Origin: a virus
Virus record (IMG/VR): IMGVR_UViG_3300047509_000062
Span: 1-63,440 of that record
Reading direction: 5' to 3' (one strand)
DNA length: 63,440 nt
The notes under the pieces are model-generated. The model worked only from the letters and a program-made list of their open reading frames with translations. It made no database searches and had not been told where the DNA came from. How positions within the stretch are numbered: the first letter of the stretch is position 1; each line of letters starts with the position of its first letter. Positions 1 through 63,440 of the stretch are shown piece by piece. The translations under genes were made by a program, and so were the position numbers.

Positions 1-86
1 AGTTCGATACCGCACCCAGCCGCCTCCGGAGACATTGCGTATTCAAAAAACGCGAGCATTTGCTGGCGAGTTTCAGCGTCGCTCAT
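1..86 (-). CDS. Partial copy of the gene at 63028-63399 (N-terminus only)
   Basis: Reads leftward from ATG at 86 and runs off the window. It encodes the first 28 codons of the 123-residue protein that is complete at 63028-63399. It is the same gene seen twice because of the terminal overlap, not a duplicate. Confidence 0.9.
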   Translation of the reverse strand, partial: MSDAETRQQMLAFFEYAMSPEAAGCGIE

Positions 87-126
87 CTATTCCCTCCGCG
101 CTTCTATGGCGTGCATCTTAATCATC
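1..126. repeat. Left copy of 126-bp terminal direct repeat
   Basis: Bases 1-126 are identical to 63314-63439; base 127 (t) differs from 63440 (a). A leftward gene cut by the left edge is intact across the right copy, so the simplest reading is the overlap of a circular (or circularly permuted) molecule rather than a biological terminal repeat. A length near 127 fits a typical assembler k-mer overlap. Confidence 0.95.
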
Positions 127-134
127 TCGTGCAT
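87..134 (-). CDS. Possible 15-residue coupling peptide
   Basis: An ATG at 134 inside the end of the upstream gene opens a 15-codon frame that stops directly before the ATG at 86. Chains of tiny coupled frames are common in this arm, but there is no strong ribosome site and no recognisable sequence. It may only be a spacer. Confidence 0.22.
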   Translation of the reverse strand: MHEMIKMHAIEARRE

Positions 135-273
135 GAGGCCACTCACACTGGCTCGGATTCCCCCGCACGCACGGCTTCTGCCCGTCTGCACACCGTGAGC
201 AGTTATGGTATGCGAATATGCCGGGGCGCGAATGATCGGGGTCGCGGGGGTCGGGTTTGTGGTCGTCGGTCAT
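118..273 (-). CDS. Small Cys-rich protein, 51 aa
   Basis: The chosen start (ATG at 273) overlaps the stop of the upstream HNH gene as ATGA. The sequence contains CSRC, a later PCVRGNP and a final C (CEWPHARDD), a likely four-cysteine zinc site. Small proteins with a similar YHNCxRC...CVRGNP pattern occur in rhizobial phages, as I recall; no function is known to me. Confidence 0.75.
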   Translation of the reverse strand: MTDDHKPDPRDPDHSRPGIFAYHNCSRCADGQKPCVRGNPSQCEWPHARDD

Positions 274-647
274 GTCTCTTTCCGCCTCTCGTATTGGCCG
301 AATCCGATCTTGCGCCATTTCTTGGGGTCTGGGCTCCATTGGCGCTTCGGCTTCGTGATGCCAAGATGTTTCTTCCGTGTCTTGGCGACCGATGATTTCT
401 CAGCTACGTCCCTCGCCGTTTTCGGCTTGCAGCAATTCGAACACGCAGGGGCCAAGTTGGCTTCGTTGTTCTCGCCGCCGTTGATGATAGCCTTGACGTG
501 GTCGCATTCCCAATACTCCGAAGCCGATATTTTCCGCTCGCACAGATAGCAGCGTCCGTCGAACCGCTCGAACACGCGGAGCCGAACGCGGGGCGGCGGG
601 ACAGCATCATCGTCCTTACCAACCCATCTATCGACGCTGCGACTCAT
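270..647 (-). CDS. HNH endonuclease
   Basis: A 125-aa protein whose CYLCERKI pair, CDHVKAI, the GGENNEANL stretch and CSNC make a zinc-stabilised HNH nuclease fold (DH is the catalytic His-containing strand, N the central Asn). The start at 647 lies just after the upstream stop at 658 with a GAGG-type ribosome site. A longer in-frame start at 719 would overlap the previous gene by 62 bp. It sits in the recombination operon, so it could be a homing nuclease or serve in DNA processing. Confidence 0.85.
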   Translation of the reverse strand: MSRSVDRWVGKDDDAVPPPRVRLRVFERFDGRCYLCERKISASEYWECDHVKAIINGGENNEANLAPACSNCCKPKTARDVAEKSSVAKTRKKHLGITKPKRQWSPDPKKWRKIGFGQYERRKET

Positions 648-657
648 CCCGTCCGCC

Positions 658-1032
658 TCAGTCCGATGGCAGCTCAGGCTCTCCGTCTGGCGGCGGCACT
701 GGGGCGTTCTGGCCGCCAAGTGGTATCGGACGATCCGTCACACCGCTATCGTTCCCGATTGCCGTCTGCGTCTCCCCATTCCCGCCCTTCCGCTTCCTGG
801 GCTTGCTCTGCCGGCGCGGGGCGTCGATGGATTCGACCGCAATCTTGGGGCGGAATATACGCTTGACCGGCGTGCATTGGATTAGGATAGCTTCATCAAC
901 AATGCCATCAACGGCAAGCCGCGCGAAGTCCATTGCTTCGCTCTCGGTGCGGAACTGCTCTCGTGTGCCACCGTGAATGACAGCCCAATGGCCTTTTGCG
1001 TAGTCGATTGATCCGTCTGAAATTGTCGTCAT
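658..1032 (-). CDS. Hypothetical protein, 124 aa
   Basis: Opens with MTTISDGSIDYAKGHWAV; the N-terminal half looks globular. The C-terminal half is Pro/Arg/Lys-rich and probably disordered. ATGA overlap with the upstream gene (1029-1451) shows translational coupling in the recT operon. No family recognised. Confidence 0.7.
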   Translation of the reverse strand: MTTISDGSIDYAKGHWAVIHGGTREQFRTESEAMDFARLAVDGIVDEAILIQCTPVKRIFRPKIAVESIDAPRRQSKPRKRKGGNGETQTAIGNDSGVTDRPIPLGGQNAPVPPPDGEPELPSD

Positions 1033-1451
1033 GCTGCGCGTTCCTCATGTTCTGGCGGAACCAAAAGGTCCGCGAATACTGCCGGGTCGATTCCCCATTC
1101 GTCATAAGCCGTCGCGATACACCGCTCGAAAAATGCCGAGAATGCGAGCTGATCCATCTTGGCGAACGAGATGGACTTCGGCAATCGTAACTCGCCGTAT
1201 GTTTTCGAGCGCACGATATCGCAATGGCCGGTCGAAATCTTGAACATCTGAATGACGATATCCGCCGCAACGCCAGTGGCACCCGCGATCCGATGAACGA
1301 GCGCAAAGAACAGGCGGTGATGCTGCAATGATCGCGGCTGCTTCACTTCGCAATGTAATGGCTTCCCGAACGGCAGACGTGAAAACTCCACCGCGCTCTC
1401 GACCGAATCCGGCAAGAGTGCATCGCCTTTGCGCTGGAGCCAGAGGTCCAT
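1029..1451 (-). CDS. DUF1367-like phage protein, 140 aa
   Basis: The opening MDLWLQRKGDALLPDS and the segment HCEVKQPRSLQHHRLFFAL are typical of the DUF1367 family found in recombination and replication regions of lambdoid phages, as I recall it. The molecular role is unknown, but its place directly downstream of RecT fits. It starts 2 nt after the recT stop and overlaps the next gene by 4 nt. Confidence 0.65.
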   Translation of the reverse strand: MDLWLQRKGDALLPDSVESAVEFSRLPFGKPLHCEVKQPRSLQHHRLFFALVHRIAGATGVAADIVIQMFKISTGHCDIVRSKTYGELRLPKSISFAKMDQLAFSAFFERCIATAYDEWGIDPAVFADLLVPPEHEERAA

Positions 1452-1453
1452 GA

Positions 1454-2662
1454 CTACGCCGCGCCACCCAATGTTGCGGCCTGCGCCTTATATGCCGCGA
1501 TCACACTGCTATAGGCTCGCGGTGCGCATTCCTCGCACGAATCGAGCGTGGCCGTATTCTCCTGAAGCCATTGCGAAAGCTCGCCAACGCTCTGCGCTGC
1601 TTTGAATGCGCCGATGATGCTGGTTCCCCATGCAACGAAGTCAGGTTGCTTATTGCGCTCTGGCAACGGCAACGCTCGCGGCCCAACCTCGCCGGTCTCT
1701 GGATCATGCTCAGGCGTTTGATGCGCCATGTCCCGGAAGCCATCGCGGTCGATTGCGCGTTGATCGGCTTCGGAGAGGGGTACTAGTTCCGGTTGCGGCG
1801 CGCCAAGGTCCGGCATAGGAACCGTTTGCTTGTGTTCGATGCTTGGCGACGGCGGTGCGGGTGGCGGTGACGGAGGTACAAGCGTCAATGCCGGTTCTGC
1901 CGCTTTCGAGAAATCGAAATTGTCTGCATCGTCGCGCTGGATGATTTCGCGCATCGTATCACAGACCGGCACAGTTTTAATTCCACGGCGAAGAACGGAC
2001 TTACGGTAGCCCTCGCTCTGGAATTTCGTCCACATAAGGCTATCTTTCGCCTTGGACTGGTTCCGCGTCATCTCGATTTGCGCCTTGTCCATGACTTCGC
2101 GATGCAAGATCGTTCCATCCTCGCGTTTGTAGATGCAATATGCGCCGATCATATCTCCGCGTGGCGTGCCGAGTTTGGCAGGCTCATGTTCAATCTTCGG
2201 ATCATCGCCCTGCCGCCAGACGAATGTATCGTTCCCGTGGACAACTTCGGTGTTCGCGATAACGCCGTCGAGTTCCCGGAGCCGCTTGCGGAGTCCGTGC
2301 GCCATCGGGTTCCACTGCGCACGCTTCTCCCATCGGTCCGGTTCGTTTTTCTTTTTATCCGCGACGTTCGTGTTGTAGACGGCTATATGTCCTTCGCGAC
2401 CGTCAGGAACCAATCCATCCTGTGCGGCGCGCACCACAGCCGCCATGACGGAGCGGATTGTTGCCTTAAGAATGTCCGGGTCTTGGCGAACGGCGGCGAT
2501 GACGGTGTTCTTGAACCGATCAATTGAAACCGTTGACGGGAGCATAGACGCGATGCTTTGCGACCGTTCGTTAAGCTCGGCCTCGAATGCGTCATATTGC
2601 ACAAGCGCGCCGTTACCTTTTCTGCCGCCCGGTATGCCTTCGTAGTGCGGTGTTTGTGTCAT
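1454..2662 (-). CDS. recT: RecT-family single-strand annealing recombinase
   Basis: A 402-aa protein. The N-terminal 280 residues match the RecT family: an Ala-rich start, VVRAAQDGLVPDGREG, an AYCIYKREDGT strand and a YRKSVLRRGIKTVP block. Residues after about 290 are Pro-rich (VPPSPPPAPPSPS) and then variable, so the protein is longer than E. coli RecT (269 aa). RecT anneals complementary strands in phage recombination. I see no RecE/lambda-Exo-type exonuclease beside it, so the partner may be one of the unassigned neighbours or host-supplied. Confidence 0.9.
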   Translation of the reverse strand: MTQTPHYEGIPGGRKGNGALVQYDAFEAELNERSQSIASMLPSTVSIDRFKNTVIAAVRQDPDILKATIRSVMAAVVRAAQDGLVPDGREGHIAVYNTNVADKKKNEPDRWEKRAQWNPMAHGLRKRLRELDGVIANTEVVHGNDTFVWRQGDDPKIEHEPAKLGTPRGDMIGAYCIYKREDGTILHREVMDKAQIEMTRNQSKAKDSLMWTKFQSEGYRKSVLRRGIKTVPVCDTMREIIQRDDADNFDFSKAAEPALTLVPPSPPPAPPSPSIEHKQTVPMPDLGAPQPELVPLSEADQRAIDRDGFRDMAHQTPEHDPETGEVGPRALPLPERNKQPDFVAWGTSIIGAFKAAQSVGELSQWLQENTATLDSCEECAPRAYSSVIAAYKAQAATLGGAA

Positions 2663-2671
2663 ATTTCCCTC

Positions 2672-2893
2672 CTAGAACGGAATATCGTCGCTGGACGACG
2701 GTGCCGGTGCCGGAATCGGTGGCGGTGGAATGATCTCCGATTCCTTTTTCGGCGATAGCGTTACGGTCGCGCCGGAGTATCCAGATATGTTAACGTCCGC
2801 CTCGTGGCTGGTGAGCAGATTGAGATTTTCTAGCGCCCGATCTCCTATGATCTTTTGCGCTTCGCCTTGAGTGAATTTGACGGTGATGTCCAT
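2672..2893 (-). CDS. 73-aa protein with an SSB-like C-terminal tail
   Basis: After a short globular part (MDITVKFTQGEAQKIIGDRA) and a Pro linker, the protein ends in SSSDDIPF. This is the acidic tip that single-stranded-DNA-binding proteins use to recruit PriA, RecO, RecQ, ExoI and others. The body is too short for, and does not resemble, a full OB-fold SSB. Located 9 nt before recT, it may recruit host repair proteins to RecT or compete with host SSB (inference). Confidence 0.8.
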   Translation of the reverse strand: MDITVKFTQGEAQKIIGDRALENLNLLTSHEADVNISGYSGATVTLSPKKESEIIPPPPIPAPAPSSSDDIPF

Positions 2894-2905
2894 GACATGT
2901 CCCTC

Positions 2906-3904
2906 CTAGGTGACTTTGCGTTCTTCGGTGACTGTGCAGCCGCCAACCTCATATCCAGCATCGACGGCCTTCTGTGCGAGCTTCGAAATCAGCGCCTTGA
3001 GTTCCAGATTGGCTTTGAGCGATAGATAGGCGGCATCGAAATCCTGCACGACGCAAATTTTGACGAGCTTGACGGCGGCGGCGCGTCCGTATGCCCCGCG
3101 TATGGCCGTGACGGGCTCTGGCGCTAGCGGCGGTGGGACCGGAACGATTGGCGCAGCCTCCGGCATCGGCGCGTCTGGATGAGCCGCTAATTGAGCCGCA
3201 ATGGCCTTCTGGCGCTCGGCTTCGGCGGCGCGGCGCTCCTCCTCGACCTTGCGGGCTACTTCTGCGACCTCACGAGCCTTTCGGGTTTCATGCGCTCCAA
3301 GGGCCTTGGCAATCCCGTCTGCCGTCGCCTTAGCCGCTTTCACCATCGGATTCCAAAGCGCGTCTATTGTCTTGCCGGCCTCAAGATGGGGAGCTTTGAG
3401 CTTCTCGCGGCGCTTGTCGGCTTCACGGCTCAGTTCCAGAAGCCGCGACCGGACACTCTGTGCCTTCGATGCCGTCTCATCGTCGCGAATCTCAGCATAT
3501 TCGGCTGCATTGGCCGAAGCGGCTGCGATCTGCGCGGCTATGATGTCGGCGTCATCGGTTGGCCCACGATTGTCTCCGATGCCTGGGGTTGCGAGCGATT
3601 GCGTCACGGCCTCGTCCAGATCAGGCCATTTGCCGGTCTCAGACCATGCACGGTATGATGCTTCGGTAACTGGGTACTGCGCTACCCATGTCCAGACATT
3701 TAGAGGATCGACCTGCTCGCCATTCTGCACGGCGATCATGTCTCCGGTTTCTGGGTGTGGAAATATCGCCACTCCAATATAGCCGCCACCTTTGGACGTG
3801 CGCCGGCGGAAAAACCCATATTGCGGTTCTGATTCATGGATTGGTAGCAATTCACTACCAATCTTCTCCCCCGCTATGGCGCGCTGCCACCATTCGTAAG
3901 TCAT
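2906..3904 (-). CDS. Coiled-coil protein of the recombination operon, 332 aa
   Basis: The first ~95 residues look globular (aromatic-rich, MTYEWWQRAIAGEK). GIGDNRGP and a long charged helix follow (READKRREKLKAPHLEAGK, then REVAEVARKVEEERRAAEAE), with a Pro-rich linker and a small C-terminal domain. The helical centre is like proteins found beside RecT in many phages. ATGA overlap with the split HNH gene upstream. Confidence 0.75.
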   Translation of the reverse strand: MTYEWWQRAIAGEKIGSELLPIHESEPQYGFFRRRTSKGGGYIGVAIFPHPETGDMIAVQNGEQVDPLNVWTWVAQYPVTEASYRAWSETGKWPDLDEAVTQSLATPGIGDNRGPTDDADIIAAQIAAASANAAEYAEIRDDETASKAQSVRSRLLELSREADKRREKLKAPHLEAGKTIDALWNPMVKAAKATADGIAKALGAHETRKAREVAEVARKVEEERRAAEAERQKAIAAQLAAHPDAPMPEAAPIVPVPPPLAPEPVTAIRGAYGRAAAVKLVKICVVQDFDAAYLSLKANLELKALISKLAQKAVDAGYEVGGCTVTEERKVT

Positions 3905-4443
3905 GCGGCCCTCCGTGTTTTAGGCACGCGACGGTTCGCTGCCTGCTGTTCCCATGTTGCCCATCGGCAGTTATCTGGCGAATACCCAGCGTCATTGTTG
4001 CGTCGGTCAAGTGTCAGACCTGCGGGACGTAAACCCATATCAGCCAAGAAGCATTCGAATCCGCTCTTAACTCCATCACCATTTGCCCATTGATCGCATA
4101 CCGTAATTCCGCGGCCGCCGTAGTCTGGGTATGGCTCTGAGTTAGGATTTAGACAGCGATCCTTCATCGCGTACCAGATGCGATATTATGTGGTCTTATG
4201 CCCAGCCCGTGAGTGGCCGTGTTTTGTGAGTGCTTTCACTGTCGCATCGGTACGCAGACATCCGCAGCTTTGAGATTTTCCGGTTCGGACCTGGGCAGGC
4301 TGGAATGTCTTTTCTGTTCCGCAATCGCATATACAAATGACCTTCCTGCCTGTTCCTATCCTAGTAGCTCCTATGCAAACCAATCGGCCAAATCGCCCTC
4401 CTATCATAGCCAGAATTGCAGCAGATTGAGCCGGCCTGCCCAT
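3901..4443 (-). pseudogene. HNH-type homing endonuclease interrupted by an in-frame TAA
   Basis: Two frames, 4443-4186 and 4167-3901, are in the same reading frame. A TAA at 4186-4188 separates them and six sense codons (YRIWYA) precede the ATG at 4167. The first half has ICDCGTEKTF and SCGCLRTDA (a CxCG...CGC zinc site); the second has MKDRCLNPNS, YGGRGITVCDQW, LDRRNNDAGYSP and NCRWAT. Together these are the usual single-polypeptide layout of this HNH-like family. Either a nonsense mutation broke it or the halves are made separately; I favour a decayed gene. Confidence 0.75.
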
Positions 4444-4652
4444 CAAAACATCCTCCATCCGAAAACGCCGATAACGATGCCAGCCGCAATCGCCGCGAGC
4501 CAGAAGCGGTAGCCCAACCGATGCTCATGCCGTAGCGGACGCCACGGCGCGAGCTGGACGCCTTCGATGGACCATGTGCGCTCACGATAGGCGGCGGCGC
4601 GGTACGGCGAAACGGCTGCCGTGCTACGAGCGATGGGGAATTGTGGCGTCAT
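4443..4652 (-). CDS. Small single-pass membrane protein, 69 aa
   Basis: Starts at ATG 4652 (ATGA overlap with 4649-4870) and ends in a hydrophobic segment FWLAAIAAGIVIGVFGWRMF after a basic stretch, so a C-terminal anchor with the N-terminus probably cytoplasmic. Its TGA overlaps the ATG of the split HNH gene. Function unknown. Confidence 0.6.
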   Translation of the reverse strand: MTPQFPIARSTAAVSPYRAAAYRERTWSIEGVQLAPWRPLRHEHRLGYRFWLAAIAAGIVIGVFGWRMF

Positions 4653-4870
4653 GGTCGAAACAGCAACTTGCCGCGCTTCAAACGCTTGGCAAGTTTGCCG
4701 CCCTTTATCATCGGTGTGGCGCCGTATCCAAAGCCACTGCGATGGGAACCCCACGAAGGAGACCTTTGCCGTGGCAACTCAGGTTCTGTTGCCTTCGCTG
4801 GCTCCGAGAAGTCCCCCATTCCGAATGCAGCCATTGCAGCCGCTGCCATTCCAACGCTAAGTTTGCTCAT
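4649..4870 (-). CDS. Hypothetical basic protein, 73 aa
   Basis: The N-terminus (MSKLSVGMAAAAMAAFGMG) is weakly hydrophobic, perhaps a poor signal or anchor; the C-terminus is basic (KGGKLAKRLKRGK). Coupled by ATGA overlaps on both sides. No family recognised. Confidence 0.55.
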   Translation of the reverse strand: MSKLSVGMAAAAMAAFGMGDFSEPAKATEPELPRQRSPSWGSHRSGFGYGATPMIKGGKLAKRLKRGKLLFRP

Positions 4871-5076
4871 GGCTTTTCCTTTGCAACGAACTCGATAACC
4901 CCGCTACCGCGCTTCACCATGCAGATTTCGACGGCTCCAATTTGAAAGAGTGCCTTTAGCGCGTCCATGCTGGCGCAGATGTTCTCTGGCGTATCGAGGC
5001 GGAGCCGGTTGATGCGGACAGCGGTTTCGCTGCGCCGGTCTGCGAGGTCTTTCTGGGTGAGATGGTGGACGGTCAT
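4867..5076 (-). CDS. Hypothetical protein, 69 aa
   Basis: The start at 5076 is preferred because it overlaps the upstream stop (ATGA). A longer frame to 5130 would run into the previous gene. Opens MTVHHLTQKDLADRR; predicted helices then strands, soluble. Function unknown. Confidence 0.6.
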   Translation of the reverse strand: MTVHHLTQKDLADRRSETAVRINRLRLDTPENICASMDALKALFQIGAVEICMVKRGSGVIEFVAKEKP

Positions 5077-5318
5077 TGCTCGCCAGCCAATCCGCAAAAA
5101 CCGCGCGGGTCTTGTGCATTTTGTGGCCAATTATCTTTCGGCAACGTACCCCAACTATCTCGCCAGCGCCACGCCATGCAATAAGACGCGACACAATGCA
5201 CATTGCAATCGTGTCGATTGACCGGAGGATTGTCAGTCTCGCTTGTGCGTTCAAACATCTGCACTCGCGAAAAGGGACACCACTTCGTTTTCGCCTCGGC
5301 TTCGGAAAGCGCACTCAT
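5073..5318 (-). CDS. Hypothetical Cys/Trp-rich protein, 81 aa
   Basis: Contains CPFSR, HDCNVHCVASYC and, later, a GFCG, a possible metal-binding arrangement. ATGA overlaps link it to both neighbours. No family recognised. Confidence 0.6.
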   Translation of the reverse strand: MSALSEAEAKTKWCPFSRVQMFERTSETDNPPVNRHDCNVHCVASYCMAWRWRDSWGTLPKDNWPQNAQDPRGFCGLAGEQ

Positions 5319-5518
5319 CGTTCAACCTCCGTCCCCGAATGGCGACATGGATATACCCGCCCGTCTATTGCGAGGAAGGATTGCCGCCCTTCGCAGCGCG
5401 GACAAGCCTCAGCATTCGCCCGCGCCAGCGCGCATTCGGAGCGCCAAGCATCAATGTCGAACGGGGCTGGTGTGAAGTGTATGAGACCGTTGTGACGGCG
5501 GAAACCTTCGCTGCTCAT
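5315..5518 (-). CDS. Small zinc-ribbon-like protein, 67 aa
   Basis: CPRCEGRQSF followed by YPCRHSGTEVER gives three cysteines plus a histidine spaced like a small zinc finger. Coupled to its neighbours by ATGA overlaps. Possibly nucleic-acid binding, but unproven. Confidence 0.6.
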   Translation of the reverse strand: MSSEGFRRHNGLIHFTPAPFDIDAWRSECALARANAEACPRCEGRQSFLAIDGRVYPCRHSGTEVER

Positions 5519-5718
5519 GTTTCATCCTCCGTCAAATCGAGCAACACGGTTTCGCCCACGCTGATCTCCGTGTTATCCTTGCAGAGATGGATACTGTTCT
5601 TGTACTGCATGATGCAGGTGATACCCCATTCGTCATCCGGGAGCGTGAGCCAGACGCGGAGATCGCCGTTTACGCGGTCAAGAGCGTTTCGAAGGTCGCG
5701 AACCGTGATCGTTTTCAT
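5515..5718 (-). CDS. Hypothetical protein, 67 aa
   Basis: MKTITVRDLRNALDRVNGDL followed by an acidic stretch and short strands. The pattern resembles small phage proteins of the type 'LIxxLxxxdpdxxV', which I cannot name further. Four-base overlaps on both sides. Confidence 0.6.
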   Translation of the reverse strand: MKTITVRDLRNALDRVNGDLRVWLTLPDDEWGITCIMQYKNSIHLCKDNTEISVGETVLLDLTEDET

Positions 5719-5945
5719 GTTATTGCCTTTGCATATTGGTAGAAATCGAGCCGTCCGATGTGTGGCGCAGCGCGGGCCACCATGTCAGCCTTTTCGAAAT
5801 CAAGGTTTTCTGCAATCCAGTCGAACTCGACCGCGCCTGAGTTGCCGCTTGCTTCGCGTCCGCGTACAATGGCCACAGAGTAGGCGCGTCCAGACGAACC
5901 GTAATCGCGCGGCTGGATGATTGCGAAATTGACGTGCGTGCTCAT
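5715..5945 (-). CDS. Hypothetical protein, 76 aa
   Basis: ATG at 5945 (MSTHVNFAIIQPRDYGSSG) is chosen over the frame's first ATG at 6107. It sits in an ATGA overlap with the membrane peptide gene just upstream, and the longer version would cross that gene. Function unknown. Confidence 0.65.
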   Translation of the reverse strand: MSTHVNFAIIQPRDYGSSGRAYSVAIVRGREASGNSGAVEFDWIAENLDFEKADMVARAAPHIGRLDFYQYAKAIT

Positions 5946-6025
5946 GGCCCCACCAACAGGAATGGGAGGGCGAAACACACCGCCATCAGCACGAGCAGGG
6001 CGAGAAATTCGCGGAGGTAGATCAT
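5942..6025 (-). CDS. 27-aa membrane peptide
   Basis: Translation of the 84-nt frame gives MIYLREFLALLVLMAVCFAL, then a short hydrophobic end: one membrane helix with a single Arg/Glu pair at the N-side. Its start overlaps the stop of the pentapeptide-repeat gene and its stop overlaps the next ATG, so it is coupled both ways. Real translation is likely; the role is unknown. Confidence 0.6.
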   Translation of the reverse strand: MIYLREFLALLVLMAVCFALPFLLVGP

Positions 6026-6807
6026 TTGCCAACCTGTTTGGCCGCGCGCTCGCGCATGTCAGCCAGCGCAGCTTCGTTTGAAGCTCCCCAATTAGGAATT
6101 GGCGCATCAGGTGTCGATTTCAGATAGAGCAGCATTCCCGCGTTAGCCGAACCGAATTTGCGCTCCAGCGCGAACCCTTCTTTGCCAGCTAGGCATATCG
6201 CGTAACCGGCGCGGCAATGTGTCGTGTTGCACCAATTCGTTTCGTCGCACGCCGCGCCATGCCAACGGGCCATTTCGAAGCCGTTAGTTTTCTTCGCCTT
6301 GTTTTCTTCGATGGCAGCGAGAATCGCGGCGTCGATGTTGGGAATGAGCGGGACTGTTTCGAGAATGTCTTTGATTTTTGCACCGCGCAGGACGGCACCG
6401 CTCAGGTCGGCACAGCTCAGGACGGCACCGCTCAGGACGGCACCGCTCAGGTCGGCACCGCGCAGGACGGCACCGCTCAGGTCGGCACCGCTCAGGACGG
6501 CACAGCTCAGGTCGGCACCGCGCAGGACGGCACCGCTCAGGACGGCACAGCTCAGGACGGCACCGCTCAGGTCGGCACCGCTCAGGTCGGCACCGCTCAG
6601 GTCGGCACCGCTCAGGACGGCACAGCTCAGGTCGGCACCGCGCAGGACGGCACCGCTCAGGACGGCACAGCTCAGGACGGCACGGCTTTTGTAAGCCCAC
6701 TTCGCGGCAAGCCCGCGCTTCACATAAACGCTCTCGCTTGCTTCGCATTCGATCTCAGCGGTGAATTGAACCTTGCCGCTAAAGCGGTTGAGAATGTCGA
6801 ATTTCAT
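6022..6807 (-). CDS. Pentapeptide-repeat protein, 261 aa
   Basis: Residues ~43-145 are 20 consecutive A(D/V)L(S/R)(C/G) units, the signature of a right-handed quadrilateral beta-helix. It is flanked by an N-terminal cap (MKFDILNRFSGKVQFTAEIE) and a C-terminal domain with FEMARWHGAACDETNWCNTT. Pentapeptide proteins can mimic DNA (MfpA/Qnr protecting gyrase), but many have no known role. The array is made of 15-bp DNA units with 120-bp-spaced larger duplications, so its length may vary between isolates. Confidence 0.9.
   Translation of the reverse strand: MKFDILNRFSGKVQFTAEIECEASESVYVKRGLAAKWAYKSRAVLSCAVLSGAVLRGADLSCAVLSGADLSGADLSGADLSGAVLSCAVLSGAVLRGADLSCAVLSGADLSGAVLRGADLSGAVLSGAVLSCADLSGAVLRGAKIKDILETVPLIPNIDAAILAAIEENKAKKTNGFEMARWHGAACDETNWCNTTHCRAGYAICLAGKEGFALERKFGSANAGMLLYLKSTPDAPIPNWGASNEAALADMRERAAKQVGK
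6380..6685. repeat. 15-bp tandem repeat array inside the pentapeptide gene
   Basis: The plus strand repeats variants of CTCAGGACGGCACCG about 20 times. Within it, 6481-6563 is identical to 6601-6683, a 120-bp-spaced duplication. Because the unit is a multiple of three, gain or loss keeps the reading frame. Confidence 0.95.
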
Positions 6808-6962
6808 AGTCCCGCACTCCGATAGATTGATTGGAACATCTCGCCCATCGCCTTTGCTGCATCGAGATTCGCTTCGGCTTCCGCCTCGATCTTCGCATAT
6901 GCTCTGGCGATGACTTCGGCGGACGGATGGCGCTCCCGGAACTCTGCGGCTGTTTCTGGCAT
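6804..6962 (-). CDS. Hypothetical helical protein, 52 aa
   Basis: MPETAAEFRERHPSAEVIAR, then an Ala/Glu-rich amphipathic helix. The start at 6962 follows the upstream stop by one base (TGGTAAAATG); the upstream in-frame ATGs overlap that gene. ATGA overlap with the pentapeptide gene. Confidence 0.6.
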   Translation of the reverse strand: MPETAAEFRERHPSAEVIARAYAKIEAEAEANLDAAKAMGEMFQSIYRSAGL

Positions 6963-6963
6963 T

Positions 6964-7302
6964 TTACCACCTTTTGTCTTTGAGGTCGGAAAGACGAAGA
7001 GGCGAGGATGCGACGGCTCGTTTCGGAAGGGTTTTGTATTCCCACCATTCGGAGCCGTCATATTCGCCGCGCTCAAGCCACCAATCATCCCCGACGATAA
7101 CGAGAGTGGAGACAATTTCATTGCCGCCGTAGCCATCGTCGTATTTGAAGTCCGCCAGAGCGGCGAATTCATCCCACGACCCGGCGGCGTGCGTTGGGAT
7201 CTTGCTGTATTGGTCCGTAGTCGAGCCGACCCAGCGAACGTCTGCCGGCGATTTGCCGTTTCTGGTCAGGGTCTCCAAAGTTTCGGCTAGAAGGTTTTCC
7301 AC
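6964..7302 (-). CDS. Hypothetical protein, 112 aa; first gene of the leftward operon
   Basis: Contains IVSTLVIVGDDWWLERGEYD followed by GSEWWEYKTLPKR, a beta-rich phage protein pattern of unknown role. It is the promoter-proximal gene of the leftward arm, 78 bp from the first rightward gene. Confidence 0.65.
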   Translation of the reverse strand: MENLLAETLETLTRNGKSPADVRWVGSTTDQYSKIPTHAAGSWDEFAALADFKYDDGYGGNEIVSTLVIVGDDWWLERGEYDGSEWWEYKTLPKRAVASSPLRLSDLKDKRW

Positions 7303-7380
7303 GGCTCAATTCCCTCTTGACGGGGGGACAATTTCAGAATACCGATTGCCTGTCAAGCCGGTCAAGCGAGATAAGTCTGA
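7303..7380. promoter_or_regulatory. Divergent early promoter region
   Basis: On the minus strand TTGACC (7365-7360), 18 bp, then TATTCT (7341-7336) is a reasonable sigma70-type promoter for the leftward operon; a second TTGACA lies at 7356-7351. On the plus strand TTGACG (7317-7322) is present but its -10 is weak. The gap is the only space between the two early transcription units. Calls are by eye. Confidence 0.45.
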
Positions 7381-7587
7381 ATGCCGACAAAAAATCCTCC
7401 ACCCCCCCCCAAGCCAGAATATACGGCCAAGATTCTGGCCCTCAAGGTGGGGCAAACAATCTTGCTCGATGGCGAGGCGGCGAGCATCCAGCCGATCATA
7501 ACCAGGATCAAGCGGCGCAACCGCCATCGGTGCCAGTATCAGAGCCAGCAGCAGATGGGCGGCGTTAGGGTGTGGAGGATTGCATGA
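7381..7587 (+). CDS. Hypothetical basic protein, 68 aa, with a C9 tract
   Basis: Codons 5-11 contain a run of nine cytosines encoding part of a Pro stretch (KNPPPPPKP), then AKILALKVGQTILLDGEA and an Arg/Gln-rich end. The central part recalls small phage proteins with an 'I..L..G.si.l' pattern. The homopolymer could slip during replication, transcription or assembly, so its frame deserves checking. ATGA overlap with the next gene. Confidence 0.6.
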   Translation: MPTKNPPPPPKPEYTAKILALKVGQTILLDGEAASIQPIITRIKRRNRHRCQYQSQQQMGGVRVWRIA

Positions 7588-7718
7588 CACCGTGGCATCT
7601 CCTCCTCGCCATCGCCCTCCTTATCGCGTCGTGCGTGGGATCGTTCTGTATCCATCGGTTATATGAGTGCCACAAGGCCGCGAGCGAGCGGGTTTACAGG
7701 AGGCTGTTCGGGCGATGA
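7584..7718 (+). CDS. 44-aa membrane peptide
   Basis: MTPWHLLLAIALLIASCVGS is one hydrophobic segment, followed by a Cys/His/Arg-rich tail ending RRLFGR. Overlaps both neighbours by four bases (ATGA), so translationally coupled. The segment could be a lipoprotein-type signal (IASC), but the residues around the Cys are only a fair lipobox. Confidence 0.6.
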   Translation: MTPWHLLLAIALLIASCVGSFCIHRLYECHKAASERVYRRLFGR

Positions 7719-8056
7719 GCGCTGTTCCTGTTCGGCTCCAATTAAGCCGCAAACGCGGGTTCAATCTGCATCGGCTATCTGTCGAAACGAACGGTTTATT
7801 AGCGGTAAACGTAACACGCCCACATAGCACATTCCAGAACAGATGGAAAATAGGTGTTTGGAGCAATAGGTTGGGAAGAGCCGTGCAAACCATTGAGGAG
7901 GCTGTCGAATGTTTCAGGGCCTCTAGCGGGTGGGCGACCGAGTCTCATATGCGCGGTTATGTTCAAGAGAGGTTGCGCGGACACAATCTCGCGTGCTGGT
8001 GCGGCGCTGATTCGCCATGTCACGCTGACGTTCTTCTGGAGATTGCAAACGCATGA
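7715..8056 (+). CDS. DUF4326-family protein, 113 aa
   Basis: The C-terminal signature LRGHNLACWCGADSPCHADV is the conserved core of DUF4326, common in phages and bacteria and without an assigned reaction. The N-terminal ~45 residues include VRLQLSRKRGFNL. The start at 7715 (ATGA overlap) is chosen over the frame's first ATG at 7667, which would overlap the previous gene. Confidence 0.8.
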   Translation: MSAVPVRLQLSRKRGFNLHRLSVETNGLLAVNVTRPHSTFQNRWKIGVWSNRLGRAVQTIEEAVECFRASSGWATESHMRGYVQERLRGHNLACWCGADSPCHADVLLEIANA

Positions 8057-8235
8057 CACTCTTATTTGCAACCGTCCGCGGAATCCTCAAGCGCCGCTCG
8101 CGGGCGTATCTGACCATGCACGCTGCAGTACTACGGAGCCAATCAGACGCTGAGCGCATACCGGACAGGCTGACTAAACATCGTGAGCGCTCGGCTGTCT
8201 GGCGGCAGCGGGCGGAATTGGTCGAATTGGCGTAG
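8053..8235 (+). CDS. Hypothetical Arg-rich protein, 60 aa
   Basis: MTLLFATVRGILKRRSRAYL followed by an amphipathic basic helix. ATGA overlap with the DUF4326 gene; the next gene starts 8 bp downstream. Function unknown. Confidence 0.55.
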   Translation: MTLLFATVRGILKRRSRAYLTMHAAVLRSQSDAERIPDRLTKHRERSAVWRQRAELVELA

Positions 8236-8243
8236 GGGTTGAA

Positions 8244-8966
8244 ATGGCTGAGAATACCGCAATTTCATGGTGTGACTCGACCTTTAATCCATGGGTAGGA
8301 TGCACGAAGATAAGCGCTGCCTGCGATAATTGCTATGCCGAATCGTGGGCGAAGCGCAGTGGTCACGCCGAACTATGGAGCGGGGAGCGCAGGCGCACGA
8401 AAACATGGGGCGACCCGCTAAAGTGGAATCGCGAAGCCGGTTTATGGGGCAAGCGTCCGCGAGTGTTCTGCGCGTCTCTCGCAGACGTGTTCGACAATCA
8501 GGTGCCGCGCGAGTGGCGCGCCGACCTGTGGGCGCTGATTTCCGACTGTCCAAATCTCGACTGGCTGTTGCTCACCAAGCGCCCGCAGAATATCGCCAAG
8601 ATGTTGCCGCCAGCGTGGCCGTGGCCGCATGTTTGGCTCGGCACAACAGTCGAATCGCCGCACGAATATCGCCGCATCAAATATCTGCAAGCCATTCCAG
8701 CTACCGTGCGGTTTCTAAGCATGGAGCCGCTTCTAGCGAGGTGTGACGACATTCCGCTGGACGGTATTCATTGGGTAATTTCCGGGGGTGAGAGCGGCAC
8801 GCATCATCGGCCAATCGACAAAGGATGGGTGCGGTCTATTCGCGACCAATGCGCCGCTCGCGGCATCGCATTTCATCACAAGCAATGGGGCGGCGTAAGA
8901 CCAAAGGCGAACGGCTGCGAGCTTGACGGGCGAGAGTGGAAAGAGTTTCCGAGGCTTGCAGCATGA
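8244..8966 (+). CDS. Gp37/Gp68-like (DUF5131) phage protein, 240 aa
   Basis: Starts with AENTAISWCDSTFNPWVGCT and has CTKISAACDNCYAE, the conserved cysteine cluster of the Gp37/Gp68 family. The spacing C-x6-C-x2-C recalls iron-sulphur or radical-SAM-like proteins. Later SMEPLLA and WVISGGESG are further family hallmarks. Widespread in phages; role not established. ATGA overlap with the next gene. Confidence 0.85.
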   Translation: MAENTAISWCDSTFNPWVGCTKISAACDNCYAESWAKRSGHAELWSGERRRTKTWGDPLKWNREAGLWGKRPRVFCASLADVFDNQVPREWRADLWALISDCPNLDWLLLTKRPQNIAKMLPPAWPWPHVWLGTTVESPHEYRRIKYLQAIPATVRFLSMEPLLARCDDIPLDGIHWVISGGESGTHHRPIDKGWVRSIRDQCAARGIAFHHKQWGGVRPKANGCELDGREWKEFPRLAA

Positions 8967-9322
8967 AGCGGCACAAGTACGGGGCAATCGCCAAGACTAT
9001 CGACGGGCATCGCTTCCCGAGTTTAGCCGAAGCGCGGCGCTACGAGCAACTCTCGATGATGTGCAAGGGGGGAATTATCTTCGGGCTGCGTTTGCAGCCG
9101 AAGTTTGCTATTGTCGTGAACGGGCAACACATCTGCAACGTGATTCCTGATTTCGCCTATTTCGAGGATGGGCAATATGTGGTCGAGGACAGCAAGGCCG
9201 GTGTTCGAACGGCGATGCACTCGCTCAAAGCCAAGCTCCTCAAAGCCACACACAACATCACGATTCGCGAGACCGGCAAATCATCGAAGCGTGTTCTGCC
9301 ACGGAGGGCAAAAGCAGCATGA
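8963..9322 (+). CDS. DUF1064-family putative nuclease, 119 aa
   Basis: KRHKYGAIAKTIDGHRFPSL plus EARRYEQL, then IPDFAYFEDGQYVVEDSKA, matches DUF1064. The PDF...xEDSK arrangement is a PD-(D/E)xK-type catalytic core, so a small endonuclease of phage recombination or replication is likely (family knowledge plus inference). The start at 8963 overlaps the previous stop. Confidence 0.8.
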   Translation: MKRHKYGAIAKTIDGHRFPSLAEARRYEQLSMMCKGGIIFGLRLQPKFAIVVNGQHICNVIPDFAYFEDGQYVVEDSKAGVRTAMHSLKAKLLKATHNITIRETGKSSKRVLPRRAKAA

Positions 9323-9774
9323 GCGAACACATCCTGCATCGCGGCCACGCACGAAACGCGAAAGGCCGAAACAAATACAGCGACGGCGGCATATGGACCA
9401 CCGAACTGACCGAAGAGATCATTCGCATGTGTCGCGAGCGGTTGTCAGCGGGACAGATCGCAAAGGCGCTGCACATGACGCGCAATCAAGTCATCGGCAA
9501 ATTAAACCGCTTGGGGTTCAAGCTGAACTCGCGAGCCCGCAAGCCGCCGTCTATCCCAGAGCCATCGCCGTCAGAAATCGAAACGCTCAATGTGCCACTG
9601 TCTCAGATGCCGGATCGTGGGGCCTGCAAATTCATCGAGTTCGAACCCATCTATGATGCACTGTGCTGCGGACTGCCGGTCGCGGTTTCTGGAGCATCTT
9701 ACTGTCGTGGGCACATGCGCGTCTGCTATCAGCCAATGAAATCGAAACCTCCTGCGGTGACGGTGGAGGCATGA
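9319..9774 (+). CDS. gcrA: GcrA-family transcription regulator
   Basis: An N-terminal HTH (WTTELTEEIIRMCRERLSAG, then QIAKALHMTRNQVIGKLNRL) is followed by a Pro linker and a C-terminal zinc-type segment (CKFIEF, CCGLPV, YCRGHMRVCY): the GcrA architecture at 151 aa. In Caulobacter and its relatives GcrA binds sigma70 and methylated GANTC promoters to control cell-cycle genes. A phage copy could redirect host transcription or read methylation laid down by the enzyme encoded immediately downstream. Confidence 0.9.
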   Translation: MSEHILHRGHARNAKGRNKYSDGGIWTTELTEEIIRMCRERLSAGQIAKALHMTRNQVIGKLNRLGFKLNSRARKPPSIPEPSPSEIETLNVPLSQMPDRGACKFIEFEPIYDALCCGLPVAVSGASYCRGHMRVCYQPMKSKPPAVTVEA

Positions 9775-11129
9775 GCGAGCGCGTAACTGTCATCCATGCC
9801 GATTGCCGCGAGGCGCTGAAATCACTTGCGGACTGCAGCATTGATGCGTGCATTACCGATCCGCCATATGCGCTTGTGTCTATCACAAAACGCTTTGGAA
9901 AGCCAAACAGCGCGCCCGTCAAGGTCGGCAACGTGCGCGCGTCGAATGATCTCAAAGCCGCTTATGCTCGCCAGTCTGCTGGCTTCATGGGCAAACAATG
10001 GGACAATGGCTCGACCGCATTTGATCCCGACTTCTGGCGCGAAGTTCTGCGTGTTCTCAAGCCCGGTGCGCATGTCGTTTCCTTCGGCGGCACTCGCACT
10101 TATCACCGACTCGTTTGCGCGATCGAGGATGCAGGATTCGAAATCCGCGATCAACTGCAATGGCTATTCGGCAGTGGGTTTCCGAAATCGCATGATGTGA
10201 GCAAGGGCATTGACCGCGCAAACGGAGACGTTCGCGAGGTCGTAGGCATGTCGGCCACTGCCTCCGGTATTTCAAATAAACATGGTGATGTAGGTGGCGC
10301 TACGACGTGGAATCGTGTAGCGGAGCTCGTTCCAATTACTTCGGCGGCTTCGGCGGCTTCGGCGGCTTGGGAAGGCTGGGGCACGGCGCTCAAACCAGCG
10401 AGCGAGCCCATCTGCCTAGCCCGCAAGCCGCTATCGGAGAAGACTGTCGCCGCTAACGTCCTCCGGTGGGGAACCGGCGCGCTGAATATCGATGCATGCA
10501 GGGTTGAGTCGGTTGATATCGTAAGCAACCACGGTGAGACAGGGAACAGCATACCGACCAGCTTTTCTCTTGGTGGGCGTAAGCCGATGCAAACGAATGG
10601 ACCGGCGCTTGGCCGCTGGCCTGCCAACGTCTGCCACGATGGCAGCGAGGAAGTGCTGGCGGCGTTCCCTGAGAGCGACGGACAAGCCGGAACGGTCAAG
10701 GGAACAGAGCCGTCGTCGCCGTTCGCAAACGTTTATGGCGACATGCCAGACAGGGCTGGACGCGCGGAGCCGCGCGGCGATAGCGGTTCAGCAGCGCGGT
10801 TCTTTTTCACGGCGAAAGCGGACGCCGATGATCGGCTAGGCTCAAAGCATCCAACCGTGAAGCCCGTCGAATTGATGCGCTGGCTCGCGCGGCTCGTCAC
10901 GCCTCCCAACGGAATGATTCTAGACCCGTTCGCCGGAACTGGCACGACTGGAATCGCCGCAATCGCTGAGAGCTTCCGCGCCACACTAATCGAGCGCGAG
11001 GACGAATATGTTGCCGACATTCGCACGCGGCTGGAATACTATGCTGGGCGCGGGCCGCTAACCGAACAACTCAAGCAGCGCAATCGCAAGCCGCAAGGTT
11101 CTGCGCCACTATTCGAGGCCGCAGAATGA
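9771..11129 (+). CDS. Site-specific DNA methyltransferase (N6-adenine or N4-cytosine)
   Basis: A 452-aa protein. Motif IV DPPY lies at residues ~30-33 and motif I in ILDPFAGTGTTG near residue 383. HPTVKPVELMRWL precedes it: the beta-type order (catalytic motif first). The middle ~200 residues hold the target-recognition part. It lacks the short CcrM C-terminal signature as far as I can see, so the target is unknown. Starts within the gcrA stop (ATGA). Likely protects phage DNA or marks promoters; no cognate restriction gene is present. Confidence 0.9.
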   Translation: MSERVTVIHADCREALKSLADCSIDACITDPPYALVSITKRFGKPNSAPVKVGNVRASNDLKAAYARQSAGFMGKQWDNGSTAFDPDFWREVLRVLKPGAHVVSFGGTRTYHRLVCAIEDAGFEIRDQLQWLFGSGFPKSHDVSKGIDRANGDVREVVGMSATASGISNKHGDVGGATTWNRVAELVPITSAASAASAAWEGWGTALKPASEPICLARKPLSEKTVAANVLRWGTGALNIDACRVESVDIVSNHGETGNSIPTSFSLGGRKPMQTNGPALGRWPANVCHDGSEEVLAAFPESDGQAGTVKGTEPSSPFANVYGDMPDRAGRAEPRGDSGSAARFFFTAKADADDRLGSKHPTVKPVELMRWLARLVTPPNGMILDPFAGTGTTGIAAIAESFRATLIEREDEYVADIRTRLEYYAGRGPLTEQLKQRNRKPQGSAPLFEAAE

Positions 11130-11290
11130 CCGACCGTGAGGCCGTCTGGGCCACGTCAGAGGAACAGGCTGCCGAATACCAGCGGCAGGGCTACAGGCCG
11201 TCACGGATGCACGAGGTGGCCTGCAATCATAACGAATTCGCCCTACTCCTCGTCCGCGATCTCCCCCCAACTGAGCCTCCCGCAGAATGA
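11126..11290 (+). CDS. Hypothetical protein, 54 aa
   Basis: MTDREAVWATSEEQAAEYQR, then a soluble helical sequence ending PPTEPPAE. Coupled by ATGA to the methyltransferase gene and to the next gene. Not recognised. Confidence 0.6.
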   Translation: MTDREAVWATSEEQAAEYQRQGYRPSRMHEVACNHNEFALLLVRDLPPTEPPAE

Positions 11291-11700
11291 GTCCTCCCCG
11301 CTACGGGATGACATGGAGCCGTGCTGAGGACTCCGCAATGTGCGACGGGCTGGCGAATGGCCTGAACCATTTCCAAATCAGCCAACTCCTCGGACGCTCT
11401 CCCGGTGCCGTCAAGGACCGCCGTAGCAGGCTCCATCTCCCACGCCGCAACCCCAGGCATCCACCAAAGGCTGTGTGGGAGATTCTCGCCACGGAAGCGG
11501 CTACAGAGGCCCATGTGGACCCAGTTAAGGTCATGGCTGGCGATCTTAGCCGTCCGGTGTGTGCGGCCCGCTGGCGGGCTTGGAAACGCGCGCATGAGCT
11601 AGGATACTCCCTCGCCGGCATCGGGGCAACGAGCGGGTTTAACCACGCGACTCTGATTTCGGCATTCCGACGTCTGAGGCAAATTGAGGTGCGAACGTGA
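11287..11700 (+). CDS. DNA-binding protein with a DnaA domain-IV-like C-terminus, 137 aa
   Basis: Residues ~8-55 form a SANT/GcrA-like HTH (WSRAEDSAMCDGLANGLNHF, then LLGRSPGAVKDR). Residues ~77-133 contain RPVCAARWRAWKRAHELGYS followed by LAGIGATSGFNHATLISAF, closely patterned on the DnaA domain IV signature (R..aaR...y.......iG..f..rdHtTv). It may bind DnaA-box-like sites at the phage origin. Family assignment is by eye. Confidence 0.7.
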   Translation: MSPPRYGMTWSRAEDSAMCDGLANGLNHFQISQLLGRSPGAVKDRRSRLHLPRRNPRHPPKAVWEILATEAATEAHVDPVKVMAGDLSRPVCAARWRAWKRAHELGYSLAGIGATSGFNHATLISAFRRLRQIEVRT

Positions 11701-11861
11701 GCAACTACGTGAGCGAATTTCTGGACCGTGTAATCCTCCCCACGGCGATGCACGTCTGGTCCGCACTCACTCTCGCCATGACGGACGCCGAATTCGCGCG
11801 GTTCAAGGCGCGGCTGGTTTACGAGCAGTCTGGACCGCCGCGTGAAACCGATCGCCGTTGA
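11697..11861 (+). CDS. Hypothetical protein, 54 aa (GTG start)
   Basis: GTG at 11697 overlaps the previous stop (GTGA). Helical sequence SNYVSEFLDRVILPTAMHVW, then a short basic end. A promoter-like TTGACA begins inside its stop codon. Not recognised. Confidence 0.55.
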   Translation: MSNYVSEFLDRVILPTAMHVWSALTLAMTDAEFARFKARLVYEQSGPPRETDRR

Positions 11862-11885
11862 CAATTAACCGCGTTGCGGTAGTGT
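11858..11885 (+). promoter_or_regulatory. Putative sigma70-type promoter for the replication genes
   Basis: TTGACA at 11858-11863, a 16-bp spacer, then TAGTGT at 11880-11885. The -35 is perfect and the -10 has three of six consensus bases. It precedes a structured leader and the genes at 11982 and 12179. Confidence 0.45.
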
Positions 11886-11893
11886 CGATTCGT

Positions 11894-11981
11894 CTCGGGT
11901 AGCTCCCGAGCGTTCGTCGTTGCTGGCTGGACTTGGACGTTCCAGGTCGGGTCCAGCAGCAGCTACCTGGAACACGGATCG
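11894..11981 (+). promoter_or_regulatory. Structured leader: hairpin plus possible pseudoknot over the ribosome site
   Basis: Hairpin CTCGGG/CCCGAG (11894-11899 with 11905-11910). Then stem GCTG-CTGGAC/GTCCAG-CAGC (11922-11932 with 11951-11960, one bulge). The loop bases 11940-11947 (TTCCAGGT) are perfectly complementary to 11965-11972 (ACCTGGAA), which includes the only GGA near the ATG at 11982. With the inner 6 bp of the stem a pseudoknot is sterically possible; with all 10 bp the 4-nt linker is too short and the two pairings compete. Either way it could gate translation. Confidence 0.55.
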
Positions 11982-12182
11982 ATGCCTCAAAACCAACTTA
12001 ACGACTTAGAACCGTTTGACGACCCTTACGATTTTTCGGACGACGAGCCGTGCGCGCACGAAGATTTCTCGATAAATTGGGACGGTCGTGCGGAGTGCGA
12101 TTATTGCTCACATTCATGGTGGGCAACGCAAGCGCAGATTGATTCTCACGCGCGCCTAATGTCTGGGCTTGGCGAGCCATGA
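11982..12182 (+). CDS. Acidic zinc-finger-like protein, 66 aa
   Basis: Asp-rich N-terminus (LEPFDDPYDFSDDEPCAHED) followed by a zinc-site-like CAHED...CDYCSH. Lies between the structured leader and the replication gene, overlapping the latter by ATGA. Not recognised; possibly a regulator of replication. Confidence 0.65.
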   Translation: MPQNQLNDLEPFDDPYDFSDDEPCAHEDFSINWDGRAECDYCSHSWWATQAQIDSHARLMSGLGEP

Positions 12183-13018
12183 CAGACGCGCTCGATGCCA
12201 CCGGCCTGCCGAGTATGCCCCTCGAAATCGAGCGCCTGAAGCGGTCAAAGACATGGCGGCGATGCAGGACCGAACCATTCCTAGCCTACTACGTAGCGAA
12301 TCTCTGGATGGCTGCCTTCCACGGCGTGCCTGCAGGCAGTCTCGAGGATGACGACGAATTGCTTGCCGAGCTCGCTGGCTGTCTCCCCCTCGAATGGGTG
12401 CGTGTGCGTCCGATCGCCCTCCATGCTTGGCAAAAGAGGGAAGATGGCAGGCTATATCACCCGATTGTCGAGGCAAAGGCCCGCGAAGCCCTCTCAATCC
12501 GATCGGCAGCCAAGCGCATAGTTCGACCCCTTGCGGAACAGCCCAAGGCCGTTCTGGACCTTTTCGAATCTTGGTACGCCGAATATCCACGGAAGGTCGC
12601 GAAGGGCGCAGCTCGGATAGCCTACGGCCACGCGCTGAAGAAATGCGGCGCCGATGTCCTGCTCGAAGCGGCGAAATCCTACGCCCGCAAGGTTTCGTTG
12701 AGCGACCACAATTTCCTCCCATACCCCGGCACTTGGCTCAACAACGAGCGATGGCTTGAAATTAAATTTCCGCGTCTCTCCGAAAAGCGCGTTGACCTTT
12801 CTGGTTCCTGGAATGGTCGCGCTTCACGGCTTCAGGCCGAAATCGGGGAACACGCCTTCCGCGAATGGTTTGGGTCTGCCGAGCTGGTTGAAGGCTCGCC
12901 ACTCGTCATTCGCTTGCCCAAGACATTCCAGCGGGATTGGATCGAGGGTCACTTTGCTGGCCCCCTCCGTCGCGCGGTAGGTGACTTCAGGCTTGAAGTC
13001 GGAAAGCAACAGGTTTAG
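12179..13018 (+). CDS. Replication protein: DUF1376-like part plus DnaA domain-I-like C-terminus
   Basis: A 279-aa protein. Residues ~15-115 resemble DUF1376 of phage O-type initiators (FLAYYVANLWMAAFHG, SLEDDDELLAELAG). The centre has FLPYPGTWLNNERWLE, common in phage replication proteins. Residues ~205-275 match DnaA domain I: WNGRASRLQAEIGEHAFREW, then PLVIRLPKTFQRDWI. DnaA domain I binds DnaB and DiaA, so this module may load the host helicase at the phage origin (inference). Confidence 0.75.
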   Translation: MTDALDATGLPSMPLEIERLKRSKTWRRCRTEPFLAYYVANLWMAAFHGVPAGSLEDDDELLAELAGCLPLEWVRVRPIALHAWQKREDGRLYHPIVEAKAREALSIRSAAKRIVRPLAEQPKAVLDLFESWYAEYPRKVAKGAARIAYGHALKKCGADVLLEAAKSYARKVSLSDHNFLPYPGTWLNNERWLEIKFPRLSEKRVDLSGSWNGRASRLQAEIGEHAFREWFGSAELVEGSPLVIRLPKTFQRDWIEGHFAGPLRRAVGDFRLEVGKQQV

Positions 13019-13059
13019 AAAAGATCAAGGCCGCAGGGCGTCAACCCCGCAGCCTTGAT
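13018..13059 (-). terminator. Rho-independent terminator reading leftward
   Basis: On the minus strand 13059-13024 forms a 15-bp stem (8 bp ATCAAGGC/GCCTTGAT plus 7 inner pairs, two of them G-U) with a 6-nt loop, followed by CTTTTCT. On the plus strand the same hairpin has two mismatches and no T run, so it serves leftward transcripts coming from the structured region or from 13539-13745. Confidence 0.7.
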
Positions 13060-13428
13060 ACCGATGTAGTGGCATCGGGCGCGGCCAGCACGGCACTTAT
13101 ATGCCGAGGCCAACCCAAAAATGCAACCCCATCGGCTCCCGCGTCCGGAACTTGATTCCGGTGTCCGTGGTCATCACGGCAGGGTCTCGGCAGCGCGCGG
13201 GGTGGAGAAGGTCCAACTGTCGGGACGCGGGCAACATGGGCCGATGGTAGACTGAACGTGGAAAGACCAGCCCGCTTGAGGGGCGCATCCCTCTAAAGCA
13301 AGACCACCGTCGATCGGCCATGCGAGGCTAGATCGATGCTCTAAGCGGCGGACGGCTCCAAAGGGCATGTCGGCACCGGGCAGGGTCTCCACCTCTCAAC
13401 ATCAGAGGGGACAGGAGACTTCTGCCCG
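13024..13428 (-). ncRNA. Candidate large structured RNA (~405 nt), unclassified
   Basis: There is no credible ORF, but stem after stem: 13377-13383/13422-13428 stacked with 13385-13390/13414-13419 and 13392-13396/13404-13408; 13274-13277 and 13278-13282 with 13289-13293 and 13296-13299; 13311-13315/13331-13335; the long-range pairs 13138-13146/13223-13231 (9 bp perfect) and 13130-13136/13240-13246 (7 bp); then hairpins at 13145-13161, 13165-13179, 13083-13111 and 13061-13078. It ends at the leftward terminator. Strand is inferred from that terminator. It does not look like RNase P, tmRNA, 6S or SRP RNA to me. A cis-acting replication origin is the alternative. Confidence 0.6.
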
Positions 13429-13538
13429 TCACAACGGAACTCACCAAAGAACATGTATCGCTCTTAAACAGATACTAATTCTTATAACTACGTCGCGCGC
13501 GAAATTTCCGGTCCCTTCTCCAGGATGATCCAGCGGGG
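13429..13538. other. AT-rich gap upstream of the structured RNA
   Basis: No gene. The stretch around 13453-13492 is the most AT-rich nearby (minus strand reads TTATAAGAATTAG and TAGTATC), a plausible promoter for a leftward RNA, but I cannot assign clear -35/-10 boxes. Confidence 0.35.
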
Positions 13539-13745
13539 TTAGGAGGTGACGTGGTCGATGAAAGAGTTGGGATTCTCTGCGGTGATGGTTGGCGGCTCAA
13601 GCAACAGATTTGCATTCTCAGGAAACGTAACGCCGAACGCATACATTGCGTCTGCGATATATCGGATGACGAGCCAACCGCTTTTGTCCATGCTGTAGCA
13701 CGCCTCTTTGCCACCCCATGCGAGCTGGCCCAAAGACTGCCACAC
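13539..13745 (-). CDS. Hypothetical protein, 68 aa (GTG start)
   Basis: GTG at 13745 is preceded by AAGGA with 7-nt spacing, a good ribosome site. Sequence MWQSLGQLAWGGKEACYSMD, then a hydrophobic, strand-like middle (GWLVIRYIADAMYAFGV). The same frame stays open upstream to about 13894 without an ATG. It lies directly upstream of the leftward structured RNA and could share its transcript. Not recognised. Confidence 0.5.
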   Translation of the reverse strand: MWQSLGQLAWGGKEACYSMDKSGWLVIRYIADAMYAFGVTFPENANLLLEPPTITAENPNSFIDHVTS

Positions 13746-13876
13746 CGGGTCGTCCTTGTGATCGAAGCATAAATGCGCTACGCTAACACATCGCGCTGGA
13801 GATCGTTCGCCACCCTTCCACGATGAGGCCCATGCAATCCATTCGCTGTATTTTTCTTGGGAATGGTCTTGTCTAG

Positions 13877-14164
13877 ATTTTTCTCGAAATCACTCGTGAA
13901 TCGCAAGCTACTGATTTTGCTACAGGATTCATCTGTTTAGTCCAAAAGCGTACCATTCCGGGCGTCATTGCCGCGTCGTCTGCCGGCCTGACGACACAAG
14001 GAGTCATCACTGCCGGGACGGCGGCGGCGCTCAAAAACCTCAAGACGGAAAACACGTCACCGCAGCTGTCGGCCTGCAAATCCGATGGACTGTTGGACCT
14101 GGATCACGGGCTTTGGAAGATCACGAATAAGGGGCGCGAGTATCTCGCAGCCTCAAAGAGTTAG
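13877..14164 (+). CDS. Winged-helix-like ORF without a normal start codon, 95 codons
   Basis: The C-terminus reads LLDLDHGLWKITNKGREYLA, a winged-helix pattern, and a good terminator follows the stop immediately. But the frame has no ATG, GTG or TTG. It begins after a TAG at 13874-13876, upstream of which the same frame continues to an ATG at 13823 (17 codons, MRPMQSIRCIFLGNGLV). Options: ATT initiation at 13877, amber read-through, or a broken gene. Confidence 0.45.
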   Translation: MFLEITRESQATDFATGFICLVQKRTIPGVIAASSAGLTTQGVITAGTAAALKNLKTENTSPQLSACKSDGLLDLDHGLWKITNKGREYLAASKS

Positions 14165-14197
14165 GGGGCAGCCGTGCAACCAGCTACCCCCTTATTT
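14164..14197 (+). terminator. Rho-independent terminator
   Basis: GGGGG-c-AGC (14164-14172) pairs with GCT-a-CCCCC (14083+, i.e. 14183-14191), loop of 10 nt, followed by TTATTT. It begins in the stop codon of the winged-helix-like frame, supporting rightward transcription there. Confidence 0.7.
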
Positions 14198-14486
14198 CGA
14201 GCCGGGAATTGGCCTTCCCGGAAACTTTGGCTGCAAGTCAGACGGGAGGTGAGGCCGATAAGATAGGGTCACCGTAAGTCCGGGGCCGGACGGGAGCGCG
14301 GCCAGCGTTCCTGCCCGGCACGGCTGGGCTTATAGGTCAACCCCCTGATTCGAGCAAGAAATTTTTTCGCTGGCGATTCAGCGTCCGCTATTTCCATGCT
14401 CTCAAGAATGAAATAAATGCTTGACACAAGGCTGCGGGATGATCCCACGTTACGACAGCAAGTTGCCATGCTGCCGTCCCTTGGGG
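14198..14486. other. Noncoding stretch with strong hairpins
   Basis: No supported gene. CCGGGAA/TTCCCGG (14202-14208/14215-14221) and GTCC/GGAC (around 14277-14290) are perfect hairpins. A TTGACA near 14421 lacks a convincing -10. The first hairpin could reinforce termination of the preceding gene; otherwise the role is unknown. Confidence 0.4.
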
Positions 14487-14762
14487 TCAACGAATGTATG
14501 CCGCACCGTAAGCCGTGACATCCTTCGCGCCGTTTGCGATGTTTCCGCGGCTCTGTTTCGCAGGCGTGTTCCAACTCGCCGCTTTCAGGATCGTGCCGTC
14601 AGCGAGATTAACGAAGCAAAAGACACCGCCGCCACTTTCCTTGATCCGCGCGTATTTCTTGCCGGTCGAAAACGTCAGGGCGAAATCTGGAAGCCGGTTC
14701 GGGCGCGCCTTGTTGGCGGCTTCGCGGCAGAATGTTTCAAGCTGTTCGGTGGTGACGGTCAT
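14487..14762 (-). CDS. Phage protein, 91 aa
   Basis: MTVTTEQLETFCREAANKAR, then FVNLADGTILKAASWNTPAK and SRGNIANG. The ILKAASW.tPAK..RGNI pattern is shared by many small phage proteins of unknown function, as I recall. AGGAG with 8-nt spacing precedes ATG 14762. Divergent from the RHH gene and sharing its operator region. Confidence 0.7.
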   Translation of the reverse strand: MTVTTEQLETFCREAANKARPNRLPDFALTFSTGKKYARIKESGGGVFCFVNLADGTILKAASWNTPAKQSRGNIANGAKDVTAYGAAYIR

Positions 14763-14775
14763 GGCTCATCTCCTG

Positions 14776-14830
14776 TTGACAAGGCATACGATAGGCGCAT
14801 AATAGGGCATACGCAATAGGACGGCATACG
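14776..14830 (+). promoter_or_regulatory. Promoter with three operator-like repeats
   Basis: TTGACA (14776-14781), 16 bp, CATAAT (14798-14803; 5/6). GGCATACG occurs three times, at 14783-14790, 14806-14813 and 14823-14830, covering the spacer and the start region. Repeats like this are typical operators for ribbon-helix-helix repressors, and an RHH-like gene begins at 14836, so autoregulation is likely. Confidence 0.65.
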
Positions 14831-14835
14831 AAATT

Positions 14836-15060
14836 ATGCGACAGAACGCCACACCGAAAAGAGGCCGACCGCGCCAGTTTGCACAGCGCAAGATCGTTCG
14901 CCTCGACGCCGAAATGCTCAAGGCTATCAAACGGGCTCGCAGGGGCAAGCAAACGGAATCGGATGTGATCCGGGCGGCAATCGCGGCCTATTGCGCCACC
15001 GATCCGCTAGAAGCCATGATTAACGCCGGCTTGCGCCGCGACCAGAAGGCGGCGGCATGA
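14836..15060 (+). CDS. Ribbon-helix-helix regulator, 74 aa
   Basis: KRGRPRQFAQRKIVRLDAEM, then LKAIKRARRGKQTESDVIRA and AIAAY: a basic arm, a beta strand (KIVRLD) and two helices, the Arc/CopG plan. No clear Shine-Dalgarno precedes the ATG; the operator repeats run right up to it. Probable repressor of its own and the divergent gene. Confidence 0.7.
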   Translation: MRQNATPKRGRPRQFAQRKIVRLDAEMLKAIKRARRGKQTESDVIRAAIAAYCATDPLEAMINAGLRRDQKAAA

Positions 15061-15215
15061 GCGAGCGAGCAAAAGATGCGCTTTTCCTGTTGGCTGCTGC
15101 GATTGCTCTAACTGCTGCGATGGAATCGCATTCAGCACTCTGTTCTGTTGTGTGGCTCGCAGGGTATTTTGCTGGTCGCCTTGCCGAATCCACCCCCGAA
15201 AGGCGCGCAAATTGA
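15057..15215 (+). CDS. Small membrane protein, 52 aa
   Basis: A hydrophobic N-terminal helix (DALFLLAAAIALTAAMESHS) and a second weaker one (CSVVWLAGYFAG), then a charged tail. ATGA overlap with the RHH gene. Function unknown. Confidence 0.6.
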   Translation: MSERAKDALFLLAAAIALTAAMESHSALCSVVWLAGYFAGRLAESTPERRAN

Positions 15216-15403
15216 CCCGAGAGGAGATGATTGAGGAAGCCGTAAGACGCACGATCAACGATGAATTTGTCGGCCATTTTGTGCGTCATCTAGTCAAATC
15301 GGCAGAGACGTTCGGAGTGAAAAAAGCTGAACGAAACGGGGATATATCCGTCCCCGCTATCCGCGCCGAATTCCGCCGCCTCTGCGAAAGGGAATCAGCA
15401 TGA
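15212..15403 (+). CDS. Hypothetical helical protein, 63 aa (TTG start)
   Basis: TTG at 15212 overlaps the previous stop (TTGA) and has AAAGG 8 nt upstream. The in-frame ATG at 15227 sits too close to its AGGAG. The sequence (REEMIEEAVRRTINDEFVGH) is helical and soluble. ATGA overlap with the next frame. Confidence 0.55.
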   Translation: MTREEMIEEAVRRTINDEFVGHFVRHLVKSAETFGVKKAERNGDISVPAIRAEFRRLCERESA

Positions 15404-15819
15404 GCACGTTGCTGAAAAACGAGGAGATCGGTCTATCAGTGCCGCTACACGATGCGCCGCCTGAATTGCAATTCTTGTATGGACGCATGGACAGCCACAG
15501 AAGGGCATCAATCCGGCGTCTCAGGCCCAGATCGTTTCGGGCGATTACCCTTCCGATGCCGGCCATCCAACCCAGTCTCAGGATCAACACGGCAGAACCC
15601 GTTAGGCTTCCCACGAGACCAGTTGGCACTGGCAACATACGCTCGCAACTCAGCAGCCAAGGCAAGCCCAGCATCACACCTCGCTTCAATCGCCTCAGCA
15701 AGCCGCGCAGCGCGGGCAGGAGGAACCTTCGACACCCCTTTGCGCCACGCCCGCACCGCAGACCACGTGACGCCCAGAACAGCCTCACAACCCTTCCTAA
15801 GCCCAGGATAGCTTCGTAA
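15400..15819 (+). CDS. Doubtful ORF, 139 aa, opposite an HTH gene
   Basis: The first ~36 residues (MSTLLKNEEIGLSVPLHDAP...) look natural and the start is coupled to the gene before. Beyond 15508 it is antisense to a more convincing HTH gene and becomes Arg/Pro-rich, as shadow frames do. Either a shorter protein was truncated or extended here, or the frame is spurious. Confidence 0.3.
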   Translation: MSTLLKNEEIGLSVPLHDAPPELQFLYGRMDSHRRASIRRLRPRSFRAITLPMPAIQPSLRINTAEPVRLPTRPVGTGNIRSQLSSQGKPSITPRFNRLSKPRSAGRRNLRHPFAPRPHRRPRDAQNSLTTLPKPRIAS

Positions 15820-15960
15820 GCTCCACGGCAGAAACCACGCCAATCCTCGGTCAAGCTCGCAGAATGTAACCCCTGTAAACTTCGGCGGGATTATCGAGCG
15901 GGTGTTCCAAGAGGGGTGGTAGCTTGGAGATTTGCTAGGGATTTGGCCGTTTTCCAGCAT
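15508..15960 (-). CDS. HTH DNA-binding protein, up to 150 aa
   Basis: LRKGCEAVLGVTWSAVRAWR and KGVSKVPPARAARLAEAIEA form a Cro/C1-type helix-turn-helix, followed by a helical tail and a basic end. The N-terminal ~50 residues are less convincing and the true start may lie inside (for example a TTG near 15840). It is the only leftward gene between 14.8 and 16.3 kb, so a lysogeny-type or late repressor is possible. Confidence 0.6.
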   Translation of the reverse strand: MLENGQIPSKSPSYHPSWNTRSIIPPKFTGVTFCELDRGLAWFLPWSLRSYPGLRKGCEAVLGVTWSAVRAWRKGVSKVPPARAARLAEAIEARCDAGLALAAELRAYVASANWSRGKPNGFCRVDPETGLDGRHRKGNRPKRSGPETPD

Positions 15961-16253
15961 TCCAAGAGCCTACATCGAGCCGAGGTCGAACGCTAGATGT
16001 GGTGTGGAGGTGGGCGTTCCGAGGTCTGTTGATCGACTCTAGGCGATATTATTCAATGATATCAACGCCATGCTATTTCCCATAATACGGATTATACGGG
16101 AAGCTATCCTATAGGTTTTGTCGAGATTAAGACATTCCAGCACCCCATCGGGACGCTGGCCGCGTCTATATCGGGGAGGTCACTCTATCGCCGCCCCGGA
16201 AAATTTTTGGATTATGCGTTGACGACCTGTAACAGTTACAGTAACGGTTTCAC
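15961..16253. promoter_or_regulatory. Regulatory gap with palindromes and promoter elements
   Basis: No gene. 16077-16102 is a near-palindrome (TTCCC-ATAAT-ACGG-ATTAT-AC-GGGAA) that also carries TATAAT on the minus strand, a candidate leftward -10. 16229-16239 is the perfect palindrome GTAACAGTTAC, followed by another GTAAC at 16241. TTGACG at 16219-16224 could be the -35 of a rightward promoter. Fits a repressor-controlled switch between the leftward HTH gene and the rightward late region. Confidence 0.45.
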
Positions 16254-16709
16254 ATGAACGGGGTTTTGATCTTGTGTTTGGGGTGTAAGCAGTGGCACGG
16301 CAATCTCGACCGCTGCCCACCTCCGGGCATGGGATTGCCGCCGCCAGTTTTGAAGGGTGTGAGGGAGGATTGTCCTACCGGGTCGCCGATTGAGACCTTA
16401 CAGGCACCGCGTAAAGACGCAGACAGTCCTAGGCCACTGCCGGCGGTACACGAGGATCGAGGCGTCGTGGTCGAACGCCCCCGGTCGGAGAATTCTCCCC
16501 CTTCGTCTAAAGGCAGGACACCGCGCTTTGGACGCGGCAACCGTGGTTCGACCCCACGAGGGGGAGCCACGGGCGAGCTTGAGGTTCTGAAGGCGAAGAT
16601 TGCTGAGATTGAGGCTGAGAAGGCGGAGCGAAGGGCAAGGACGCTCGAGCGCGTGCGCCGGCACCGGGCGAACGCCAAGGCGAAGGCTGGGAAGGTTGTT
16701 CCTGAATGA
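16254..16709 (+). CDS. ORF of 151 aa overlapping a tRNA gene
   Basis: Open from ATG 16254 to the ATGA overlap with 16706. The last 45 residues are a coherent charged helix (LEVLKAKIAEIEAEKAERRA). The middle is the translated tRNA gene (…RFGRGNRGSTPRGG), and the N-terminus has CLGCKQWHGNLDRCPPPGMG. It may be translated in full, or only a C-terminal part may be genuine. Confidence 0.4.
   Translation: MNGVLILCLGCKQWHGNLDRCPPPGMGLPPPVLKGVREDCPTGSPIETLQAPRKDADSPRPLPAVHEDRGVVVERPRSENSPPSSKGRTPRFGRGNRGSTPRGGATGELEVLKAKIAEIEAEKAERRARTLERVRRHRANAKAKAGKVVPE
16496..16569 (+). tRNA. tRNA-Gln (anticodon UUG)
   Basis: A 74-nt cloverleaf. Acceptor TCCCCCT/AGGGGGA, D stem GTCT/GGAC, anticodon stem CCGCG/CGCGG with loop CTTTGGA (anticodon TTG, reads CAA), T stem CGTGG/CCACG with TTCGACC, discriminator G and encoded CCA. 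All stems pair. It may supplement the rarer Gln codon during phage expression. It is embedded in an open reading frame. Confidence 0.96.
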
Positions 16710-16930
16710 CCGTCGAATCGACATTCATCTACCGGGTTGTTGTCGTTACACTGGCGGCGGTGATTGTGTGCGTGGTGGCGGCACTTCTCGTCGGGCTCTT
16801 CGATCCGCGCGTGGACAATGACAAAATCTTCCCCATCGTCGGGCACGCATTTGATACAATCACAGGTGCCTTTGTCGGCATTCTGAGCGGTCTTGTCATG
16901 GGCAAGCAGTCGAGGAAGGAGGGCGAATGA
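16706..16930 (+). CDS. Two-helix membrane protein, 74 aa
   Basis: VVVVTLAAVIVCVVAALLVG and TITGAFVGILSGLVMG are two hydrophobic segments separated by a charged loop (FDPRVDNDK), with a basic C-terminus, a class-II-holin-like layout. It is far from the endolysin gene, so a holin role is only a possibility. ATGA overlaps on both sides. Confidence 0.65.
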   Translation: MTVESTFIYRVVVVTLAAVIVCVVAALLVGLFDPRVDNDKIFPIVGHAFDTITGAFVGILSGLVMGKQSRKEGE

Positions 16931-17745
16931 CCGTGCCGCTTCCACAAAACAAGTACCAGATAATTCAGCAGCATCTTGCCATGCAGCAAGCGGCGCAGCA
17001 GCCGATGGCAATGCAGGGAGTCAGCCTGCAACCGCAACAATATCAAGGATACCTGAACTCACTTATGGGTCAATCGCAAGCCTCAACGGTCATTGCCGCA
17101 GGGGCAGGCTACACCAACCAACTTATGCTAATTTACCATCCACAGGAGATCAACTACGATGGCGCAGATTGGAAAGCCGAAGAAGAAATTTGTTTCGATC
17201 CCGTTGACGGAACCTGTGCCGTCGCTGCCAGAGCCGAACGGGCCTTGCGTCAGGTCGCCAACGCTTCCAGAGTCGCTGCCTATATCGGAGCCTCTCTTTG
17301 CGCCGCCTTCAAACCTCCCATCGAAAACGCCGGAATACGTATAGGCGAGATCGAGGCGTTCCGCTGCTGGAATGTGCTGTGTGGAAAGCTTCAGAGCGTT
17401 GCACATCAAACGATATGGCCTGACGACTGGAAGATTGAGGCCGACAATCTTCCAGAGGAAGACAACTGGCACGGCATCTATGCGTACAAAACCGAGCAGG
17501 ACGCGATAGCTCACGGCGGCATGGTGGCCGGGAAGGTCAAGTTGTGGGGCCAGATTATCGAGCATGAGGAAGGATATCGGGCGCAATATGCGAAGGTCGT
17601 AAGCATCGATCATTTCCTGCACGGTACGTCGCGTGATTGCCTTCGAGTGCGAGAGCCGGAGCGCCAGCCAATTATCGCCAACTCAGGCAACTGGACAGGC
17701 TACGGATTGTGTAATGATGGCTCACTGTATCAGGTAGACCCATGA
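16927..17745 (+). CDS. Hypothetical protein, 272 aa, composite appearance
   Basis: Residues ~1-65 are Gln-rich (NKYQIIQQHLAMQQAAQQPM). Residues ~143-255 (AFRCWNVLCGK, GIYAYKTEQDAIA, VKLWGQIIEHEEGYRA) match a domain that I know as a free-standing small protein in actinobacterial and rhizobial phages. The section between is weak and overlaps another well-positioned frame (17159-17344). The true gene may be two proteins fused by loss of a stop. Confidence 0.55.
   Translation: MTVPLPQNKYQIIQQHLAMQQAAQQPMAMQGVSLQPQQYQGYLNSLMGQSQASTVIAAGAGYTNQLMLIYHPQEINYDGADWKAEEEICFDPVDGTCAVAARAERALRQVANASRVAAYIGASLCAAFKPPIENAGIRIGEIEAFRCWNVLCGKLQSVAHQTIWPDDWKIEADNLPEEDNWHGIYAYKTEQDAIAHGGMVAGKVKLWGQIIEHEEGYRAQYAKVVSIDHFLHGTSRDCLRVREPERQPIIANSGNWTGYGLCNDGSLYQVDP
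17159..17344 (+). CDS. Pro-rich protein, 61 aa, nested in another frame
   Basis: AGGAG lies 10 nt before ATG 17159. MAQIGKPKKKFVSIPLTEPV followed by a P-E-P-rich tail is the style of small phage proteins ('IGEPKR...PLEEPVP') that usually precede the domain encoded by the 3' part of 16927-17745. Its stop coincides with where that domain begins. Plausibly the real gene here. Confidence 0.45.
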   Translation: MAQIGKPKKKFVSIPLTEPVPSLPEPNGPCVRSPTLPESLPISEPLFAPPSNLPSKTPEYV

Positions 17746-18575
17746 TTATCGCGCTGGCTTCCGACCACAACGGCGTCACGCTGAAATCCCGTCTCAAGTG
17801 TGATCTTGCTGAGTTGACGAAACACCGCTTTATCGACCTCGGGCCACTCGGTTCATGGGCAGTGGACTATACCACCTACGCCCGCCAGTTGGGGGAGATA
17901 GTTGCGAGCGGAGATGTTGCCCGCGGCATTCTGATCTGTGGGACCGGCGTCGGCATGTCGATCGTGGCGAACAAGGTTGCGGGCGTTAGGGCGGCGCTCG
18001 TCCACAACATGCTCTGCGCCGGCAAGTCTAGGGAGCATAACGACGCCAATGTTCTCTGCCTCGGTTCCTGGGTTGCGAGCGACGAACAGAATATCGCCTT
18101 CGCGCGTGAATGGCTACATGGATCGTTCGGAGAGGGTCGCCATGTTCGCCGCGTCGAGCAGATCGAGCGCAGGCCGGGGCGGCTCGTATTCGCGAACGGG
18201 GTATTTGATATCCTCCATCAGGGCCATATTGATTTGCTGCGCTGGGCCAAGTCGCTTGGCTCGTGGCTGGTTGTCGGCATCAATTCGGATGATAGCGTGA
18301 GGCGGTTGAAAGGCAACGGTCGCCCAATCAATCGCGCCGAAAACCGCAAGGCGATTCTCGAATGCCACCGCTTTGTCGATGAGGTGATTATCTTCGACGG
18401 CGAACCTTCTGAGCTGGTCGAACAAATCCATCCCGATATTGTCGTCAAAGGTTCCGAATGGACGGCGGCGGAGGTTCGTGAGCGCGATGCTATCCCAGAT
18501 TGGTGCGAGGTCAAGGTGTTTCCCATCGTGGCAGGATATTCCACCACGCAGATTGTCGAGAGGATGAGAGCATGA
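17742..18575 (+). CDS. RpiB-like isomerase fused to an HldE-type nucleotidyltransferase
   Basis: A 277-aa protein. Residues 1-~145 are RpiB/LacA/B type: ALASDHNG, ILICGTGVGMSIVANKVAGV, HNDANVLCLG. Residues ~148-277 are the HldE C-terminal adenylyltransferase: FANGVFDILHQGHIDLL (the HxGH nucleotide motif), GINSDDSVRRLKGNGRP, VDEVIIFDGEPSELV, PDIVVKGSEW. The first half would interconvert aldose and ketose phosphates; the second joins a sugar-1-phosphate to a nucleotide (ATP in HldE). The fusion puts the first and last steps of a heptose pathway on one chain. ATGA overlaps both ways. Confidence 0.88.
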   Translation: MIIALASDHNGVTLKSRLKCDLAELTKHRFIDLGPLGSWAVDYTTYARQLGEIVASGDVARGILICGTGVGMSIVANKVAGVRAALVHNMLCAGKSREHNDANVLCLGSWVASDEQNIAFAREWLHGSFGEGRHVRRVEQIERRPGRLVFANGVFDILHQGHIDLLRWAKSLGSWLVVGINSDDSVRRLKGNGRPINRAENRKAILECHRFVDEVIIFDGEPSELVEQIHPDIVVKGSEWTAAEVRERDAIPDWCEVKVFPIVAGYSTTQIVERMRA

Positions 18576-18781
18576 AAAAGAAAATTAACGGAGGAACGGC
18601 CACATTTCATAGAGCAGAGAGAGGATGGCATTGGACGGTACACCGACGTTTGAAAAATCCCCCGCCTCTTATAACCAAAGAGGGAAAGATATTTTATTGT
18701 TGGGATAGCGTGCAGAGCGGCTTCGGATGGGTTCCGTCGCTTAATGCGGCGCGTAGTATGGCCCACAGTTTATTGCGATGA
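18572..18781 (+). CDS. Hypothetical protein, 69 aa
   Basis: MKKKINGGTATFHRAERGWH, then WTVHRRLKNPPP, ending LNAARSMAHSLLR; a small aromatic beta-rich protein. ATGA overlaps link it tightly into the sugar cassette, but no enzymatic motif is visible. Confidence 0.65.
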   Translation: MKKKINGGTATFHRAERGWHWTVHRRLKNPPPLITKEGKIFYCWDSVQSGFGWVPSLNAARSMAHSLLR

Positions 18782-19434
18782 ACGTCTCCGAAGCCTGCCG
18801 CGAACTTGCAGCGCACGGCCTTGTCCCGTGGTCGAGCGGGAATGCGAGTGTCCGCGAAAGCCATGTCTCGAAAGAGTGTCCGAGTGGTATGGACTATATG
18901 CGGATCAAAGGAACGGGGTTTCGTTGCTCGCGAGCAACCGACACAAACATAGCCTTAGTACAAATTGTTGACGGGTACATATGTGGAGAGCCTAAACCAT
19001 CCACCGACTCCGAAGCCCACCGCTGGATTTACAACCACCTCCCCGATATCAACGGGGTGGTTCACACTCACAGCCACTATGCTACTACATTCGCGGTCTC
19101 GCACAAGGAAATTCCCTGCTGCATGACGCAGATGGAGGACGTGTTCGGCGGCAATATCCCGCTCTCAGAATACTGCCAGATCGGCGGCGAGGACATCGGC
19201 AAGGAGGTTGTGAGGCTATACGAGCGCACGCATGTCCCTGCCGTCCTGATACGCTCACATGGCCTGTTTACGATAGGCGATACGCTGGAGAACGCAGTCC
19301 GCAACGCCATCCTAGCCGAACACTGCGCCGCAATCGCATGGCGCGCGATGCAGATGGGAAACGTGTTTGTGCCGAGCAAGGAAGAGATTGCGAAGAACCA
19401 CGAACGCTATACGAACGAATACGGCCAGCCATGA
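18778..19434 (+). CDS. Class II aldolase / AraD-like 4-epimerase
   Basis: A 218-aa protein. GLVPWSSGNASVR (phosphate site), GVVHTHSHYATTFAV (zinc His pair) and LIRSHGLFTIG (third zinc His) define the fold. HTHS.YAT with MEDVFGGNIPLSEY resembles L-ribulose-5-phosphate 4-epimerase more than fuculose aldolase. It would epimerise or cleave a ketose phosphate feeding the cassette. Coupled to the kinase gene by ATGA. Confidence 0.85.
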   Translation: MNVSEACRELAAHGLVPWSSGNASVRESHVSKECPSGMDYMRIKGTGFRCSRATDTNIALVQIVDGYICGEPKPSTDSEAHRWIYNHLPDINGVVHTHSHYATTFAVSHKEIPCCMTQMEDVFGGNIPLSEYCQIGGEDIGKEVVRLYERTHVPAVLIRSHGLFTIGDTLENAVRNAILAEHCAAIAWRAMQMGNVFVPSKEEIAKNHERYTNEYGQP

Positions 19435-20390
19435 ACGTACACGAACTCCTCGCCTCATTCGAGAGCAAGCGTATATTAGTTGTGGGCGATCTCGTCATAG
19501 ATATCGCGACACACCTTGAACGCATCAAGGATGACGACACCGGCAAGCCCACCTACCGCACGATACTGGACGAGCGCGGCAAGGCGGATCGTTTCTCCAT
19601 CGGCGGCGCCGGTCTCGTGGTTCGCAACCTTCTGGAACTCGGGGCCAAGGTGGATTTTATTACCGCGACCGGCTACGGCACAGGCTCTCTCCATGCCGAG
19701 ACATTCCAGCATATCAATCTCACGAAGCACGCAATCAAGGTCGCCAAGCCACAGACAGTCAAGCACCGCTTCTGGTGCGGCGGCGAGAAGGTGATGCAGG
19801 TTGATACGGTGGATAATTCACCGCTTGAGTGGGTTGATGAAACGTCGCTGTGGGTTCAGTGGGATATGAGCGTAGGTCTGTTCTCAAAATCTCACGACGC
19901 GATCATTGTTGCAGATTATCGACACGGACTTATAAACGAGGACACCGCGCACCGCATCGTGAAAGCTCGCAACAAAGATATTCCTCTCTACGTCTCCTCT
20001 CAGGTCGCGCAGTCTGGAAGCAATCACGAATGGTATGTTGCGCCAAATGTCGTCATTGTGATGAATAAACACGAGGCGGAGGAGAGTGGTCTGTCGGCAT
20101 GTGATTCGTTCCGTGAGGCGATAGTAACGGACGGTGATCGCGGAGGGTGGATTTACACACCGAAGGGAATAGAGAATTGGGGTCCGGCATTCGTGAACGC
20201 AATCGATCCGTGCGGTGCCGGCGATGCTTTCCTAGCCGCATACTCTCTCACGCACGACCTGCAATTCGCCAACACATGGGCTGGATTGAGCGTAACCGTT
20301 CAAGGCGCAAATCCTCCGACGAAACAGATGCTCCTCGGCTGGCACGAGAAGCAAAACTTCGAGCCGTTTGAAATGGCGTTCTGCGGATGA
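19431..20390 (+). CDS. PfkB-family sugar kinase of HldE N-terminal type
   Basis: A 319-aa protein. ILVVGDLVIDIATHLERI opens the fold; GGAGLVVRNLLELGAKVDF is the substrate glycine segment. TVKHRFWCGGEKVMQVD matches the HldE kinase stretch (TvKtRfiaggqqllRlD). DPCGAGDAFLAAYS holds the anion hole and catalytic Asp. HldE kinase makes heptose-1,7-bisphosphate. In bacteria it is fused to the nucleotidyltransferase; here that partner is fused to RpiB instead. The start at 19431 is fixed by the ATGA overlap. Confidence 0.88.
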   Translation: MNVHELLASFESKRILVVGDLVIDIATHLERIKDDDTGKPTYRTILDERGKADRFSIGGAGLVVRNLLELGAKVDFITATGYGTGSLHAETFQHINLTKHAIKVAKPQTVKHRFWCGGEKVMQVDTVDNSPLEWVDETSLWVQWDMSVGLFSKSHDAIIVADYRHGLINEDTAHRIVKARNKDIPLYVSSQVAQSGSNHEWYVAPNVVIVMNKHEAEESGLSACDSFREAIVTDGDRGGWIYTPKGIENWGPAFVNAIDPCGAGDAFLAAYSLTHDLQFANTWAGLSVTVQGANPPTKQMLLGWHEKQNFEPFEMAFCG

Positions 20391-20761
20391 AGCGCCAACT
20401 GGAAAGAAAGGTCACATATTGGGGCGGCGTTGATTTCGTCCGCGCCTCGACGGGGCTTGCGGTTAAGGTTATTTACATGCGTTCTGGGTGTCAAAGCAGC
20501 CTCGAATACCATGTCAAAAAGCACGAAATCTATTGGCTGGCGGAAGGCGAATTGAAGATTGGCTTGCGTTCTGGACGCGGCGTCAATTCATCCGTCACGC
20601 TGAAAGAAGGCGAGTGCTATGAGATAGCTCCCGGAACGATGCACATGCGTATCGCGCTCACGGACTGCGCGATATACGAAGCCTGTTCCTATGACGATGA
20701 TTCTGATACGTTCATCGTTGAGCCGGGAGAAACGTATCAACACAAGGACACAATCGCATGA
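20387..20761 (+). CDS. Cupin (mannose-6-phosphate isomerase-like), 124 aa
   Basis: SSLEYHVKKHEIYWLAEGEL and GECYEIAPGTMHMRIAL are the two cupin motifs with metal-binding His/Glu. The size fits the single-domain cupins fused to or paired with GDP-mannose pyrophosphorylases. It could isomerise or epimerise a sugar phosphate. Overlaps its neighbours by four bases. Confidence 0.8.
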   Translation: MKRQLERKVTYWGGVDFVRASTGLAVKVIYMRSGCQSSLEYHVKKHEIYWLAEGELKIGLRSGRGVNSSVTLKEGECYEIAPGTMHMRIALTDCAIYEACSYDDDSDTFIVEPGETYQHKDTIA

Positions 20762-21498
20762 GCGAATTTTTCCTCGACAGCGCCAACCTTGACGACATCA
20801 AAGCCTGCGTCGAGCGCGGCATCATCTCGGGAGTAACGGTCAACCAATCTCTCCTCGCCAAGGAGCCGAAGCGGCCCTACGAGGAGCATCTTGCGGACAT
20901 CGTCAACCTGCTGCGTCCCGACAAGCTGCATCTCAGCGCGCCGGTCCCAGAAGGTACACCGGAGCAGATGATTGAAGCCGGTAAACAACTACGTGCCGCG
21001 CTGCGTTACGAAAATCTCGCACTCAAAGTGCCGGTATCGTGGGCAATGCTTCCCGTCATCCACGAACTCAGCAAGACGGGTGCCGTGAATGCGACATGCG
21101 TATTCACCGCGCTACAGGCGAAGCTGGGCGCTGATGCAGGCGCGAACGCTGTCTCCGTATTCGTGGGCCGCATCAATGATGCAGACGAGCCTCAGAAGCA
21201 GGCGGGCTACACGGTGCTGCGCGATGTTCACTTGCGTAGATATAACGACCAACCAATCGAGACACATGCGAAAGCAACCCTATTCAATCCGGCACCCGCG
21301 CCAGAGAAGAAGGTTATTCTCCCCCGCATCATCGCCGGCAGCATCCGCGATTCCGACATGGCTAAAGCGGCCATCCTTGCGGGCGCAGATATCGTCACCA
21401 CCTCTCGCGCCGTTCTGGAAGCAATGGCAACTGACGCACATTCACAGACCTCAATCGACAAATTCAACGCGGACTGGACGGCATGGACCAGCCCGTAA
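20758..21498 (+). CDS. tal: Transaldolase / fructose-6-phosphate aldolase family
   Basis: A 246-aa protein of the short TalC/FSA type. FFLDSANLDDIKAC (catalytic Asp), GVTVNQSLLAKE, LALKVPVSW (Schiff-base Lys), VNATCVFTALQA, SVFVGRI, IIAGSIRDS. All key residues are present, with an insertion near residues 160-185. Many phages carry transaldolases to bend the pentose phosphate pathway; here it could supply sedoheptulose-7-phosphate or a related ketose to the cassette. Confidence 0.88.
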   Translation: MSEFFLDSANLDDIKACVERGIISGVTVNQSLLAKEPKRPYEEHLADIVNLLRPDKLHLSAPVPEGTPEQMIEAGKQLRAALRYENLALKVPVSWAMLPVIHELSKTGAVNATCVFTALQAKLGADAGANAVSVFVGRINDADEPQKQAGYTVLRDVHLRRYNDQPIETHAKATLFNPAPAPEKKVILPRIIAGSIRDSDMAKAAILAGADIVTTSRAVLEAMATDAHSQTSIDKFNADWTAWTSP

Positions 21499-22910
21499 AC
21501 AATCTGTTCTCGCTCCGTCGCAAGCAGGCCATCGAATTCGTCAATCAGGGCGTGATCGACACGAACGGCGCCAATGGACTGCCCAAGAATCCGCAACTTG
21601 GGTATCAGAAAATATGCTCTGCCGTCGAAATCGACCCGACATTCGCGCACGGCTGGTTCAATGTCGGCAACGCGAACGGTGACTTGAAGCTGGGGCGGGC
21701 TGCTGTTGCGGCCTATAGACGCGCGCTACAGATGAAAAAGGGCACCGAGATTGGCGATCTCACGGCGAACTACCGCGCGCATTGCCTCTGCAACCTGGGC
21801 CACAGCCTCTATCATCTGGGAAAACTGGACGAAGCCAAGCAGCACACTCTAGCGTCAATCGAGATGGACAACAAGCTCGCCTTCTCGTGGATCAATCTCT
21901 CCATGATCCAATCCATGCAGGGCGAGGACGAAGCGGCGGAAGTATCAGCCCGCAAGGCACATTTTCTGGACTCGGGGAACGCTGCCATTGAAGTTGGATT
22001 GGCCTTTTCTCTGCTACATCAGAAGAAATATGAGGAGGGTTTACGAGCCTTTGAAGCCCGCTACCCGTATAAGCTCACGCATTTCCTCCAGTACCCATAC
22101 CCGCAATGGAAGGGGGAGAATGGCGCCGAATTATTCCTCTGCTCCGATCAGGGGCTTGGTGATTCGATCGATTTCCTCCGCTTCGTTCCAGAAGTGCAGA
22201 AGCGGTGCAAGCATGTCTGGCTCGGCTGCCAGCAGGAATTGATCTCGACCGTGCAGGCCATGTTCGGCCACTATGAGAATTTTACGTTCCTTCCTCTCCC
22301 CCAACCGTTCCCGCCCGCTACCCATTGGGCGGCGCTGATGAGCCTGCCGACCGCTCTGAGGCTCAACGACAAGCAGATCGCCAATACGCCGATGCCGGAA
22401 TGCAAGGTGCCGGATACCGCTGCACCGTGGAAGAACGAGAACGCAAAGTTTCATGTCGGCATCGCGTGGGCAGGATCGCCGATGAACGAGGTTGACCAAT
22501 ACCGCTCCGCATCGGTGGATAATTTCCTCGAGCTGGCCCGCGTGCCGAATGTTCAACTCTATTCGTTGCAGGTTGGCGAGCGAGCGCCGGAACTGCACAT
22601 CGCAGGCGCGGCCACAATCCTCAAAGACCTGTCGGCGTACATCCGAACGGTCATGGATACGCTTTCCATTCTCAAACATCTCGACATGGTGATTTGCGTC
22701 GATACCGGCGTGGGGCACATGGCCGGGATGATGGATGTGGAAACGTGGATACCCGTGGCGTATAACGGTTGCTGCTGGCGATTTACGCGGCACGGGGAGA
22801 GTGCGTTGTGGTATGGAAAACACCGCCTGTTCAGGCAAGGCGCAGACGCCAAGTGGGAGCCAGTGTTCGAAAATATCGTCGCTGAATTGGATCGGAAAGT
22901 GAATGGCTGA
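21483..22910 (+). CDS. TPR glycosyltransferase with a GT9-like C-terminal domain
   Basis: A 475-aa protein. Residues ~30-190 are TPR helices (DPTFAHGWFNVGNANGDL, AFSWINLSMIQSMQ). The remainder is GT-B-like: FHVGIAWAGSP, then DMVICVDTGVGHMAGMMDVE and VAYNGCCWRF. The D(T/S)...HMAG motif is that of ADP-heptose glycosyltransferases (GT9) and of TPR-linked relatives. It is the natural consumer of an ADP-heptose-like donor made by the upstream genes. The acceptor is unknown. Overlaps the transaldolase gene by 16 bp. Confidence 0.82.
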   Translation: MDQPVNNLFSLRRKQAIEFVNQGVIDTNGANGLPKNPQLGYQKICSAVEIDPTFAHGWFNVGNANGDLKLGRAAVAAYRRALQMKKGTEIGDLTANYRAHCLCNLGHSLYHLGKLDEAKQHTLASIEMDNKLAFSWINLSMIQSMQGEDEAAEVSARKAHFLDSGNAAIEVGLAFSLLHQKKYEEGLRAFEARYPYKLTHFLQYPYPQWKGENGAELFLCSDQGLGDSIDFLRFVPEVQKRCKHVWLGCQQELISTVQAMFGHYENFTFLPLPQPFPPATHWAALMSLPTALRLNDKQIANTPMPECKVPDTAAPWKNENAKFHVGIAWAGSPMNEVDQYRSASVDNFLELARVPNVQLYSLQVGERAPELHIAGAATILKDLSAYIRTVMDTLSILKHLDMVICVDTGVGHMAGMMDVETWIPVAYNGCCWRFTRHGESALWYGKHRLFRQGADAKWEPVFENIVAELDRKVNG

Positions 22911-23091
22911 ACGGGACATAGTCGAGATGCTTTGTGATCTACACAAGCAGGCGACTGTTGAGCGAAGCCATTATTACACTGGAAAAGTTATCGCGTTAGC
23001 AACATCGGAAATAATCAATCTTCGCTCTGAAAATGCCAGACTAAAAGAAATAGCGAGAGGCACCAATGGTACTGGGCAATGTAAGCCATGA
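22903..23091 (+). CDS. Small coiled-coil protein, 62 aa
   Basis: MAERDIVEMLCDLHKQATVE, then EIINLRSENARLKEIAR, a leucine-zipper-like helix typical of small phage proteins that begin D(I)VE.L. Overlaps the glycosyltransferase end by 8 bp. Function unknown. Confidence 0.65.
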   Translation: MAERDIVEMLCDLHKQATVERSHYYTGKVIALATSEIINLRSENARLKEIARGTNGTGQCKP

Positions 23092-23479
23092 TGTAATCCC
23101 GTCTCTGTCTCAGGACGAAGAGACGATCATGATGCTGGCGATCAGTGGTGAATCCATGATGCCTATCGGGCGATGGGAGAAGCCTGTCGAGCATCTCGTG
23201 GAGTTGGGGTTTCTCAATGGTCCTGACCGATTCAACGCCTACATCACGAATGAGGGCAAGAAATTCTGGGCTGCGCATGTTGAGGGGCAACCGCAACGCC
23301 TCGCATCGCAAATAGAGGAAGCGCACGGCTCCATCACGGACGCCATCCGAAAATGCGCAGAGACGTTGGCGGAAGCTGCGCGACAATCCAGCAAGGCAAC
23401 CGGAGACCGGCCACAATTCATCGCGAAGAAATGGAGCAAGGTCATTCTGACCGAAGCGTTGAAGCTCCTCGACCCATGA
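23066..23479 (+). CDS. Hypothetical protein with winged-helix-like N-terminus, 137 aa
   Basis: SQDEETIMMLAISGESMMPI, then VEHLVELGFLNGPDRFNAYI and TNEGKKFWAAH reads like a winged-helix ('GL......yxlTe.G'). The C-terminal half is helical. The first codons overlap the previous gene by 26 bp, so a later start is possible. Confidence 0.6.
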   Translation: MVLGNVSHDVIPSLSQDEETIMMLAISGESMMPIGRWEKPVEHLVELGFLNGPDRFNAYITNEGKKFWAAHVEGQPQRLASQIEEAHGSITDAIRKCAETLAEAARQSSKATGDRPQFIAKKWSKVILTEALKLLDP

Positions 23480-23814
23480 ACGGCGTTGCATTCCTTGACG
23501 AGGACGTGCGGTTCTTCTCGCAGAACACGAAGCGTCAGATACGCATTCGCCGCGCGCATACCGGGGAGCGCAACGAGGAGTTTAACTCGCTAGGCTTTCA
23601 CGACCCGGAGCGCCGTCGCATTATCGCGTGGAAGGTACCGAAGGGCAATCCGTTCGGCGAGGGGCGCATACTGAAAATTCCATATCTGCAATTCGCGGAC
23701 GAAACGATAGTGGACAGCGACGAAGTGTTGCTGCCGATACTGAAAGAGATCATGCTCGACGCGGCGGAGAAGCACGGCATCAAACCGCCAGCGAGGATAC
23801 ACAATGGCTGCTAA
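23476..23814 (+). CDS. Hypothetical protein, 112 aa
   Basis: MNGVAFLDEDVRFFSQNTKR followed by HDPERRRIIAWKVPKGNPF and an acidic segment with a C-terminal helix. The start at 23476 (ATGA) is preferred over an earlier in-frame ATG. It precedes the terminase, but no small-terminase HTH is visible. Confidence 0.65.
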   Translation: MNGVAFLDEDVRFFSQNTKRQIRIRRAHTGERNEEFNSLGFHDPERRRIIAWKVPKGNPFGEGRILKIPYLQFADETIVDSDEVLLPILKEIMLDAAEKHGIKPPARIHNGC

Positions 23815-24022
23815 CATGCGAACGGTGTTTTCGTCCACGGTGTTGGAGATTGGTCACGATCCTGATACGAACGAGTTACACGTCCGCTGGCGCTCAGGAA
23901 AGCATAGCGTATATTCCGGCGTTCCTGCACACCTTGCAGATTCGGTATCGTCCGCGTGGTCGATCGGTAAGGCCATTCACTCACAGGTAAAGCCATTTCA
24001 CGAGCATCGGTATGATGAATGA
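23804..24022 (+). CDS. KTSC-domain protein, 72 aa
   Basis: SSTVLEIGHDPDTNELHVRW, then HSVYSGVPAHLAD and SIGKAIHSQVKP. The last (usually 'kG.ffn..Ik..') marks the KTSC domain, found alone in phages or fused to lysyl-tRNA synthetases. Overlaps the previous gene by 11 bp. Role unknown. Confidence 0.8.
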   Translation: MAANMRTVFSSTVLEIGHDPDTNELHVRWRSGKHSVYSGVPAHLADSVSSAWSIGKAIHSQVKPFHEHRYDE

Positions 24023-24270
24023 GTGAAGAAACAGATTTCTCTAAGCCATTCCGTGCGATGGCAACCCGCATAGACATGAACGCGAAAGAGGGGTTCAGCG
24101 GGGCGTTTGTGATTAGACCGCCGGGGGATCAGCCAGAGGTCGCGTTGCTCCTGCTCCATAACAAGGAAGACGCCGCTATGTTCTGGAGTCTCGTGAAAAC
24201 GAAGGCTGAAATCGCGTTGCAGGAACTCGCCTCTGCAGAACAACAAAACCAATGGCATGGACGGCGGTAG
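24019..24270 (+). CDS. Hypothetical protein, 83 aa
   Basis: GFSGAFVIRPPGDQPEVALL, then LHNKEDAAMFWSLVKTKAEI. A small alpha/beta sequence found next to terminase genes; related in style to 26179-26421 (both have a strand pair followed by a helix). Function unknown. Confidence 0.65.
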   Translation: MSEETDFSKPFRAMATRIDMNAKEGFSGAFVIRPPGDQPEVALLLLHNKEDAAMFWSLVKTKAEIALQELASAEQQNQWHGRR

Positions 24271-24277
24271 ATGCGTC

Positions 24278-26182
24278 ATGTCGTCATGGACAAGGCAAAA
24301 GCGGGAGACATTCGAAGCCGCGTTCTATGAATTTCTAGGCACGGTCTACATCAATTCCAAAGACCTTGGGAAAACATGCCTCGGAGATAACATCTACGAA
24401 GCGCAGCGCCGCTTTATATCCACTGTCCTAGACGGGCTGGAAGAGGACATTCACAACATCTACGTGTTGAAGAGTCGGCAGCTTGGCCTCTCGACTATCT
24501 CGCGCGCCTTCACGGTGTTCTATCTCGGGATGCACGATGGGTTAGGCGGCGCAACTGTATTCGACACGGACGAGAACAAGAACAACGCCCGCCGTGAAAT
24601 CGAGAGCATGATTACTAATCTGCCGAAGTCGATACAGTTTCCGCGCATAAAGGGGAACAATCGTGGCGGGATATTTCTGCAAAACGAATCCGGCATTCGC
24701 TTCATGGCGGCGGGCGTTAAAAAGAGTAAATCGAGCGGCGTGCTTGGTCGATCCGTTGGCCTCTCATTCGCCCACTGTTCGGAGCTATGTTCGTGGGATG
24801 CTGGAGAGGGTGTTGAGGCGTTCATCAATTCGCTATCGGAAGAAAACCCCGACCGTCTGTATATTTGGGAAAGTACCGCGCGAGGATTCAACTTATGGCA
24901 CGAGCTGTGGACCACGGCTCGCGAAGACATAAATCATTCGAAGTGTTTGTTCCTCGGCTGGTATCTGAAGCCAAACCAGCAGATCAAGCGCAGCGATCCA
25001 GATTTCGAACGATACGGCGTCGATCCTCCATCCAAGAAGGAAATGAAGCGCATCAACGAGGTGCGCGAGAAGTACAACTGGAACATCACGCCGGAACAGC
25101 TCGCATGGGTTCGTCGCAAGATGGACCCGACTGCGAAAGCGGAAGGCGATGCAAAGGCGGAATATGTAGGTAGTACGCTTCGATTGCAGGAGCAACCCTG
25201 GACCGAAGAAGACGCTTTCCAGATGACGGGAGCGACGTTCTTTGATCCTCCCACGCTGACGGAGATGGCAAACAAGCACGTCAACAAGAAATTCAAGACC
25301 TATAGTTACGCTCCGGGGATAGAGTTTTCGGATTGCAAGATATATCCGGCTCACAATGCGCGTTCCGTCGAATTGAAAGTGTGGGAGGAACCGGAGGAGG
25401 GAGCAACCTATGTGGTATCTGCTGACGTTGCGTTCGGCATCAACGAGAAGAATGATAGGTCCGCGGTTCAGGTTCTTCGATGCTATGCGGACGGTCTGGA
25501 TCAGGTTGCGGAATACGCTTGGCCGCTGATTAACAGCCGCGCGTTCGGTTGGGTGATAGCTTCGTTGCTAGGCTGGTACGCTGGCGAAACCGCCGATGTG
25601 TATCTCATTCTGGAATTGAATGGCCCCGGCGAGGCGACATGGAACGAACTGCAATCGCTGAAACGCTATCTCGCGATGCCGTATGAGCCGAAGCAGGTGG
25701 AGGAAAAGGGCCTTCGCAACATCTTCCGCAACGTCAAGAGCTATATCTACACCCGTTCGGATTCTATGAGTGCCGGCCATGCGTTGCAATTCAAGACGAC
25801 CACGCAGCTCAAGGTCACGATCATGGAGAGGTTGCGGGATTTCGTCTCCAACGGTATGCTTCATGTGCGGTCTCTGGACACGATAGAGGAGATGAGATCG
25901 GTTGCCCGCGACGGAGATTCAATCGAGGCGCAGGGGTCGAAGAAAGACGACCGCGTTATGTCTCTGGCCCTTGGGGTGCATTGCTGGGAAGCAAAGCCGC
26001 GACGAATCATGATGGCGCAGAAGCTCACTCGGGAGAATGTGATCGCCCGGAAGCGCCTGACCGTCAAGGACCAATATCAGCTTTACAACACAAACCAGTT
26101 GCAGACATTCTTCGATGCGAAGCGTAAGCAGCGGGTGGCGACCGCAGCGGCAATTCGACGGGCGTCATGGAGAAGCAGATGA
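24278..26182 (+). CDS. terL: Terminase large subunit
   Basis: About 634 aa. IYVLKSRQLGLSTISRAFTV is the Walker-A-like ATPase motif with its catalytic Arg/Lys. LSFAHCSEL is the Walker B/Glu region and IWESTARG the coupling motif. The C-terminal nuclease has VVSADVAFG, LILELNGPG and DDRVMSLALGVH, the three acidic clusters of the RNase-H-like fold. It packages DNA through the portal. ATG 24278 is preferred over 24257 because it avoids overlap with the previous gene. No separate small subunit is evident. Confidence 0.93.
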   Translation: MSSWTRQKRETFEAAFYEFLGTVYINSKDLGKTCLGDNIYEAQRRFISTVLDGLEEDIHNIYVLKSRQLGLSTISRAFTVFYLGMHDGLGGATVFDTDENKNNARREIESMITNLPKSIQFPRIKGNNRGGIFLQNESGIRFMAAGVKKSKSSGVLGRSVGLSFAHCSELCSWDAGEGVEAFINSLSEENPDRLYIWESTARGFNLWHELWTTAREDINHSKCLFLGWYLKPNQQIKRSDPDFERYGVDPPSKKEMKRINEVREKYNWNITPEQLAWVRRKMDPTAKAEGDAKAEYVGSTLRLQEQPWTEEDAFQMTGATFFDPPTLTEMANKHVNKKFKTYSYAPGIEFSDCKIYPAHNARSVELKVWEEPEEGATYVVSADVAFGINEKNDRSAVQVLRCYADGLDQVAEYAWPLINSRAFGWVIASLLGWYAGETADVYLILELNGPGEATWNELQSLKRYLAMPYEPKQVEEKGLRNIFRNVKSYIYTRSDSMSAGHALQFKTTTQLKVTIMERLRDFVSNGMLHVRSLDTIEEMRSVARDGDSIEAQGSKKDDRVMSLALGVHCWEAKPRRIMMAQKLTRENVIARKRLTVKDQYQLYNTNQLQTFFDAKRKQRVATAAAIRRASWRSR

Positions 26183-26421
26183 GCGAGCTAAAGGTTCTTC
26201 CAACAAGAGAGAGGGAGCGCAGCGCCGATCTGATGGAGAAGTTGGAATATCTAATGGGCCTTGCAAAGAGTGGCGACATCGAATCAATCGTAGCCGTCGC
26301 GTTCAGGCCAAGCGGCAGGTTTGTGAGCGTTCGAAGCGGTGTGAAAGACGGACTTCACGTAATTGGCTGTCTTGAAACTCTCAAGCATGATATGATGAAT
26401 GACATGGACGTTCCGTCATGA
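26179..26421 (+). CDS. Hypothetical protein, 80 aa
   Basis: ERSADLMEKLEYLMGLAKSG, then IESIVAVAFRPSGRFVSVRS and a helical end. A small protein between the terminase and a zinc-ribbon protein, coupled by ATGA overlaps. Function unknown. Confidence 0.65.
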   Translation: MSELKVLPTRERERSADLMEKLEYLMGLAKSGDIESIVAVAFRPSGRFVSVRSGVKDGLHVIGCLETLKHDMMNDMDVPS

Positions 26422-26987
26422 CCAAGATGCGGACCTACGAATGCCCTTCATGCGTTGGACGCTTCGAATATCTGCATCATCCCAATGTCCAAGCTGACCC
26501 CCCTCCCCGTTTCTGTCCTCTATGCGGCTTCGACACGCTCGCGGACGAAGCATTGGCTCTCACGGTTCCTATTACGTCTCCGCACATTCAGAACTCGGCT
26601 GTCGTTAAGGGTGTGGATGGCGCATGGCAGGCCGAACAGGAAGGAGCGAAATTCAGGGCCGAATTGAGTGGCGAATCGTCTCTCTCTATCACGGACATGA
26701 AGGACAATCTCAGGGCGGGGGATATCACGGCAATTCCGGTCAACAATACCGTCACGCAGGCCATGGAGCAGACTCCGGGGCAATTCGGCTGGCAACGCGA
26801 ACAGGGACTAGCCGTGTCTCAACTGGCCCATTCGTTCCCCGATCCACGCCTCGGCAAGGTGATTATGCCCAACGCTGGCGCAAGGGCCATGAATGCTGTA
26901 CGTTCGGCTCACGCGGCGGCTGGCGGGACCATAACCGATACTCCGGCGCTTGAGACGCAACAGCCGGGATATCGGAGACGGGCGTGA
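26418..26987 (+). CDS. Zinc-ribbon protein, 189 aa
   Basis: TYECPSCVGRFEYLHHP and RFCPLCGFDT give a CxxC...CxxC ribbon. The rest is low-complexity (Gln/Ala/Pro) with QFGWQREQGLAVSQLAHSFP. Sits between the terminase and portal genes, so it may act in packaging or assembly; not recognised more precisely. Confidence 0.65.
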   Translation: MTKMRTYECPSCVGRFEYLHHPNVQADPPPRFCPLCGFDTLADEALALTVPITSPHIQNSAVVKGVDGAWQAEQEGAKFRAELSGESSLSITDMKDNLRAGDITAIPVNNTVTQAMEQTPGQFGWQREQGLAVSQLAHSFPDPRLGKVIMPNAGARAMNAVRSAHAAAGGTITDTPALETQQPGYRRRA

Positions 26988-28708
26988 TCCGGTTAGACAC
27001 TGAAAACCGCAGGAAGCTCACAAGTCAGGTTCTCGAAATTGCCGACTCGTGCCGCGCTTCTCAGGGCATGAGGGCGGCGTATTACAGGCTTCTCAGCGCC
27101 CTTTGCGATACCGGAACACAGGACGGCGAACGCTCGCTAATCAACAAGCTCTATAACCATATCGACCGTCTAGCCGCCCATCTTTTCAGCCCGACATCTC
27201 TGCAATTCAACATCGATTTCGAGAATGTGTATCCGAAGAACGTCATGGAACGTGGACACGCGGCGGCGCGCATTCTCACTCGCCAATTCGAGCGGTCGAA
27301 TACCGACACGACCTTTGCCCGCGGGGTGTTCGAAGCCCTGAAATATGGGGCCGCTATCCTGAAACAATGGCCTGAACAGGTTGAGGACGGCAAGGTAGAG
27401 TATCAGAAATCCATCGTCATGCCGTGGCAGTTTTCGGTCTATCGCGAGGACATGAACGACCTGTCAAAGCAATCTGCCATGTGCGAGACGGCCATGCTTA
27501 CGTTGCCGGAAGTATGGCGGCGCATCTATCACTTCCCGGACGCGGACAAGCTATTCACAAGGATCAAGACGCACGCGCAACGCGGCGATGCCGATTCGGA
27601 ATACAACAGCTTCTTTCATCAGGTGCTATCGACTTCTCAGTTACAGACAGGGATTCAGGGTGCGACACGACCGATACCGGGAGGCATAGTCCAGCTCGCC
27701 AACAATCCGAATCAGGCGGTCATGTCGCCGCAGTTGTCCGTCGATCTCGTCAAATTCCACGAGGTTTGGGTGCAGGGCGAGAAGGATTACGTCACGCTGC
27801 AAATCATCGAGCCTGACGTTCTCATAGCCCCGAGACCGGATTTCAAGCTGTCGAACCTGCTAATTTCCGGCGACAATCATTCAGGAGTCCACCCATACAC
27901 GCTTATCCAGCCCAACGAAGTGCAGGGCTATTTCTTCGGGCGGTCAGAACTCACCGACCTCATGCGGCCACAGGAATTGCTGTCGATATTCACCGACGAT
28001 GCAAAGCGTCTCGTAGGGCTTCAGATCGACAAGATCATCGGATTTGTCGGGTTCGACGGGTTGACAGACGAGCTATACGACCAGCAACGGAACGCCGGAT
28101 TTGTCAATGCCCCACAGGGCACAACGATGACGGACCTTACCCCGAAATTCCCATCCGAACTCCTGCCATTCATCCAGTTTCTGATTACCACCGTTGACCA
28201 GATGGGAGGCTTCGATAACATCCTCGCCGGCAAGGGCGAGCCCGGAGTTAGAGCAGGAAGTCACGCACAGACATTGCTGAAAACGGCTTCTCCACGTCTC
28301 CGGGATCGTTCCTTGCTTGTGGAACGCCAGTGTGCCCAAGCCGCAGATTTGCTTCTAACCGTAATGGAAGCCAAGGACGCGCACAATTACTGGACGGACG
28401 GGACCGATCTAAAGACGATTGAGCAGTCATCCTTCAAGCTGGACGATTTACCGGAAGATCGCCGCGTTTCAGTCGATTCGCATTCTTCCAGCCCGATATT
28501 TGCCGACGATCATCAGCAACTCATCGCGTTCGGATTGCAGGCTGGGATCATCGACGGCCACTATGCAATAGACAATCTGCCGTATCCCGACAAGGAACGG
28601 GCTCACGCGAATTTACGGGACAAGGAAAAGAGGGAAGCGGAATTGCTCCAGCAGCATCCTGAATTGCTGGAGAAGATGGTTGGTAAAGGCGGCGGTCACA
28701 AACACTAG
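26984..28708 (+). CDS. Portal protein
   Basis: 574 aa. An N-terminal helical part (ADSCRASQGMRAAYYRLLSA) and a wing with ALKYGAAILKQWPEQVEDGK and VMPWQFSVYREDMND. The stem/crown region reads RPQELLSIFTDDAKRLVGLQ and DNILAGKGEPGVRAGSHAQT. Length, order (terL before, scaffold and capsid after) and these features fit a podovirus-type portal. ATGA overlap with the previous gene. Confidence 0.85.
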   Translation: MIRLDTENRRKLTSQVLEIADSCRASQGMRAAYYRLLSALCDTGTQDGERSLINKLYNHIDRLAAHLFSPTSLQFNIDFENVYPKNVMERGHAAARILTRQFERSNTDTTFARGVFEALKYGAAILKQWPEQVEDGKVEYQKSIVMPWQFSVYREDMNDLSKQSAMCETAMLTLPEVWRRIYHFPDADKLFTRIKTHAQRGDADSEYNSFFHQVLSTSQLQTGIQGATRPIPGGIVQLANNPNQAVMSPQLSVDLVKFHEVWVQGEKDYVTLQIIEPDVLIAPRPDFKLSNLLISGDNHSGVHPYTLIQPNEVQGYFFGRSELTDLMRPQELLSIFTDDAKRLVGLQIDKIIGFVGFDGLTDELYDQQRNAGFVNAPQGTTMTDLTPKFPSELLPFIQFLITTVDQMGGFDNILAGKGEPGVRAGSHAQTLLKTASPRLRDRSLLVERQCAQAADLLLTVMEAKDAHNYWTDGTDLKTIEQSSFKLDDLPEDRRVSVDSHSSSPIFADDHQQLIAFGLQAGIIDGHYAIDNLPYPDKERAHANLRDKEKREAELLQQHPELLEKMVGKGGGHKH

Positions 28709-28709
28709 G

Positions 28710-28898
28710 TCACTGACACAAACACCCCTCAAGCCATTTCAGAACGTCCGCTTTTGAGTATTTGATTCGACCCCCTATGCGATACCACTTCGGCCCGTCG
28801 CCGCGATGCTTGCGCTGGCGGTCGAGATAGTCGTGAGATTTTCCAATGATGTGCGCCACTTGCTTCACGGATAACCATTCGGTTTCCTGTACGCTCAT
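28710..28898 (-). CDS. AlpA/excisionase-type HTH protein, 62 aa
   Basis: WLSVKQVAHIIGKSHDYLDR followed by GPKWYRIGGRIKYSKADVLK and W is a MerR-like winged helix of the excisionase/AlpA family. It is the only leftward gene in the early virion module and abuts the portal stop. No integrase is visible, so it is more likely a transcription regulator. The start at 28898 (MSVQETEWL) is preferred; the same frame is open to 28952. Confidence 0.7.
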   Translation of the reverse strand: MSVQETEWLSVKQVAHIIGKSHDYLDRQRKHRGDGPKWYRIGGRIKYSKADVLKWLEGCLCQ

Positions 28899-28950
28899 TG
28901 CTACCCCGTGCGTATGTATGCCGATGGACGCGCGAGTTTGCGTCACATCC

Positions 28951-28987
28951 AACCTATAGCACGGTTTTTCGAAAAATCCATAGGGTT
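28951..28987. promoter_or_regulatory. Large imperfect palindrome upstream of the HTH gene
   Basis: A perfect 12-bp core TTTTTCGAAAAA (28965-28976), extended by GG/CC and by outer arms AACCTAT (28951-28957) and ATAGGGTT (28980-28987). Located between the leftward HTH gene and the rightward micropeptides, it is an operator candidate or a bidirectional terminator. Confidence 0.5.
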
Positions 28988-29077
28988 AGCGGACCTGGGC
29001 CGGTTGCCAACCTAAGCAAGGCTGGCGGCTGAAACGAGGAGTCGCCTGGGTGTGTGCAATCAACCAAGGAGACGACA

Positions 29078-29125
29078 ATGAACATTCGATATCGCCGGAA
29101 GGGTCGCAAGGGCCGCAAGCACTAA
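29078..29125 (+). CDS. 15-residue basic micropeptide MNIRYRRKGRKGRKH
   Basis: A perfect-type ribosome site (AAGGAG, 6 nt before ATG). Ten of 15 residues are Arg/Lys/His. The RKGRKGRK core recurs in the next frame at 29166. Between portal and scaffold genes, so late expression at high level is expected. Possible roles: nucleic-acid neutralisation, or a small capsid-associated peptide (inference). Confidence 0.65.
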   Translation: MNIRYRRKGRKGRKH

Positions 29126-29165
29126 GCGGCGCTCGTTCCCCACATTGTCCGAAAAGGACACCGAC

Positions 29166-29204
29166 ATGAAACGTAAGAAAGGCCGTAAAGGCCGAAAGAA
29201 GTAA
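29166..29204 (+). CDS. 12-residue basic micropeptide MKRKKGRKGRKK
   Basis: AAAGGA lies 7 nt before the ATG. Ten of 12 residues are Lys/Arg/Gly arranged as KKGRKGRKK, the same motif as at 29078 but with different codons (cgtaagaaaggccgt against cggaagggtcgcaag). Conservation of the peptide despite synonymous changes argues for selection on the protein. Confidence 0.65.
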   Translation: MKRKKGRKGRKK

Positions 29205-29214
29205 GCTGGACTTG

Positions 29215-29607
29215 ATGCCTGACGCCACTCAGCCTTCGCCTACCCCACAGCAAGGACAGCCCCAACCCGGCACGGGTCAGCCGCCATTCGGCTCCTCCCC
29301 AGCGACGGGTCCAACGCAGAACTCGGGTTATCAAGCCCAAGGGATTGCGGGGCTGGCGATGGTCGTCAGCATTCTGGAAAAGCTTGTGCCTCTACTCGGG
29401 GCTAGTACGGAACCCGGACAGGATGCCTTGGACAGTCTGAAACGGCTTGCCAAGCACATCCCGCCCGGTTCCGTCAATCAGGCGGCACAGAACAATCAGT
29501 TGCAGAATCTCATGCTGAAGCGCGCGCAGATGCAGGGCATGGCGCAGAAACCTCAGCAACCTCCACAGCCCCAAGCACAGCCAATGCCTCAACAGGCGGC
29601 GGCGTAG
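29215..29607 (+). CDS. Pro/Gln-rich protein, 130 aa
   Basis: A disordered N-terminus (QPSPTPQQGQPQPGTGQPPF), a short helix (GLAMVVSILEKLVPLLGAST) and a Gln/Pro tail (MAQKPQQPPQPQAQPMPQQA). Between portal and scaffold; perhaps a scaffold-associated or minor head protein. A TTG at 29212 is an alternative start. Confidence 0.65.
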   Translation: MPDATQPSPTPQQGQPQPGTGQPPFGSSPATGPTQNSGYQAQGIAGLAMVVSILEKLVPLLGASTEPGQDALDSLKRLAKHIPPGSVNQAAQNNQLQNLMLKRAQMQGMAQKPQQPPQPQAQPMPQQAAA

Positions 29608-29616
29608 GAGAATCAG

Positions 29617-29793
29617 ATGGCCCAGAATATCTTTCAGAGTGCCATAAAGTCCGTTCCAAAGAGCGATGCAAAAATTGTCCGCGTTGACATGGAACAGCAG
29701 GACATCGGAGGGCGGAAATCGCATCTCCCGGCGCAGTCGAAGTCCGAATATATGGGAATCGATCACGTCCCGAACGCCGACTCGAAGTCCTAA
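29617..29793 (+). CDS. Hypothetical 58-aa protein
   Basis: TAGGAG 6 nt before ATG is a strong ribosome site. Sequence MAQNIFQSAIKSVPKSDAKI, then VRVDMEQQDIGGRKS: polar, short strands. Three bases before the scaffold gene. Likely a small virion-assembly protein; not recognised. Confidence 0.65.
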   Translation: MAQNIFQSAIKSVPKSDAKIVRVDMEQQDIGGRKSHLPAQSKSEYMGIDHVPNADSKS

Positions 29794-29796
29794 GAG

Positions 29797-30390
29797 ATGC
29801 CAAAGATCGAAGTTGACGAGGCAGAGTACGTCGCCCAACAGCAGGTGACGAAGCTCTTTGCCGACACGCTCGGCAACAAGGAAGCTCGCGAGTTGCTTCT
29901 GAAGGCGAAGAAGATTGTTCGCCCGAACGAAGCTATCCCGGAAATCGATGCTGCGAAGCCGCTGCAGGACGAACTCGGCAAAATCCGCGAGGAGATGAAG
30001 GCCGATCGCGAAGCGCGCGCCGCCGAAAAGGCAGAGCGCGAGGCTTCCGAAAAGGCCAACAAATTCCAGTCCGAATGGGACAAACAGAAAACCTCGCTCG
30101 CCGACGAAGGCTGGAGCAACGAGGGCATCGCCAACATCGAGACGCTGGCGAAAGAGCGCGGCATCCCGGACATGGAAGCAGCGGCGGCCCTCTACAGGAA
30201 ACTCCATCCCGATCCAGAAGTCGTACATCCGTCCGGCATTGGCCGCTTCGATATGTTCGAAGTGCCGAAGGAGGGCGAGAACGACTTCATGAAGAAGCTG
30301 CTCGAATCACAGGGCCAGAACGACTCCATCGTGGACGCCGAAGCCCGCAAGGCCATCGCCGATGTACGCGGCGCCATGCCGAGACGGTAA
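29797..30390 (+). CDS. Putative scaffolding protein, 197 aa
   Basis: Highly charged, mostly helical (EMKADREARAAEKAEREASE), with no hydrophobic core and an IADVRGAMPRR end. It immediately precedes the capsid gene, the usual place of scaffold genes in podoviruses. Functional call rests on position and composition. Confidence 0.7.
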   Translation: MPKIEVDEAEYVAQQQVTKLFADTLGNKEARELLLKAKKIVRPNEAIPEIDAAKPLQDELGKIREEMKADREARAAEKAEREASEKANKFQSEWDKQKTSLADEGWSNEGIANIETLAKERGIPDMEAAAALYRKLHPDPEVVHPSGIGRFDMFEVPKEGENDFMKKLLESQGQNDSIVDAEARKAIADVRGAMPRR

Positions 30391-30407
30391 TCTAGGAGCA
30401 TATTGAA

Positions 30408-31457
30408 ATGCCCGTATCCGGCACTGGTGTCGTCCCAACAGGCTCACTTTACACGGAACTGACGGCTGCTACACGTCGCGCTTTCGTCTCAAGATTATTT
30501 GTGCAAATTTACTTCGCATCGCCCTCATTGTTCTATCTGATGGGCAATGCGCAGCGCGCGGCTGGCGGTGTGAATCAGGTGACTATCCCGATGCAGGGAC
30601 AGTCGATGGTTCAGGGCCAGTTTACCGGCTACGGGGGCGGATTTAATTCACCTGTCATCACGCCGGGGATTCAAAACGGCCAATGGAATCTGGCGTATTG
30701 GGTTGTGCCGATCCCGCTTCCATTCGGCGAGACGATTCTACAGGCGACGGAACGGGAAATCTCGATCCTGAAAGCCCGCATGAACGACGCCTATGCGACA
30801 ACGCGGCAGAATGTAGCGCGGTTGCTATTCACGAACAATTCCGCGAACGCTCTGTTCCCTGACAGCTTCCAGTCCGCATTCGACAACGGCACCAACTTCC
30901 CAACCTATGGCGGCATCAGCCGTCTGGCGGCAGGAAACTCCGCGTTCCAAGGGCAGTATATCAACGCGGGCACTGGAACATGGAACACGAATTATTCCAC
31001 GGCGACTATCGGGTGGAAGCGCAACTCGATGGCGACGTTGCTCAACTATATCACGGACAAGGCAGGCGGCGAAGCGCCTACGTTCGTGGTTATGAACCCA
31101 GCAGACTTCGCAACGCTCAACGTCGATTTTGTCGGGAATGAAAACCAGTACGTCCAGCCGGGTCGCAACTACACGATGGATACGCAGGTGCGGTCCAGCT
31201 TCCCGAACCTGAACGTGTCCGGCATCCCGATATTCCAGGATCACTTCTGCCCTGCCGGAAGTCTGTTCGCGCCTAACATCAAATACACGTCGCTGTATAT
31301 GAGCGAGGATGCAGCGTTCGATTTCTCCGGTTTCTACAGCCTCGTGCCGCTCGGTCAGATCGGGCAGCAAGGCGTCGTGGTTCTCGGTTACGACCTCATC
31401 AGCGCGAAATCATCGTCCGGAGCATGGGTGTACGGCTTCGGCGGCAACGCATTCTAG
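30408..31457 (+). CDS. Major capsid protein
   Basis: 349 aa preceded by AGGAG 9 nt upstream. Segments RAFVSRLFVQIYFASPSLFY, GGVNQVTIPMQGQSM, APTFVVMNPADFATLNVD and VQPGRNYTMDTQVRS. The size and mixed alpha/beta pattern fit the capsid family of this podovirus type, and the neighbours are scaffold and head-tail genes. I cannot name the family exactly. Confidence 0.8.
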   Translation: MPVSGTGVVPTGSLYTELTAATRRAFVSRLFVQIYFASPSLFYLMGNAQRAAGGVNQVTIPMQGQSMVQGQFTGYGGGFNSPVITPGIQNGQWNLAYWVVPIPLPFGETILQATEREISILKARMNDAYATTRQNVARLLFTNNSANALFPDSFQSAFDNGTNFPTYGGISRLAAGNSAFQGQYINAGTGTWNTNYSTATIGWKRNSMATLLNYITDKAGGEAPTFVVMNPADFATLNVDFVGNENQYVQPGRNYTMDTQVRSSFPNLNVSGIPIFQDHFCPAGSLFAPNIKYTSLYMSEDAAFDFSGFYSLVPLGQIGQQGVVVLGYDLISAKSSSGAWVYGFGGNAF

Positions 31458-31469
31458 GAGCAACACGAT

Positions 31470-32579
31470 ATGCCAGGTCCGTTGAGTGGTCCGGGGATTG
31501 GCCTGCAAACCCCGCAGAACCTCTATCCTTCCCAGCTCTATAATGCGCCAGCCGACGATCCGTCGAACCTTATCACGCTCACAGGCGGCGATGCAGTCGT
31601 GCTTCCAGCAGGCAACTGGTTTGTCGAAGCTGGCAGCATAGCTGTTCTTCAGTATTATGACCCGATTACAAACACCTGGTCTGGCTTTGAATCGGGCCGA
31701 AGCCCTCACATGTACGTCAAAAGTGATGGCTTTAATGTCCGCCTTGCCAATCTGACCGGGTGCCCTGTTGCCTCAATCGTGGTGGCGGGTGGATCGTCCT
31801 ATGTGCAGGCGACTACGACCGTCACGCCTTCGTCCGGCAATTCCACATGGCAGCCGATCGTGGGCGGGATGCTCTCGGTCGTGTCCATGTCGGCAAACGG
31901 CGGCAACTACGGTGTAGCACCTCTGGTATTCATTCCGCCGCCTCCGTCTCCGGGCGTCCCTGCTACGGCCATTGCTACACTATCGAGCGGGACGATCTCA
32001 GGCGTCACCCTGACCAATGTAGGAGCTGGCTACACGTCAGTCCCTACCCCGGTCATTGTGCCTCACCCGTTCGACCCGAACCTGAACGCAGGCATCACGC
32101 AGGCGACCGTGGTCATGGCGCTCAACGCCAGCACGACCTTGGCGGGCGCGATCTCTGCGGTCCTGTGTACGAACCCAGGTGTTCCCACAGCCACGCTCCC
32201 AACCCTTACCATCGCAGGGGCTGGAACTTCAGCCTCTGTGGTCTGCGTGACGCTCTCGACGGTCCTGACGGCTACGGTTTCGGCAGGTGCAGGATACACC
32301 AATCCGTCCGACCTGATCGTATTCGGCGGGCAGCCGGCAGGAACGCCGGCTTACACCAACCCGGCAATCCAGATGACCGGATATCGTCCGCGGAATGCGT
32401 CCATTGGCATAACTGCCGGTGCCACAACCACGACAGTTGGTGCGGTGTACGACAGCGGCTTGTTCGCTGGAACCGGAAACGGCGTCATTCTTGGACTCGC
32501 AACCCCTACCACAGTTGCTGGCGTCACCATCACGCAGGGCACTACGACGGCAACGGTAAAAATTCAGCCGGCGCCCTAA
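31470..32579 (+). CDS. Beta-repeat virion protein (head decoration or fibre), 369 aa
   Basis: The N-terminal ~110 residues (LQTPQNLYPSQLYNAPADDP; FVEAGSIAVLQYYDPITN) are followed by repeats of a Gly/Thr-rich beta module: ATLSSGTISGVTLTNVGAGY, TSVPTPVIV, then AGAGYTNPSDLIVFGG. The same G-x-GYT-x-P module appears in three other virion proteins of this phage. Twelve bases after the capsid gene, so probably a decoration protein. Confidence 0.7.
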   Translation: MPGPLSGPGIGLQTPQNLYPSQLYNAPADDPSNLITLTGGDAVVLPAGNWFVEAGSIAVLQYYDPITNTWSGFESGRSPHMYVKSDGFNVRLANLTGCPVASIVVAGGSSYVQATTTVTPSSGNSTWQPIVGGMLSVVSMSANGGNYGVAPLVFIPPPPSPGVPATAIATLSSGTISGVTLTNVGAGYTSVPTPVIVPHPFDPNLNAGITQATVVMALNASTTLAGAISAVLCTNPGVPTATLPTLTIAGAGTSASVVCVTLSTVLTATVSAGAGYTNPSDLIVFGGQPAGTPAYTNPAIQMTGYRPRNASIGITAGATTTTVGAVYDSGLFAGTGNGVILGLATPTTVAGVTITQGTTTATVKIQPAP

Positions 32580-32655
32580 TAGCCGGATGATGGCGGAGTT
32601 TTCATCGGCAGGAGTGTATCGCTTGCCGCTCCTGTAAAAAGCAGGAACGGTAAAG

Positions 32656-33378
32656 TTGCTCGCAAAATACCTCACGCAGACCGAACAACTACTGCAACTC
32701 CCGCAGGCGCCGACCACGCTTTACGGCACGGTCGCGCTTACCTCGTGGATCAACACGGCTCGGGGCCAACTCGCCGGGGAAAGCGAGTGCATCCGAGCAC
32801 TCGGGCTTCTGACGCTTGCGGCGAACACCCAGAGCTATCCATTCACGAGCATTTCAATCTCGACGGTTGGGGTGCAGGGCGTCCTCAACGTCCGCATGGC
32901 AACGATTCCGGTGACGAATGGAATAGCCCGTCTCGATACATGGCCGTGGGAGTATTTCAACACCTACTATATCCCACAAATATTAGCTCCGACAGGCACA
33001 CCTACCATCTGGTCTCAATACTCTCAGGGTGTAAACGGAACGGTTTTTTTCAGCCCGATCCCTGCCAGCGTCTCAACGGTAACATTCGACACGGTTTGCT
33101 ATCCGATTGACCTTGTGGACGATTCCACTACCGAGGCGATCCCGTTCCCGTGGACGGATGCTATTTGCTACTATGCGGCATATCTGGCGTTTCTCTCGGC
33201 GCAGAGCGCGAACAGACAGGCCGATGCGCTGCGAATGTACGAACTCTATAAGGAATTCGTGAAGCGTGCTCGACTGATGTCAACGGCGAGCGTTCTTCCA
33301 TACCAGTACGAGCAATCGGGCGATATTGTTTCTCCTGCATCGGCTACCAAGCCTCAGCAGCAAGCGGCTGGTGCGTGA
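32656..33378 (+). CDS. Connector/tail-tube-like protein, paralogue 1 (TTG start)
   Basis: 240 aa. Hallmarks shared by all four tandem copies: SWINTARGQLAGESECIRAL near residue 30, SYPFTSISIS, a WPWEYFNTYY centre and EAIPFPWTDAICYYAAYLAF near residue 160. The layout resembles podovirus head-to-tail connector / tail-tube adaptor proteins (inference from size, fold pattern and position). TTG at 32656 has AGGA about 8 nt upstream; a 76-bp gap precedes it. Confidence 0.75.
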   Translation: MLAKYLTQTEQLLQLPQAPTTLYGTVALTSWINTARGQLAGESECIRALGLLTLAANTQSYPFTSISISTVGVQGVLNVRMATIPVTNGIARLDTWPWEYFNTYYIPQILAPTGTPTIWSQYSQGVNGTVFFSPIPASVSTVTFDTVCYPIDLVDDSTTEAIPFPWTDAICYYAAYLAFLSAQSANRQADALRMYELYKEFVKRARLMSTASVLPYQYEQSGDIVSPASATKPQQQAAGA

Positions 33379-34097
33379 TGCTCTATTCATACCAGAAAGA
33401 CTGCCAGCAAATCCTTGCCGATCTCAAGCAGCAGATCGTAAATCCTGGTATTCTCACGTCATTCATCAATAAGGCGCGTGGTCAGATTGCGGCGGAGGGC
33501 CAATGCGTGCGCGTCATGGGTACGCTCATAACTCTCGGCAACGTCCAGACTTATCCATTTTCGAATATCACGGTCTCATCCGTAAGCGGCGTGTCATCGG
33601 TTCTCAATGTCCGCATGATTTCCGCGTCTAACGGTAGCGGCGGTCAATCGTTCCTGAATTTCTGGCCGTGGGAATGGTTCAACAGGTATTTTCTCTGCGC
33701 TACCACGATTCCGGTTGGCACCCCTATTCAATGGACGCAGTACGCTCAGGGCCAACTTGGGAGCCTGTATCTCAATCCAATTCCCATGAGCAACACGACG
33801 CTATCTCTCGACACCGCATGTCTGCCTATTGCGTTGGTGGATGACACGACCGTTGAGGCCATTCCCTATCCGTGGACAGATGCAGTGCCGTTCTACGCGC
33901 TGTATTTCAGCTATATGTCCACGCAGCGGCAGGAAGAAGCGGCGTTCATGTACCAGCGCTATCAGGAATTTGCGGCTCGAGCCCGCATGTTCTCGACGCC
34001 GGGCGTTCTGCCCTATCAGCATCCTCAGTACCCAACGCCTCCGTCTCCAGTTCCTCCACCGGCTCAACCGCAAGCGGCATTCACGGGTCGGCAATGA
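33378..34097 (+). CDS. Connector/tail-tube-like protein, paralogue 2
   Basis: 239 aa. Begins in the stop codon of paralogue 1 (TGATG). SFINKARGQIAAEGQCVRVM, TYPFSNITVS, WPWEWFNRYFL and EAIPYPWTDAVPFYALYFSY align with the other copies. Ends with a Pro/Gln tail (PPSPVPPPAQPQ). Confidence 0.75.
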   Translation: MLYSYQKDCQQILADLKQQIVNPGILTSFINKARGQIAAEGQCVRVMGTLITLGNVQTYPFSNITVSSVSGVSSVLNVRMISASNGSGGQSFLNFWPWEWFNRYFLCATTIPVGTPIQWTQYAQGQLGSLYLNPIPMSNTTLSLDTACLPIALVDDTTVEAIPYPWTDAVPFYALYFSYMSTQRQEEAAFMYQRYQEFAARARMFSTPGVLPYQHPQYPTPPSPVPPPAQPQAAFTGRQ

Positions 34098-34819
34098 CGA
34101 ACCTGTTTGATTACATGCAGAACGTCGAACGCCTTGTTGGAGACATGCGGCAGCAACTCGTCAACACAGGCGATATTCAGGTCTATATCAACACCGCTCG
34201 CAAGCAGGTGGCCGGCGAGGGTGAATGCGTGCGGGTGCTTGGCACTCTCGCACTCACTCAGGGCGTGAATAGCTATCCGTTCTCGGCTATCAATGTGTCG
34301 GGTACTGCCGGTGTGCAAGGGCCATACAATGCCCGCATGGTTTTGATTGCGGTAGCCAGCGGGCAGACGCTAATCAAAAACGACCCGTGGGAATGGTTTG
34401 TTCTCTACCATCTTAACAATCCGGTCCCGACACAATCAATCCCTACGTCATGGTCTCAATTCGGGCAGGGTGTAAACGGGTCTCTCTACTTCTCCAATAT
34501 TCCTGATACCAATTACACGGCAACGGTGGATACGTCCTGTATGCCGGTCAATCTGACAGACGATACGACTGCCGAAGCGATACCGTACCCTTGGACGGAC
34601 GCAGTGCCATATTTTGCCGCGTATCTGGCCTATCTGGAAAACCAGCGTGGCGACGATGCGCAGAGAATGTACGCTCTCTATGAGATGTTCACGACTAGAG
34701 CGCGCAAAATGTCCACGTCTGCCGTTCTGCCTCATCATTTCGAGCAGCAGCCGAACGTCACGCGGCCCAATCAGCTTGGTCAGATAAGCCGCAAACCTCC
34801 TGCGCAGGCGGTAGGTTGA
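34094..34819 (+). CDS. Connector/tail-tube-like protein, paralogue 3
   Basis: 241 aa. ATGA overlap with copy 2. VYINTARKQVAGEGECVRVL, SYPFSAINVSG, DPWEWFVLYHL and EAIPYPWTDAVPYFAAYLAY mark the family. Ends with RKPPAQAVG. Confidence 0.75.
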   Translation: MTNLFDYMQNVERLVGDMRQQLVNTGDIQVYINTARKQVAGEGECVRVLGTLALTQGVNSYPFSAINVSGTAGVQGPYNARMVLIAVASGQTLIKNDPWEWFVLYHLNNPVPTQSIPTSWSQFGQGVNGSLYFSNIPDTNYTATVDTSCMPVNLTDDTTAEAIPYPWTDAVPYFAAYLAYLENQRGDDAQRMYALYEMFTTRARKMSTSAVLPHHFEQQPNVTRPNQLGQISRKPPAQAVG

Positions 34820-34820
34820 G

Positions 34821-35813
34821 ATGTTGAACGAATATCTCCAAATGACGCAGCGACTTCTCCGCGACAAAAAACAGGAGCTGTTGGACCCTGCGTCGTTGAT
34901 GGTCTATATCAATCGCGCTCGACGCGAGATCGCGCAGCGCACTCAATGCGTGCGGTCTCTCACGCCGATTTCAGGGCAGATCGTTACCGTCTCCGTGACC
35001 AATCCGGGTAGTGGATATACGGCACCGACCGTCGTCATCACGCCGCCGGATTTTCCAAGCGGAACGCTGCCGTATCCTAACGGAAAGCAGGCGACGGCGA
35101 TTGCGACAGTGAGTGCTGGAACAATCTCAGCCATCAACATTCAATTCGGTGGATATGGCTACTATCAACCGCAGATCACGATAACGGATTCGACTGGCAC
35201 GGGCGCAACAGCTACTCCGAATATGTCGTTCATCAACCAGCTTTTGCAGGGGCAGGAGGTCTATCCGTTCAGCCTCGTGAATTTGAGCGCCAATCCGGGT
35301 ATGCTCGCGGTTTACAAGGTGATTAGTGTGAGCATACTGTTTAGTAATTATCGTTATTCATTGCCGATGTACAGTTTCTCAGTTTATCAGGCACGCATAA
35401 GACAATTTGCGCAAGGCACTTATCAATGGATTCCGACGTTTGGTACTCAGTATGGGGTTGGGACTTCTGGATCGTTCGCGATGTATCCTCTCCCAAATGC
35501 CGCTTACCAAATGGAATGGGACTGTTTATGTGTGCCCGCCAATCTCAAAACCGATACTGATACGGAAGTAATACCATCGCCGTGGACTGACACTGTGCCA
35601 TTCTATGCGTGTTTTTTGGCGATGTTGGAGCTACAGAACCATAATTCTGCCCGGTCATTCTTGGAGATATTTGAGAAGGAGTTACACGTTAGTTCTGCCG
35701 GAGCGATGCCTTCTAGGGCTTCAAATCCTTACGGCAGATGGGCTATCCCACTACTAGCTGGGATGGGGCTTGTTCAGATGTTGATGCACTGCTCTTATGG
35801 TGTCGTGATATGA
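34821..35813 (+). CDS. Connector/tail-tube-like protein, paralogue 4 with inserted beta module
   Basis: 330 aa. VYINRARREIAQRTQCVRSL aligns with the other copies. Then ~90 residues of the G-x-GYT-x-P module (VSVTNPGSGYTAPTVVITPP; FGGYGYYQPQITITD) are inserted before YPFSLVNLS, where the family alignment resumes through VIPSPWTDTVPFYACFLAML. The C-terminus overlaps the opposing HNH gene by 71 bp and ends unlike the siblings, suggesting its end was changed when that gene arrived. Confidence 0.75.
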   Translation: MLNEYLQMTQRLLRDKKQELLDPASLMVYINRARREIAQRTQCVRSLTPISGQIVTVSVTNPGSGYTAPTVVITPPDFPSGTLPYPNGKQATAIATVSAGTISAINIQFGGYGYYQPQITITDSTGTGATATPNMSFINQLLQGQEVYPFSLVNLSANPGMLAVYKVISVSILFSNYRYSLPMYSFSVYQARIRQFAQGTYQWIPTFGTQYGVGTSGSFAMYPLPNAAYQMEWDCLCVPANLKTDTDTEVIPSPWTDTVPFYACFLAMLELQNHNSARSFLEIFEKELHVSSAGAMPSRASNPYGRWAIPLLAGMGLVQMLMHCSYGVVI

Positions 35814-36534
35814 CCCTATGCTTCAACAGCAATGAGGCAATGAGATACATATCGTCATCTGTGCCGGTGTTTTTCATTGCATTTACCGCCCATAGGACAA
35901 AACGGCAGTTGGATTGCACATATCCGAGCATGGGCTCAATCTTATCGATGCTTGGAGAAAACATGCTAGGGCCACTTCGGTATTCTGTCTTAAACGAAAT
36001 GCCGGTAAGTGAGCATCGTCCTGTCCATACTGACTTGGCCCATGCCGCTGTCAGATCAAATGTGATACCGTCTTTCTTAGAGCGGGCCTTGGCTCCAGCC
36101 AAAAGGGCGTGCCATGGATAACGCTTTCTTCGCATCTGTGCATTCCTTCTTATATCGGTACAGCGGTCGGACCTGTGTCTCTCGTGGCGCACCCTGTCTC
36201 TATCCTTGTAACTATCTATGTGTTTCAGTCTCATCCTTTTGGCTTTCGCCAAACATTCCGTCCGGTGTGTCTGGTAATGATGCCGACTCGCGCACTTCCG
36301 AGAACACGACTTGGCTTGAACAGCTCGTGGAAAGAACGTCTCCCCACAGAAACAGCACTCTCTTTCAATCAGTTGCCATGTTTTTGGTATGTGCTGGCGT
36401 CCTGCGTTGTTATTTTCCCAATAGGCCGTGGAGCATTTTGGGGAGCATAACACATTGCCTTTGCGGCATGGCTGAAACGTGCCTCCGCAATACAAACATG
36501 GAGACGGCAACGGCTTTATTCTCGCCTTATACAT
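35743..36534 (-). CDS. HNH homing-type endonuclease with zinc fingers, 263 aa
   Basis: Three CxxC-type sites (CLYCGGTF...CSPKC, CCFCGETF...CSRKC) at the N-terminus. The C-terminal half has RCSLTGISFKTEYR, PSIDKIEPMLGYVQSNCRFV and NAMKN, the pattern of large zinc-containing HNH nucleases. Runs against the surrounding virion genes and is more AT-rich than they are, so an acquired mobile gene is likely. Confidence 0.8.
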   Translation of the reverse strand: MYKARIKPLPSPCLYCGGTFQPCRKGNVLCSPKCSTAYWENNNAGRQHIPKTWQLIERECCFCGETFFPRAVQAKSCSRKCASRHHYQTHRTECLAKAKRMRLKHIDSYKDRDRVRHERHRSDRCTDIRRNAQMRRKRYPWHALLAGAKARSKKDGITFDLTAAWAKSVWTGRCSLTGISFKTEYRSGPSMFSPSIDKIEPMLGYVQSNCRFVLWAVNAMKNTGTDDDMYLIASLLLKHRVISRHHKSSASTSEQAPSQLVVG

Positions 36535-36563
36535 CGCGGCATTTAGCCAATCATAGTGCCTAG

Positions 36564-38879
36564 ATGCAAGTCCAATCCACCATCAAAGCCGAACCACCAA
36601 ACGAGCAGCAGATCGCGCCTCGGGGAACGAACCCGATCATCTTCGATACGTTCGCCGGTCTCAACACGAACGCATCGAGGCCGGGGATTGCAGACGATGA
36701 ATGCTCGTGGATGGACGGCTTCATGCCGTTGGGGAAGAATAACCTTCGCACACTTCCCGGAGTTGGACCATCAATCTACACGTCTCCTGCGGGCGTGACG
36801 ATTGTATGCTTTGCGTTTGCGAATATCGGAACGGCGCCGGTTTGCATCGTGTTTCTTAGCGACGGCTCTATCGTACAGGTCAACATTCAGTCCGGGTTTG
36901 CGTTTCAGATTGCGGCGGCTGGAACGATTCTTTCACCATCGCAGCAGAATGTTGGCGTCAGTCAGTGGGGCAATCAGTTTATCCTGATCGTCGCCAATCA
37001 GACGAACGGCTATTTCATATGGAACGGAGGAGTGCTTTTCAGGGCCGGCACCATCGGGGCGCTCGTCAACGTCACCAACTCTGGCCTGAATTATACCAGC
37101 CAGCCAACATTTATCGTTGAGACTACGGGTGGCGGTTCGGGGGCCACATTCAATGCCATCCTCAACAATGACGTGATTCAGGAGATTGACGTAGGCTTGA
37201 CGGGCGGCGGTTACGGCATAAACGACTTCGTGAATCTCGTAATTCAGGGCGGCGGTTCCGACAATACAGCAAGAGCCACGGCTACGATTGGTCCGGGCGG
37301 CGGGATTCAGACAGTAGCGGTGCTCAATGGCGGCGGCGGATATGCGTTTGGCACGAGTGCGACGGCAGTAGGTGGAGGCGGAACCGGGGCTGAATTGCTG
37401 GTCATGGGATTAGTCCCTGACGGCGGGGCCAATAATATAATTCAGAGCATCACGGTTCTAAGCCCCGGAACTGGCTACACGTCGGCACCTACCATTCAAC
37501 TGCACAATGTCGGCAATCCGACCTCAACCGCAACTTTCGCCGTCAGCATATTCGAGGGCGTAATCACAGCCATCAACGTCACCGATCCCGGCACTGGATA
37601 TGTCACGCCTCCGACCGTGAGCCTCATTGGAGATGGCACGGGTGGGAGTTTCATCGTTCAAATCAATAGCTCGGGACAGATTACTGGAATTGTCGTCAAG
37701 GATGGTGGGCAGGGATACACGAAGGCGCTAGTAAAATTCTCCGGCGGTAATAACGCCGCGGAAGGAGATATCACGATCATGCCGTTCGGTATCCAAGGCA
37801 CATGGGCGGAGACCTATGTAAGCCGCGCATGGGTAGCGAACGGGAACAAGATTAGCTTTACGGCTGCGGACTCGTTGCAGGACTTCGCGACCTCGGATGG
37901 CGGAGGAACGATACAAGCAACGGATTCATTCCTTCGGAATAGTTACACCGTTCTCAGGCAGACGAACGGATTTCTGTATATCCTCGCGGATAGCTCCGAG
38001 AATTACATCTCTGGGGTGACAACGAGCGGTGTTCCTCCAACCACGACATTCAACAATCAGAACGCAGACCCGGAAGTAGGAACGTCGTGGCCGTACACGG
38101 TGCAGGTGTTCAACAGAAACATCCTGTTCGCCAATTCATTCGGCGTACATGTGAGCTACGGCGGCGCGGTGACTAAAATATCGGAGGACTTGGACGGCAT
38201 CTATAACACGGTGTTCAACTTCGGCGGCTTCATTCCAAGCTCTGCCAAGGCCATCATCTACGGCAAGCGCGTGTTCATGCTTCTGCTGCCTGTGGTGGAT
38301 ATTATCTCAGGACAGACGGTCAACAAGCTTTTCATGTGGAACGGCAAGAAATGGTTTTCGTCTCAACAAGACGTGCCACTTACGTTCGTAGCCTCGCAAG
38401 AATTGAATTCCGTGTTGACAGCGTGGGGAACAGACGGAACGCATATCTATCCGCTATTCCAGAAGCCATCGACCGGCTTCAACAAGGTCGTGCAGTCAAA
38501 GCTTTGGGACAAGCCGAACGGCTATATGTTCAACAAGACCGATAGCCGGTTGTGGGGGCTGTTCTATTTCCGCAGTCTGGCAGGTTCCAGCCTTAGCATC
38601 AGTGTTGACAATGAGAACGGCGCATCGTCCAGCCCGATAGGGGTTGGTGGACCTCTTGTCGGATGGGTGAATGCGCTGGCAGTCGTGGTGACATGGGCAA
38701 ACGCTATCGGAAACACAAATGTCCTTTGGACGAATTCAGGCGTGGGGATTGTGGTCATGCAGCCGACTGCGGTAGGGCAGCAAGGCGCGTTGGTAGGTCT
38801 AACGCTTACGACAAACGCAGCGGACATGACGGTGATATCTCTCGCCGTTGAGGCCGATAATTGGAACTACCGAGGATAA
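36564..38879 (+). CDS. Large tail protein (tail tubular protein B-like) with beta-module array
   Basis: 771 aa. The N-terminus (NPIIFDTFAGLNTNASRPGI; CSWMDGFMPLGKNNLRTLPG) and the C-terminal ~400 residues (RNILFANSFGVHVSYGGAVT; KLFMWNGKKWFSSQQDVPLT) fit the beta-propeller tail proteins of T7/P22-type podoviruses. Residues ~165-405 are about six copies of the G-x-GYT-x-P module (LSPGTGYTSAPTIQLHN; VTDPGTGYVTPPTVSLIG), an insertion relative to those families. Position after the connector genes supports a nozzle role. Confidence 0.8.
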   Translation: MQVQSTIKAEPPNEQQIAPRGTNPIIFDTFAGLNTNASRPGIADDECSWMDGFMPLGKNNLRTLPGVGPSIYTSPAGVTIVCFAFANIGTAPVCIVFLSDGSIVQVNIQSGFAFQIAAAGTILSPSQQNVGVSQWGNQFILIVANQTNGYFIWNGGVLFRAGTIGALVNVTNSGLNYTSQPTFIVETTGGGSGATFNAILNNDVIQEIDVGLTGGGYGINDFVNLVIQGGGSDNTARATATIGPGGGIQTVAVLNGGGGYAFGTSATAVGGGGTGAELLVMGLVPDGGANNIIQSITVLSPGTGYTSAPTIQLHNVGNPTSTATFAVSIFEGVITAINVTDPGTGYVTPPTVSLIGDGTGGSFIVQINSSGQITGIVVKDGGQGYTKALVKFSGGNNAAEGDITIMPFGIQGTWAETYVSRAWVANGNKISFTAADSLQDFATSDGGGTIQATDSFLRNSYTVLRQTNGFLYILADSSENYISGVTTSGVPPTTTFNNQNADPEVGTSWPYTVQVFNRNILFANSFGVHVSYGGAVTKISEDLDGIYNTVFNFGGFIPSSAKAIIYGKRVFMLLLPVVDIISGQTVNKLFMWNGKKWFSSQQDVPLTFVASQELNSVLTAWGTDGTHIYPLFQKPSTGFNKVVQSKLWDKPNGYMFNKTDSRLWGLFYFRSLAGSSLSISVDNENGASSSPIGVGGPLVGWVNALAVVVTWANAIGNTNVLWTNSGVGIVVMQPTAVGQQGALVGLTLTTNAADMTVISLAVEADNWNYRG

Positions 38880-38880
38880 C

Positions 38881-39780
38881 ATGGCCTTACCCGTCACGTT
38901 CGCAAGCCTGTCAACAGTCACGCTCTCGCAACTGGATCAAAATTTCAATGCGCTTGGAGCATTGACGCCAATACCGTGCGCGGTCACGGGGACGAACACT
39001 CTGGCGCTCGCTCCCGCTGCAAATACCCCTACCGTAGCAGTCCTCGCCAACTACATGCAATTCACTGGCGTTGCGGCGAACACAAACTCAGGTGCGGTTA
39101 CGGCTAATGTGAATTCTCTTGGCCCTCTGAATGTGTATGTCGATACGCCGTCTGGGCCTGTAGCGGTATCATCCGGGCAGATCGTCCAGAACACATTATT
39201 TACGCTGATGTATGATTCGACGCTCAATACCGGAGCGGGCGGGTTTCATCTGCTCAGTGCCGTGGTTGTGGGGTCATTCCTTCCCCTTGGCGGCGGAACG
39301 CTCTCAGGCGCGTTGGTTGGCACAACTATCACGCTATCCGGACCTATCAAATCGGCAGGGGCGACAATTTCCGGCACGTCCACGCTCGCTAGCGTCAACG
39401 CGAGCGGGAATATCACTGGTTCTGGGTTGATCGGAACATCGGCCACGGTCACGACCTCCACGGTATCCGGCCTCGGAAAGCTAGGGTCATATCAGGTGGC
39501 GAGCGGAGCCGTGATAACCCGTATGCTCATGGCGAGCGTGTCTCTCGCATACGGAGCGGTGGCAGCGAACTCGAGCAGCGATCAGACAATGACGGTGGCC
39601 GGGTGCAGCATCGGGGATGTTGTCATTTCGTCTCCACCTTCAGCGCCTACGGTTGGATTGGCCTTCAACGCCTTTGTGAGCGGGGCAAATATCGTCACGA
39701 TACGAATGCTGAATGTTACGTCCGTAACTCTTGTGCCCCCGTCCGGTACTTACGCGGCGGCGGTCATCGGAAACACCTGA
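38881..39780 (+). CDS. Tail fibre-like protein, 299 aa
   Basis: MALPVTFASLSTVTLSQLDQ is followed by beta-rich Gly/Thr/Ser sequence and a fibre-type repeat (FLPLGGGTLSGALVGTTITL, SGPIKSAGATISG). Ends in a compact beta segment. Starts one base after the tail-protein stop. Probably part of the tail appendage. Confidence 0.75.
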   Translation: MALPVTFASLSTVTLSQLDQNFNALGALTPIPCAVTGTNTLALAPAANTPTVAVLANYMQFTGVAANTNSGAVTANVNSLGPLNVYVDTPSGPVAVSSGQIVQNTLFTLMYDSTLNTGAGGFHLLSAVVVGSFLPLGGGTLSGALVGTTITLSGPIKSAGATISGTSTLASVNASGNITGSGLIGTSATVTTSTVSGLGKLGSYQVASGAVITRMLMASVSLAYGAVAANSSSDQTMTVAGCSIGDVVISSPPSAPTVGLAFNAFVSGANIVTIRMLNVTSVTLVPPSGTYAAAVIGNT

Positions 39781-39781
39781 T

Positions 39782-40120
39782 ATGCCCATCGCTTCGCTCT
39801 ATAACATCCCGGAGACAGACGAGACGCTGTTGCAGTGGTCGTTCGCACACATGGACCATCACCGCACCACGATCGAAGCGATACAGAGGCAGAAGAATAT
39901 CAATCTACCGCTCTACCCATTGGACCCGATGAATTTGCAAGACATGGGAACGTGGGGATATCAGCATCAAACAATGCACAATGACGCAAATGCCGCGCTA
40001 GGCGTGGTTGGGCAAGACCTTGTTGATGTAGATTGGCAGAATGCCGAACAGCGTGCGGTGTGGATCATGCTTCAAGCCCAAGAGCATTTCCAGTGGGCAC
40101 TCAAGACGGGGATAGGATGA
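39782..40120 (+). CDS. Hypothetical virion protein, 112 aa
   Basis: LYNIPETDETLLQWSFAHMD, then INLPLYPLDPMNLQDMGTWG and NAEQRAVWIMLQAQEHFQWA. Soluble and helical, found in tail modules of related podophages as I recall. The start at 39782 is one base after the preceding stop. Function unknown. Confidence 0.65.
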   Translation: MPIASLYNIPETDETLLQWSFAHMDHHRTTIEAIQRQKNINLPLYPLDPMNLQDMGTWGYQHQTMHNDANAALGVVGQDLVDVDWQNAEQRAVWIMLQAQEHFQWALKTGIG

Positions 40121-40590
40121 TGGCTCTGGCACAGATACAGGACGAAACGGACGAAGGCGGGGTACTCTCCCATCGGTTTATTCCCCCGGACTTCGACGCA
40201 ATCGGTATCTGGCTTCTGTCCCGTCTCAGGGCTCGATGGACGTGGATGGCGGAGCGTACCGCTTTTGGCTGGCTCAAGGGCGTGATGGACAGCGGCGATT
40301 ATATGTTCCTTCGCAATGGCGGCGGAGTGATTCTCGCGGACAGGACAAACGACCCGCTGGACCCGAGGCCAAAGGTCAGGGTCATCTTCTGCGTCTCGCA
40401 AGATGGACAGTTGCCGGTCACGGTCAATCTCTATGCCGACGTGAAGCGGTGGGCTCTTGGGATGGGCGCAAAGGAAATCGTACTCGGGGAATTCACGGAC
40501 ATACCGCGCCCGATGATTCAGGAAGTCTTCGGAGCGCCAAAAATCAGAACCCGCAACGTGGCCTTCTGGGACATGACAAGTGACAGTTGA
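40117..40590 (+). CDS. Hypothetical protein, 157 aa
   Basis: AFGWLKGVMDSGDYMFLRNG, VRVIFCVSQDGQLPVTVNLY, then KEIVLGEFTDIPRPMIQEVF. An alpha/beta layout that may be a remote GNAT-like fold paired with the next gene. Starts inside the previous stop (ATGATG). Confidence 0.6.
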   Translation: MMALAQIQDETDEGGVLSHRFIPPDFDAIGIWLLSRLRARWTWMAERTAFGWLKGVMDSGDYMFLRNGGGVILADRTNDPLDPRPKVRVIFCVSQDGQLPVTVNLYADVKRWALGMGAKEIVLGEFTDIPRPMIQEVFGAPKIRTRNVAFWDMTSDS

Positions 40591-41335
40591 GCGCATCTTC
40601 GACGCGGATAGGCTGAACGAGGTCTTGAACGATCCCGAAGTCAGGCCGGACGTTGCCGATTTGACGCTCGGCAACCTGGACGTTCGAGGATCAGTCGAGA
40701 ATCCCGATAATGTTCTTCTCATGGGAGAGCATGGCGGGGTGATGTTCTTCAAGATTATGGCCGGCTGTTATGAGTGCCACTCGCAGGTCAGAAAATCAGG
40801 CCGCGGGCAATGGGCAATCGACATGGTTTTGGCATGTGCCCGCCATATGTTCACGAAAACCGATTGCTTTGAAATCACGACGCGTATTCCTCGCGAGCAT
40901 TTGGGCGCAAGAGGTTTGGCGATCAAAGCAGGTATGTCGCACGAATTCAGCGTTGACGACGGATGTGTCTGGCGTGGGCAGAAAATGCCGATGGACATCT
41001 ACAGCTTCAGGATTCAGGACTGGATCAAGGCTGCGGAGGATGTAGAGGACACCGGGCGCTGGTTTCATCGCAGGCTGAATGAAGAAGCGATACGTCTTGG
41101 CATCACCGATCATCCGCACGAAAACGATGACACCCATAACCGCTACGTAGGGGCATCGGTCGAGATGGCGATGGCCGGACAGGTGCAGAAATCAACACTC
41201 TGGTACAATCGCTGGGCCGTATGCGCGCGTCATCCGATCATCCACCTGATTTCCGTCGATCCTCCATGCGTGAAGATGGATATCGGTCTTCTGACAATCC
41301 GTGACGGAGATATCGAGGTTCAATTATGCGCGTGA
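40580..41335 (+). CDS. GNAT-like virion-module protein, 251 aa
   Basis: NVLLMGEHGGVMFFKIMAGC, YECHSQVRKSGRGQWAIDM and TRIPREHLGARGLAIKAGMS follow the strand-helix order of GNAT acetyltransferases. Phages such as T7 carry a comparable protein (gp13-like) in this position. The acetyl-CoA motif (Q/RxxGxG/A) is only roughly present (RKSGRGQW), so activity is uncertain. Confidence 0.65.
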   Translation: MTVERIFDADRLNEVLNDPEVRPDVADLTLGNLDVRGSVENPDNVLLMGEHGGVMFFKIMAGCYECHSQVRKSGRGQWAIDMVLACARHMFTKTDCFEITTRIPREHLGARGLAIKAGMSHEFSVDDGCVWRGQKMPMDIYSFRIQDWIKAAEDVEDTGRWFHRRLNEEAIRLGITDHPHENDDTHNRYVGASVEMAMAGQVQKSTLWYNRWAVCARHPIIHLISVDPPCVKMDIGLLTIRDGDIEVQLCA

Positions 41336-42618
41336 TGCAGAGAGACATTCTCGGGCTTGAACCGGATCGCGGGCACGAAAATCCGTTGCTGTGTTCGTTC
41401 GGTATCACCGAAGCGTTGGGCGCGAGCATTGCGTCTTTGCTTGTCAGTTCTGGTGTAGGAACGGCAGCGGCGGCGGGGGGCACTGCGGCAGCGGCAGGGG
41501 GAGGGCTTATCGGGGCTGGGGCGACTACGGCGCTCGGGACCGGATTGGCTGGTGGCATCGAAGGCGCGGCGCTCGGGGCAGGCGAAGCGGCTTTGACGGG
41601 TGGAAACCCGCTCACGGCAGCGGGCATCGGATTCGGCACTGGCGGGCTTGTCAGTGGACTGGCGGGGCCTGTTTCTGGCGCATTGGGCCTTGGCGGCACG
41701 GATGCAGCGGGAGGGGCAGCAGGTGGCGCGGCTGGGGGTGCTTCGGCACCCGCGGCAGGGGCCTCCACAGCCATTCCGGCTGGCGCTACGAGCATTGCTC
41801 CCACGGCAACGGCTCCGGTCGCCAGCGGGGCCATAGGGGCTGCTCCTGCGGGCGCTGGGGCGGCTGGTATCGCTCCCGGACTTGGGGCTATTGCACCCCC
41901 GACCGATCCCACGGCTACGGGCGTGCTTTCGTCTCTCGGTGGAGGGGCTTCTTCGCCGGCAGTTCCCGGATTGCCGGGACAGGCTGTAGCCCCTGGTACG
42001 GCACCGGCTGCAACGGCAACTCCGTCCGTGGCGCAAACAGCGGCCGCTGCTGCAAAGCCTACGTCTGGAGACGCATTCCTGAGCAATCCATCTCTGAGCT
42101 CGTTCGGTGATGTTCTGAAATCAAATCCGGGGGCTGTCCTAAGCGCGTTGGGTCTCGGCTACGATATCATGAATCAGGGCAATGTGCAGGGCCTTGGTAC
42201 GCTCACGAACGAAGCAGGCCAGCTTCAGAAACAAGGGCAGGCTCTCAGCTCCTACGTCAATAACAATACCCTCCCTGCCGGCGCTCAGGCCGCAGTCAAT
42301 CAGGCAAAAGAAGCGGCGAAGGCTCAGATACGGGCCAAGTATGGTCAACTCGGAATGTCGGGCTCGACGGCGGAGACGCAAGACCTCGCAAATTCGGACG
42401 TTCAGGCCGTCGAAGCGCAATACCAAATTGCCTCACAGCTGCTCAATTCCGGCATTCAGGAATCTGGTCTCGCATCTGAATTGCTGGCGCGCATCGTCGG
42501 TATCAATCAGGCTCAGGATGCCGCAACCGGAGCAGCGATAGGAAACTTTGCGTCAAGCCTTGGCAGCAGTGCAAACGACGGTGGTATTCGGCTCTATATG
42601 AATCCTACAGGCCACTAG
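41326..42618 (+). CDS. Ala/Gly-rich internal virion (ejection) protein, 430 aa
   Basis: Residues ~30-250 are extremely Ala/Gly/Pro-rich (GTAAAAGGTAAAAGGGLIGA, TTALGTGLAGGIEG), like glycine-zipper membrane-inserting segments. The C-terminal 180 residues are helical (NQAKEAAKAQIRAKYGQLGM), ending IRLYMNPTGH. Fits the gp14-like ejection proteins that form a channel in the host envelope. Confidence 0.7.
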   Translation: MRVMQRDILGLEPDRGHENPLLCSFGITEALGASIASLLVSSGVGTAAAAGGTAAAAGGGLIGAGATTALGTGLAGGIEGAALGAGEAALTGGNPLTAAGIGFGTGGLVSGLAGPVSGALGLGGTDAAGGAAGGAAGGASAPAAGASTAIPAGATSIAPTATAPVASGAIGAAPAGAGAAGIAPGLGAIAPPTDPTATGVLSSLGGGASSPAVPGLPGQAVAPGTAPAATATPSVAQTAAAAAKPTSGDAFLSNPSLSSFGDVLKSNPGAVLSALGLGYDIMNQGNVQGLGTLTNEAGQLQKQGQALSSYVNNNTLPAGAQAAVNQAKEAAKAQIRAKYGQLGMSGSTAETQDLANSDVQAVEAQYQIASQLLNSGIQESGLASELLARIVGINQAQDAATGAAIGNFASSLGSSANDGGIRLYMNPTGH

Positions 42619-42619
42619 A

Positions 42620-44209
42620 ATGGCAACCGCTCAAAACGTCGTGTCTGATATGTCGGGCGGCAATCCTGCTGGGCCGAACATCTCGACGTTGCAGGGCGCG
42701 ACCAATCGTTATCAGGCGATCGAGAAGAAACAGGAAACCGATCCGGCTCTCAAGGGCGCAGAAAATGAATTCGAGACCAGCTCTGCCGAAGCCAAGCAGA
42801 CCATCTCCGACGTTCAGCAGAAGCTGAAAGGCGTTGACCACGATGCAATGCTCAAGCCGTGGGATGCTCAGGCAGAGGGGGCTAAATACACCACGCCGAT
42901 GATGCAGCAATTCGGCTCAGTCGCCTCTGCATTTGCGCTCATTGCCTCTGCCTTCACCCATCAGCCGCTCATCAATGGTTTGAACGGCGCCGCGGAAGCC
43001 ATGAAGGCGATACAGAAAGGCGATTCCGACGCATACAACCGCGCCTACGATGCCTTCAAGGAGAATTCCGATCTCGCGATCAAGCGTCACGAGATGGAAA
43101 TGCAGGACTGGAAGGTAGCCGCCGATCTTGCTATCGAGAAGCCAGCCCTTGCCGAAGCGACGTACAAGATGCTGTCGGCAAAATACGGCGATGAGAAAGC
43201 GGCGGCGCTATCAGAAGCCGGTCTCATTAAAGACCGCGAGCAGCTTGCAATCAGCCGCTCCGAACTTGGCCTGAAATACAAGGAATTGCAGACCAAGATG
43301 GTGCCGTTCGACATATTCCATCAGTCGATCAAGGAATTCGAGCAACAGAACAAGCGCAAGCCGAATGCGCAGGAAACGGCGGGCCTCTGGGGCCAAGCCA
43401 ATATGTCAGCACAGCTATCCTCCATGACACCGGAGGACCGTCAGTCGATGGGCGCAATGGCAGCAAGTGGAATGCCGTTAAGCCAAGTCGTTCCTGGGTG
43501 GGGAGGGGCTGCTATTCAGCAGCGTCAACAGGCGCGGCACGACGCGATAGAACTCATCCGCAAACAAACCCCCGGCATGTCCGCGACTGAAGCCGGTCAG
43601 GAGTTGGCAAATAGGACCGTCGAGTATCAGAGCGGCAAGCGTTCGGTCGGACAACTTTTCACGATGCTAGGTGCCACTCGGCAAGCCGTGTCTCAGCTTG
43701 ATTACAACATCGAGCAGACCAAAGAGGACATGAAGAAACTGCCGTCCAGCGATATTTCACCGATCATCAACGCGATTGCGCGCGGTGAGCAGAAATGGAC
43801 GGGTAACCCGGCGTACTCAAGTCTGTTCTATCACATGGCCGCGACTGCCACTGAATCGGCTCGCATTCTGTCTGGCGGTCAGGCATCTGTGGCACAATTA
43901 CATGCGGGAGCTCAGGCAGAGGCCCAACAGTGGGCCAATGTCAACATGACGCGGTCGTCTTTCTTGGACCCGAAGAACGGCGTTGCAAAAGCCATGACGG
44001 AAGAAGGCCATTTCCGCCTCAAGACATTCGAGGACGCGATTGGCTATCAGTTGAAGTCCACGACAAGCGGTGGAATGTCGGGCGGCAATCAGGCTCAGGA
44101 GCAATATACCGTTGGGCAGGTTCTAACTGGATCGGATGGCAAGCAGTATCGGGTCAAGAGTATTGATCCTAACGACCCGTCAGACCCTGACGTGGAGCCA
44201 GTGCAATGA
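42620..44209 (+). CDS. Internal virion protein, 529 aa
   Basis: Almost wholly helical and charged (NEFETSSAEAKQTISDVQQK; AFKENSDLAIKRHEMEMQDW), ending in a small beta domain with YTVGQVLTGSDGKQYRVKSI. Size and place between two other ejection-type proteins suggest a gp15-like core or ejection protein. Confidence 0.65.
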   Translation: MATAQNVVSDMSGGNPAGPNISTLQGATNRYQAIEKKQETDPALKGAENEFETSSAEAKQTISDVQQKLKGVDHDAMLKPWDAQAEGAKYTTPMMQQFGSVASAFALIASAFTHQPLINGLNGAAEAMKAIQKGDSDAYNRAYDAFKENSDLAIKRHEMEMQDWKVAADLAIEKPALAEATYKMLSAKYGDEKAAALSEAGLIKDREQLAISRSELGLKYKELQTKMVPFDIFHQSIKEFEQQNKRKPNAQETAGLWGQANMSAQLSSMTPEDRQSMGAMAASGMPLSQVVPGWGGAAIQQRQQARHDAIELIRKQTPGMSATEAGQELANRTVEYQSGKRSVGQLFTMLGATRQAVSQLDYNIEQTKEDMKKLPSSDISPIINAIARGEQKWTGNPAYSSLFYHMAATATESARILSGGQASVAQLHAGAQAEAQQWANVNMTRSSFLDPKNGVAKAMTEEGHFRLKTFEDAIGYQLKSTTSGGMSGGNQAQEQYTVGQVLTGSDGKQYRVKSIDPNDPSDPDVEPVQ

Positions 44210-45633
44210 AATTGTCCGAAATCGGCGGGGCTCCGCAATCAGATCAAAAGACAATGAAGCTGTCTCAGGTCGGGCAGCAGGATTCTCCAAAGTTATCATC
44301 CACCGCCGATTCCGTAGGGCAGGACATGCTCAACACGTTCGGCGGAGAGATAGAGGGCGCGTGGAACAAGCTCAGAACCGATTTCGAAACGACGATGCCG
44401 AACAAGAATTACATTAACGAGGATTTCTGGAACAAACTGAAGGACGATTATCGCCAGACGGTAGCGGCTGGAAGCCTGCCTATTGATGCGTTCAACCTTG
44501 TAATTTCTCCGATAGCTGGAGCGATCAAAGCGGGGCCTGTCAAAGCGGTGGCAGCCGGGGAGCGTGCAGCTATTGGCGCATTGCCTGGTATCGACAAAAG
44601 TAAACTGCCAAGTCAATCCGATACTGAAAATCAGCTCATGGGCGATTTGTCTGCAATAGCCCCCGAAAAAGGCGTGTCATTGGCAGCGCCAGCATCCGCC
44701 GCTGTGCCAACCGTGGATGCTCTGAAAACCGCAGCCCGCAAGGCGTACACGATTGCCGACAGCTCTGGAATGCAGATTGAGCCTCATGCGATCAAGAGCC
44801 TTCATGGCACCATCGCGGCAGACTTGGCGAAGAAAGGCTTTCACGAAAAGCTGATGCCAAAGACGGATGTTGCCGTAAATGAAATCAAGGCAATGGCTGA
44901 AGACAAGAACCCGAAATCTCTTCAAGACATTGATGTGCTCAGGCGTATTGCTGGTCACGCGGCAGGAGCTAGTGAAAAGGCAGACAGGACGATGGCGCGC
45001 GTCGTCAAGGATCATATTGACGACTTCGTTGACAATCTTGGACCGCAACATCTGACGGGCACGAAAGACAACGCGGCGATTGACGCTCTGCATACTGCTC
45101 GTGACGCATGGAAGCGTGCCAGCAAGGGCGAAATCATCGAAGGCGCTATTGAGAAGGCAAAAACGAACGCGAGCCAATTCAGCCAATCCGGGGTCGAGAA
45201 TGCCTTGCGGGTGCAATTCCGCAAGATAGTCAACAACGACCGGGCCATGTCGCGGTTTACTCCCGAGGAACGTGAAGCCATCAAACAGGTCGCGAAGGGC
45301 GGTCCTATTACGAACGCGCTTCGCATGATCGGAAAACTGGCTCCGCACGGGATTGTGTCTCTCGGTCTCAGCAGTGGTGGAGGATATGCGGTTGGCGGCC
45401 CGGTCGGAATGTTGGCCGTTCCTGCTATCGGAGAGGCTGGCAGATTGGCTGCAACGGCCATGACGGAGAGAAACGCTCGTCTTGCATCAGAATTGGTGCG
45501 CAGAGGTGCCAAGCCGCAAGTGAGCGCCGCGAGTGGCGCGCAGAAGATTTATCCGGCAGCTTCGGCAGCAAACGTCCTGCAACCGCGCTCTGCCCGTGAT
45601 GTAGTTGGTCAGCTTGCGGGAGCTACTCCATGA
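44206..45633 (+). CDS. Internal virion/ejection protein, 475 aa
   Basis: Opens with MKLSEIGGAPQSDQKTMKLS, has a helical core with DLSAIAPEKGVSLAAPA and SLQDIDVLRRIAGHAAGASE, and near the end a hydrophobic segment (GGYAVGGPVGMLAVPAIGEA). This pattern is common in the third ejection gene of podophages of rhizobia. No transglycosylase motif seen. Confidence 0.65.
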   Translation: MKLSEIGGAPQSDQKTMKLSQVGQQDSPKLSSTADSVGQDMLNTFGGEIEGAWNKLRTDFETTMPNKNYINEDFWNKLKDDYRQTVAAGSLPIDAFNLVISPIAGAIKAGPVKAVAAGERAAIGALPGIDKSKLPSQSDTENQLMGDLSAIAPEKGVSLAAPASAAVPTVDALKTAARKAYTIADSSGMQIEPHAIKSLHGTIAADLAKKGFHEKLMPKTDVAVNEIKAMAEDKNPKSLQDIDVLRRIAGHAAGASEKADRTMARVVKDHIDDFVDNLGPQHLTGTKDNAAIDALHTARDAWKRASKGEIIEGAIEKAKTNASQFSQSGVENALRVQFRKIVNNDRAMSRFTPEEREAIKQVAKGGPITNALRMIGKLAPHGIVSLGLSSGGGYAVGGPVGMLAVPAIGEAGRLAATAMTERNARLASELVRRGAKPQVSAASGAQKIYPAASAANVLQPRSARDVVGQLAGATP

Positions 45634-45869
45634 CCAAGAAATCCGCTCTCACTGGCTCGTGCGCCAAACTCGCGCAGAAATTAATCGATCAGGCGCTTGA
45701 GGAAGGCGTGACGATAGAGGACCGGCTTGAAGTCCTAAAAATCGCTGGCGGGTTCTGCTTGGGGAGCGAGAAGATCAAAATGAAAACTCCGGATGATGAC
45801 AACGACGCTCCGTCGTTTGCCAATTTCCGCAACCGCGTCAACGGAACACCGAGGGAGACATCACAATGA
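45630..45869 (+). CDS. Hypothetical protein, 79 aa
   Basis: TGSCAKLAQKLIDQALEEGV, then TIEDRLEVLKIAGGFCLGSE and an acidic tail. ATGA overlaps connect it to the ejection gene and the next membrane protein. Function unknown. Confidence 0.6.
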   Translation: MTKKSALTGSCAKLAQKLIDQALEEGVTIEDRLEVLKIAGGFCLGSEKIKMKTPDDDNDAPSFANFRNRVNGTPRETSQ

Positions 45870-46156
45870 CGGCCAAATCGTTCAAGATCGTTGGGGAAGA
45901 AGAGGCTCAGGAGCTTCCTCCAAACCCGAAGATCAACACGGACACCGAGAAGGCCATGCAAATCCTGATGCTGTCTCTCGTGGTCGTGGGCAAGCGGTTT
46001 ATCACGGCTCTATCTCACCTGTTCACGGCGGCTGCTCTGCTGTCGGCGTGGCTGTTGTGGCGGTCGGTTCTCCCCTCGCCGACCGTCACTCAGCTTATCG
46101 GGGTGACGCTGTTCGGGGCATTCGTGCTTGCGATCGAATGGGTCAGGAGAAAATAG
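45866..46156 (+). CDS. Membrane protein with two helices, 96 aa
   Basis: A charged N-terminus (FKIVGEEEAQELPPNPKINT), then ALSHLFTAAALLSAWLLWRS and TQLIGVTLFGAFVLAIEWVR. Two transmembrane segments with a short loop and a basic end. Could act in ejection, or as a holin-like protein; not adjacent to the endolysin. Confidence 0.65.
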   Translation: MTAKSFKIVGEEEAQELPPNPKINTDTEKAMQILMLSLVVVGKRFITALSHLFTAAALLSAWLLWRSVLPSPTVTQLIGVTLFGAFVLAIEWVRRK

Positions 46157-46157
46157 T

Positions 46158-49100
46158 ATGTTCCGGGGCTGGGCGTTTCTTGCCGGATTGTTGTGCCTGC
46201 TCGTAAGCCTCGCGGCTGATGGGCAAGTGGCTCAGACGGGGGATGTCACTATAGGGCATCCTCCGGTTTGGGAATTTAACGGCGTCATCGGCGATGCAGG
46301 CCCGCCCACAAATGGCATTCTGACCGGCGTAGGTGTCACAAACAATTCCGTCACCGGCTTCTGCCAGAACTCTCACCCCATCACGCAGCCATATGTAGAA
46401 TTATGCTTCGGCGTCACGGATTCCATCGGTCAGATCACGCTACAGGGCGTGAACGAAGCTACACCGGGAATGCAGCTCTGCATCAATGGAACATGCTATC
46501 CGTTGCCTCCTGCTGGGGGTGGCGGGGCAATTCTCAATGCTCGCCAGATCGTAACCGGCACGACGGATTCCGGCATCACTGCGGACGGCATTATCTTCTG
46601 GGACAGTGCCTCGACCGGAGCGAAGACAGAAACTCTCTACACCTGCAACGCGGGCACAAAAGGCTACAGCATAGTCGTCGCGGACGAGATCGGAACGGCA
46701 GGGACGTATCCTATCAATATAGTAGCCGCTGGAGGAAATACTATCTTCGGCGTTGCTCAGGCTCCAGTGCAGGCCAATTTCGGCAGTACGAAAGTCATTT
46801 GTGACGGCGTATCGAATTGGCAGGCGGTTCCTACGCCTCTCAATGCGGTATTCAACTGGATCAATATACAGGCTCCGGTTTACGGGGCGGTAAGTGACGA
46901 AGACGATTCCACGACCTGCACATGGACGGCAAGCGTCAAATCCATTACCTGCCCGAACAAGACATTCTCCGCCGCTAACGTCGGGCAAACGCTGGCAATC
47001 GACTACGCCGGTTCATCCTTCCATGCGTTCGTGACGAAATTCACGGGCTTCACAAGCACGCATGTCATGGCACTACAGGATGCGCCTACGACAGGCGGCA
47101 CGCTCACGCATGTCACAGCGTTCGGGAAACCTGCCGTGCAAGGGACCGGCTACACCATCGGGGCTACGCTCAGTCTCGTATGCGGGGCAGGGTGTGCGCA
47201 GATCAATCAGGCGCAAGGCGTCGTCAATGCGATAACGGCTGTCAGTGCTACGGACGCGGTTGCCGGTTCTGGTGGGACAGCATCCGCAACATGCGTTCTG
47301 ACCGGGACGACCGGAACAGCACTCGCGGGACAACTATTCCAAGCCAATGTGACGCTCAACGGCAGCGGCAACATGGGTGCCGGTTCTGTCATCAATTCCA
47401 TATCGCGACCCGGTGTTTACACCGCAGGTATGACCGATATTACCCAAGAGCCGGTTACGGCTGCATCCAACTGCGGCGCGCTCACGGGCGTAAAGCTCAA
47501 TGTTGTGATGGGCGTTTATAACGTCTATGCGAAAACAAGTACCGGCTTCTATTCCGCTCTGACATGCAGTGGGTCAACGGCCTATTCCACTACGTCCAGT
47601 GATTCCGGCACCGGGGCAACCGTCAACTGTAACACAATGCCTGCTGCGGCGCGTTGGGGAACGGATAACACGGCGGCATTTACGGCTGCCATGACGACGC
47701 AGAACACGTTTTCCGTTGCTCACACTCCGAACTGCATCTATCTCCCGGCGGGAAAGTATCTCACCAAACCGTTGAATGTGGCGGTGAACGGGTATGGCTG
47801 TGTTCTTGGAGATGCACAGTTTCAATCGACAATCTTTCTGATCCCAAACACGGCTGGCGATTTCTTTCAGGCTGTCGATTGCGGGAATAACGGCGCGCTG
47901 CAAAATCAGGGCGGCACATTCACCTATTCCGACGATGCGTTTCCCAACAAGGCCGGAAGCCGGTTTGCGGGGTTCACTATCATCGGCATGAGATCGTCCA
48001 GTACGATCCAGAACGGGCTTATGTTCGCCGGTCGATGCCAATGGGTGACGATAGACAACTATCAGACGTACTATGTGCGAGGACGGAGCATTGGCGTTGA
48101 GGGTGATGCAAGCGGTTCTCCATTCGGGAGTTTGCTGGAAACGGCCATCTCGAATACACGATTTGAGAACGGCGGCGATCCGGGAACGGTCGGTGCGAGC
48201 CCACAAGGCACGAACGGTATTCCGATGGTCGATCTGGCGGCTGTTGGGTCAACATCAGGGGCAAACAATCTGCACATTTGGGCCATGCGTATATTCCATC
48301 CGTTCGGTCCCGGCGTCGTGATCCGGTCATGCGCTGCGGCTGACAATGCACATCTCATTGTTCTGACGGATTCGCACTTTGAGCAGTCCGGGCAGGACGG
48401 GACTACGGCAACCGGCGACTTGCTTCAACTCGGGGACAATAACTGCACCGGCGAGACATTTCCGACCATAACCGGGGGAACGGTCGCCGGCACTGCCAAT
48501 CTGTCCGTTGCCGGTGTTACCGCAGCCAACAACACATTCAACAATATGATCGCTGGCTATGCGGCGATACATCTTGAGGGTATTACCGGAACCCCCGGAT
48601 CGACAAACGCAAACAATAACTTCAGCGGCAATATCGTAGGCACTGGGTCATCTCTCGGGGCCGGTATAAAACAGGATGCAGGCCGCAATAACTCATACAC
48701 GTTTTCAGAAAACGCCCCGTCCGACTACGGCATCATCTTTCAATCGACGCCGAACGCGAGTCAGAACGGCGCTAATAATTTCTATAACGGACTTGGTTTG
48801 GGAACGGAAGCCAACGTCAATGCCAATATCGAAGCGGCACTGCAGCCCACAGGAAACAATCCGGTTTCCTATCCAACATATACGACCTCGCCGGGACATC
48901 CTCTCGGGCAGTTTTATATCCAGACCGTTGGCGTAGCGAACGCCGCTGGCGGAAACAATTCTATGGTTGGATCAGGTGTTGGAGGATCGGACCTCGGTGC
49001 GAACTACGCAGTAGTCGGAACTAATATGGATTTCTACGCGGCTGGAGAATACTCGTCAGCGGCAAGTCCTGGCAGCCTTGTTTTCAACTGGAAGTTTGGT

Positions 49101-49415
49101 GGCCCGGTGCTTCTATCAACTACAGTTTCAACCCTGAAGGTAAACGCTACCGCAGTTCCGTGGAATATCGAAGGTCATTGCACATTCCTGACAATAGGGA
49201 CGAGTGCCACCGCATATTGCTGGGGAATGCTTAGGATTACAAATGCCGCAGGCGTATTGCTGAATGTGTTTCTGACGCCAACCGCAATCCCCATCACCGG
49301 ACTCGACACCACGACCATAGGCGGAACGGTGGAGGGCTTCACGACGCAGTGGGGCACATTTGCCACCGGGGATTCCATCATCGCCGACTATCTTGTGTGG
49401 TCGGTTCCAAACTGA
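46158..49415 (+). CDS. Tail spike-like protein with N-terminal signal peptide, 1085 aa
   Basis: MFRGWAFLAGLLCLLVSLAA is a clear Sec-type signal. The mature part is a long beta-rich protein with a right-handed-helix look: HTPNCIYLPAGKYLTKPLNV, where an active-site-like spike domain begins, and IDNYQTYYVRGRSIGVEGDA. It is rich in cysteine (about 20), unusual for a cytoplasmically assembled phage spike and consistent with export. One G-x-GYT module lies near residue 330. Two bases after the previous stop. Confidence 0.75.
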   Translation: MFRGWAFLAGLLCLLVSLAADGQVAQTGDVTIGHPPVWEFNGVIGDAGPPTNGILTGVGVTNNSVTGFCQNSHPITQPYVELCFGVTDSIGQITLQGVNEATPGMQLCINGTCYPLPPAGGGGAILNARQIVTGTTDSGITADGIIFWDSASTGAKTETLYTCNAGTKGYSIVVADEIGTAGTYPINIVAAGGNTIFGVAQAPVQANFGSTKVICDGVSNWQAVPTPLNAVFNWINIQAPVYGAVSDEDDSTTCTWTASVKSITCPNKTFSAANVGQTLAIDYAGSSFHAFVTKFTGFTSTHVMALQDAPTTGGTLTHVTAFGKPAVQGTGYTIGATLSLVCGAGCAQINQAQGVVNAITAVSATDAVAGSGGTASATCVLTGTTGTALAGQLFQANVTLNGSGNMGAGSVINSISRPGVYTAGMTDITQEPVTAASNCGALTGVKLNVVMGVYNVYAKTSTGFYSALTCSGSTAYSTTSSDSGTGATVNCNTMPAAARWGTDNTAAFTAAMTTQNTFSVAHTPNCIYLPAGKYLTKPLNVAVNGYGCVLGDAQFQSTIFLIPNTAGDFFQAVDCGNNGALQNQGGTFTYSDDAFPNKAGSRFAGFTIIGMRSSSTIQNGLMFAGRCQWVTIDNYQTYYVRGRSIGVEGDASGSPFGSLLETAISNTRFENGGDPGTVGASPQGTNGIPMVDLAAVGSTSGANNLHIWAMRIFHPFGPGVVIRSCAAADNAHLIVLTDSHFEQSGQDGTTATGDLLQLGDNNCTGETFPTITGGTVAGTANLSVAGVTAANNTFNNMIAGYAAIHLEGITGTPGSTNANNNFSGNIVGTGSSLGAGIKQDAGRNNSYTFSENAPSDYGIIFQSTPNASQNGANNFYNGLGLGTEANVNANIEAALQPTGNNPVSYPTYTTSPGHPLGQFYIQTVGVANAAGGNNSMVGSGVGGSDLGANYAVVGTNMDFYAAGEYSSAASPGSLVFNWKFGGPVLLSTTVSTLKVNATAVPWNIEGHCTFLTIGTSATAYCWGMLRITNAAGVLLNVFLTPTAIPITGLDTTTIGGTVEGFTTQWGTFATGDSIIADYLVWSVPN

Positions 49416-49425
49416 GGCAAGCGAC

Positions 49426-50205
49426 ATGATGAAGCGGCTAATTCTCTCCTTCTGTGCCTTCTGGATGATGGCTGTGCAAGCGGCGGCGCAGCAGCAAGTC
49501 ATTCCTATGGTCGTGAACGGGTCCAATCCGGCCATCAAATGCCAACTCAGTTCATCTTGCCCCATTCCAACCACGGCAAGCGGCTCATTCTCGTCTGCCA
49601 GCGTAGGAACAAACAACGCTACTGCTCCGGGGTCGTCCGACCAGATCGGCTCTCAGGACGGTTCGGGCAAATTGCAGCCCGCGAGTTCGACAAATCCGAT
49701 ACCAGCCACCGATGCCACCACGCACACCAATCAAACCGTTGTGCAGGCGGCTCCGTCTGCCGCAACTCCCGGCACGGTCAATTTCGAAGAGCCTGTCGAT
49801 GTCAACGGGGCGCAGCCGAATTATAGCACGCCTGTAGGCACCTATCCAACGCCTCAGACGGCATCGACGGCAGGAATAGCCGAAGGAGCCTCAACGTCTG
49901 TCGAATCAGGTCATGCGATCAAGGGCAGCGCCGGAATGCGTTACGACATTCAGGTGACTGCGGGAGCCAGTGCAGGAAATTTGATGATCTTTAATTCGAC
50001 AACGGTTCCCGGAGACGGCGCAGTAACGCCAGTGAGATGCGTATCTGTTGGAGCCAATACCACCGTAGATATAGGCGCAAGCGGCGACCCGCCATCATAT
50101 CATTCGACAGGCATATCTGTTGCGTTTTCCACACCAGCAGGCTCGGCGGCTTGTCTAACGAAAACGGCCTCAGCAACCGCATTCTTCTCGTGGAAGGTGC
50201 AGTGA
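49426..50205 (+). CDS. Predicted secreted protein, 259 aa
   Basis: MMKRLILSFCAFWMMAVQAA, then AQQQVIP, is a typical signal peptide with AxA cleavage. The mature chain is Thr/Ser/Ala-rich (ATDATTHTNQTVVQAAPSAA) with a compact end (TGISVAFSTPAGSAACLTK). Start fixed by the short gap after the spike gene; it ends in a TGATG overlap with the next gene. Confidence 0.7.
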   Translation: MMKRLILSFCAFWMMAVQAAAQQQVIPMVVNGSNPAIKCQLSSSCPIPTTASGSFSSASVGTNNATAPGSSDQIGSQDGSGKLQPASSTNPIPATDATTHTNQTVVQAAPSAATPGTVNFEEPVDVNGAQPNYSTPVGTYPTPQTASTAGIAEGASTSVESGHAIKGSAGMRYDIQVTAGASAGNLMIFNSTTVPGDGAVTPVRCVSVGANTTVDIGASGDPPSYHSTGISVAFSTPAGSAACLTKTASATAFFSWKVQ

Positions 50206-50819
50206 TGCGCGGTATATTCGCCCCCCTTCTGGCGGCTCTCTTTTGCACGTCGTCATTCGCAGACGAGATTTCGAACAGCGTCCCGATTCCTCTCCCGGCA
50301 ACTTCTGTATCAGGTTTAGCCGCTAGTGCCACAACCGATACGACTAATGCGGCCAATATCGCCTCTGGTTCCCTCCCAATCGGGCGCGAGATCGCCAACG
50401 CTACCTTTCAGGGCACAACCGTTACTGTAGCTCCGAACAGCACAAGCGTTTTCACGATGGGCGGGTTTACCGGGGCGCTCACTCCGACGCGAACCGGCAA
50501 GATTCTGGAATGCTTCTCGGGGTGGATTACCAATTCTGCCGTGACCGTCGATGAAGGGCTGATTATTCAGCTCTCGCATGGTACTGGAACCGCTCCGACA
50601 GCGAATGCGACTCTCACCGGCACTCAGGACGGGGCGCAGGTTACGGGCTCTATTCAGGTAGCCGCTACCGCTGCCGCCGATGTCAACATTCCAATAAGCA
50701 TGTGCGCAGTCGTGACCGGGCTTGCCATAAGCACTGCCATCTGGATCGATGTTGCATCCAAGGGCCTTACGAACACGACAAACACGCTTCACGGCACTCT
50801 ATCGGCTATTGAACTATGA
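50205..50819 (+). CDS. Predicted secreted protein, 204 aa
   Basis: MRGIFAPLLAALFCTSSFAD is a signal peptide. The mature part is an all-beta sequence (TSVFTMGGFTGALTPTRTGK; GLIIQLSHGTGTAPTANATL), a jelly-roll-like pattern seen in small phage and bacterial surface proteins. Begins in the stop of the previous gene and overlaps the next by ATGA. Confidence 0.7.
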   Translation: MRGIFAPLLAALFCTSSFADEISNSVPIPLPATSVSGLAASATTDTTNAANIASGSLPIGREIANATFQGTTVTVAPNSTSVFTMGGFTGALTPTRTGKILECFSGWITNSAVTVDEGLIIQLSHGTGTAPTANATLTGTQDGAQVTGSIQVAATAAADVNIPISMCAVVTGLAISTAIWIDVASKGLTNTTNTLHGTLSAIEL

Positions 50820-52801
50820 GACGGTTTCTCGCTGCACTGTTGTTCGTATTCGCGGCTCTTCCGGCCTATGCCGCTGGCAACGACTGGCCCGCGCTGGAAT
50901 TTCATTTCGCCTACGACCCAGATGCGCTGGCGTATTTCAGCGCGCTTTCCTCGAATGGCTGCGCGGCTCCAAGTGGGCAATTCAAGAACGCCTTCAATAA
51001 TTACGTCATCGGCGAGAAGTCGAACGGGTTCTGGGGCACGCAGGCGATGGGGTATCTGTTTACCACGACAGATTCCTGCACGGCTGCGGTCAATATATAT
51101 CAGCCCGTCCTCTACAAGGTCACATGGAACGGCTCACCTACGTTCACGGTCGCGACAGGATTAAAAGGCGACTCTGCAACCATCGACGGCGATACGAATA
51201 TAAATGAGAACGCAATTCCTCTTCTGGCGCAGAACAATTCGCACATTGCGATATGGTCGGCGGCAAATCAGACCAATCTTCTTGGGCAGTCGGCAGGAAC
51301 GATAGTGCAGTTCTATTCGAACGGCGGCTCCAACAATCTTAACACCCGCTGCACTACCTCAACGACCGTCACGGACACAGGAGGCGGAACGGCGGGGCTC
51401 GGCTATTGCGACCGGACTGACTCGGCACATGTGACGACCGGCAAGAACGGCATTGTCCTGTCCAATAATGTCGCCAGCACGTCCGTAGCCCCACAAGCGC
51501 AGCACATGCTGATTTGCCGTAGCGCTGCGGTATTTTGCGCAAGCACTGCGAATATCCTGTTCGTGGAAGTGGGAAGCGCAATATCGAACGAGCAGCTTCA
51601 CTATAACGACGTGAATACGATGCTCGCCGCCATCCAGACTGGCGCTCCTCCAAATCCTGACCAATGCAACGGCGTCGGCAGCGATCCATGCCTGCCGGCG
51701 TATTTCACAGGCTCAGGTGGGGGAACCAATCAGGCTACGGTTGTTGCCGGAACGCTTGCTGTCTCAGCTCATGCGCCATTGCCGAAAGACAACACGATAG
51801 ACCAGACGACGTTCAAGTTCTTCCCGGCCACGATGTTCGAGGGCTCAAACCCGCGTTCCAATGCGAACAGCACCTATTTGAACGGCGGCGGCGTCGGATA
51901 TTTCTCATGGGCGTATCGCAGCAATGGTGTTGATGCCACGCGGGTTGTCACGCCGAATCCTGTAACGCCTATTCAATACTACACGACCGGCGGCAAGAAC
52001 TATCAATGTCTCGTGCCGATGAGTTCGATTGCAAAAGCGGACGCCGCCACCCAAGCGCGAATCGCATGGGCTATCGGCTATCCGGCGCACGATGTCAGCG
52101 GCTTCGGCTATCTCGATCTCACAGAGGCGCAGGGAATCGCTGATGCGCATGTGCTGTTCTATGATTCGGTCGATGGAACACCTAACCTCGCGGACCAAAT
52201 CCAGACGCTATGCACGGATATCACTACCTATCCCGGCTATGCGGCACTCCCTAATGATTACGTCGTACTGCCATACGGGCAGCTCTCGACGCTCTCGACC
52301 ACACCGAAAGATGTCATGGTCGATTGGGAAGTGCAGGAAGGTCATACGTGCGCACAGACGACGGCGCAGATGACAAAGCTCGCATCCATCGTGCATTCGA
52401 AGAGCATGAACTTCGTCGTCTATACCAATCCTCTGGATGCTGGAACATCGCCCTATAACGGCTGGTGTTTGAATGGAGCGGCGGGGGCCAATCTCGATAC
52501 CGTACAGGCGCTGGTCGATTACTTCGGCATCATGTTGTTAGACGGTAACAAGATTGGCACGGTTCAACAGGAACTCGCCTACGCAGTGGCCGGATTTTCG
52601 AGCATCAACTATGCGAAGACCATGCTTATCCCACTTATCAACAAGATCACGGTCTCGGATGCGACCTATCTCCGAAGCCAGATCGTCGCCAACAGCATCG
52701 GTCGCGTCGATATATTCCTGAACGGGGCGATACCGGGAGGCCAATGCTCACGTCCCACGAACGAGAAGATCGGAACTCTTATCGGGATAGCGACGTGCTG
52801 A
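50816..52801 (+). CDS. Predicted secreted large protein with glycosidase-like C-terminus, 661 aa
   Basis: MRRFLAALLFVFAALPAYAA gives a signal peptide with a classical AYA cleavage. The mature protein has a beta-rich N-terminal half (CSTTTDT...; YLFTTTDSCTAAVNIYQPVL). Its C-terminal ~250 residues alternate strands and helices, including DVMVDWEVQEGHTCAQTTAQ, MNFVVYTNPLDAG and VQALVDYFGIMLLDG, resembling a TIM-barrel hydrolase. Many cysteines. Two bases before the endolysin gene. Confidence 0.7.
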   Translation: MRRFLAALLFVFAALPAYAAGNDWPALEFHFAYDPDALAYFSALSSNGCAAPSGQFKNAFNNYVIGEKSNGFWGTQAMGYLFTTTDSCTAAVNIYQPVLYKVTWNGSPTFTVATGLKGDSATIDGDTNINENAIPLLAQNNSHIAIWSAANQTNLLGQSAGTIVQFYSNGGSNNLNTRCTTSTTVTDTGGGTAGLGYCDRTDSAHVTTGKNGIVLSNNVASTSVAPQAQHMLICRSAAVFCASTANILFVEVGSAISNEQLHYNDVNTMLAAIQTGAPPNPDQCNGVGSDPCLPAYFTGSGGGTNQATVVAGTLAVSAHAPLPKDNTIDQTTFKFFPATMFEGSNPRSNANSTYLNGGGVGYFSWAYRSNGVDATRVVTPNPVTPIQYYTTGGKNYQCLVPMSSIAKADAATQARIAWAIGYPAHDVSGFGYLDLTEAQGIADAHVLFYDSVDGTPNLADQIQTLCTDITTYPGYAALPNDYVVLPYGQLSTLSTTPKDVMVDWEVQEGHTCAQTTAQMTKLASIVHSKSMNFVVYTNPLDAGTSPYNGWCLNGAAGANLDTVQALVDYFGIMLLDGNKIGTVQQELAYAVAGFSSINYAKTMLIPLINKITVSDATYLRSQIVANSIGRVDIFLNGAIPGGQCSRPTNEKIGTLIGIATC

Positions 52802-52802
52802 G

Positions 52803-53231
52803 ATGAACCAGATTGCGATTGATTTTATCAAAGAACGGGAATCATGTCGGCTCGTAGCCTATGCGGATTCTGGCGGCGTGCAGACTATCGGCTGGGGCGC
52901 AACGGGGCCTGAGATATATTCTGGCACCGTCTGGACACAGCAGCAGGCAGATGATCGTCTCGCTGCCGATGTTGGGAAGGTCGAAAGCTCAGTGTCTGTG
53001 CTTGTCGCATCCGTTCGGCTCGGGCAGCATCAAATGGCGGCGCTGATTTCCTTTGCGTATAATGTTGGGGTCGGAGCGCTGAGTGGATCACACCTTCTGC
53101 AATTCGTTCTGGAGAAAAACTGGATCGAAGCTGCCAAGGCGTTCATCCAATGGGATCACGTCGGCAAGATGGAAGTCAAAGGGCTTTTGAAGCGCAGGCT
53201 GCTTGAGGCCGCGCTGTTTCTGGAGGATTAA
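52803..53231 (+). CDS. Endolysin, GH24 lysozyme
   Basis: 142 aa. E13, D22 and T28 in FIKERESCRLVAYADSGGVQ form the E-x8-D-x5-T catalytic triad of T4-type lysozymes. WTQQQADDRLAADV and MAALISFAYNVGVGALSGSH continue the family pattern. No signal or anchor, so it needs the holin to reach peptidoglycan. Directly followed by the holin gene. Confidence 0.93.
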   Translation: MNQIAIDFIKERESCRLVAYADSGGVQTIGWGATGPEIYSGTVWTQQQADDRLAADVGKVESSVSVLVASVRLGQHQMAALISFAYNVGVGALSGSHLLQFVLEKNWIEAAKAFIQWDHVGKMEVKGLLKRRLLEAALFLED

Positions 53232-53594
53232 ATGCCAAGTGACGGCCTACTCAAAGCAATTCTTCTCGGCCTCCTTCGCCAATTCGGCGGCTGGCTTGCA
53301 GGCATCCTCATTGCCCACGCTGGAATCACGCTCGCGAAATACGGGATTTCATCCGATACCGCAAGCCAGCTTGTAATCGAGGCCGTTGCCGCAATCGGCA
53401 TGACAGGGTTCGCCTTCGTCTATTCGGTAAAGGACAAATACGCGGTCGCCGGAAAGATCATCGATGTTGCGCAGACTGTCGCGAACGATCCGACGCTAGG
53501 CCCAAAGATCGCAAAAGCCGTGAACGCGGACATTCAGGGCAAAACGCTGCCGCCTTCGCAAACGCTTGTGCAACTCACCAAGGCGGTTCCGTGA
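53232..53594 (+). CDS. Holin-like membrane protein, 120 aa
   Basis: Two hydrophobic segments (GGWLAGILIAHAGITLAKYG; LVIEAVAAIGMTGFAFVYSV) followed by a charged tail (VKDKYAVAGKIIDVAQTVAN). The layout matches the holins found beside GH24 lysozymes in rhizobial phages. Starts at the base after the endolysin stop. Confidence 0.8.
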   Translation: MPSDGLLKAILLGLLRQFGGWLAGILIAHAGITLAKYGISSDTASQLVIEAVAAIGMTGFAFVYSVKDKYAVAGKIIDVAQTVANDPTLGPKIAKAVNADIQGKTLPPSQTLVQLTKAVP

Positions 53595-53623
53595 GCCGCT
53601 GATTAACTCGGCAGGGGATACGT

Positions 53624-54118
53624 ATGTCAAAGCTAGACGCAAAGCATTTGAGATCAGTGCTTAATTATGATCCGATCACTGGATTGTTTGTTTGGCGAAA
53701 GAGTGGTGCTGGGCACCGAAGCAATTTCTTAGCCGGTAGTGACAAATCCCACCAGTACAGCAGAATCGCGGTTAGTGGGCACCTGTATTATGCCCATCGC
53801 CTTGCGTGGCTCTACATGACTGGAGAATGGCCGCCAAGTGATATAGATCACATCAATGGCATAAAAACTGACAATCGTATAAGAAATCTTCGTGTTGCAA
53901 CTAGAAGCCAAAATATTGCTAATTCTAGGACTGCGACGACAAACTCCTCCGGATTTAAAGGGGTGCATTGGGAAGCGGTACGCTCGAAATGGAGAGCACA
54001 GATAGTAGTTGACGGTAAAAGGAAATGGAGCGCTCGTTTTGACACTCCGGAGGCAGCGCACGCGGCATATATAGATGCCGCAGTAGAATACTTCGGAGCA
54101 TTTGCTAGAAGCGGATGA
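53624..54118 (+). CDS. HNH endonuclease with AP2 DNA-binding domain
   Basis: 164 aa. LNYDPITGLFVWRKSGAGHR opens the family. YYAHRLAWLYMTGEWPPSDI and DHINGIKTDNRIRNLRVATR hold the HNH core (DH, N). SGFKGVHWEAVRSKWRAQIV is the AP2 domain. A typical homing endonuclease; it separates the holin from the next lysis-type gene and is richer in A/T than they are. Confidence 0.9.
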   Translation: MSKLDAKHLRSVLNYDPITGLFVWRKSGAGHRSNFLAGSDKSHQYSRIAVSGHLYYAHRLAWLYMTGEWPPSDIDHINGIKTDNRIRNLRVATRSQNIANSRTATTNSSGFKGVHWEAVRSKWRAQIVVDGKRKWSARFDTPEAAHAAYIDAAVEYFGAFARSG

Positions 54119-54119
54119 C

Positions 54120-54572
54120 ATGCCTGACCAGTGGAATTTCGACACATTCAAGGAATATGTGGATGAGGCTTTCGCTGCAAAAGACCTTCGGGACAGCCAG
54201 CGATTTGAGGCTCAGAAGGAAGCCCTCGCTGCCGCTCTCGCCGCTGCCGAGAAAGCCAATATCACTGCCCTTGCTGCTGCCGAGAAAGCCGTCACCAAGG
54301 CCGAAGTTGCCGCTGAAAAACGGTTTGACGCCGTTAATGAATTTCGGCGCACTCTGTCCGATATCGTTGCTACGTTCATGCCACGAGCCGAAACGATGGC
54401 GTTGATCGGGGCGCTTACGAAAGACGCGGACCTGAACAGGGGACGGCTCGACAAGATTGAGGGAAGCGGTGGTGGAAAGCACGATCTTGGCATCATCATA
54501 TTTGCTGTCTGTGCTGCGGCTTTCGGGTTTGTCAGTTCGTTGGCGGCTATTTGGACGATATTCCATAAATGA
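54120..54572 (+). CDS. Coiled-coil protein with C-terminal membrane anchor, 150 aa
   Basis: Long Ala/Glu/Lys heptads (AALAAAEKANITALAAAEKA), then LGIIIFAVCAAAFGFVSSLA as a single transmembrane helix. May be an additional holin or an anchor protein. Start at 54120, one base after the HNH stop. Confidence 0.7.
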   Translation: MPDQWNFDTFKEYVDEAFAAKDLRDSQRFEAQKEALAAALAAAEKANITALAAAEKAVTKAEVAAEKRFDAVNEFRRTLSDIVATFMPRAETMALIGALTKDADLNRGRLDKIEGSGGGKHDLGIIIFAVCAAAFGFVSSLAAIWTIFHK

Positions 54573-54778
54573 GCGATCGCGGCCCTCCTCGACCAAACGG
54601 CGACACGGAACTGCGAAAACTACAGCGCCGGCTTGATAAGCTCGAATACGACCTTGCGGACTTCAAGCAGCAGCATCGGGCCGATATGGATAGCGTAAGG
54701 CAAACCGTCGAATCCAAGGAGCGGGTTGTGGTGGCGCTCCACGAGAAAATTGACGAACTCAAGCGGTCTGGAAAGTGA
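54569..54778 (+). CDS. Small coiled-coil protein, 69 aa
   Basis: GDTELRKLQRRLDKLEYDLA, then QQHRADMDSVRQTVESKERV; a continuous amphipathic helix. ATGA/GTGA overlaps with its neighbours. Function unknown. Confidence 0.65.
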   Translation: MSDRGPPRPNGDTELRKLQRRLDKLEYDLADFKQQHRADMDSVRQTVESKERVVVALHEKIDELKRSGK

Positions 54779-55062
54779 ACCAAGTGGCCGAGCAGAACAT
54801 TACCGAAAACGGCATGAGACGCGGCTTCGAACAGGTCATCACCTACCTCATTGGTGCCGGCATCGTCGGCATCATCATCTCGCTATGGGCGCTCAACAGC
54901 ACGGTATCCCGGCTTGACGACCGGACCCAGGTACAGGCTTCGGCCATGTCCCAGATGGCGCAGGACGTGAGCAAGCTCACAAGCGATGTGGGGGTTCTGA
55001 CGGGGCGGCTTGAGCAATACGCGAACGACAACCAGCGCCCGGAAGCGGCTAAGAAGCGATGA
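54775..55062 (+). CDS. Membrane-anchored coiled-coil protein, 95 aa (GTG start)
   Basis: FEQVITYLIGAGIVGIIISL is a membrane helix followed by a coiled coil (DRTQVQASAMSQMAQDVSKL). GTG at 54775 overlaps the previous stop. The layout is like an inner-membrane spanin or a T4-rIII-like accessory, but no outer partner lies next to it. Confidence 0.65.
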   Translation: MNQVAEQNITENGMRRGFEQVITYLIGAGIVGIIISLWALNSTVSRLDDRTQVQASAMSQMAQDVSKLTSDVGVLTGRLEQYANDNQRPEAAKKR

Positions 55063-55074
55063 GCGAGTGCGGCA

Positions 55075-55398
55075 ATGCGCCTGACTGATCTTGATCCCCG
55101 CTGGCTTGTCAAAGATGGGAAGCGTGTCGGCTTTATGTTCAAATCTCCAAAGGTAGACAGTGGATATTTCCAAAGCTGCCTCTCGGTCGCTATGCCAAAG
55201 CGCGAGCAATTCCGATTGTTCGAGGCCGCTGTTGGCGAAGACGAGTATAAGGTGCAGCCGTGTAAGCCTGAATTTGCGTGGACAATCGCTGGCGGAATAG
55301 ACGCCGCTACGTTTGAGACGATGACTGTAACGCCTTCGCTAGACGGAAGTGCTGGCGGTCTCTGGCACGGCTTCATTACGAACGGCGAGATAAAATGA
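55075..55398 (+). CDS. DUF6527-like protein, copy 1, 107 aa
   Basis: MRLTDLDPRWLVKDGKRVGF at the start and VTPSLDGSAGGLWHGFITNG at the end are characteristic of the DUF6527 family in phages. It lacks the usual cysteine cluster. A relative follows directly. Function unknown. Confidence 0.65.
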   Translation: MRLTDLDPRWLVKDGKRVGFMFKSPKVDSGYFQSCLSVAMPKREQFRLFEAAVGEDEYKVQPCKPEFAWTIAGGIDAATFETMTVTPSLDGSAGGLWHGFITNGEIK

Positions 55399-55760
55399 AA
55401 CTCTCCAACCTTGTGCCACACTGGATACATCCGGGCCAATGGTCCGCGCAATCTCCGCCGTTCTATATTGGTGTATCGTTCTTGTGCCCAAAGTGCTCGC
55501 CGAATGCTTGTCCAACATGCGGATATAATCTAAACAGACGAGTTGCGGTGTCTTTTTGGCCTCCCATTGATCCAGAAGAGAGCGAGAAGAAATATGGGAT
55601 CGAGCTACCGCACGAAGGATATGCAGAGCGCGTGCGAGGCGATACGTTCGCAACTCTGACGCTTGAACAGATAATTACTGTTCGTCATGAAAACCCGGAG
55701 CATACATTCACCTTCATGCTGCGCGACGGTGCTCTTGATGAACGTTTGGTGCAAAGATGA
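55395..55760 (+). CDS. DUF6527-related protein, copy 2, 121 aa
   Basis: MKLSNLVPHWIHPGQWSAQS opens similarly to the preceding gene and is followed by a zinc-type CPKCSPNACPTCGYN. The C-terminus (TFTFMLRDGALDERLVQR) has diverged. ATGA overlap with copy 1; a tandem duplication is likely. Confidence 0.6.
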   Translation: MKLSNLVPHWIHPGQWSAQSPPFYIGVSFLCPKCSPNACPTCGYNLNRRVAVSFWPPIDPEESEKKYGIELPHEGYAERVRGDTFATLTLEQIITVRHENPEHTFTFMLRDGALDERLVQR

Positions 55761-56011
55761 GCGATCCTGTACAAGTAGAGGCTACGGGGAACGCTTCGGC
55801 GGTCTCGATACGGCTTGTGGCGATGGACAAACCTTTTTTCATTGCCCTCGCGGTCACGCTCGCGATTGGCGCCGGCGTCATGGCGTTCTGGGCAGAACGC
55901 GAGGCGCGGCTTGCGGAATATTACGCAATCGATCTTGAGATGAAGATGGCTCAAGCGGGAATGCATCCGCCTCCCGATCCTTGGCGGAAGGACACAGGAG
56001 AGAAGAAATGA
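55757..56011 (+). CDS. Single-pass membrane protein, 84 aa
   Basis: KPFFIALAVTLAIGAGVMAF is one membrane helix, followed by a charged cytoplasmic or periplasmic tail (EREARLAEYYAIDLEMKMAQ) and a Pro end. Coupled by ATGA overlaps. Function unknown. Confidence 0.65.
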   Translation: MSDPVQVEATGNASAVSIRLVAMDKPFFIALAVTLAIGAGVMAFWAEREARLAEYYAIDLEMKMAQAGMHPPPDPWRKDTGEKK

Positions 56012-56196
56012 GCGGCGGCGGCGGAATAATTATCATCGGAGCGAAAAACAGCCAAGGGACTCCCATGTCCCCGACCCTGAACAATGGACCGGCGAAGGTG
56101 CAGAAGGTCATCAATCTGTGCGCCGCGTCCAGCGACCCGGACGTGATTGCGGTATGCAATAGCCTGCAAACGGCTGTCACTTACGCCGAGTCGTAG
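56008..56196 (+). CDS. Hypothetical protein, 62 aa
   Basis: MSGGGGIIIIGAKNSQGTPM, then VINLCAASSDPDVIAVCNSL. A glycine-rich start and two cysteines. GGAGAGAAG-type ribosome site just upstream. Not recognised. Confidence 0.6.
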   Translation: MSGGGGIIIIGAKNSQGTPMSPTLNNGPAKVQKVINLCAASSDPDVIAVCNSLQTAVTYAES

Positions 56197-56258
56197 CCAT
56201 CGGGGCATCTCGCGCGTTGTGACATAGCGGGCCTTTGCGCCCAAGGAGCGTACTAGCC

Positions 56259-56471
56259 ATGTCTCTCATCGGAATTATCGTTCTTCTCATCGTTGTGTGT
56301 GTTGTCATATGGGCAGCCCGCGCCATTCTCACCGCGTTCAACGTGCAAGACCCGATCAAAACCGTTGTTTGGGTTTTGATCGTCCTTGTATGCGTTCTCG
56401 CGTTGGCGGACCAGACGGGTATCCTTGGCGGCGGCGGCTTCCATCTTGGCAGGCTTGGCGGCTGCTCGTAG
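56259..56471 (+). CDS. Two-helix membrane protein, 70 aa
   Basis: MSLIGIIVLLIVVCVVIWAA and TVVWVLIVLVCVLALADQTG are two membrane helices; the end is Gly-rich (GGGGFHLGRLGG). ATG at 56259 is preferred over an upstream in-frame ATG, with AAGGAG upstream. A small phage membrane protein of the 'LlgllivvIvlcvi' type; function unknown. Confidence 0.65.
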   Translation: MSLIGIIVLLIVVCVVIWAARAILTAFNVQDPIKTVVWVLIVLVCVLALADQTGILGGGGFHLGRLGGCS

Positions 56472-56511
56472 CCGTCTCGCAATCGTCGCGTTCGGGGCGT
56501 AAGGTGTGCCG

Positions 56512-56970
56512 ATGGACCTTGACCATTTCGAGAAGCGCCTATTTCGCGCGCTCGACAGAATTGAAGAACTTCTCGAATGTCGCCGGCACAGGCCGCGCCG
56601 GGACATTTGCTACACTATCGCAGCCGGCCCAAAGGGATACACGACCATGTTGAATTTGGAACCCGGCGAATCCGGGACAGTCATCGCTACCTATCAGGAC
56701 ACGAATCAGAACCCTCCCGTGTCGCTTCCTCTGACTTCTCCGGCGAGCGCGACCGTGGACAACCCGTCCATCACGCTCACGCAGGTCAAGGATGGCACCA
56801 CGGACGGCATTGCGACTTGGACAGCACTCGCCGCTGTCGGATCGACCCCGGGGCCGTTTACGGTCACGAGCGCTGCTACAGGCCCCAATGGACCAATTCC
56901 CGGAACCTACGGCGGCGCGATCATGGCACCCGGCGATAATAGCGTGGTGATGTCCTCGACCGTCCCTTGA
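56512..56970 (+). CDS. Protein with C-terminal Ig-like beta domain, 152 aa
   Basis: An N-terminal helix (DLDHFEKRLFRALDRIEELL) joined to an Ig-like stretch (NLEPGESGTVIATYQDTNQN; ITLTQVKDGTTDGIATWTAL). AAGG 7 nt before ATG 56512. It is the last gene before a strong terminator. Phage Ig-like proteins often bind polysaccharide or decorate the capsid. Confidence 0.65.
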   Translation: MDLDHFEKRLFRALDRIEELLECRRHRPRRDICYTIAAGPKGYTTMLNLEPGESGTVIATYQDTNQNPPVSLPLTSPASATVDNPSITLTQVKDGTTDGIATWTALAAVGSTPGPFTVTSAATGPNGPIPGTYGGAIMAPGDNSVVMSSTVP

Positions 56971-57032
56971 CCCCATCGCCCGATGCTGCCCATGATGGCG
57001 CGGATGCAAACCCCTTAATCACCCCCAAACTG

Positions 57033-57057
57033 ACCCGCCGCGTTGGCGGGTTTTTCT
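57033..57057 (+). terminator. Rho-independent terminator of the late operon
   Basis: ACCCGCC (57033-57039), loop GCGTT, GGCGGGT (57045-57051), then TTTTCTTT. A textbook terminator and the strongest one I see in the right half. Confidence 0.9.
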
Positions 57058-57104
57058 TTGCTCCCGGCTTGTAATTCCAAATAATCGGCGCATCATTACC
57101 CCGT

Positions 57105-57412
57105 CAGGCAGGCAAGGGCGGTTGTGTTCCTGCCTGGACTCCTTGAGTAGCCCTAGCCTGTCTGGCGAGCCTTGGCGATGGAGCGTTCGCGTATAAGCTC
57201 GCTAGCGGCCCATGTGGCAGCACCCTATTAACACGGGTTTTGAAGGCGGACGTTCTTTCGCTGCGGCGGCGTGGAAAGCAGACACGCCCTATAGCACTGG
57301 ATCGCGTCGCCCTGCTCGGCCCGCGACCTTAGAGGAGGTCGCCAACAACCTGGAGGCGACTAGCCGGGGTAGCGTCCGGCCCGCAGCATCGAATTTGCCA
57401 GCGATTCTGGCA
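57105..57412 (+). ncRNA. Hairpin-rich noncoding leader, possibly a structured RNA
   Basis: Perfect stems follow one another: CAGGCAGG/CCTGCCTG (57105-57112/57129-57136), GGCGTG/CACGCC (57268-57273/57283-57288), GTCGC/GCGAC (57306-57310/57323-57327), GTCGCC/GGCGAC (57338-57343/57355-57360), GCCGG/CCGGC (57363-57367/57376-57380), TGCCAG/CTGGCA (57396-57401/57407-57412). An ORF from 57212 to 57571 exists but overlaps the lipoprotein gene by 134 bp and looks like a shadow. It could be the leader of the lipoprotein operon or a free RNA. Strand is assumed from the downstream gene. Confidence 0.4.
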
Positions 57413-57437
57413 GCGGCATTAACTCAAGGAGACAGAC

Positions 57438-57797
57438 ATGATCCGAAAACTTCTACTCGCAAGCGGGATGGCGATCATGCTGTCGGCTTGCGGAACCACA
57501 GGCGGCGGCACGGCAACAACCTGCTCGACCCCCATCTGCGTATCCGAAAAGCTCCTGACCGGCGCCCATGACGTTCATGCAGCCATCGCAACCGTAGCCG
57601 ACCAGCTCGCGGTGAGCGGCGTCCTACACGGCACACAGGCAACGCAGGTCAAGCAACTCATCGACCAATCCGAAGCGATCTTAACAACGGCTGATACTGC
57701 CGTCGCCGCAGGAAACGCAACCACCGTAGCGCAGCAAGTGGCTGAAGCAACCACTCTTGTCGCGCAGATTCAAGCCATCATCGGAGGCATGAAATGA
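57438..57797 (+). CDS. Lipoprotein, 119 aa
   Basis: MIRKLLLASGMAIMLSACGT has a lipobox LSAC after a short signal, so Cys18 is the likely lipid site. The mature part is helical (VHAAIATVADQLAVSGVLHG; ATTLVAQIQAIIGG). AAGGAG 8 nt upstream. A possible superinfection-exclusion or lysis-accessory lipoprotein (inference). Confidence 0.8.
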   Translation: MIRKLLLASGMAIMLSACGTTGGGTATTCSTPICVSEKLLTGAHDVHAAIATVADQLAVSGVLHGTQATQVKQLIDQSEAILTTADTAVAAGNATTVAQQVAEATTLVAQIQAIIGGMK

Positions 57798-58069
57798 GCC
57801 AACCTCAAGACATCGGTTGGGCCGTGAAGCAAATGCACAACGGCTCAAAGGTGGCACGCAGCGGATGGAACGGCAAGGATATGTTCCTGTTTCTCGTTCC
57901 CGGCTCGACTTTCAAGGTCAACCGTGCGCCGTTGCTAGGCATCTATCCCGAAGGAACGGAGATTGACTATCATCCGCACGTCGATATGAAAACGGCGCAA
58001 GGCTACGTTGTTCCGTGGCTTTGTTCGCAAGCAGATTTGCTAGCTATTGATTGGGAGATCGTCCAATGA
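57794..58069 (+). CDS. DUF2829 protein, Tad2-like (candidate anti-Thoeris sponge)
   Basis: 91 aa. VKQMHNGSKVARSGWNGKDM, then FLFLVPGSTFKVNRAPLLGI, YPEGTEIDYHPHVDM and VPWLCSQADLLAIDWEIV match DUF2829 along its whole length. Tad2, a member of this family, sequesters the cyclic-ADP-ribose-type signal of Thoeris defence. Not every DUF2829 protein is proven to do so, so activity here is inference. ATGA overlaps on both sides. Confidence 0.85.
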   Translation: MSQPQDIGWAVKQMHNGSKVARSGWNGKDMFLFLVPGSTFKVNRAPLLGIYPEGTEIDYHPHVDMKTAQGYVVPWLCSQADLLAIDWEIVQ

Positions 58070-58275
58070 GCGCCCTCGGAGCCATCCTTTTGCAGCTTAT
58101 CCCGCTGATTCCATCGGCAATTCCGGCGTTCGTCGGCTTCTACAACCAGATCAAGGGGCTTCTGACGCCTAGCGACCAGACAGCGATCGATCAGGCTCTT
58201 GCCGCTGCGCAATCTTCGGACGCGGCAGCGACGGCCCAAGCCGATACAGACCTCGCGGCGGCTGCGAAGAAGTGA
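58066..58275 (+). CDS. Hypothetical helical protein, 69 aa
   Basis: A hydrophobic N-terminal segment (ALGAILLQLIPLIPSAIPAF) followed by an Ala/Asp-rich helix (QTAIDQALAAAQSSDAAATA). A membrane-associated helix is possible. ATGA and GTGA overlaps with its neighbours. Function unknown. Confidence 0.65.
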   Translation: MSALGAILLQLIPLIPSAIPAFVGFYNQIKGLLTPSDQTAIDQALAAAQSSDAAATAQADTDLAAAAKK

Positions 58276-58370
58276 TTCGCTTTCTCCGTCGTCTGACCGC
58301 CAGCGACTACGGCTATCTATTTGGCCTCGCGGTCGCGTGCGGTGGTATATTCTGGCTGAGGTGGGGATGA
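58272..58370 (+). CDS. 32-aa membrane peptide (GTG start)
   Basis: GTG at 58272 overlaps the preceding stop; the sequence has a basic start (VIRFLRRLTASDY) and one hydrophobic stretch (LFGLAVACGGIFWLRWG). The stop overlaps the next ATG. Likely translated; role unknown. Confidence 0.55.
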   Translation: MIRFLRRLTASDYGYLFGLAVACGGIFWLRWG

Positions 58371-58543
58371 AACAGGCTCAGATCAAATGCCCATGCTGCG
58401 GCGTAAAAATCTTGGTTCGCCAGCGAGACGCAGCAGCGATCATTGCAGCCCGAAAGATATTCAAGGCTGCCGACGAAATGTTTACGGCAATGGACGCTGG
58501 ATTCAAAAAGGTTTTTGATCCATCGCTATGGCGTAAACTATGA
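58367..58543 (+). CDS. Small zinc-ribbon-like protein, 58 aa
   Basis: QIKCPCCGVKILVRQRDAAA provides CPCC, a half zinc site, followed by an amphipathic helix. ATG 58367 sits in an ATGA overlap. Function unknown. Confidence 0.6.
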   Translation: MKQAQIKCPCCGVKILVRQRDAAAIIAARKIFKAADEMFTAMDAGFKKVFDPSLWRKL

Positions 58544-58776
58544 CCTGGATCATGGCCGCGATAAACTTCATCCTCGGCCTCATGGGCTATTCCAAGGGCA
58601 CGAGTGACGGTACAATCGCGGCGCAGGAAGCCGAACGGGCGGGGGGCGCGGAGCAACGTGCCTCAGACGCCACTGCAGCCGCCCAGAGCGAGGCTCGCGT
58701 GGCGCAGAGCGAGGCTCAGGACGCGGGGCAGACGAGCGCGGACGTGGACAAGAGGATTTCCGATGGCACGTTTTAG
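58540..58776 (+). CDS. Putative inner-membrane spanin (Rz-like), 78 aa
   Basis: MTWIMAAINFILGLMGYSKG is an N-terminal anchor, followed by an Ala/Glu/Gln coiled coil (AAQEAERAGGAEQRASDATA). The next gene begins inside its 3' end in another frame and is a lipoprotein, the Rz/Rz1 arrangement. Spanins fuse the two membranes at the last step of lysis. Confidence 0.7.
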   Translation: MTWIMAAINFILGLMGYSKGTSDGTIAAQEAERAGGAEQRASDATAAAQSEARVAQSEAQDAGQTSADVDKRISDGTF

Positions 58777-59005
58777 CCTCCTAGCCGCTCCGTGGGCCGC
58801 GCTGGTTCTCGCGGCCTGTTCCACCCCTCAGCCGCTTCCGCCGCCGCCAGCCAAGGCGCTGTGCCTGCCTGTGGTCTCGTACAGCCAAGCCCAAGGCAAA
58901 GAGCTTGTCGCGGAGAAAAACCGCCTCCGAGACCATTCTATGATTGATCGCTATTTGGCTGGATATTCGGCGCTGCGGGATGCTGCCCGCGCGGCTTGCC
59001 GGTAG
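58763..59005 (+). CDS. Putative outer-membrane spanin lipoprotein (Rz1-like), 80 aa
   Basis: ARFSLLAAPWAALVLAACST has a lipobox LAAC; PQPLPPPPAKALCLPVVSY follows, the Pro-rich stretch usual for Rz1. It starts 14 bp inside the Rz-like gene. Converges with the leftward arm 20 bp further on. Confidence 0.75.
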   Translation: MARFSLLAAPWAALVLAACSTPQPLPPPPAKALCLPVVSYSQAQGKELVAEKNRLRDHSMIDRYLAGYSALRDAARAACR

Positions 59006-59024
59006 CAGTCTCGCTCGCCTGCTC

Positions 59025-59237
59025 CTATGACGTGGCGCTGGCGGGATTGTAGCGACGGCCAAGTGCTGCCGTTAAAATATCGTGCAGGGCTTCCATTTGC
59101 TCGCGCGACAACTCAATGTCCAAAACGCCGTGGCCGACGAGCGCGCTCCTAACCTGATCGACAGGCATTCTCAGCGCGGAATAGCCGCCATTGCGCTTGA
59201 GGATAGCAAATAAAGGCGGCAACTTGTGTGATGTCAT
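59025..59237 (-). CDS. Hypothetical protein, 70 aa; last gene of the leftward arm
   Basis: LPPLFAILKRNGGYSALRMP, then LDIELSREQMEALHDILTAA. Soluble and helical. Coupled to the upstream gene by ATGA. No terminator is obvious in the 19 bp before the converging spanin gene. Confidence 0.6.
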   Translation of the reverse strand: MTSHKLPPLFAILKRNGGYSALRMPVDQVRSALVGHGVLDIELSREQMEALHDILTAALGRRYNPASATS

Positions 59238-59575
59238 TTTAACGTCTCCTCATTCGTGGCGCTGGCGGCTGGCGGGGAGAGGGCGCGGATGGCAGATACA
59301 GCGCGTTCTAGTCCGAAGTTGAATAATGACATTGCTTCGCGGCCCCATTGATATCCGTCGGGCAACTTTGCCGTCGCTGCCGCTACAATCGCTCGCTCTA
59401 TCGTCTCGCGCTCGATGGTCGCGATCGCTGCATTGGCAATCGCGCGCCATATTGATCTGGCTTCTGTAGATTCATGCTCCCAAGCGAGCCGCGTTATCGG
59501 CTTGTCGCCAAATTCCGCTGATTTGTAGTACGCCGCGCGCGCCGCCGCTTCCAGCCTTTTCGCCAGATCGCTCAT
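59234..59575 (-). CDS. Hypothetical protein, 113 aa
   Basis: MSDLAKRLEAAARAAYYKSA, then ATIERETIERAIVAAATAKL and PDGYQWGREAMSLFNF. Helical. The C-terminus (ALSPPAASATNEETLK) is a degenerate form of the tail seen in several other leftward genes. ATGA overlaps on both sides. Confidence 0.6.
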   Translation of the reverse strand: MSDLAKRLEAAARAAYYKSAEFGDKPITRLAWEHESTEARSIWRAIANAAIATIERETIERAIVAAATAKLPDGYQWGREAMSLFNFGLERAVSAIRALSPPAASATNEETLK

Positions 59576-59691
59576 GGCTTGCTCCTCGTGAGCGCCAACA
59601 ACTTAAAAACCAGCTCCAACCCCTGTCCAGCCGCGAACCCAAACCAGAACCACGAGAAAGCGACCTTATTTGCGATGATCCACGCGCTCAT
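59572..59691 (-). CDS. 39-aa membrane peptide
   Basis: MSAWIIANKVAFSWFWFGFA, then AGQGLELVFKLLALTRSKP: one aromatic-rich hydrophobic helix and a basic end. Overlaps both neighbours by four bases. Likely translated; function unknown. Confidence 0.6.
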   Translation of the reverse strand: MSAWIIANKVAFSWFWFGFAAGQGLELVFKLLALTRSKP

Positions 59692-59921
59692 CCTTCCGTC
59701 TCCTTCGTTGCAGGCGGGGAGGGGTGTGGTTTGCGAAGCTGGAATATCAGCTCGTCGATGTTCTCGAATGTGAGCGGGCGTTTTCGATCTCGCGTGCCGA
59801 GCGAATCTAGAATGCCAGCAAGCTCAAGTTTCCAAGATGGGACAGCGCCGCAATCGCACGGTCTCGCTGGTTTGGCTGGCATGTTGTGGATGGCGCAGTC
59901 GGAATCATGTTGAACCGTCAT
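59688..59921 (-). CDS. Hypothetical protein with Cys pair, 77 aa
   Basis: ATG 59921 has AAGGA 7 nt upstream, so it is chosen over the earlier in-frame ATG at 59975, whose extra residues just translate the ribosome-site region. MTVQHDSDCAIHNMPAKPAR, then PCDCGAVPSWKL. Ends with the family-type tail (KPHPSPPATKETEG). Confidence 0.65.
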   Translation of the reverse strand: MTVQHDSDCAIHNMPAKPARPCDCGAVPSWKLELAGILDSLGTRDRKRPLTFENIDELIFQLRKPHPSPPATKETEG

Positions 59922-60339
59922 TGGAACTTCCTTTCGAGGATGGGTGGGGAGATAGGGCTGCTTTGGCGCGGACAAAATCCATGCAGGTCAGACCGTCGAA
60001 AAGCCGCGCCCCCATAGGCAATCGTAGCTTGCCTTCGTCAGTGTCTTTCACGCGCGCCGCAAACGGCTCCAGCGCCGCCCGCAGCCGTTCGATCTCGGCG
60101 CGGAGAGAGGCTATGGTGGCACTATACTCGCACACCAGCTTCGCGACTTGGAGCGCGCATGGGCCGTCGATATTGCAGATGAACTTGTAATCCGACTTGC
60201 GGTGGATCGCGTAGTATATTTCGCCGTTCTCACCGTCGTCGCGCTGATAAATCAACTTGTCGTGCGAGGCATCGAACGCTTCAACGACCCCGTCGCCAGC
60301 GATCTTTTCAAACGTCGAACGAGACAATCCTTTACCCAT
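59905..60339 (-). CDS. Coiled-coil protein of a repeated family, 144 aa
   Basis: MGKGLSRSTFEKIAGDGVVE, then IYYAIHRKSDYKFICNIDGP. SATIASLRAEIERLRAALEP is the helix shared with 61620-62000 and others. The end (RAKAALSPHPSSKG) is the shared tail, whose DNA also encodes the next ribosome site. Function unknown. Confidence 0.65.
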   Translation of the reverse strand: MGKGLSRSTFEKIAGDGVVEAFDASHDKLIYQRDDGENGEIYYAIHRKSDYKFICNIDGPCALQVAKLVCEYSATIASLRAEIERLRAALEPFAARVKDTDEGKLRLPMGARLFDGLTCMDFVRAKAALSPHPSSKGSSNDGST

Positions 60340-60437
60340 CACGATCTTCCATCGAACATAGACTTGAGTTTCGCATTGTTGAATGCCCAAAACGCTGCGG
60401 CCACAAGCACAACGCCAGCATGACTTCTATTCCTCAC
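60339..60437 (-). CDS. 32-aa membrane peptide (GTG start)
   Basis: GTG at 60437 lies inside the end of the upstream gene: VRNRSHAGVVLVAAAFWAFN, then NAKLKSMFDGRS. One membrane helix. The stop overlaps the next ATG as TGATG. A longer ATG frame in a different phase (60424) looks less natural. Confidence 0.5.
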   Translation of the reverse strand: MRNRSHAGVVLVAAAFWAFNNAKLKSMFDGRS

Positions 60438-60642
60438 AGGCTAGCGCGACGCTTCGCGGAGATTTATATCCGACCAAACCCGCAATCTGGCGCAAAGAAT
60501 AACCGTGTTCGCGAAGCACCCGCGCCATTTCGCGGCGCGTGTCACGTTCATCTTTCCGTTGTGGCTTTGGTTCCGGCAATGAGCCAGAGCCTCTGCATAT
60601 CGGGCAAATTGTTGGGCCAGAAAGTTGGCGATGAGGTTTCAT
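60427..60642 (-). CDS. Zinc-finger plus HTH protein, 71 aa
   Basis: TICPICRGSG is a CxxC finger half. TRREMARVLREHGYSLRQIA and GLVGYKSPRSVALAC form a helix-turn-helix of the type that recognises repeated sites. AAGGAG 9 nt upstream of ATG 60642. A possible regulator of the leftward operon. Confidence 0.7.
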   Translation of the reverse strand: MKPHRQLSGPTICPICRGSGSLPEPKPQRKDERDTRREMARVLREHGYSLRQIAGLVGYKSPRSVALACEE

Positions 60643-60660
60643 AGTGTCTCACTCCTTTTT

Positions 60661-60846
60661 CTATGAAGATACGGAATCGCGAGCCGCAGCATCAATCGCC
60701 GCCATCTCGTCATCGACCGCGCTAAACGCATCGGCGACAATCTGGTTGAGATTGCGGTGCCCAACTCCCGGACTCCCATTGTGCGAAACGTGCTCCCGCA
60801 ATTCCTTGATAAGCTTCGCGAGCTTCGTGGTGTGTTCATGGCGCAT
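60661..60846 (-). CDS. Hypothetical helical protein, 61 aa
   Basis: TTKLAKLIKELREHVSHNGS, then VGHRNLNQIVADAFSAVDDE. GGAG 8 nt before ATG 60846 fixes the start; the same frame upstream is noncoding-like. Function unknown. Confidence 0.6.
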   Translation of the reverse strand: MRHEHTTKLAKLIKELREHVSHNGSPGVGHRNLNQIVADAFSAVDDEMAAIDAAARDSVSS

Positions 60847-60872
60847 CTTTTGTGCTCCGTTCCCGTGAGGAC

Positions 60873-60896
60873 GACGCGGAGTGTTACCTCCGCGTC
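60873..60896. promoter_or_regulatory. Perfect 9-bp hairpin between leftward genes
   Basis: GACGCGGAG (60873-60881), loop TGTTAC, CTCCGCGTC (60888-60896). No T run on either strand, so more likely an mRNA processing or stability element, or a protein-binding palindrome, than a terminator. Confidence 0.5.
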
Positions 60897-60905
60897 GATA
60901 ATGTG

Positions 60906-61217
60906 TCAGCCGTAATTGGCAGGGCGGTAATGCTCGCTCGTGTTGCCTTCCCAGTTTTCGAGAAGGCCCCATCCCCACCAACTTCCATCGCCGGAATGCA
61001 AATGGTTGTCGTCGCGACCGAACGCGGTCATTCCCTCTTCCGGTTCGCCAACATAGTGAGTGATGTAGTCGTTGTTTTGATCCGAGACGAAGCCCGTTAT
61101 CTCCAGTCCGCGGCATTCTTTGCCAATCTGATTCGTGACAACGCTATGCACGGCGATGATTTTTGATTGAATGGCTCCAGCTTTCGGGTGTCTTCGGTAT
61201 AGTTTCAGCGTGAACAT
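60906..61217 (-). CDS. Hypothetical protein, 103 aa
   Basis: MFTLKLYRRHPKAGAIQSKI, then GLEITGFVSDQNNDYITHYV and an aromatic end (GSWWGWGLLENWEG). AGGAG 8 nt upstream of the start. Beta-rich and soluble; common in rhizobial phage early regions as I recall, function unknown. Confidence 0.65.
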   Translation of the reverse strand: MFTLKLYRRHPKAGAIQSKIIAVHSVVTNQIGKECRGLEITGFVSDQNNDYITHYVGEPEEGMTAFGRDDNHLHSGDGSWWGWGLLENWEGNTSEHYRPANYG

Positions 61218-61266
61218 GCTACTTCTCCTGCTTCTGCTATGCGCGGAACCGCCGCGCGTCGGTTGA

Positions 61267-61623
61267 TCATTCTCGTTCCTGCGAGGATGGGTGTGCGCGC
61301 AATGCAGATTCCCACCCGGTCATAAATGCCGCCCACAACGCCCCTTCGACATTACTTTCGCGCTGCTCAATCGGCATGACCTCGAATCGACGTTGGCGTT
61401 CAGTCGCGGTTGGGAATGGCGCAAGCTGCAAAGCCCATCCCTTGCTACGCTCGTAGGCGAATGTAGCTCTGTAAGCGTCCCACGCTTTCCGCAGATCGCT
61501 TTCGACGGGGACAGCCGTTGAGACTTCAATTTCCTCTATCGTTCCGTCAGGTCTGATGGTGACCGACGGCGGGTCTTCGCTGTTTAGCATCTTCTCAAGC
61601 CTGTCGATTTGACTCTCGCTCAT
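61267..61623 (-). CDS. Hypothetical protein, 118 aa
   Basis: IDRLEKMLNSEDPPSVTIRP, then DLRKAWDAYRATFAYERSKG and FMTGWESALRAHPSSQERE, with the shared PHPSS-type tail. ATGA overlap with the upstream gene. Function unknown. Confidence 0.65.
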   Translation of the reverse strand: MSESQIDRLEKMLNSEDPPSVTIRPDGTIEEIEVSTAVPVESDLRKAWDAYRATFAYERSKGWALQLAPFPTATERQRRFEVMPIEQRESNVEGALWAAFMTGWESALRAHPSSQERE

Positions 61624-62000
61624 GGTTTCGTCTCCTGCGTCGAGGATGGGTGGGGAGATAGAGCTTCGTCGATCTGCATGTGGATGGCAGCAAGCGTCCC
61701 GTCGAATTGATAGCCGCTAAGTGCTTGCCACTCTGGAATTGCGTCGAGGGATTTCCCGTCCTCAGAGAAATTCCCGATTTGCAGAACATCAAGCGCCATC
61801 GTTTGCAGCATCGCCTTTGCGTCTACCAGCGCCGCCCGCATCCGTTCGATCTCGGCTCCACGCGATTGTGCAACTGACAGATTGATCTTGGCTGTGTTCC
61901 GACACGTTGTCAGTTCCGCTGTGAGCCGTTCGATCTCGGCGCGGAGAGAGGCGAGTTCAGTGGCGTGGATCATTACGACTTCTGGTTCTTGTGGCAGCAT
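61620..62000 (-). CDS. Coiled-coil protein of a repeated family, 126 aa
   Basis: ATG 62000 has AGGA 6 nt upstream and overlaps the stop of a mini-frame (TGATG), so it is preferred over the frame's first ATG. TELASLRAEIERLTAELTTC is the shared helix; EALSPHPSSTQETKP is the shared tail. The middle (ALDVLQIGNFSEDGKSLDAI) is unique. Confidence 0.65.
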   Translation of the reverse strand: MLPQEPEVVMIHATELASLRAEIERLTAELTTCRNTAKINLSVAQSRGAEIERMRAALVDAKAMLQTMALDVLQIGNFSEDGKSLDAIPEWQALSGYQFDGTLAAIHMQIDEALSPHPSSTQETKP

Positions 62001-62038
62001 CACTTTCCTCGTAGCCAAATTCGTTCCGGGGTATCCAT
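62000..62038 (-). CDS. 12-residue mini-frame, probable relic of a paralogue
   Basis: MDTPERIWLRGK has a strong ribosome site (GGAGGAACGTG) and TGATG overlaps at both ends. It matches the opening of the next upstream protein (IVHAPERLLLRQ), so it looks like a cut-down paralogue kept as a coupling peptide. Confidence 0.45.
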   Translation of the reverse strand: MDTPERIWLRGK

Positions 62039-62376
62039 CACGTTCCTCCATCGAGCGCGGCACGACCACTCATTAGACGCTCGGTAAGATCGGCGGTTTC
62101 CAACGTGAGTCTTTTGACGCGCTCGCGTTCCTCCAAATAGCACTCGCGCAGATAATCATATTCGCCAGCACGTTGCTTCAGTTCCGCTTTCATCCGTTCT
62201 ATCTCCCCCTCAAGGGCGCGGAGGCGATCTGCGCGGACGTATTCGATGGTCTTATCCTCCACCCACAGAACGGGCGTTGGCTTCAAATTGCTGTCGTCCA
62301 CAGAGAATGTGAGATAGTCGCCCTTCATGGACTGTCTCAACAACAACCGTTCGGGCGCGTGCACTATGTCTGCCAT
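62038..62376 (-). CDS. Coiled-coil protein of a repeated family, 112 aa
   Basis: ADIVHAPERLLLRQSMKGDY, then VEDKTIEYVRADRLRALEGE: the 'PER....EYVRAD' pattern common in alphaproteobacterial phages. A coiled coil and an end RAALDGGT identical to the end of the next gene. ATG 62376 has AGGA 6 nt upstream. Confidence 0.65.
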   Translation of the reverse strand: MADIVHAPERLLLRQSMKGDYLTFSVDDSNLKPTPVLWVEDKTIEYVRADRLRALEGEIERMKAELKQRAGEYDYLRECYLEERERVKRLTLETADLTERLMSGRAALDGGT

Positions 62377-62783
62377 CACGTTCCTCCATCGAGCGCGGCG
62401 AGGGCGTCTTTTGCAGCTTCTCGGAATGACGCTCGCGTTGCATCTTGGCTATTCATCATCCGCTCAAGTATCGGACGCACTTCCTCGACCACCCGTTTCA
62501 TCCGGGCTATCTCCCGCTCAAGGGCGCGGACTGTGGCCTCGCTCTTTGCACAACGCTTCGCAAATTGGTCAATTTCCTCCAGATACTTTCGCTCCCACTT
62601 ATTGCTTTCCGTCTCAAGGGCGAGGAGGCGGGAAGATGCTTTGCTAACCGTTGCAGCCCACTCCTCACGAGTATCCCACGGGATCGGCCACGCGGAACCG
62701 GAAACTGTTAATATTTGCTCGGCGAGTTTGTCCAAATCCGTCGCCTTCTCCGCCCGCGCTTCGATGGATGCGATGGAAGTCAT
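62376..62783 (-). CDS. Coiled-coil protein of a repeated family, 135 aa
   Basis: MTSIASIEARAEKATDLDKL, then WDTREEWAATVSKASSRLLA and ALEREIARMKRVVEEVRPIL, ending LAALDGGT. The start at 62783 overlaps the upstream stop (ATGA). Function unknown. Confidence 0.65.
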   Translation of the reverse strand: MTSIASIEARAEKATDLDKLAEQILTVSGSAWPIPWDTREEWAATVSKASSRLLALETESNKWERKYLEEIDQFAKRCAKSEATVRALEREIARMKRVVEEVRPILERMMNSQDATRASFREAAKDALAALDGGT

Positions 62784-62980
62784 GGTGATTTTCCCCAAGT
62801 TTTCTCGATGCTGGCGATAACCGCGCTTGGATCATCCTCGCTCATAATGAAATCGCCATCAGGTAAATCCGGCGAGCGGACAACAAGAGTAACAATCGGG
62901 TTTTTGAATAGCTCTCGGATCGCATCCAATTTCGGAGCAACCTTGCCGTACAAATTGCGCTTCTCGATCTCGGATAACAT
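62780..62980 (-). CDS. Hypothetical protein, 66 aa
   Basis: MLSEIEKRNLYGKVAPKLDA, then NPIVTLVVRSPDLPDGDFIM. Helix then strands; soluble. ATGA overlap downstream. Function unknown. Confidence 0.6.
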   Translation of the reverse strand: MLSEIEKRNLYGKVAPKLDAIRELFKNPIVTLVVRSPDLPDGDFIMSEDDPSAVIASIEKTWGKSP

Positions 62981-62983
62981 CTG

Positions 62984-63031
62984 TCACGCCCGTGCTTCGA
63001 TGTCGGGGAGGGTGGGAGAGGGATCGGTCAT
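62984..63031 (-). CDS. 15-residue mini-frame, probable relic of a paralogue
   Basis: MTDPSPTLPDIEARA has AGGA 6 nt before its ATG and resembles the N-terminus of the gene at 62376-62783 (MTSIASIEARA). A second truncated copy of the same family. It overlaps the upstream stop by four bases. Confidence 0.45.
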   Translation of the reverse strand: MTDPSPTLPDIEARA

Positions 63032-63399
63032 GATGTTCCTCGCGTTGGGGAAGTAACGTCAGACGGCAGAACGCCGGACGCTCGCATTGTCATCGTCTCT
63101 TTGCATTGGCTCTCAAGATCATCAAAATATTGGAGCACAGACACTTCACCGATGGCCTCGCGCTCAGCGGCGCTCATGATCTGCAAGCGCTTCACGGCAT
63201 CAGCTTTTGTGCCGCGCGCAAATTTGCGGCCCCATCCCGGATTGAACGCCATCGCTTTGTCTCCGACACGAATATATGTTCGCCAGCCTTCCACATCGTC
63301 CCAGATATTACCGAGTTCGATACCGCACCCAGCCGCCTCCGGAGACATTGCGTATTCAAAAAACGCGAGCATTTGCTGGCGAGTTTCAGCGTCGCTCAT
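63028..63399 (-). CDS. Hypothetical protein, 123 aa (spans the circle junction)
   Basis: ETRQQMLAFFEYAMSPEAAG, then GWRTYIRVGDKAMAFNPGWG and RLQIMSAAEREAIGEVSVL. Soluble and mostly helical. The end (SDVTSPTRGTS) overlaps the mini-frame ATG. Its N-terminal 28 codons are repeated at 1-86. Function unknown. Confidence 0.65.
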   Translation of the reverse strand: MSDAETRQQMLAFFEYAMSPEAAGCGIELGNIWDDVEGWRTYIRVGDKAMAFNPGWGRKFARGTKADAVKRLQIMSAAEREAIGEVSVLQYFDDLESQCKETMTMRASGVLPSDVTSPTRGTS

Positions 63400-63439
63400 C
63401 TATTCCCTCCGCGCTTCTATGGCGTGCATCTTAATCATC
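63314..63439. repeat. Right copy of 126-bp terminal direct repeat
   Basis: Identical to bases 1-126; the final base of the window (63440) breaks the match. Together the copies show that the contig closes into a circle of about 63,313 bp. Confidence 0.95.
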
Positions 63440-63440
63440 A

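Follow-up and report, generated by a model that had tools for sequence, protein, structure and literature searches.

A conserved phage cassette with an RpiB–nucleotidyltransferase fusion and a predicted role in sugar activation and transfer

Several described systems resemble the phage cassette presented here. One is the bacterial ADP-heptose pathway, which comprises GmhA, HldE, GmhB and HldD together with a GT9 glycosyltransferase. The cassette shares with it an HldE-like kinase and nucleotidyltransferase, a HAD phosphatase, which is found in relatives of the cassette, and a glycosyltransferase that is GT9-like by remote homology. It differs in having RpiB, fused to the nucleotidyltransferase, instead of GmhA, and in carrying an additional predicted 4-epimerase, a transaldolase and a cupin. 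Furthermore, its kinase and nucleotidyltransferase are separate proteins that score below the equivalog cut-offs. An SDR profile had no match in the window, that is, in the whole 63,440-nt (63.4 kb) stretch of an IMG/VR virus record that was analysed. The protein O-glycosyltransferases OGT and SPINDLY offer a second comparison: judged from a predicted model, the glycosyltransferase of the cassette would likewise join an N-terminal TPR superhelix to a C-terminal GT-B domain, but the sequence of the latter is GT9-like and not GT41-like.

Sugar-activation cassettes are already known from phages. Sugar clusters of cyanophages and jumbo phages contain cupin isomerases, PfkB kinases, HIGH-superfamily nucleotidyltransferases, HAD phosphatases and glycosyltransferases (PMC7824862), heptose genes occur in cyanophages (PMC7378029), and rfaE occurs in pelagimyophages (PMC7029224). 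The present locus resembles these clusters as a phage-borne set of kinase, nucleotidyltransferase, cupin and glycosyltransferase thought to make an activated sugar. However, as far as they were searched, the three papers do not name an RpiB–nucleotidyltransferase fusion, and no description of a module containing it was found in open-access papers.

Gene content of the cassette

The cassette is located just upstream of the packaging genes. Its seven overlapping genes are present as the initial annotation had claimed, at 17742-22910 and all on the + strand, with overlaps of 4-16 bases between neighbours (taken from the ORF list; the start and overlap of g2 were read directly). The start of the kinase gene is corrected to 19431.

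16927-17745, + strand: g0, 272-aa protein without known family (ORF, 4-bp overlap with g1)
17742-18575, + strand: g1, RpiB isomerase (residues 1-143) fused to an HldE-type nucleotidyltransferase (146-276) (Pfam/NCBIfam, conserved residues)
18572-18781, + strand: g2, 69-aa protein, seen only in this phage (ORF)
18778-19434, + strand: g3, AraD-type class II aldolase/4-epimerase (Pfam/NCBIfam, metal ligands and catalytic residues)
19431-20390, + strand: g4, PfkB kinase, HldE domain I-like (Pfam/NCBIfam, GAGD and KxR motifs)
20387-20761, + strand: g5, cupin (weak Pfam/PHROG matches, AlphaFold model)
20758-21498, + strand: g6, TalC/FSA-size transaldolase (Pfam/NCBIfam, Lys90)
21483-22910, + strand: g7, TPR domain and GT-B (GT9-like) glycosyltransferase (TPR Pfam, model, remote profile matches)
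24257-26182, + strand: terminase large subunit (PHROG terminase and phage tblastn; 52% identity to the relative phage G1554)

Three family libraries were searched: Pfam, NCBIfam and PHROGs. None of them provides a family for g0, which is probably co-transcribed with the cassette and is not part of the module in other loci. The 69-aa product of g2 keeps its label as an unknown, with no relative in the three libraries and no tblastn match in fusion loci. Promoter and terminator scans gave no more matches than shuffled sequence. A tRNA-Gln gene (ttg) lies just upstream of the operon at 16496-16569, within an ORF at 16254-16709. The left arm of the window encodes RecT (1454-2662, - strand), a DUF5131 protein (8244-8966) and an N6/N4 DNA methylase (9663-11129), as well as a protein at 6022-6807 (-) that appears pentapeptide-repeat-like on reading its translation (SGADLSGAVLSC...).

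Profile searches, which the initial annotation had proposed as a check, confirm the RpiB–nucleotidyltransferase fusion, the AraD-type aldolase, the PfkB kinase, the transaldolase and the TPRs. The N-terminal half of g1 matches LacAB_rpiB in Pfam (1.9e-44), with ribose-5-P isomerase B as the nearest NCBIfam family, and the C-terminal half matches CTP_transf_like (2.2e-16). The best specific NCBIfam match of the nucleotidyltransferase is RfaE domain II (TIGR02199), at 148 bits and thus below the equivalog cut-off of 181.5. Identity to other fusions is 49-63%. Residues D8, H9, C66, H99, N100, R133 and R137 of the RpiB part, together with G161-H162 and the KG..RP motif of the nucleotidyltransferase, are invariant in 29 aligned fusions, and T68 and H159 are nearly so; the catalytic roles given to these positions are those generally known for RpiB and HIGH-superfamily nucleotidyltransferases. 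The early reading of g1 as a fusion is borne out by these matches and residues, the RpiB part combining the Pfam family with all of the catalytic Cys, His, Asn and Arg.

The kinase g4 matches PfkB (2.3e-12), and its best specific NCBIfam match is RfaE domain I (TIGR02198), with 74 bits against an equivalog cut-off of 345. The GAGD and KxR motifs are invariant in 24 module kinases, and g4 is predicted to phosphorylate an aldose phosphate at C1; a phmmer search with it found no match in the PDB. Of the proposal that both HldE activities are encoded, it stands that the kinase and the nucleotidyltransferase are nearest to HldE, but both remain below the NCBI equivalog cut-offs.

The g3 protein belongs to Aldolase_II (4.6e-42), and L-ribulose-5-P 4-epimerases are its nearest NCBIfam family. 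The metal ligands H96, H98 and H161 are invariant in 17 module members, as are the AraD-like residues D77, D121 and Y215, the columns of which correspond to AraD D76, D120 and Y229. Since this catalytic set is complete, as the initial AraD-like assignment would have it, it points to 4-epimerisation by g3.

The cupin g5 is weak in sequence (1.6e-3) and confident as a fold in the AlphaFold model (pLDDT 91), and it is 42-51% identical to module cupins; the cupin call is upheld. Its Foldseek matches are cupins of a generic kind (cysteine dioxygenase, oxalate decarboxylase, CapF, lyxose isomerase) that point to no particular reaction, and a scan for further loci with the cupin retained none.

A TAL_FSA match (7e-32) confirms the transaldolase family of g6, the predicted source of a ketose phosphate. 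The Schiff-base Lys90 and other active-site columns are kept. However, the active-site Glu column, occupied by Glu in 17/17 aligned relatives, holds Pro in the window: residues 60-63 (20935-20946) read S-A-P-V, and most relatives have S-V-E-V. The transaldolase step may therefore be lost or altered in this phage. Missing catalytic residues had been named at the outset as evidence that would count against the cassette; they are kept in g1, g3 and g4, and the Glu to Pro change in g6 is the exception.

The module in viruses and cells

The same gene order had been suggested as something to look for in other phages, and the set recurs in 51 viral contigs and six cellular loci, in two main orders. 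A scan with the single protein detected the full fusion in three viral contigs, with epimerase, kinase, cupin and transaldolase adjoining. An alignment-based scan found it in 51 other IMG/VR contigs, many of which are near-copies, and the fusion tree was built on 44 distinct sequences, window and cellular ones included. At least six cellular genomes carry it, namely metagenome-assembled genomes (MAGs) of Acidobacteria, Longimicrobiales, an archaeon and Parcubacteria, a Prochlorococcus single cell and a further Parcubacteria-phylum genome. The modules in the MAGs assigned to Acidobacteria and Longimicrobiales (L059 and L060) are near-identical, by recent transfer or by a binning error.

Gene calling and clustering define a common set of fusion, kinase, epimerase, cupin, transaldolase and a HAD phosphatase of 100-118 aa. 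It occurs as fusion-kinase-epimerase-cupin-transaldolase-HAD or as HAD-fusion-epimerase-kinase-cupin-transaldolase, and the window follows the latter arrangement but lacks the HAD gene. All five partners are present in 43/51 viral fusion loci, some of the other eight being cut by contig ends. RpiB-only control loci have at most one partner (n=103; 28 viral, 75 cellular), and two or more were found in 0/103. The co-occurrence is thus far from chance, and the cassette is real and conserved. Three module loci (L157, L172 and L061) have no AraD-type epimerase gene; the epimerase step may be optional and may set the stereochemistry of the product. In L149 (13379-14883), L150 (10375-11879) and L154 (12685-14161), a second set of nucleotidyltransferase, kinase and cupin directly follows the fusion module, as if two activated sugars were made.

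In phage loci with the nucleotidyltransferase but no RpiB, the kinase is found in 53/54, the cupin in 43/54, HAD in 7, the transaldolase in 3/54 and the epimerase in 0/54, although the partner profiles were built from fusion loci and may under-count distant homologues in this group. These loci bear on whether the genes instead boost pentose-phosphate carbon flow for nucleotide supply, with the nucleotidyltransferase and glycosyltransferase incidental. A carbon-flow role has been suggested for talC of cyanophages, and both transaldolase and RpiB belong to the pentose-phosphate pathway. Such a function is nevertheless highly improbable for the cassette, in which RpiB and a sugar-1-phosphate nucleotidyltransferase form a single polypeptide. 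Kinase and cupin accompany the nucleotidyltransferase even where RpiB is lacking, RpiB-only phage loci do without the partners, and glycosyltransferases flank several module loci.

Samples of the respective phyla or genera yielded the full fusion in 1/386, 2/380, 1/298, 1/297 and 1/200 genomes, and with one exception the genome matched was the query itself. The module is hence rare in the sampled cellular genomes, at about 1 per 200-400 per group. In a collection of 50,697 records, no true phage record has the full fusion; the sole record with more than 80% coverage is a Salmonella HldE.

The closest fusion to g1 belongs to G1554 (62% identity). The fusion tree groups the two with a support of 98/92, but they are flagged as a long-branch pair. 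In addition to the terminase, G1554 has a counterpart of the protein at 26984-28708 (47% identity), and its transaldolase gene is directly followed by a TPR-glycosyltransferase gene that overlaps it by 16 bases, just as g7 overlaps g6 in the window, the product being 32% identical to g7.

The absence of GmhB remarked on in the initial annotation is a true absence in the window, since a search with the module HAD profile, filters off, found no HAD phosphatase there. None was found in the 23-kb fragment of G1554 either, so that this lineage would need a host phosphatase, and a host HAD enzyme presumably acts in it. A HAD phosphatase with a DxDxT-type motif is nonetheless present in 47 related loci, and a GmhB-like step is, by sequence, part of the module in most relatives. 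In two Patescibacteria (L062, 9602-10843; L142, 3321-4421), one ORF contains both the cupin and a HAD-phosphatase-like stretch.

The missing phosphatase and the Glu to Pro change in g6 could also mean that the cassette is decaying and inactive in the window phage. This is distinctly unlikely: all ORFs are intact and overlapping, the other catalytic residues are kept, and the base composition of the cassette matches that of the phage. Moreover, the set without HAD persists in G1554 at 32-62% identity, which implies selection.

Predicted pathway and identity of the sugar

That the cassette activates a sugar and transfers it, as first proposed, is well supported by the enzyme families, the catalytic residues and the conserved synteny. 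It is very likely that some activated sugar is made. In the route we propose, the transaldolase g6 would supply a ketose phosphate, most simply sedoheptulose-7-phosphate, and g3 would invert C4 by a retro-aldol/aldol reaction. The RpiB domain of g1 would take the part of GmhA and isomerise the ketose phosphate, and g4 would add a phosphate to C1 of the resulting aldose phosphate. The terminal phosphate would be removed by the module HAD in relatives and presumably by a host HAD here. The nucleotidyltransferase domain of g1 would then add an NMP to give an NDP-sugar. This would be transferred by g7, the acceptor probably being part of the virion or of the host surface. Families, catalytic residues, gene set and gene order are observed; from these we infer direction, substrate, nucleotide and acceptor. 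We consider it reasonably probable that a nucleotide-activated aldose is made in the infected cell by this route and attached to an acceptor.

GmhA (SIS-fold, PF13580) is absent from the window and 47 related viral records (n=48), which fits RpiB as the isomerase. It was likewise not found in the nucleotidyltransferase-only phage loci, where it had been expected as a contrast, so that its absence is not by itself a mark of the fusion group.

The sugar was initially called "probably a heptose", and the gene set gives mixed indications. The transaldolase suggests sedoheptulose-7-P, and the HldE-like kinase and nucleotidyltransferase and the GT9-like transferase suggest a heptose, while RpiB and AraD suggest a pentose. 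The nearness to HldE speaks for the initial call; the scores below the equivalog cut-offs, RpiB in the place of GmhA and the likeness of g3 to L-ribulose-5-P 4-epimerases speak against it. A heptose remains the best guess, with an even chance of being right.

A pentose such as NDP-L-arabinofuranose could arise from xylulose-5-P via L-ribulose-5-P (AraD-type enzyme) and L-arabinose-5-P (RpiB), followed by C1 phosphorylation, dephosphorylation and activation. The relatives of RpiB and AraD act mainly on C5 sugars, which counts against a heptose, and the nearest families of the g1 N-terminal half and g3, along with the complete AraD set of g3, are those this route calls for. It is a serious rival but less likely than not, as it offers no obvious role for the transaldolase, present in 47/51 viral loci, and as the kinase and nucleotidyltransferase are nearest to heptose enzymes and the glycosyltransferase to heptosyltransferase II.

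If the sugar is a heptose, its stereochemistry can be predicted. Ribose, allose and galactose phosphates are the established cases: in the products of RpiB-family enzymes the C2 hydroxyl has the ribose/galactose orientation, opposite to that set by GmhA. The heptose route thus predicts D-glycero-D-galacto-heptose, or D-glycero-D-gluco-heptose without g3, and not the D-manno sugar of GmhA.

The glycosyltransferase and its acceptor

The TPRs of g7 are matched by Pfam, and its AlphaFold model (pLDDT 82) combines helical TPRs with an alpha/beta region at the C-terminus. With the whole chain, the best Foldseek matches in the PDB are SPINDLY and OGT, at low TM-scores of about 0.2-0.4 and about 12% identity. 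A profile of the glycosyltransferase half has ADP-heptose:LPS heptosyltransferase II (WaaF) as its best PDB match, a weak one (E=0.007). Glyco_transf_9 is matched by 4/15 g7 relatives (best 2.8e-6) but not by g7 itself, and Pfam scans of g7 and its relatives gave no match to GT41. Of the initial TPR-GT9-like description, the TPR part is secured by sequence, and GT9 survives as remote homology only.

As a single query, g7 found no relatives in the viral contigs; they were found with an alignment that includes two phage relatives. In the vicinity of phage TPR-glycosyltransferase relatives, a major capsid gene and a long tail fibre gene were found. Among fusion loci, the g7 type is common only to the window and G1554. 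The others carry other glycosyltransferases, and acceptors may therefore vary from phage to phage.

Phage DNA was one of the targets first considered, and glycosylation of phage DNA, which would protect it against restriction, is a well-known phenomenon; the window phage does carry a glycosyltransferase. This target is now less likely, as no gene of the thymidylate synthase/dCMP-hydroxymethylase family was found in the window. The TPRs of g7 and a model closest to protein O-glycosyltransferases also argue against it, leaving DNA glycosylation with very little probability.

The acceptor could plausibly be a virion protein. This rests on the OGT/SPINDLY-like layout of g7 and on G1554, where genes that look fibre- or tailspike-like from the appearance of their sequences lie between epimerase and kinase and after the glycosyltransferase. 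The chance that the acceptor is a protein is slightly short of even. More doubtful is a fuller version, in which an RpiB–nucleotidyltransferase route spread mainly by phages makes a gluco/galacto NDP-heptose that an OGT-like phage enzyme puts on virion proteins, e.g. tail fibres.

The cassette represents a nearly complete and testable gene set for an unassigned nucleotide-sugar pathway, and the exchange of the isomerase predicts a stereochemistry unlike that of the standard heptose route. Its rarity in sampled cells and recurrence in viral contigs suggest that phages keep the module for their own use, either to coat their virions with sugar or to alter the surface of the host.

Follow-up and report, generated by a model that had tools for sequence, protein, structure and literature searches.

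A two-repeat beta domain shared by nozzle-like, connector and capsid-side proteins of a short-tailed phage lineage, a probable relative of T4 gp18 domain I

Three virion proteins encoded in the IMG/VR virus record IMGVR_UViG_3300047509_000062 carry sets of repeats which, as judged from profile comparisons, are homologous to one another. The unit that they share is a domain of ~80–95 residues composed of two ~40-amino-acid repeats, each with a G-x-G-Y turn, and is referred to below as the module. It is probably a relative of domain I of the T4 sheath protein gp18. We found no description of the module in the literature that we searched.

The window analysed is the whole record, 63,440 bases in length. 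Its tail region is ordered portal-like gene (26984–28708), major capsid gene (30408–31457), O, C1–C4 and B, where the first two assignments derive from weak PHROG matches combined with gene order, and O, C1–C4 and B all lie on the plus strand. O (31470–32579) directly follows the major capsid gene and consists of ~100 N-terminal residues followed by two module domains, or four ~40-residue units (31863–32357, residues ~132–296), which were delimited by alignment and by the profiles of C4 and B. C1 (32656–33378), C2 (33375–34097) and C3 (34094–34819) are connector/ring paralogues without the module, while C4 (34821–35813) is a paralogue that contains one module domain (34968–35243, residues ~50–141) with two units and six predicted strands. 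The PHROGs matched by C1–C4 are phrog_10775 and phrog_399, whose annotations are tail and structural protein. B (36564–38879) resembles a tail hub or nozzle, with a putative beta-propeller body into which three module domains are inserted at 37041–37790, residues ~160–409, the six units themselves covering residues ~163–405; homologues lacking the insert at this exact site exist. When the weak model of whole B (pLDDT 54.3) was compared with solved structures, phage tail proteins ranked first (Z 12.2, 12.0 and 11.8), with generic propellers about equal, and the matches included tail proteins of Pan3, HRP29, P22, Pam1 and SU10. B may be a tail hub or nozzle of the P22 gp10/T7 gp12 type, but has three extra module domains. 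Relatives of B were not found in bacterial and archaeal genome contigs.

Several other features of the window were recorded. A run of sugar-phosphate genes at 18778–21498 encodes a class II aldolase (PF00596, E 4.6e-42), a pfkB kinase (PF00294, E 3.2e-12) and a transaldolase (PF00923, E 7e-32), and is followed by a TPR protein (21483–22910). Between C4 and B, a minus-strand ORF (35743–36534) with cysteine pairs gives a weak match to NinG (E 0.0075); C4 and B are 751 bases apart here, whereas about half of the relatives have no gap or almost none, and beyond 'NPYGR' C4 ends in a tail that differs from that of most relatives. The spike-like protein and the tail-region proteins that follow it (46158–52801) have hydrophobic N-termini resembling signal peptides (at 46158, ~49426 and 50816), which is odd for virion proteins. 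Just past a phage lysozyme gene (52803–53231) lies an HNH endonuclease with an AP2 domain (53624–54118; PF13392, PF00847).

For the repeat comparison, relatives of O, C4 and B were taken from viral contigs and aligned, giving for each protein a single insert or set of repeats. An HMM of the short motif collapsed to 19 columns and was replaced by whole-insert profiles. Compared by hhalign, the repeat sets scored 96.7% (C4 with B), 96.2% (C4 with O) and 97.6% (B with O), versus 0.1–2.0% for reversed profiles and 0.1–2.3% for the parent folds. Additionally, the profile of each set recovers, within the window, both of the other proteins. Motif counts were compared with 500 shuffles per protein: the long motif was found 7 times in B (0.14 expected) and as 4 overlapping matches in C4 (0.02 expected), counts reached by no shuffle of 500, and once in O (P 0.03). 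The four units of O comprise three recognisable G-x-[GN]-Y motifs and one that is degenerate. The initial annotation, made from this sequence alone, had proposed one beta domain shared among four virion proteins. The common domain is borne out for O, C4 and B by the cross-profile matches and by the 96–98% hhalign scores among them. The fourth proposed site, the protein at 46158–49415, was rejected: its motif count was at chance level (0 at 46158–49412, P = 1, 500 shuffles), it was unmatched by the O, C4 and B profiles even at E 10, and PHROGs gave no match there.

Could Gly/Tyr/Thr-rich beta repeats of this kind have arisen convergently, with no common descent? The repeats are short and of low complexity, and the motif count in O is modest, as convergence would allow, but we consider it very improbable. 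The profile matches pass both the reversed and the parent-fold controls, the two-unit domain is of the same size across proteins, and one set's profile reaches the others in different protein families and in phages only distantly related. The repeats are also not unrelated loops of their parent folds, the outcome that would have undone the earlier proposal, as insert-free nozzle and connector homologues align straight across the gap.

The repeat pattern described in that annotation is real in the three proteins, but a single motif corresponds to half a domain rather than to the unit itself. In 72 homologues of B, the spacer between the two halves of the protein measures 14–18, 87, 164–170 or 245–287 residues, with no intermediates. 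The nozzle set comprised 51 distinct genomes after removal of duplicate loci, and of these 15 have no nozzle domain, 1 has one, 10 have two and 25 have three. On the nozzle tree, copy number changes at least 9 times and presence or absence 4 times. The nozzle insert occupies a single clean site and varies in copy number.

In contrast to the nozzle, where copies vary from none to three, the connector copy is fixed: all 63 phages have one module-bearing connector and no more, and their 77 sibling connectors lack the module. The count is biased in that the module itself served to retrieve most of these loci; those retrieved through B (L001–L019) nevertheless agree. The bearer is the last connector in the row in 62 of the 63 genomes; in the exception, L079, an extra ORF overlapping the bearer was also scored as a connector. 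Across the 63 genomes, the gap at the insert site spans 94–99 residues in bearers (128 in two of them) versus 5–8 in siblings, and in the window it spans 95 residues in C4 versus 6 in C1–C3. Thus the earlier suggestion that the fourth connector had acquired an insertion absent from its three siblings holds up in the window and extends to the siblings in other genomes. In a tree of the connector body with the insert removed, the bearers fall on one side of a branch with support of 100/100. The C4 module averages 51% identity, compared with 56% for the parent body, and includes an invariant P-D...P-x-G-x-Q loop. Module-free connectors have multiplied separately across lineages (L015, L016, L023 and the window), with up to four beside the bearer; these extra copies may make a longer tail barrel.

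MW202753 and MW202825, two distantly related phages from Manatee Spring, bear on the order of these events. In both, the nozzle insert site holds two module domains, and the single connector lacks the module, that of MW202825 having no insert at all. Because the module is present in the nozzle and absent from the connector of these relatives, the C4 copy is an insertion and its absence is, most simply, the older state. At the position where C4 holds the module, the sole connector of MW202753 (L094:5117-5962) has an unrelated insert of ~68 residues, indicating that the site tolerates different inserts.

The same two outgroups are informative about O. The module is present in all 78 O matches among the loci, but MW202753 and MW202825 have behind the capsid gene a protein of 108–111 residues without modules, whose similarity to O is weak (E 2.9e-4 and 2.9e-3; hhalign E 6e-4) and confined to the N-terminal part. 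In addition, the C4 profile scores the nozzle domains of the distant phages at 34.7–42.4 bits versus 18.6 for the window nozzle, and the O profile scores them at 38.1–42.4 versus 20.6. The higher scores on the distant nozzles, together with the module-free counterpart of O, suggest that the nozzle was the source from which the connector and O received the module. We also considered, and rejected, ongoing exchange among the copies of one genome: scores within genomes are barely above those between genomes (90.5/87.4, 85.2/84.2 and 123.1/118.9), and the spread therefore looks old.

To characterize the fold, the isolated C4 domain (34944–35246, 57 relatives) was modelled with AlphaFold2, giving a pLDDT of 89.1 and six strands (13–20, 29–32, 51–57, 60–68, 78–81 and 89–94 of 101 residues) arranged as two A-B-C sets. 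Foldseek returned no PDB match for this domain at E ≤ 0.001; the PDB matches, Ig domains among them, all had E ≥ 1.6. It did match 22 predicted viral structures, including a protein of the P22 gp10 type as well as baseplate and fibre proteins of cyanophages. With a second structural aligner, the best five solved matches were all domain I of T4-type sheath proteins (gp18 residues 98–190), from T4 gp18 and a T4-type Klebsiella phage sheath, at Z 4.5–5.5 and 19–24% identity over 68–75 residues. The top match, T4 gp18 domain I, has a Z of 5.5 with 23% identity, which is below the aligner's safe level of 8, and the next unrelated row scored 2.3.

Sequence comparison points in the same direction. 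The profile–profile score of the module against gp18 domain I was 27.5–28.0, compared with a maximum of 17.6–19.0 in 200 column shuffles, and no Pfam family other than PF22639 (Gp18_dom_I) is matched by two or more of the 30 nozzle domains. The matches, in 2 of the 30, stay below the family's curated cut-off (best E 0.074), and PF22639 was not among the matches of the 57 connector domains. T4 domain I matches phrog_26741 (E 6.6e-5), as do the nozzle domains (E down to 2.7e-7). Given this moderate sequence evidence and the low Z, we call the module a probable relative of T4 gp18 domain I and not a member of PF22639. An Ig-like identity, as first proposed, is unsupported by Pfam families or by the Foldseek PDB matches: Ig-type Pfam families appeared only at chance level (Big_9 in 1 of 57 connector domains, E 0.12), and among solved structures the six-stranded T4 domain matches best. 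A sequence search of solved structures with the module, connector and nozzle gave no credible relative; matches to the alpha-glucosidase 5x7o (E 9e-5 with the whole sequence, 0.024 for the best stretch), to 1m9u and to a pyocin fibre were judged to be chance or unresolved.

Domain I of gp18 protrudes outwards from the T4 sheath, takes no part in contacts between sheath subunits, and binds the long tail fibres in their retracted state as well as the baseplate; the substitutions G106S, S175F and A178V block fibre retraction (PMC3004832). In a numbering of gp18 that leaves out the initial methionine, the G-S-N-Y turn has G106 as its first glycine, and the domain's second loop contains both S175 and A178. 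By sequence pattern, these mutated loops correspond to the loops that hold the conserved residues of the repeat here, though the mutant effects in T4 could arise through misfolding. By analogy, the module would be an independently folding, six-stranded docking knob on virion proteins, a reading that we give about an even chance. Inserted in loops or added at the ends of virion proteins, it would leave the parent fold intact; the lineage has 0–3 copies in tandem in the nozzle, one in a single stacked-ring-type connector and two in the capsid-side protein O. It would project from the particle, and its exposed turn loops would hold other virion parts, either tail spikes or fibres or a neighbouring ring, much as gp18 domain I holds the baseplate and, when retracted, the long tail fibres. 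The outward position, the ring stoichiometry and the docking are all presumed here. The invariant C4 copy may be a required docking site and the variable nozzle copies optional extras: a copy found in 63 of 63 genomes and conserved nearly as well as its body suits a fixed docking partner, and a number varying from none to three suits an optional extra.

Alternatively, the module might be an accessory adhesion domain whose weak binding to cell-surface polysaccharide aids adsorption, as proposed for phage Ig-like domains. Polysaccharide binding is a possible function, and adhesion has been published as a hypothesis for the extra domains of sheath proteins (PMC9230969). The occurrence of the module in several virion proteins, its variable copy number among relatives and its optional presence in the nozzle are consistent with such a role. 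However, the C4 copy, never absent and nearly as conserved as its parent, fits a structural partner better, no carbohydrate-binding family matched the module above chance, and the best solved relative is known for docking to proteins. We therefore regard adhesion as possible but rather unlikely. A brace that makes the short tail thicker and cements adjacent subunits together, with no contact to host or appendage, seems less probable again. The C4-type bearer adjoins the nozzle gene and is the sole connector never lost in the 63 genomes, and in crassvirus tails paralogous rings are stacked above a nozzle-like muzzle (PMC10172136). Against bracing, insert-free nozzles are common (15 of 51 distinct genomes), and the T4 domain makes no subunit–subunit contacts.

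The docking knob likened to gp18 domain I can be set beside other known systems. The T4 domain (PF22639) is also six-stranded, has a G-x-N-Y turn and is likewise inserted in a loop of another virion domain, as the clean gaps in connector and nozzle homologues indicate for the module. It differs in its single copy, its extra alpha helix and its location in a contractile sheath, whereas the module sits in short-tail connector, nozzle and head-side proteins. The G-x-G-Y repeats of T4-like cyanophages (PHROGs 460, 701, 708, 2885, 438, 5342 and others) match the module clearly and occur in several kinds of virion protein, but the proteins that carry them are baseplate, neck and fibre proteins of large myoviruses. 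All 30 nozzle domains match phrog_701 and phrog_2885 (best E 2e-13), and our literature search found no structure or function for this repeat. Promiscuous Ig-like accessory domains (Fraser et al. 2006, as cited in PMC9230969 and PMC10684548) are similarly small beta domains that have moved between virion proteins, although the module has no Ig-family match and is six-stranded and two-unit. Phi-crAss001 likewise has several paralogous connector/ring genes and a nozzle-like propeller protein, and the excerpts of that report (PMC10172136) describe its ring proteins without such a module. C1–C4 beside the nozzle recall these stacked rings, and their products may be stacked in the same manner.

Tentatively, and with slightly less than an even chance of being right, we propose a virion-domain family that Pfam does not model separately and that includes, or is sister to, gp18 domain I. 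Such a family would serve as a general docking or adhesion knob in myoviruses and short-tailed phages, and in one lineage would have passed from the nozzle to the adjacent connector and the capsid-side protein, with tail-tip copies changing in whole-domain steps. What had been an ill-defined repeat motif, frequent in virion proteins of cyanophages and unmatched by Pfam here, becomes a defined domain with a testable fold, tied to a T4 domain with known genetics. The presence of 0, 1, 2 or 3 copies at one nozzle site in related phages offers a natural experiment on such decorations, and the rule of one bearer per connector set provides a way to distinguish ring paralogues in phages known only from sequence.
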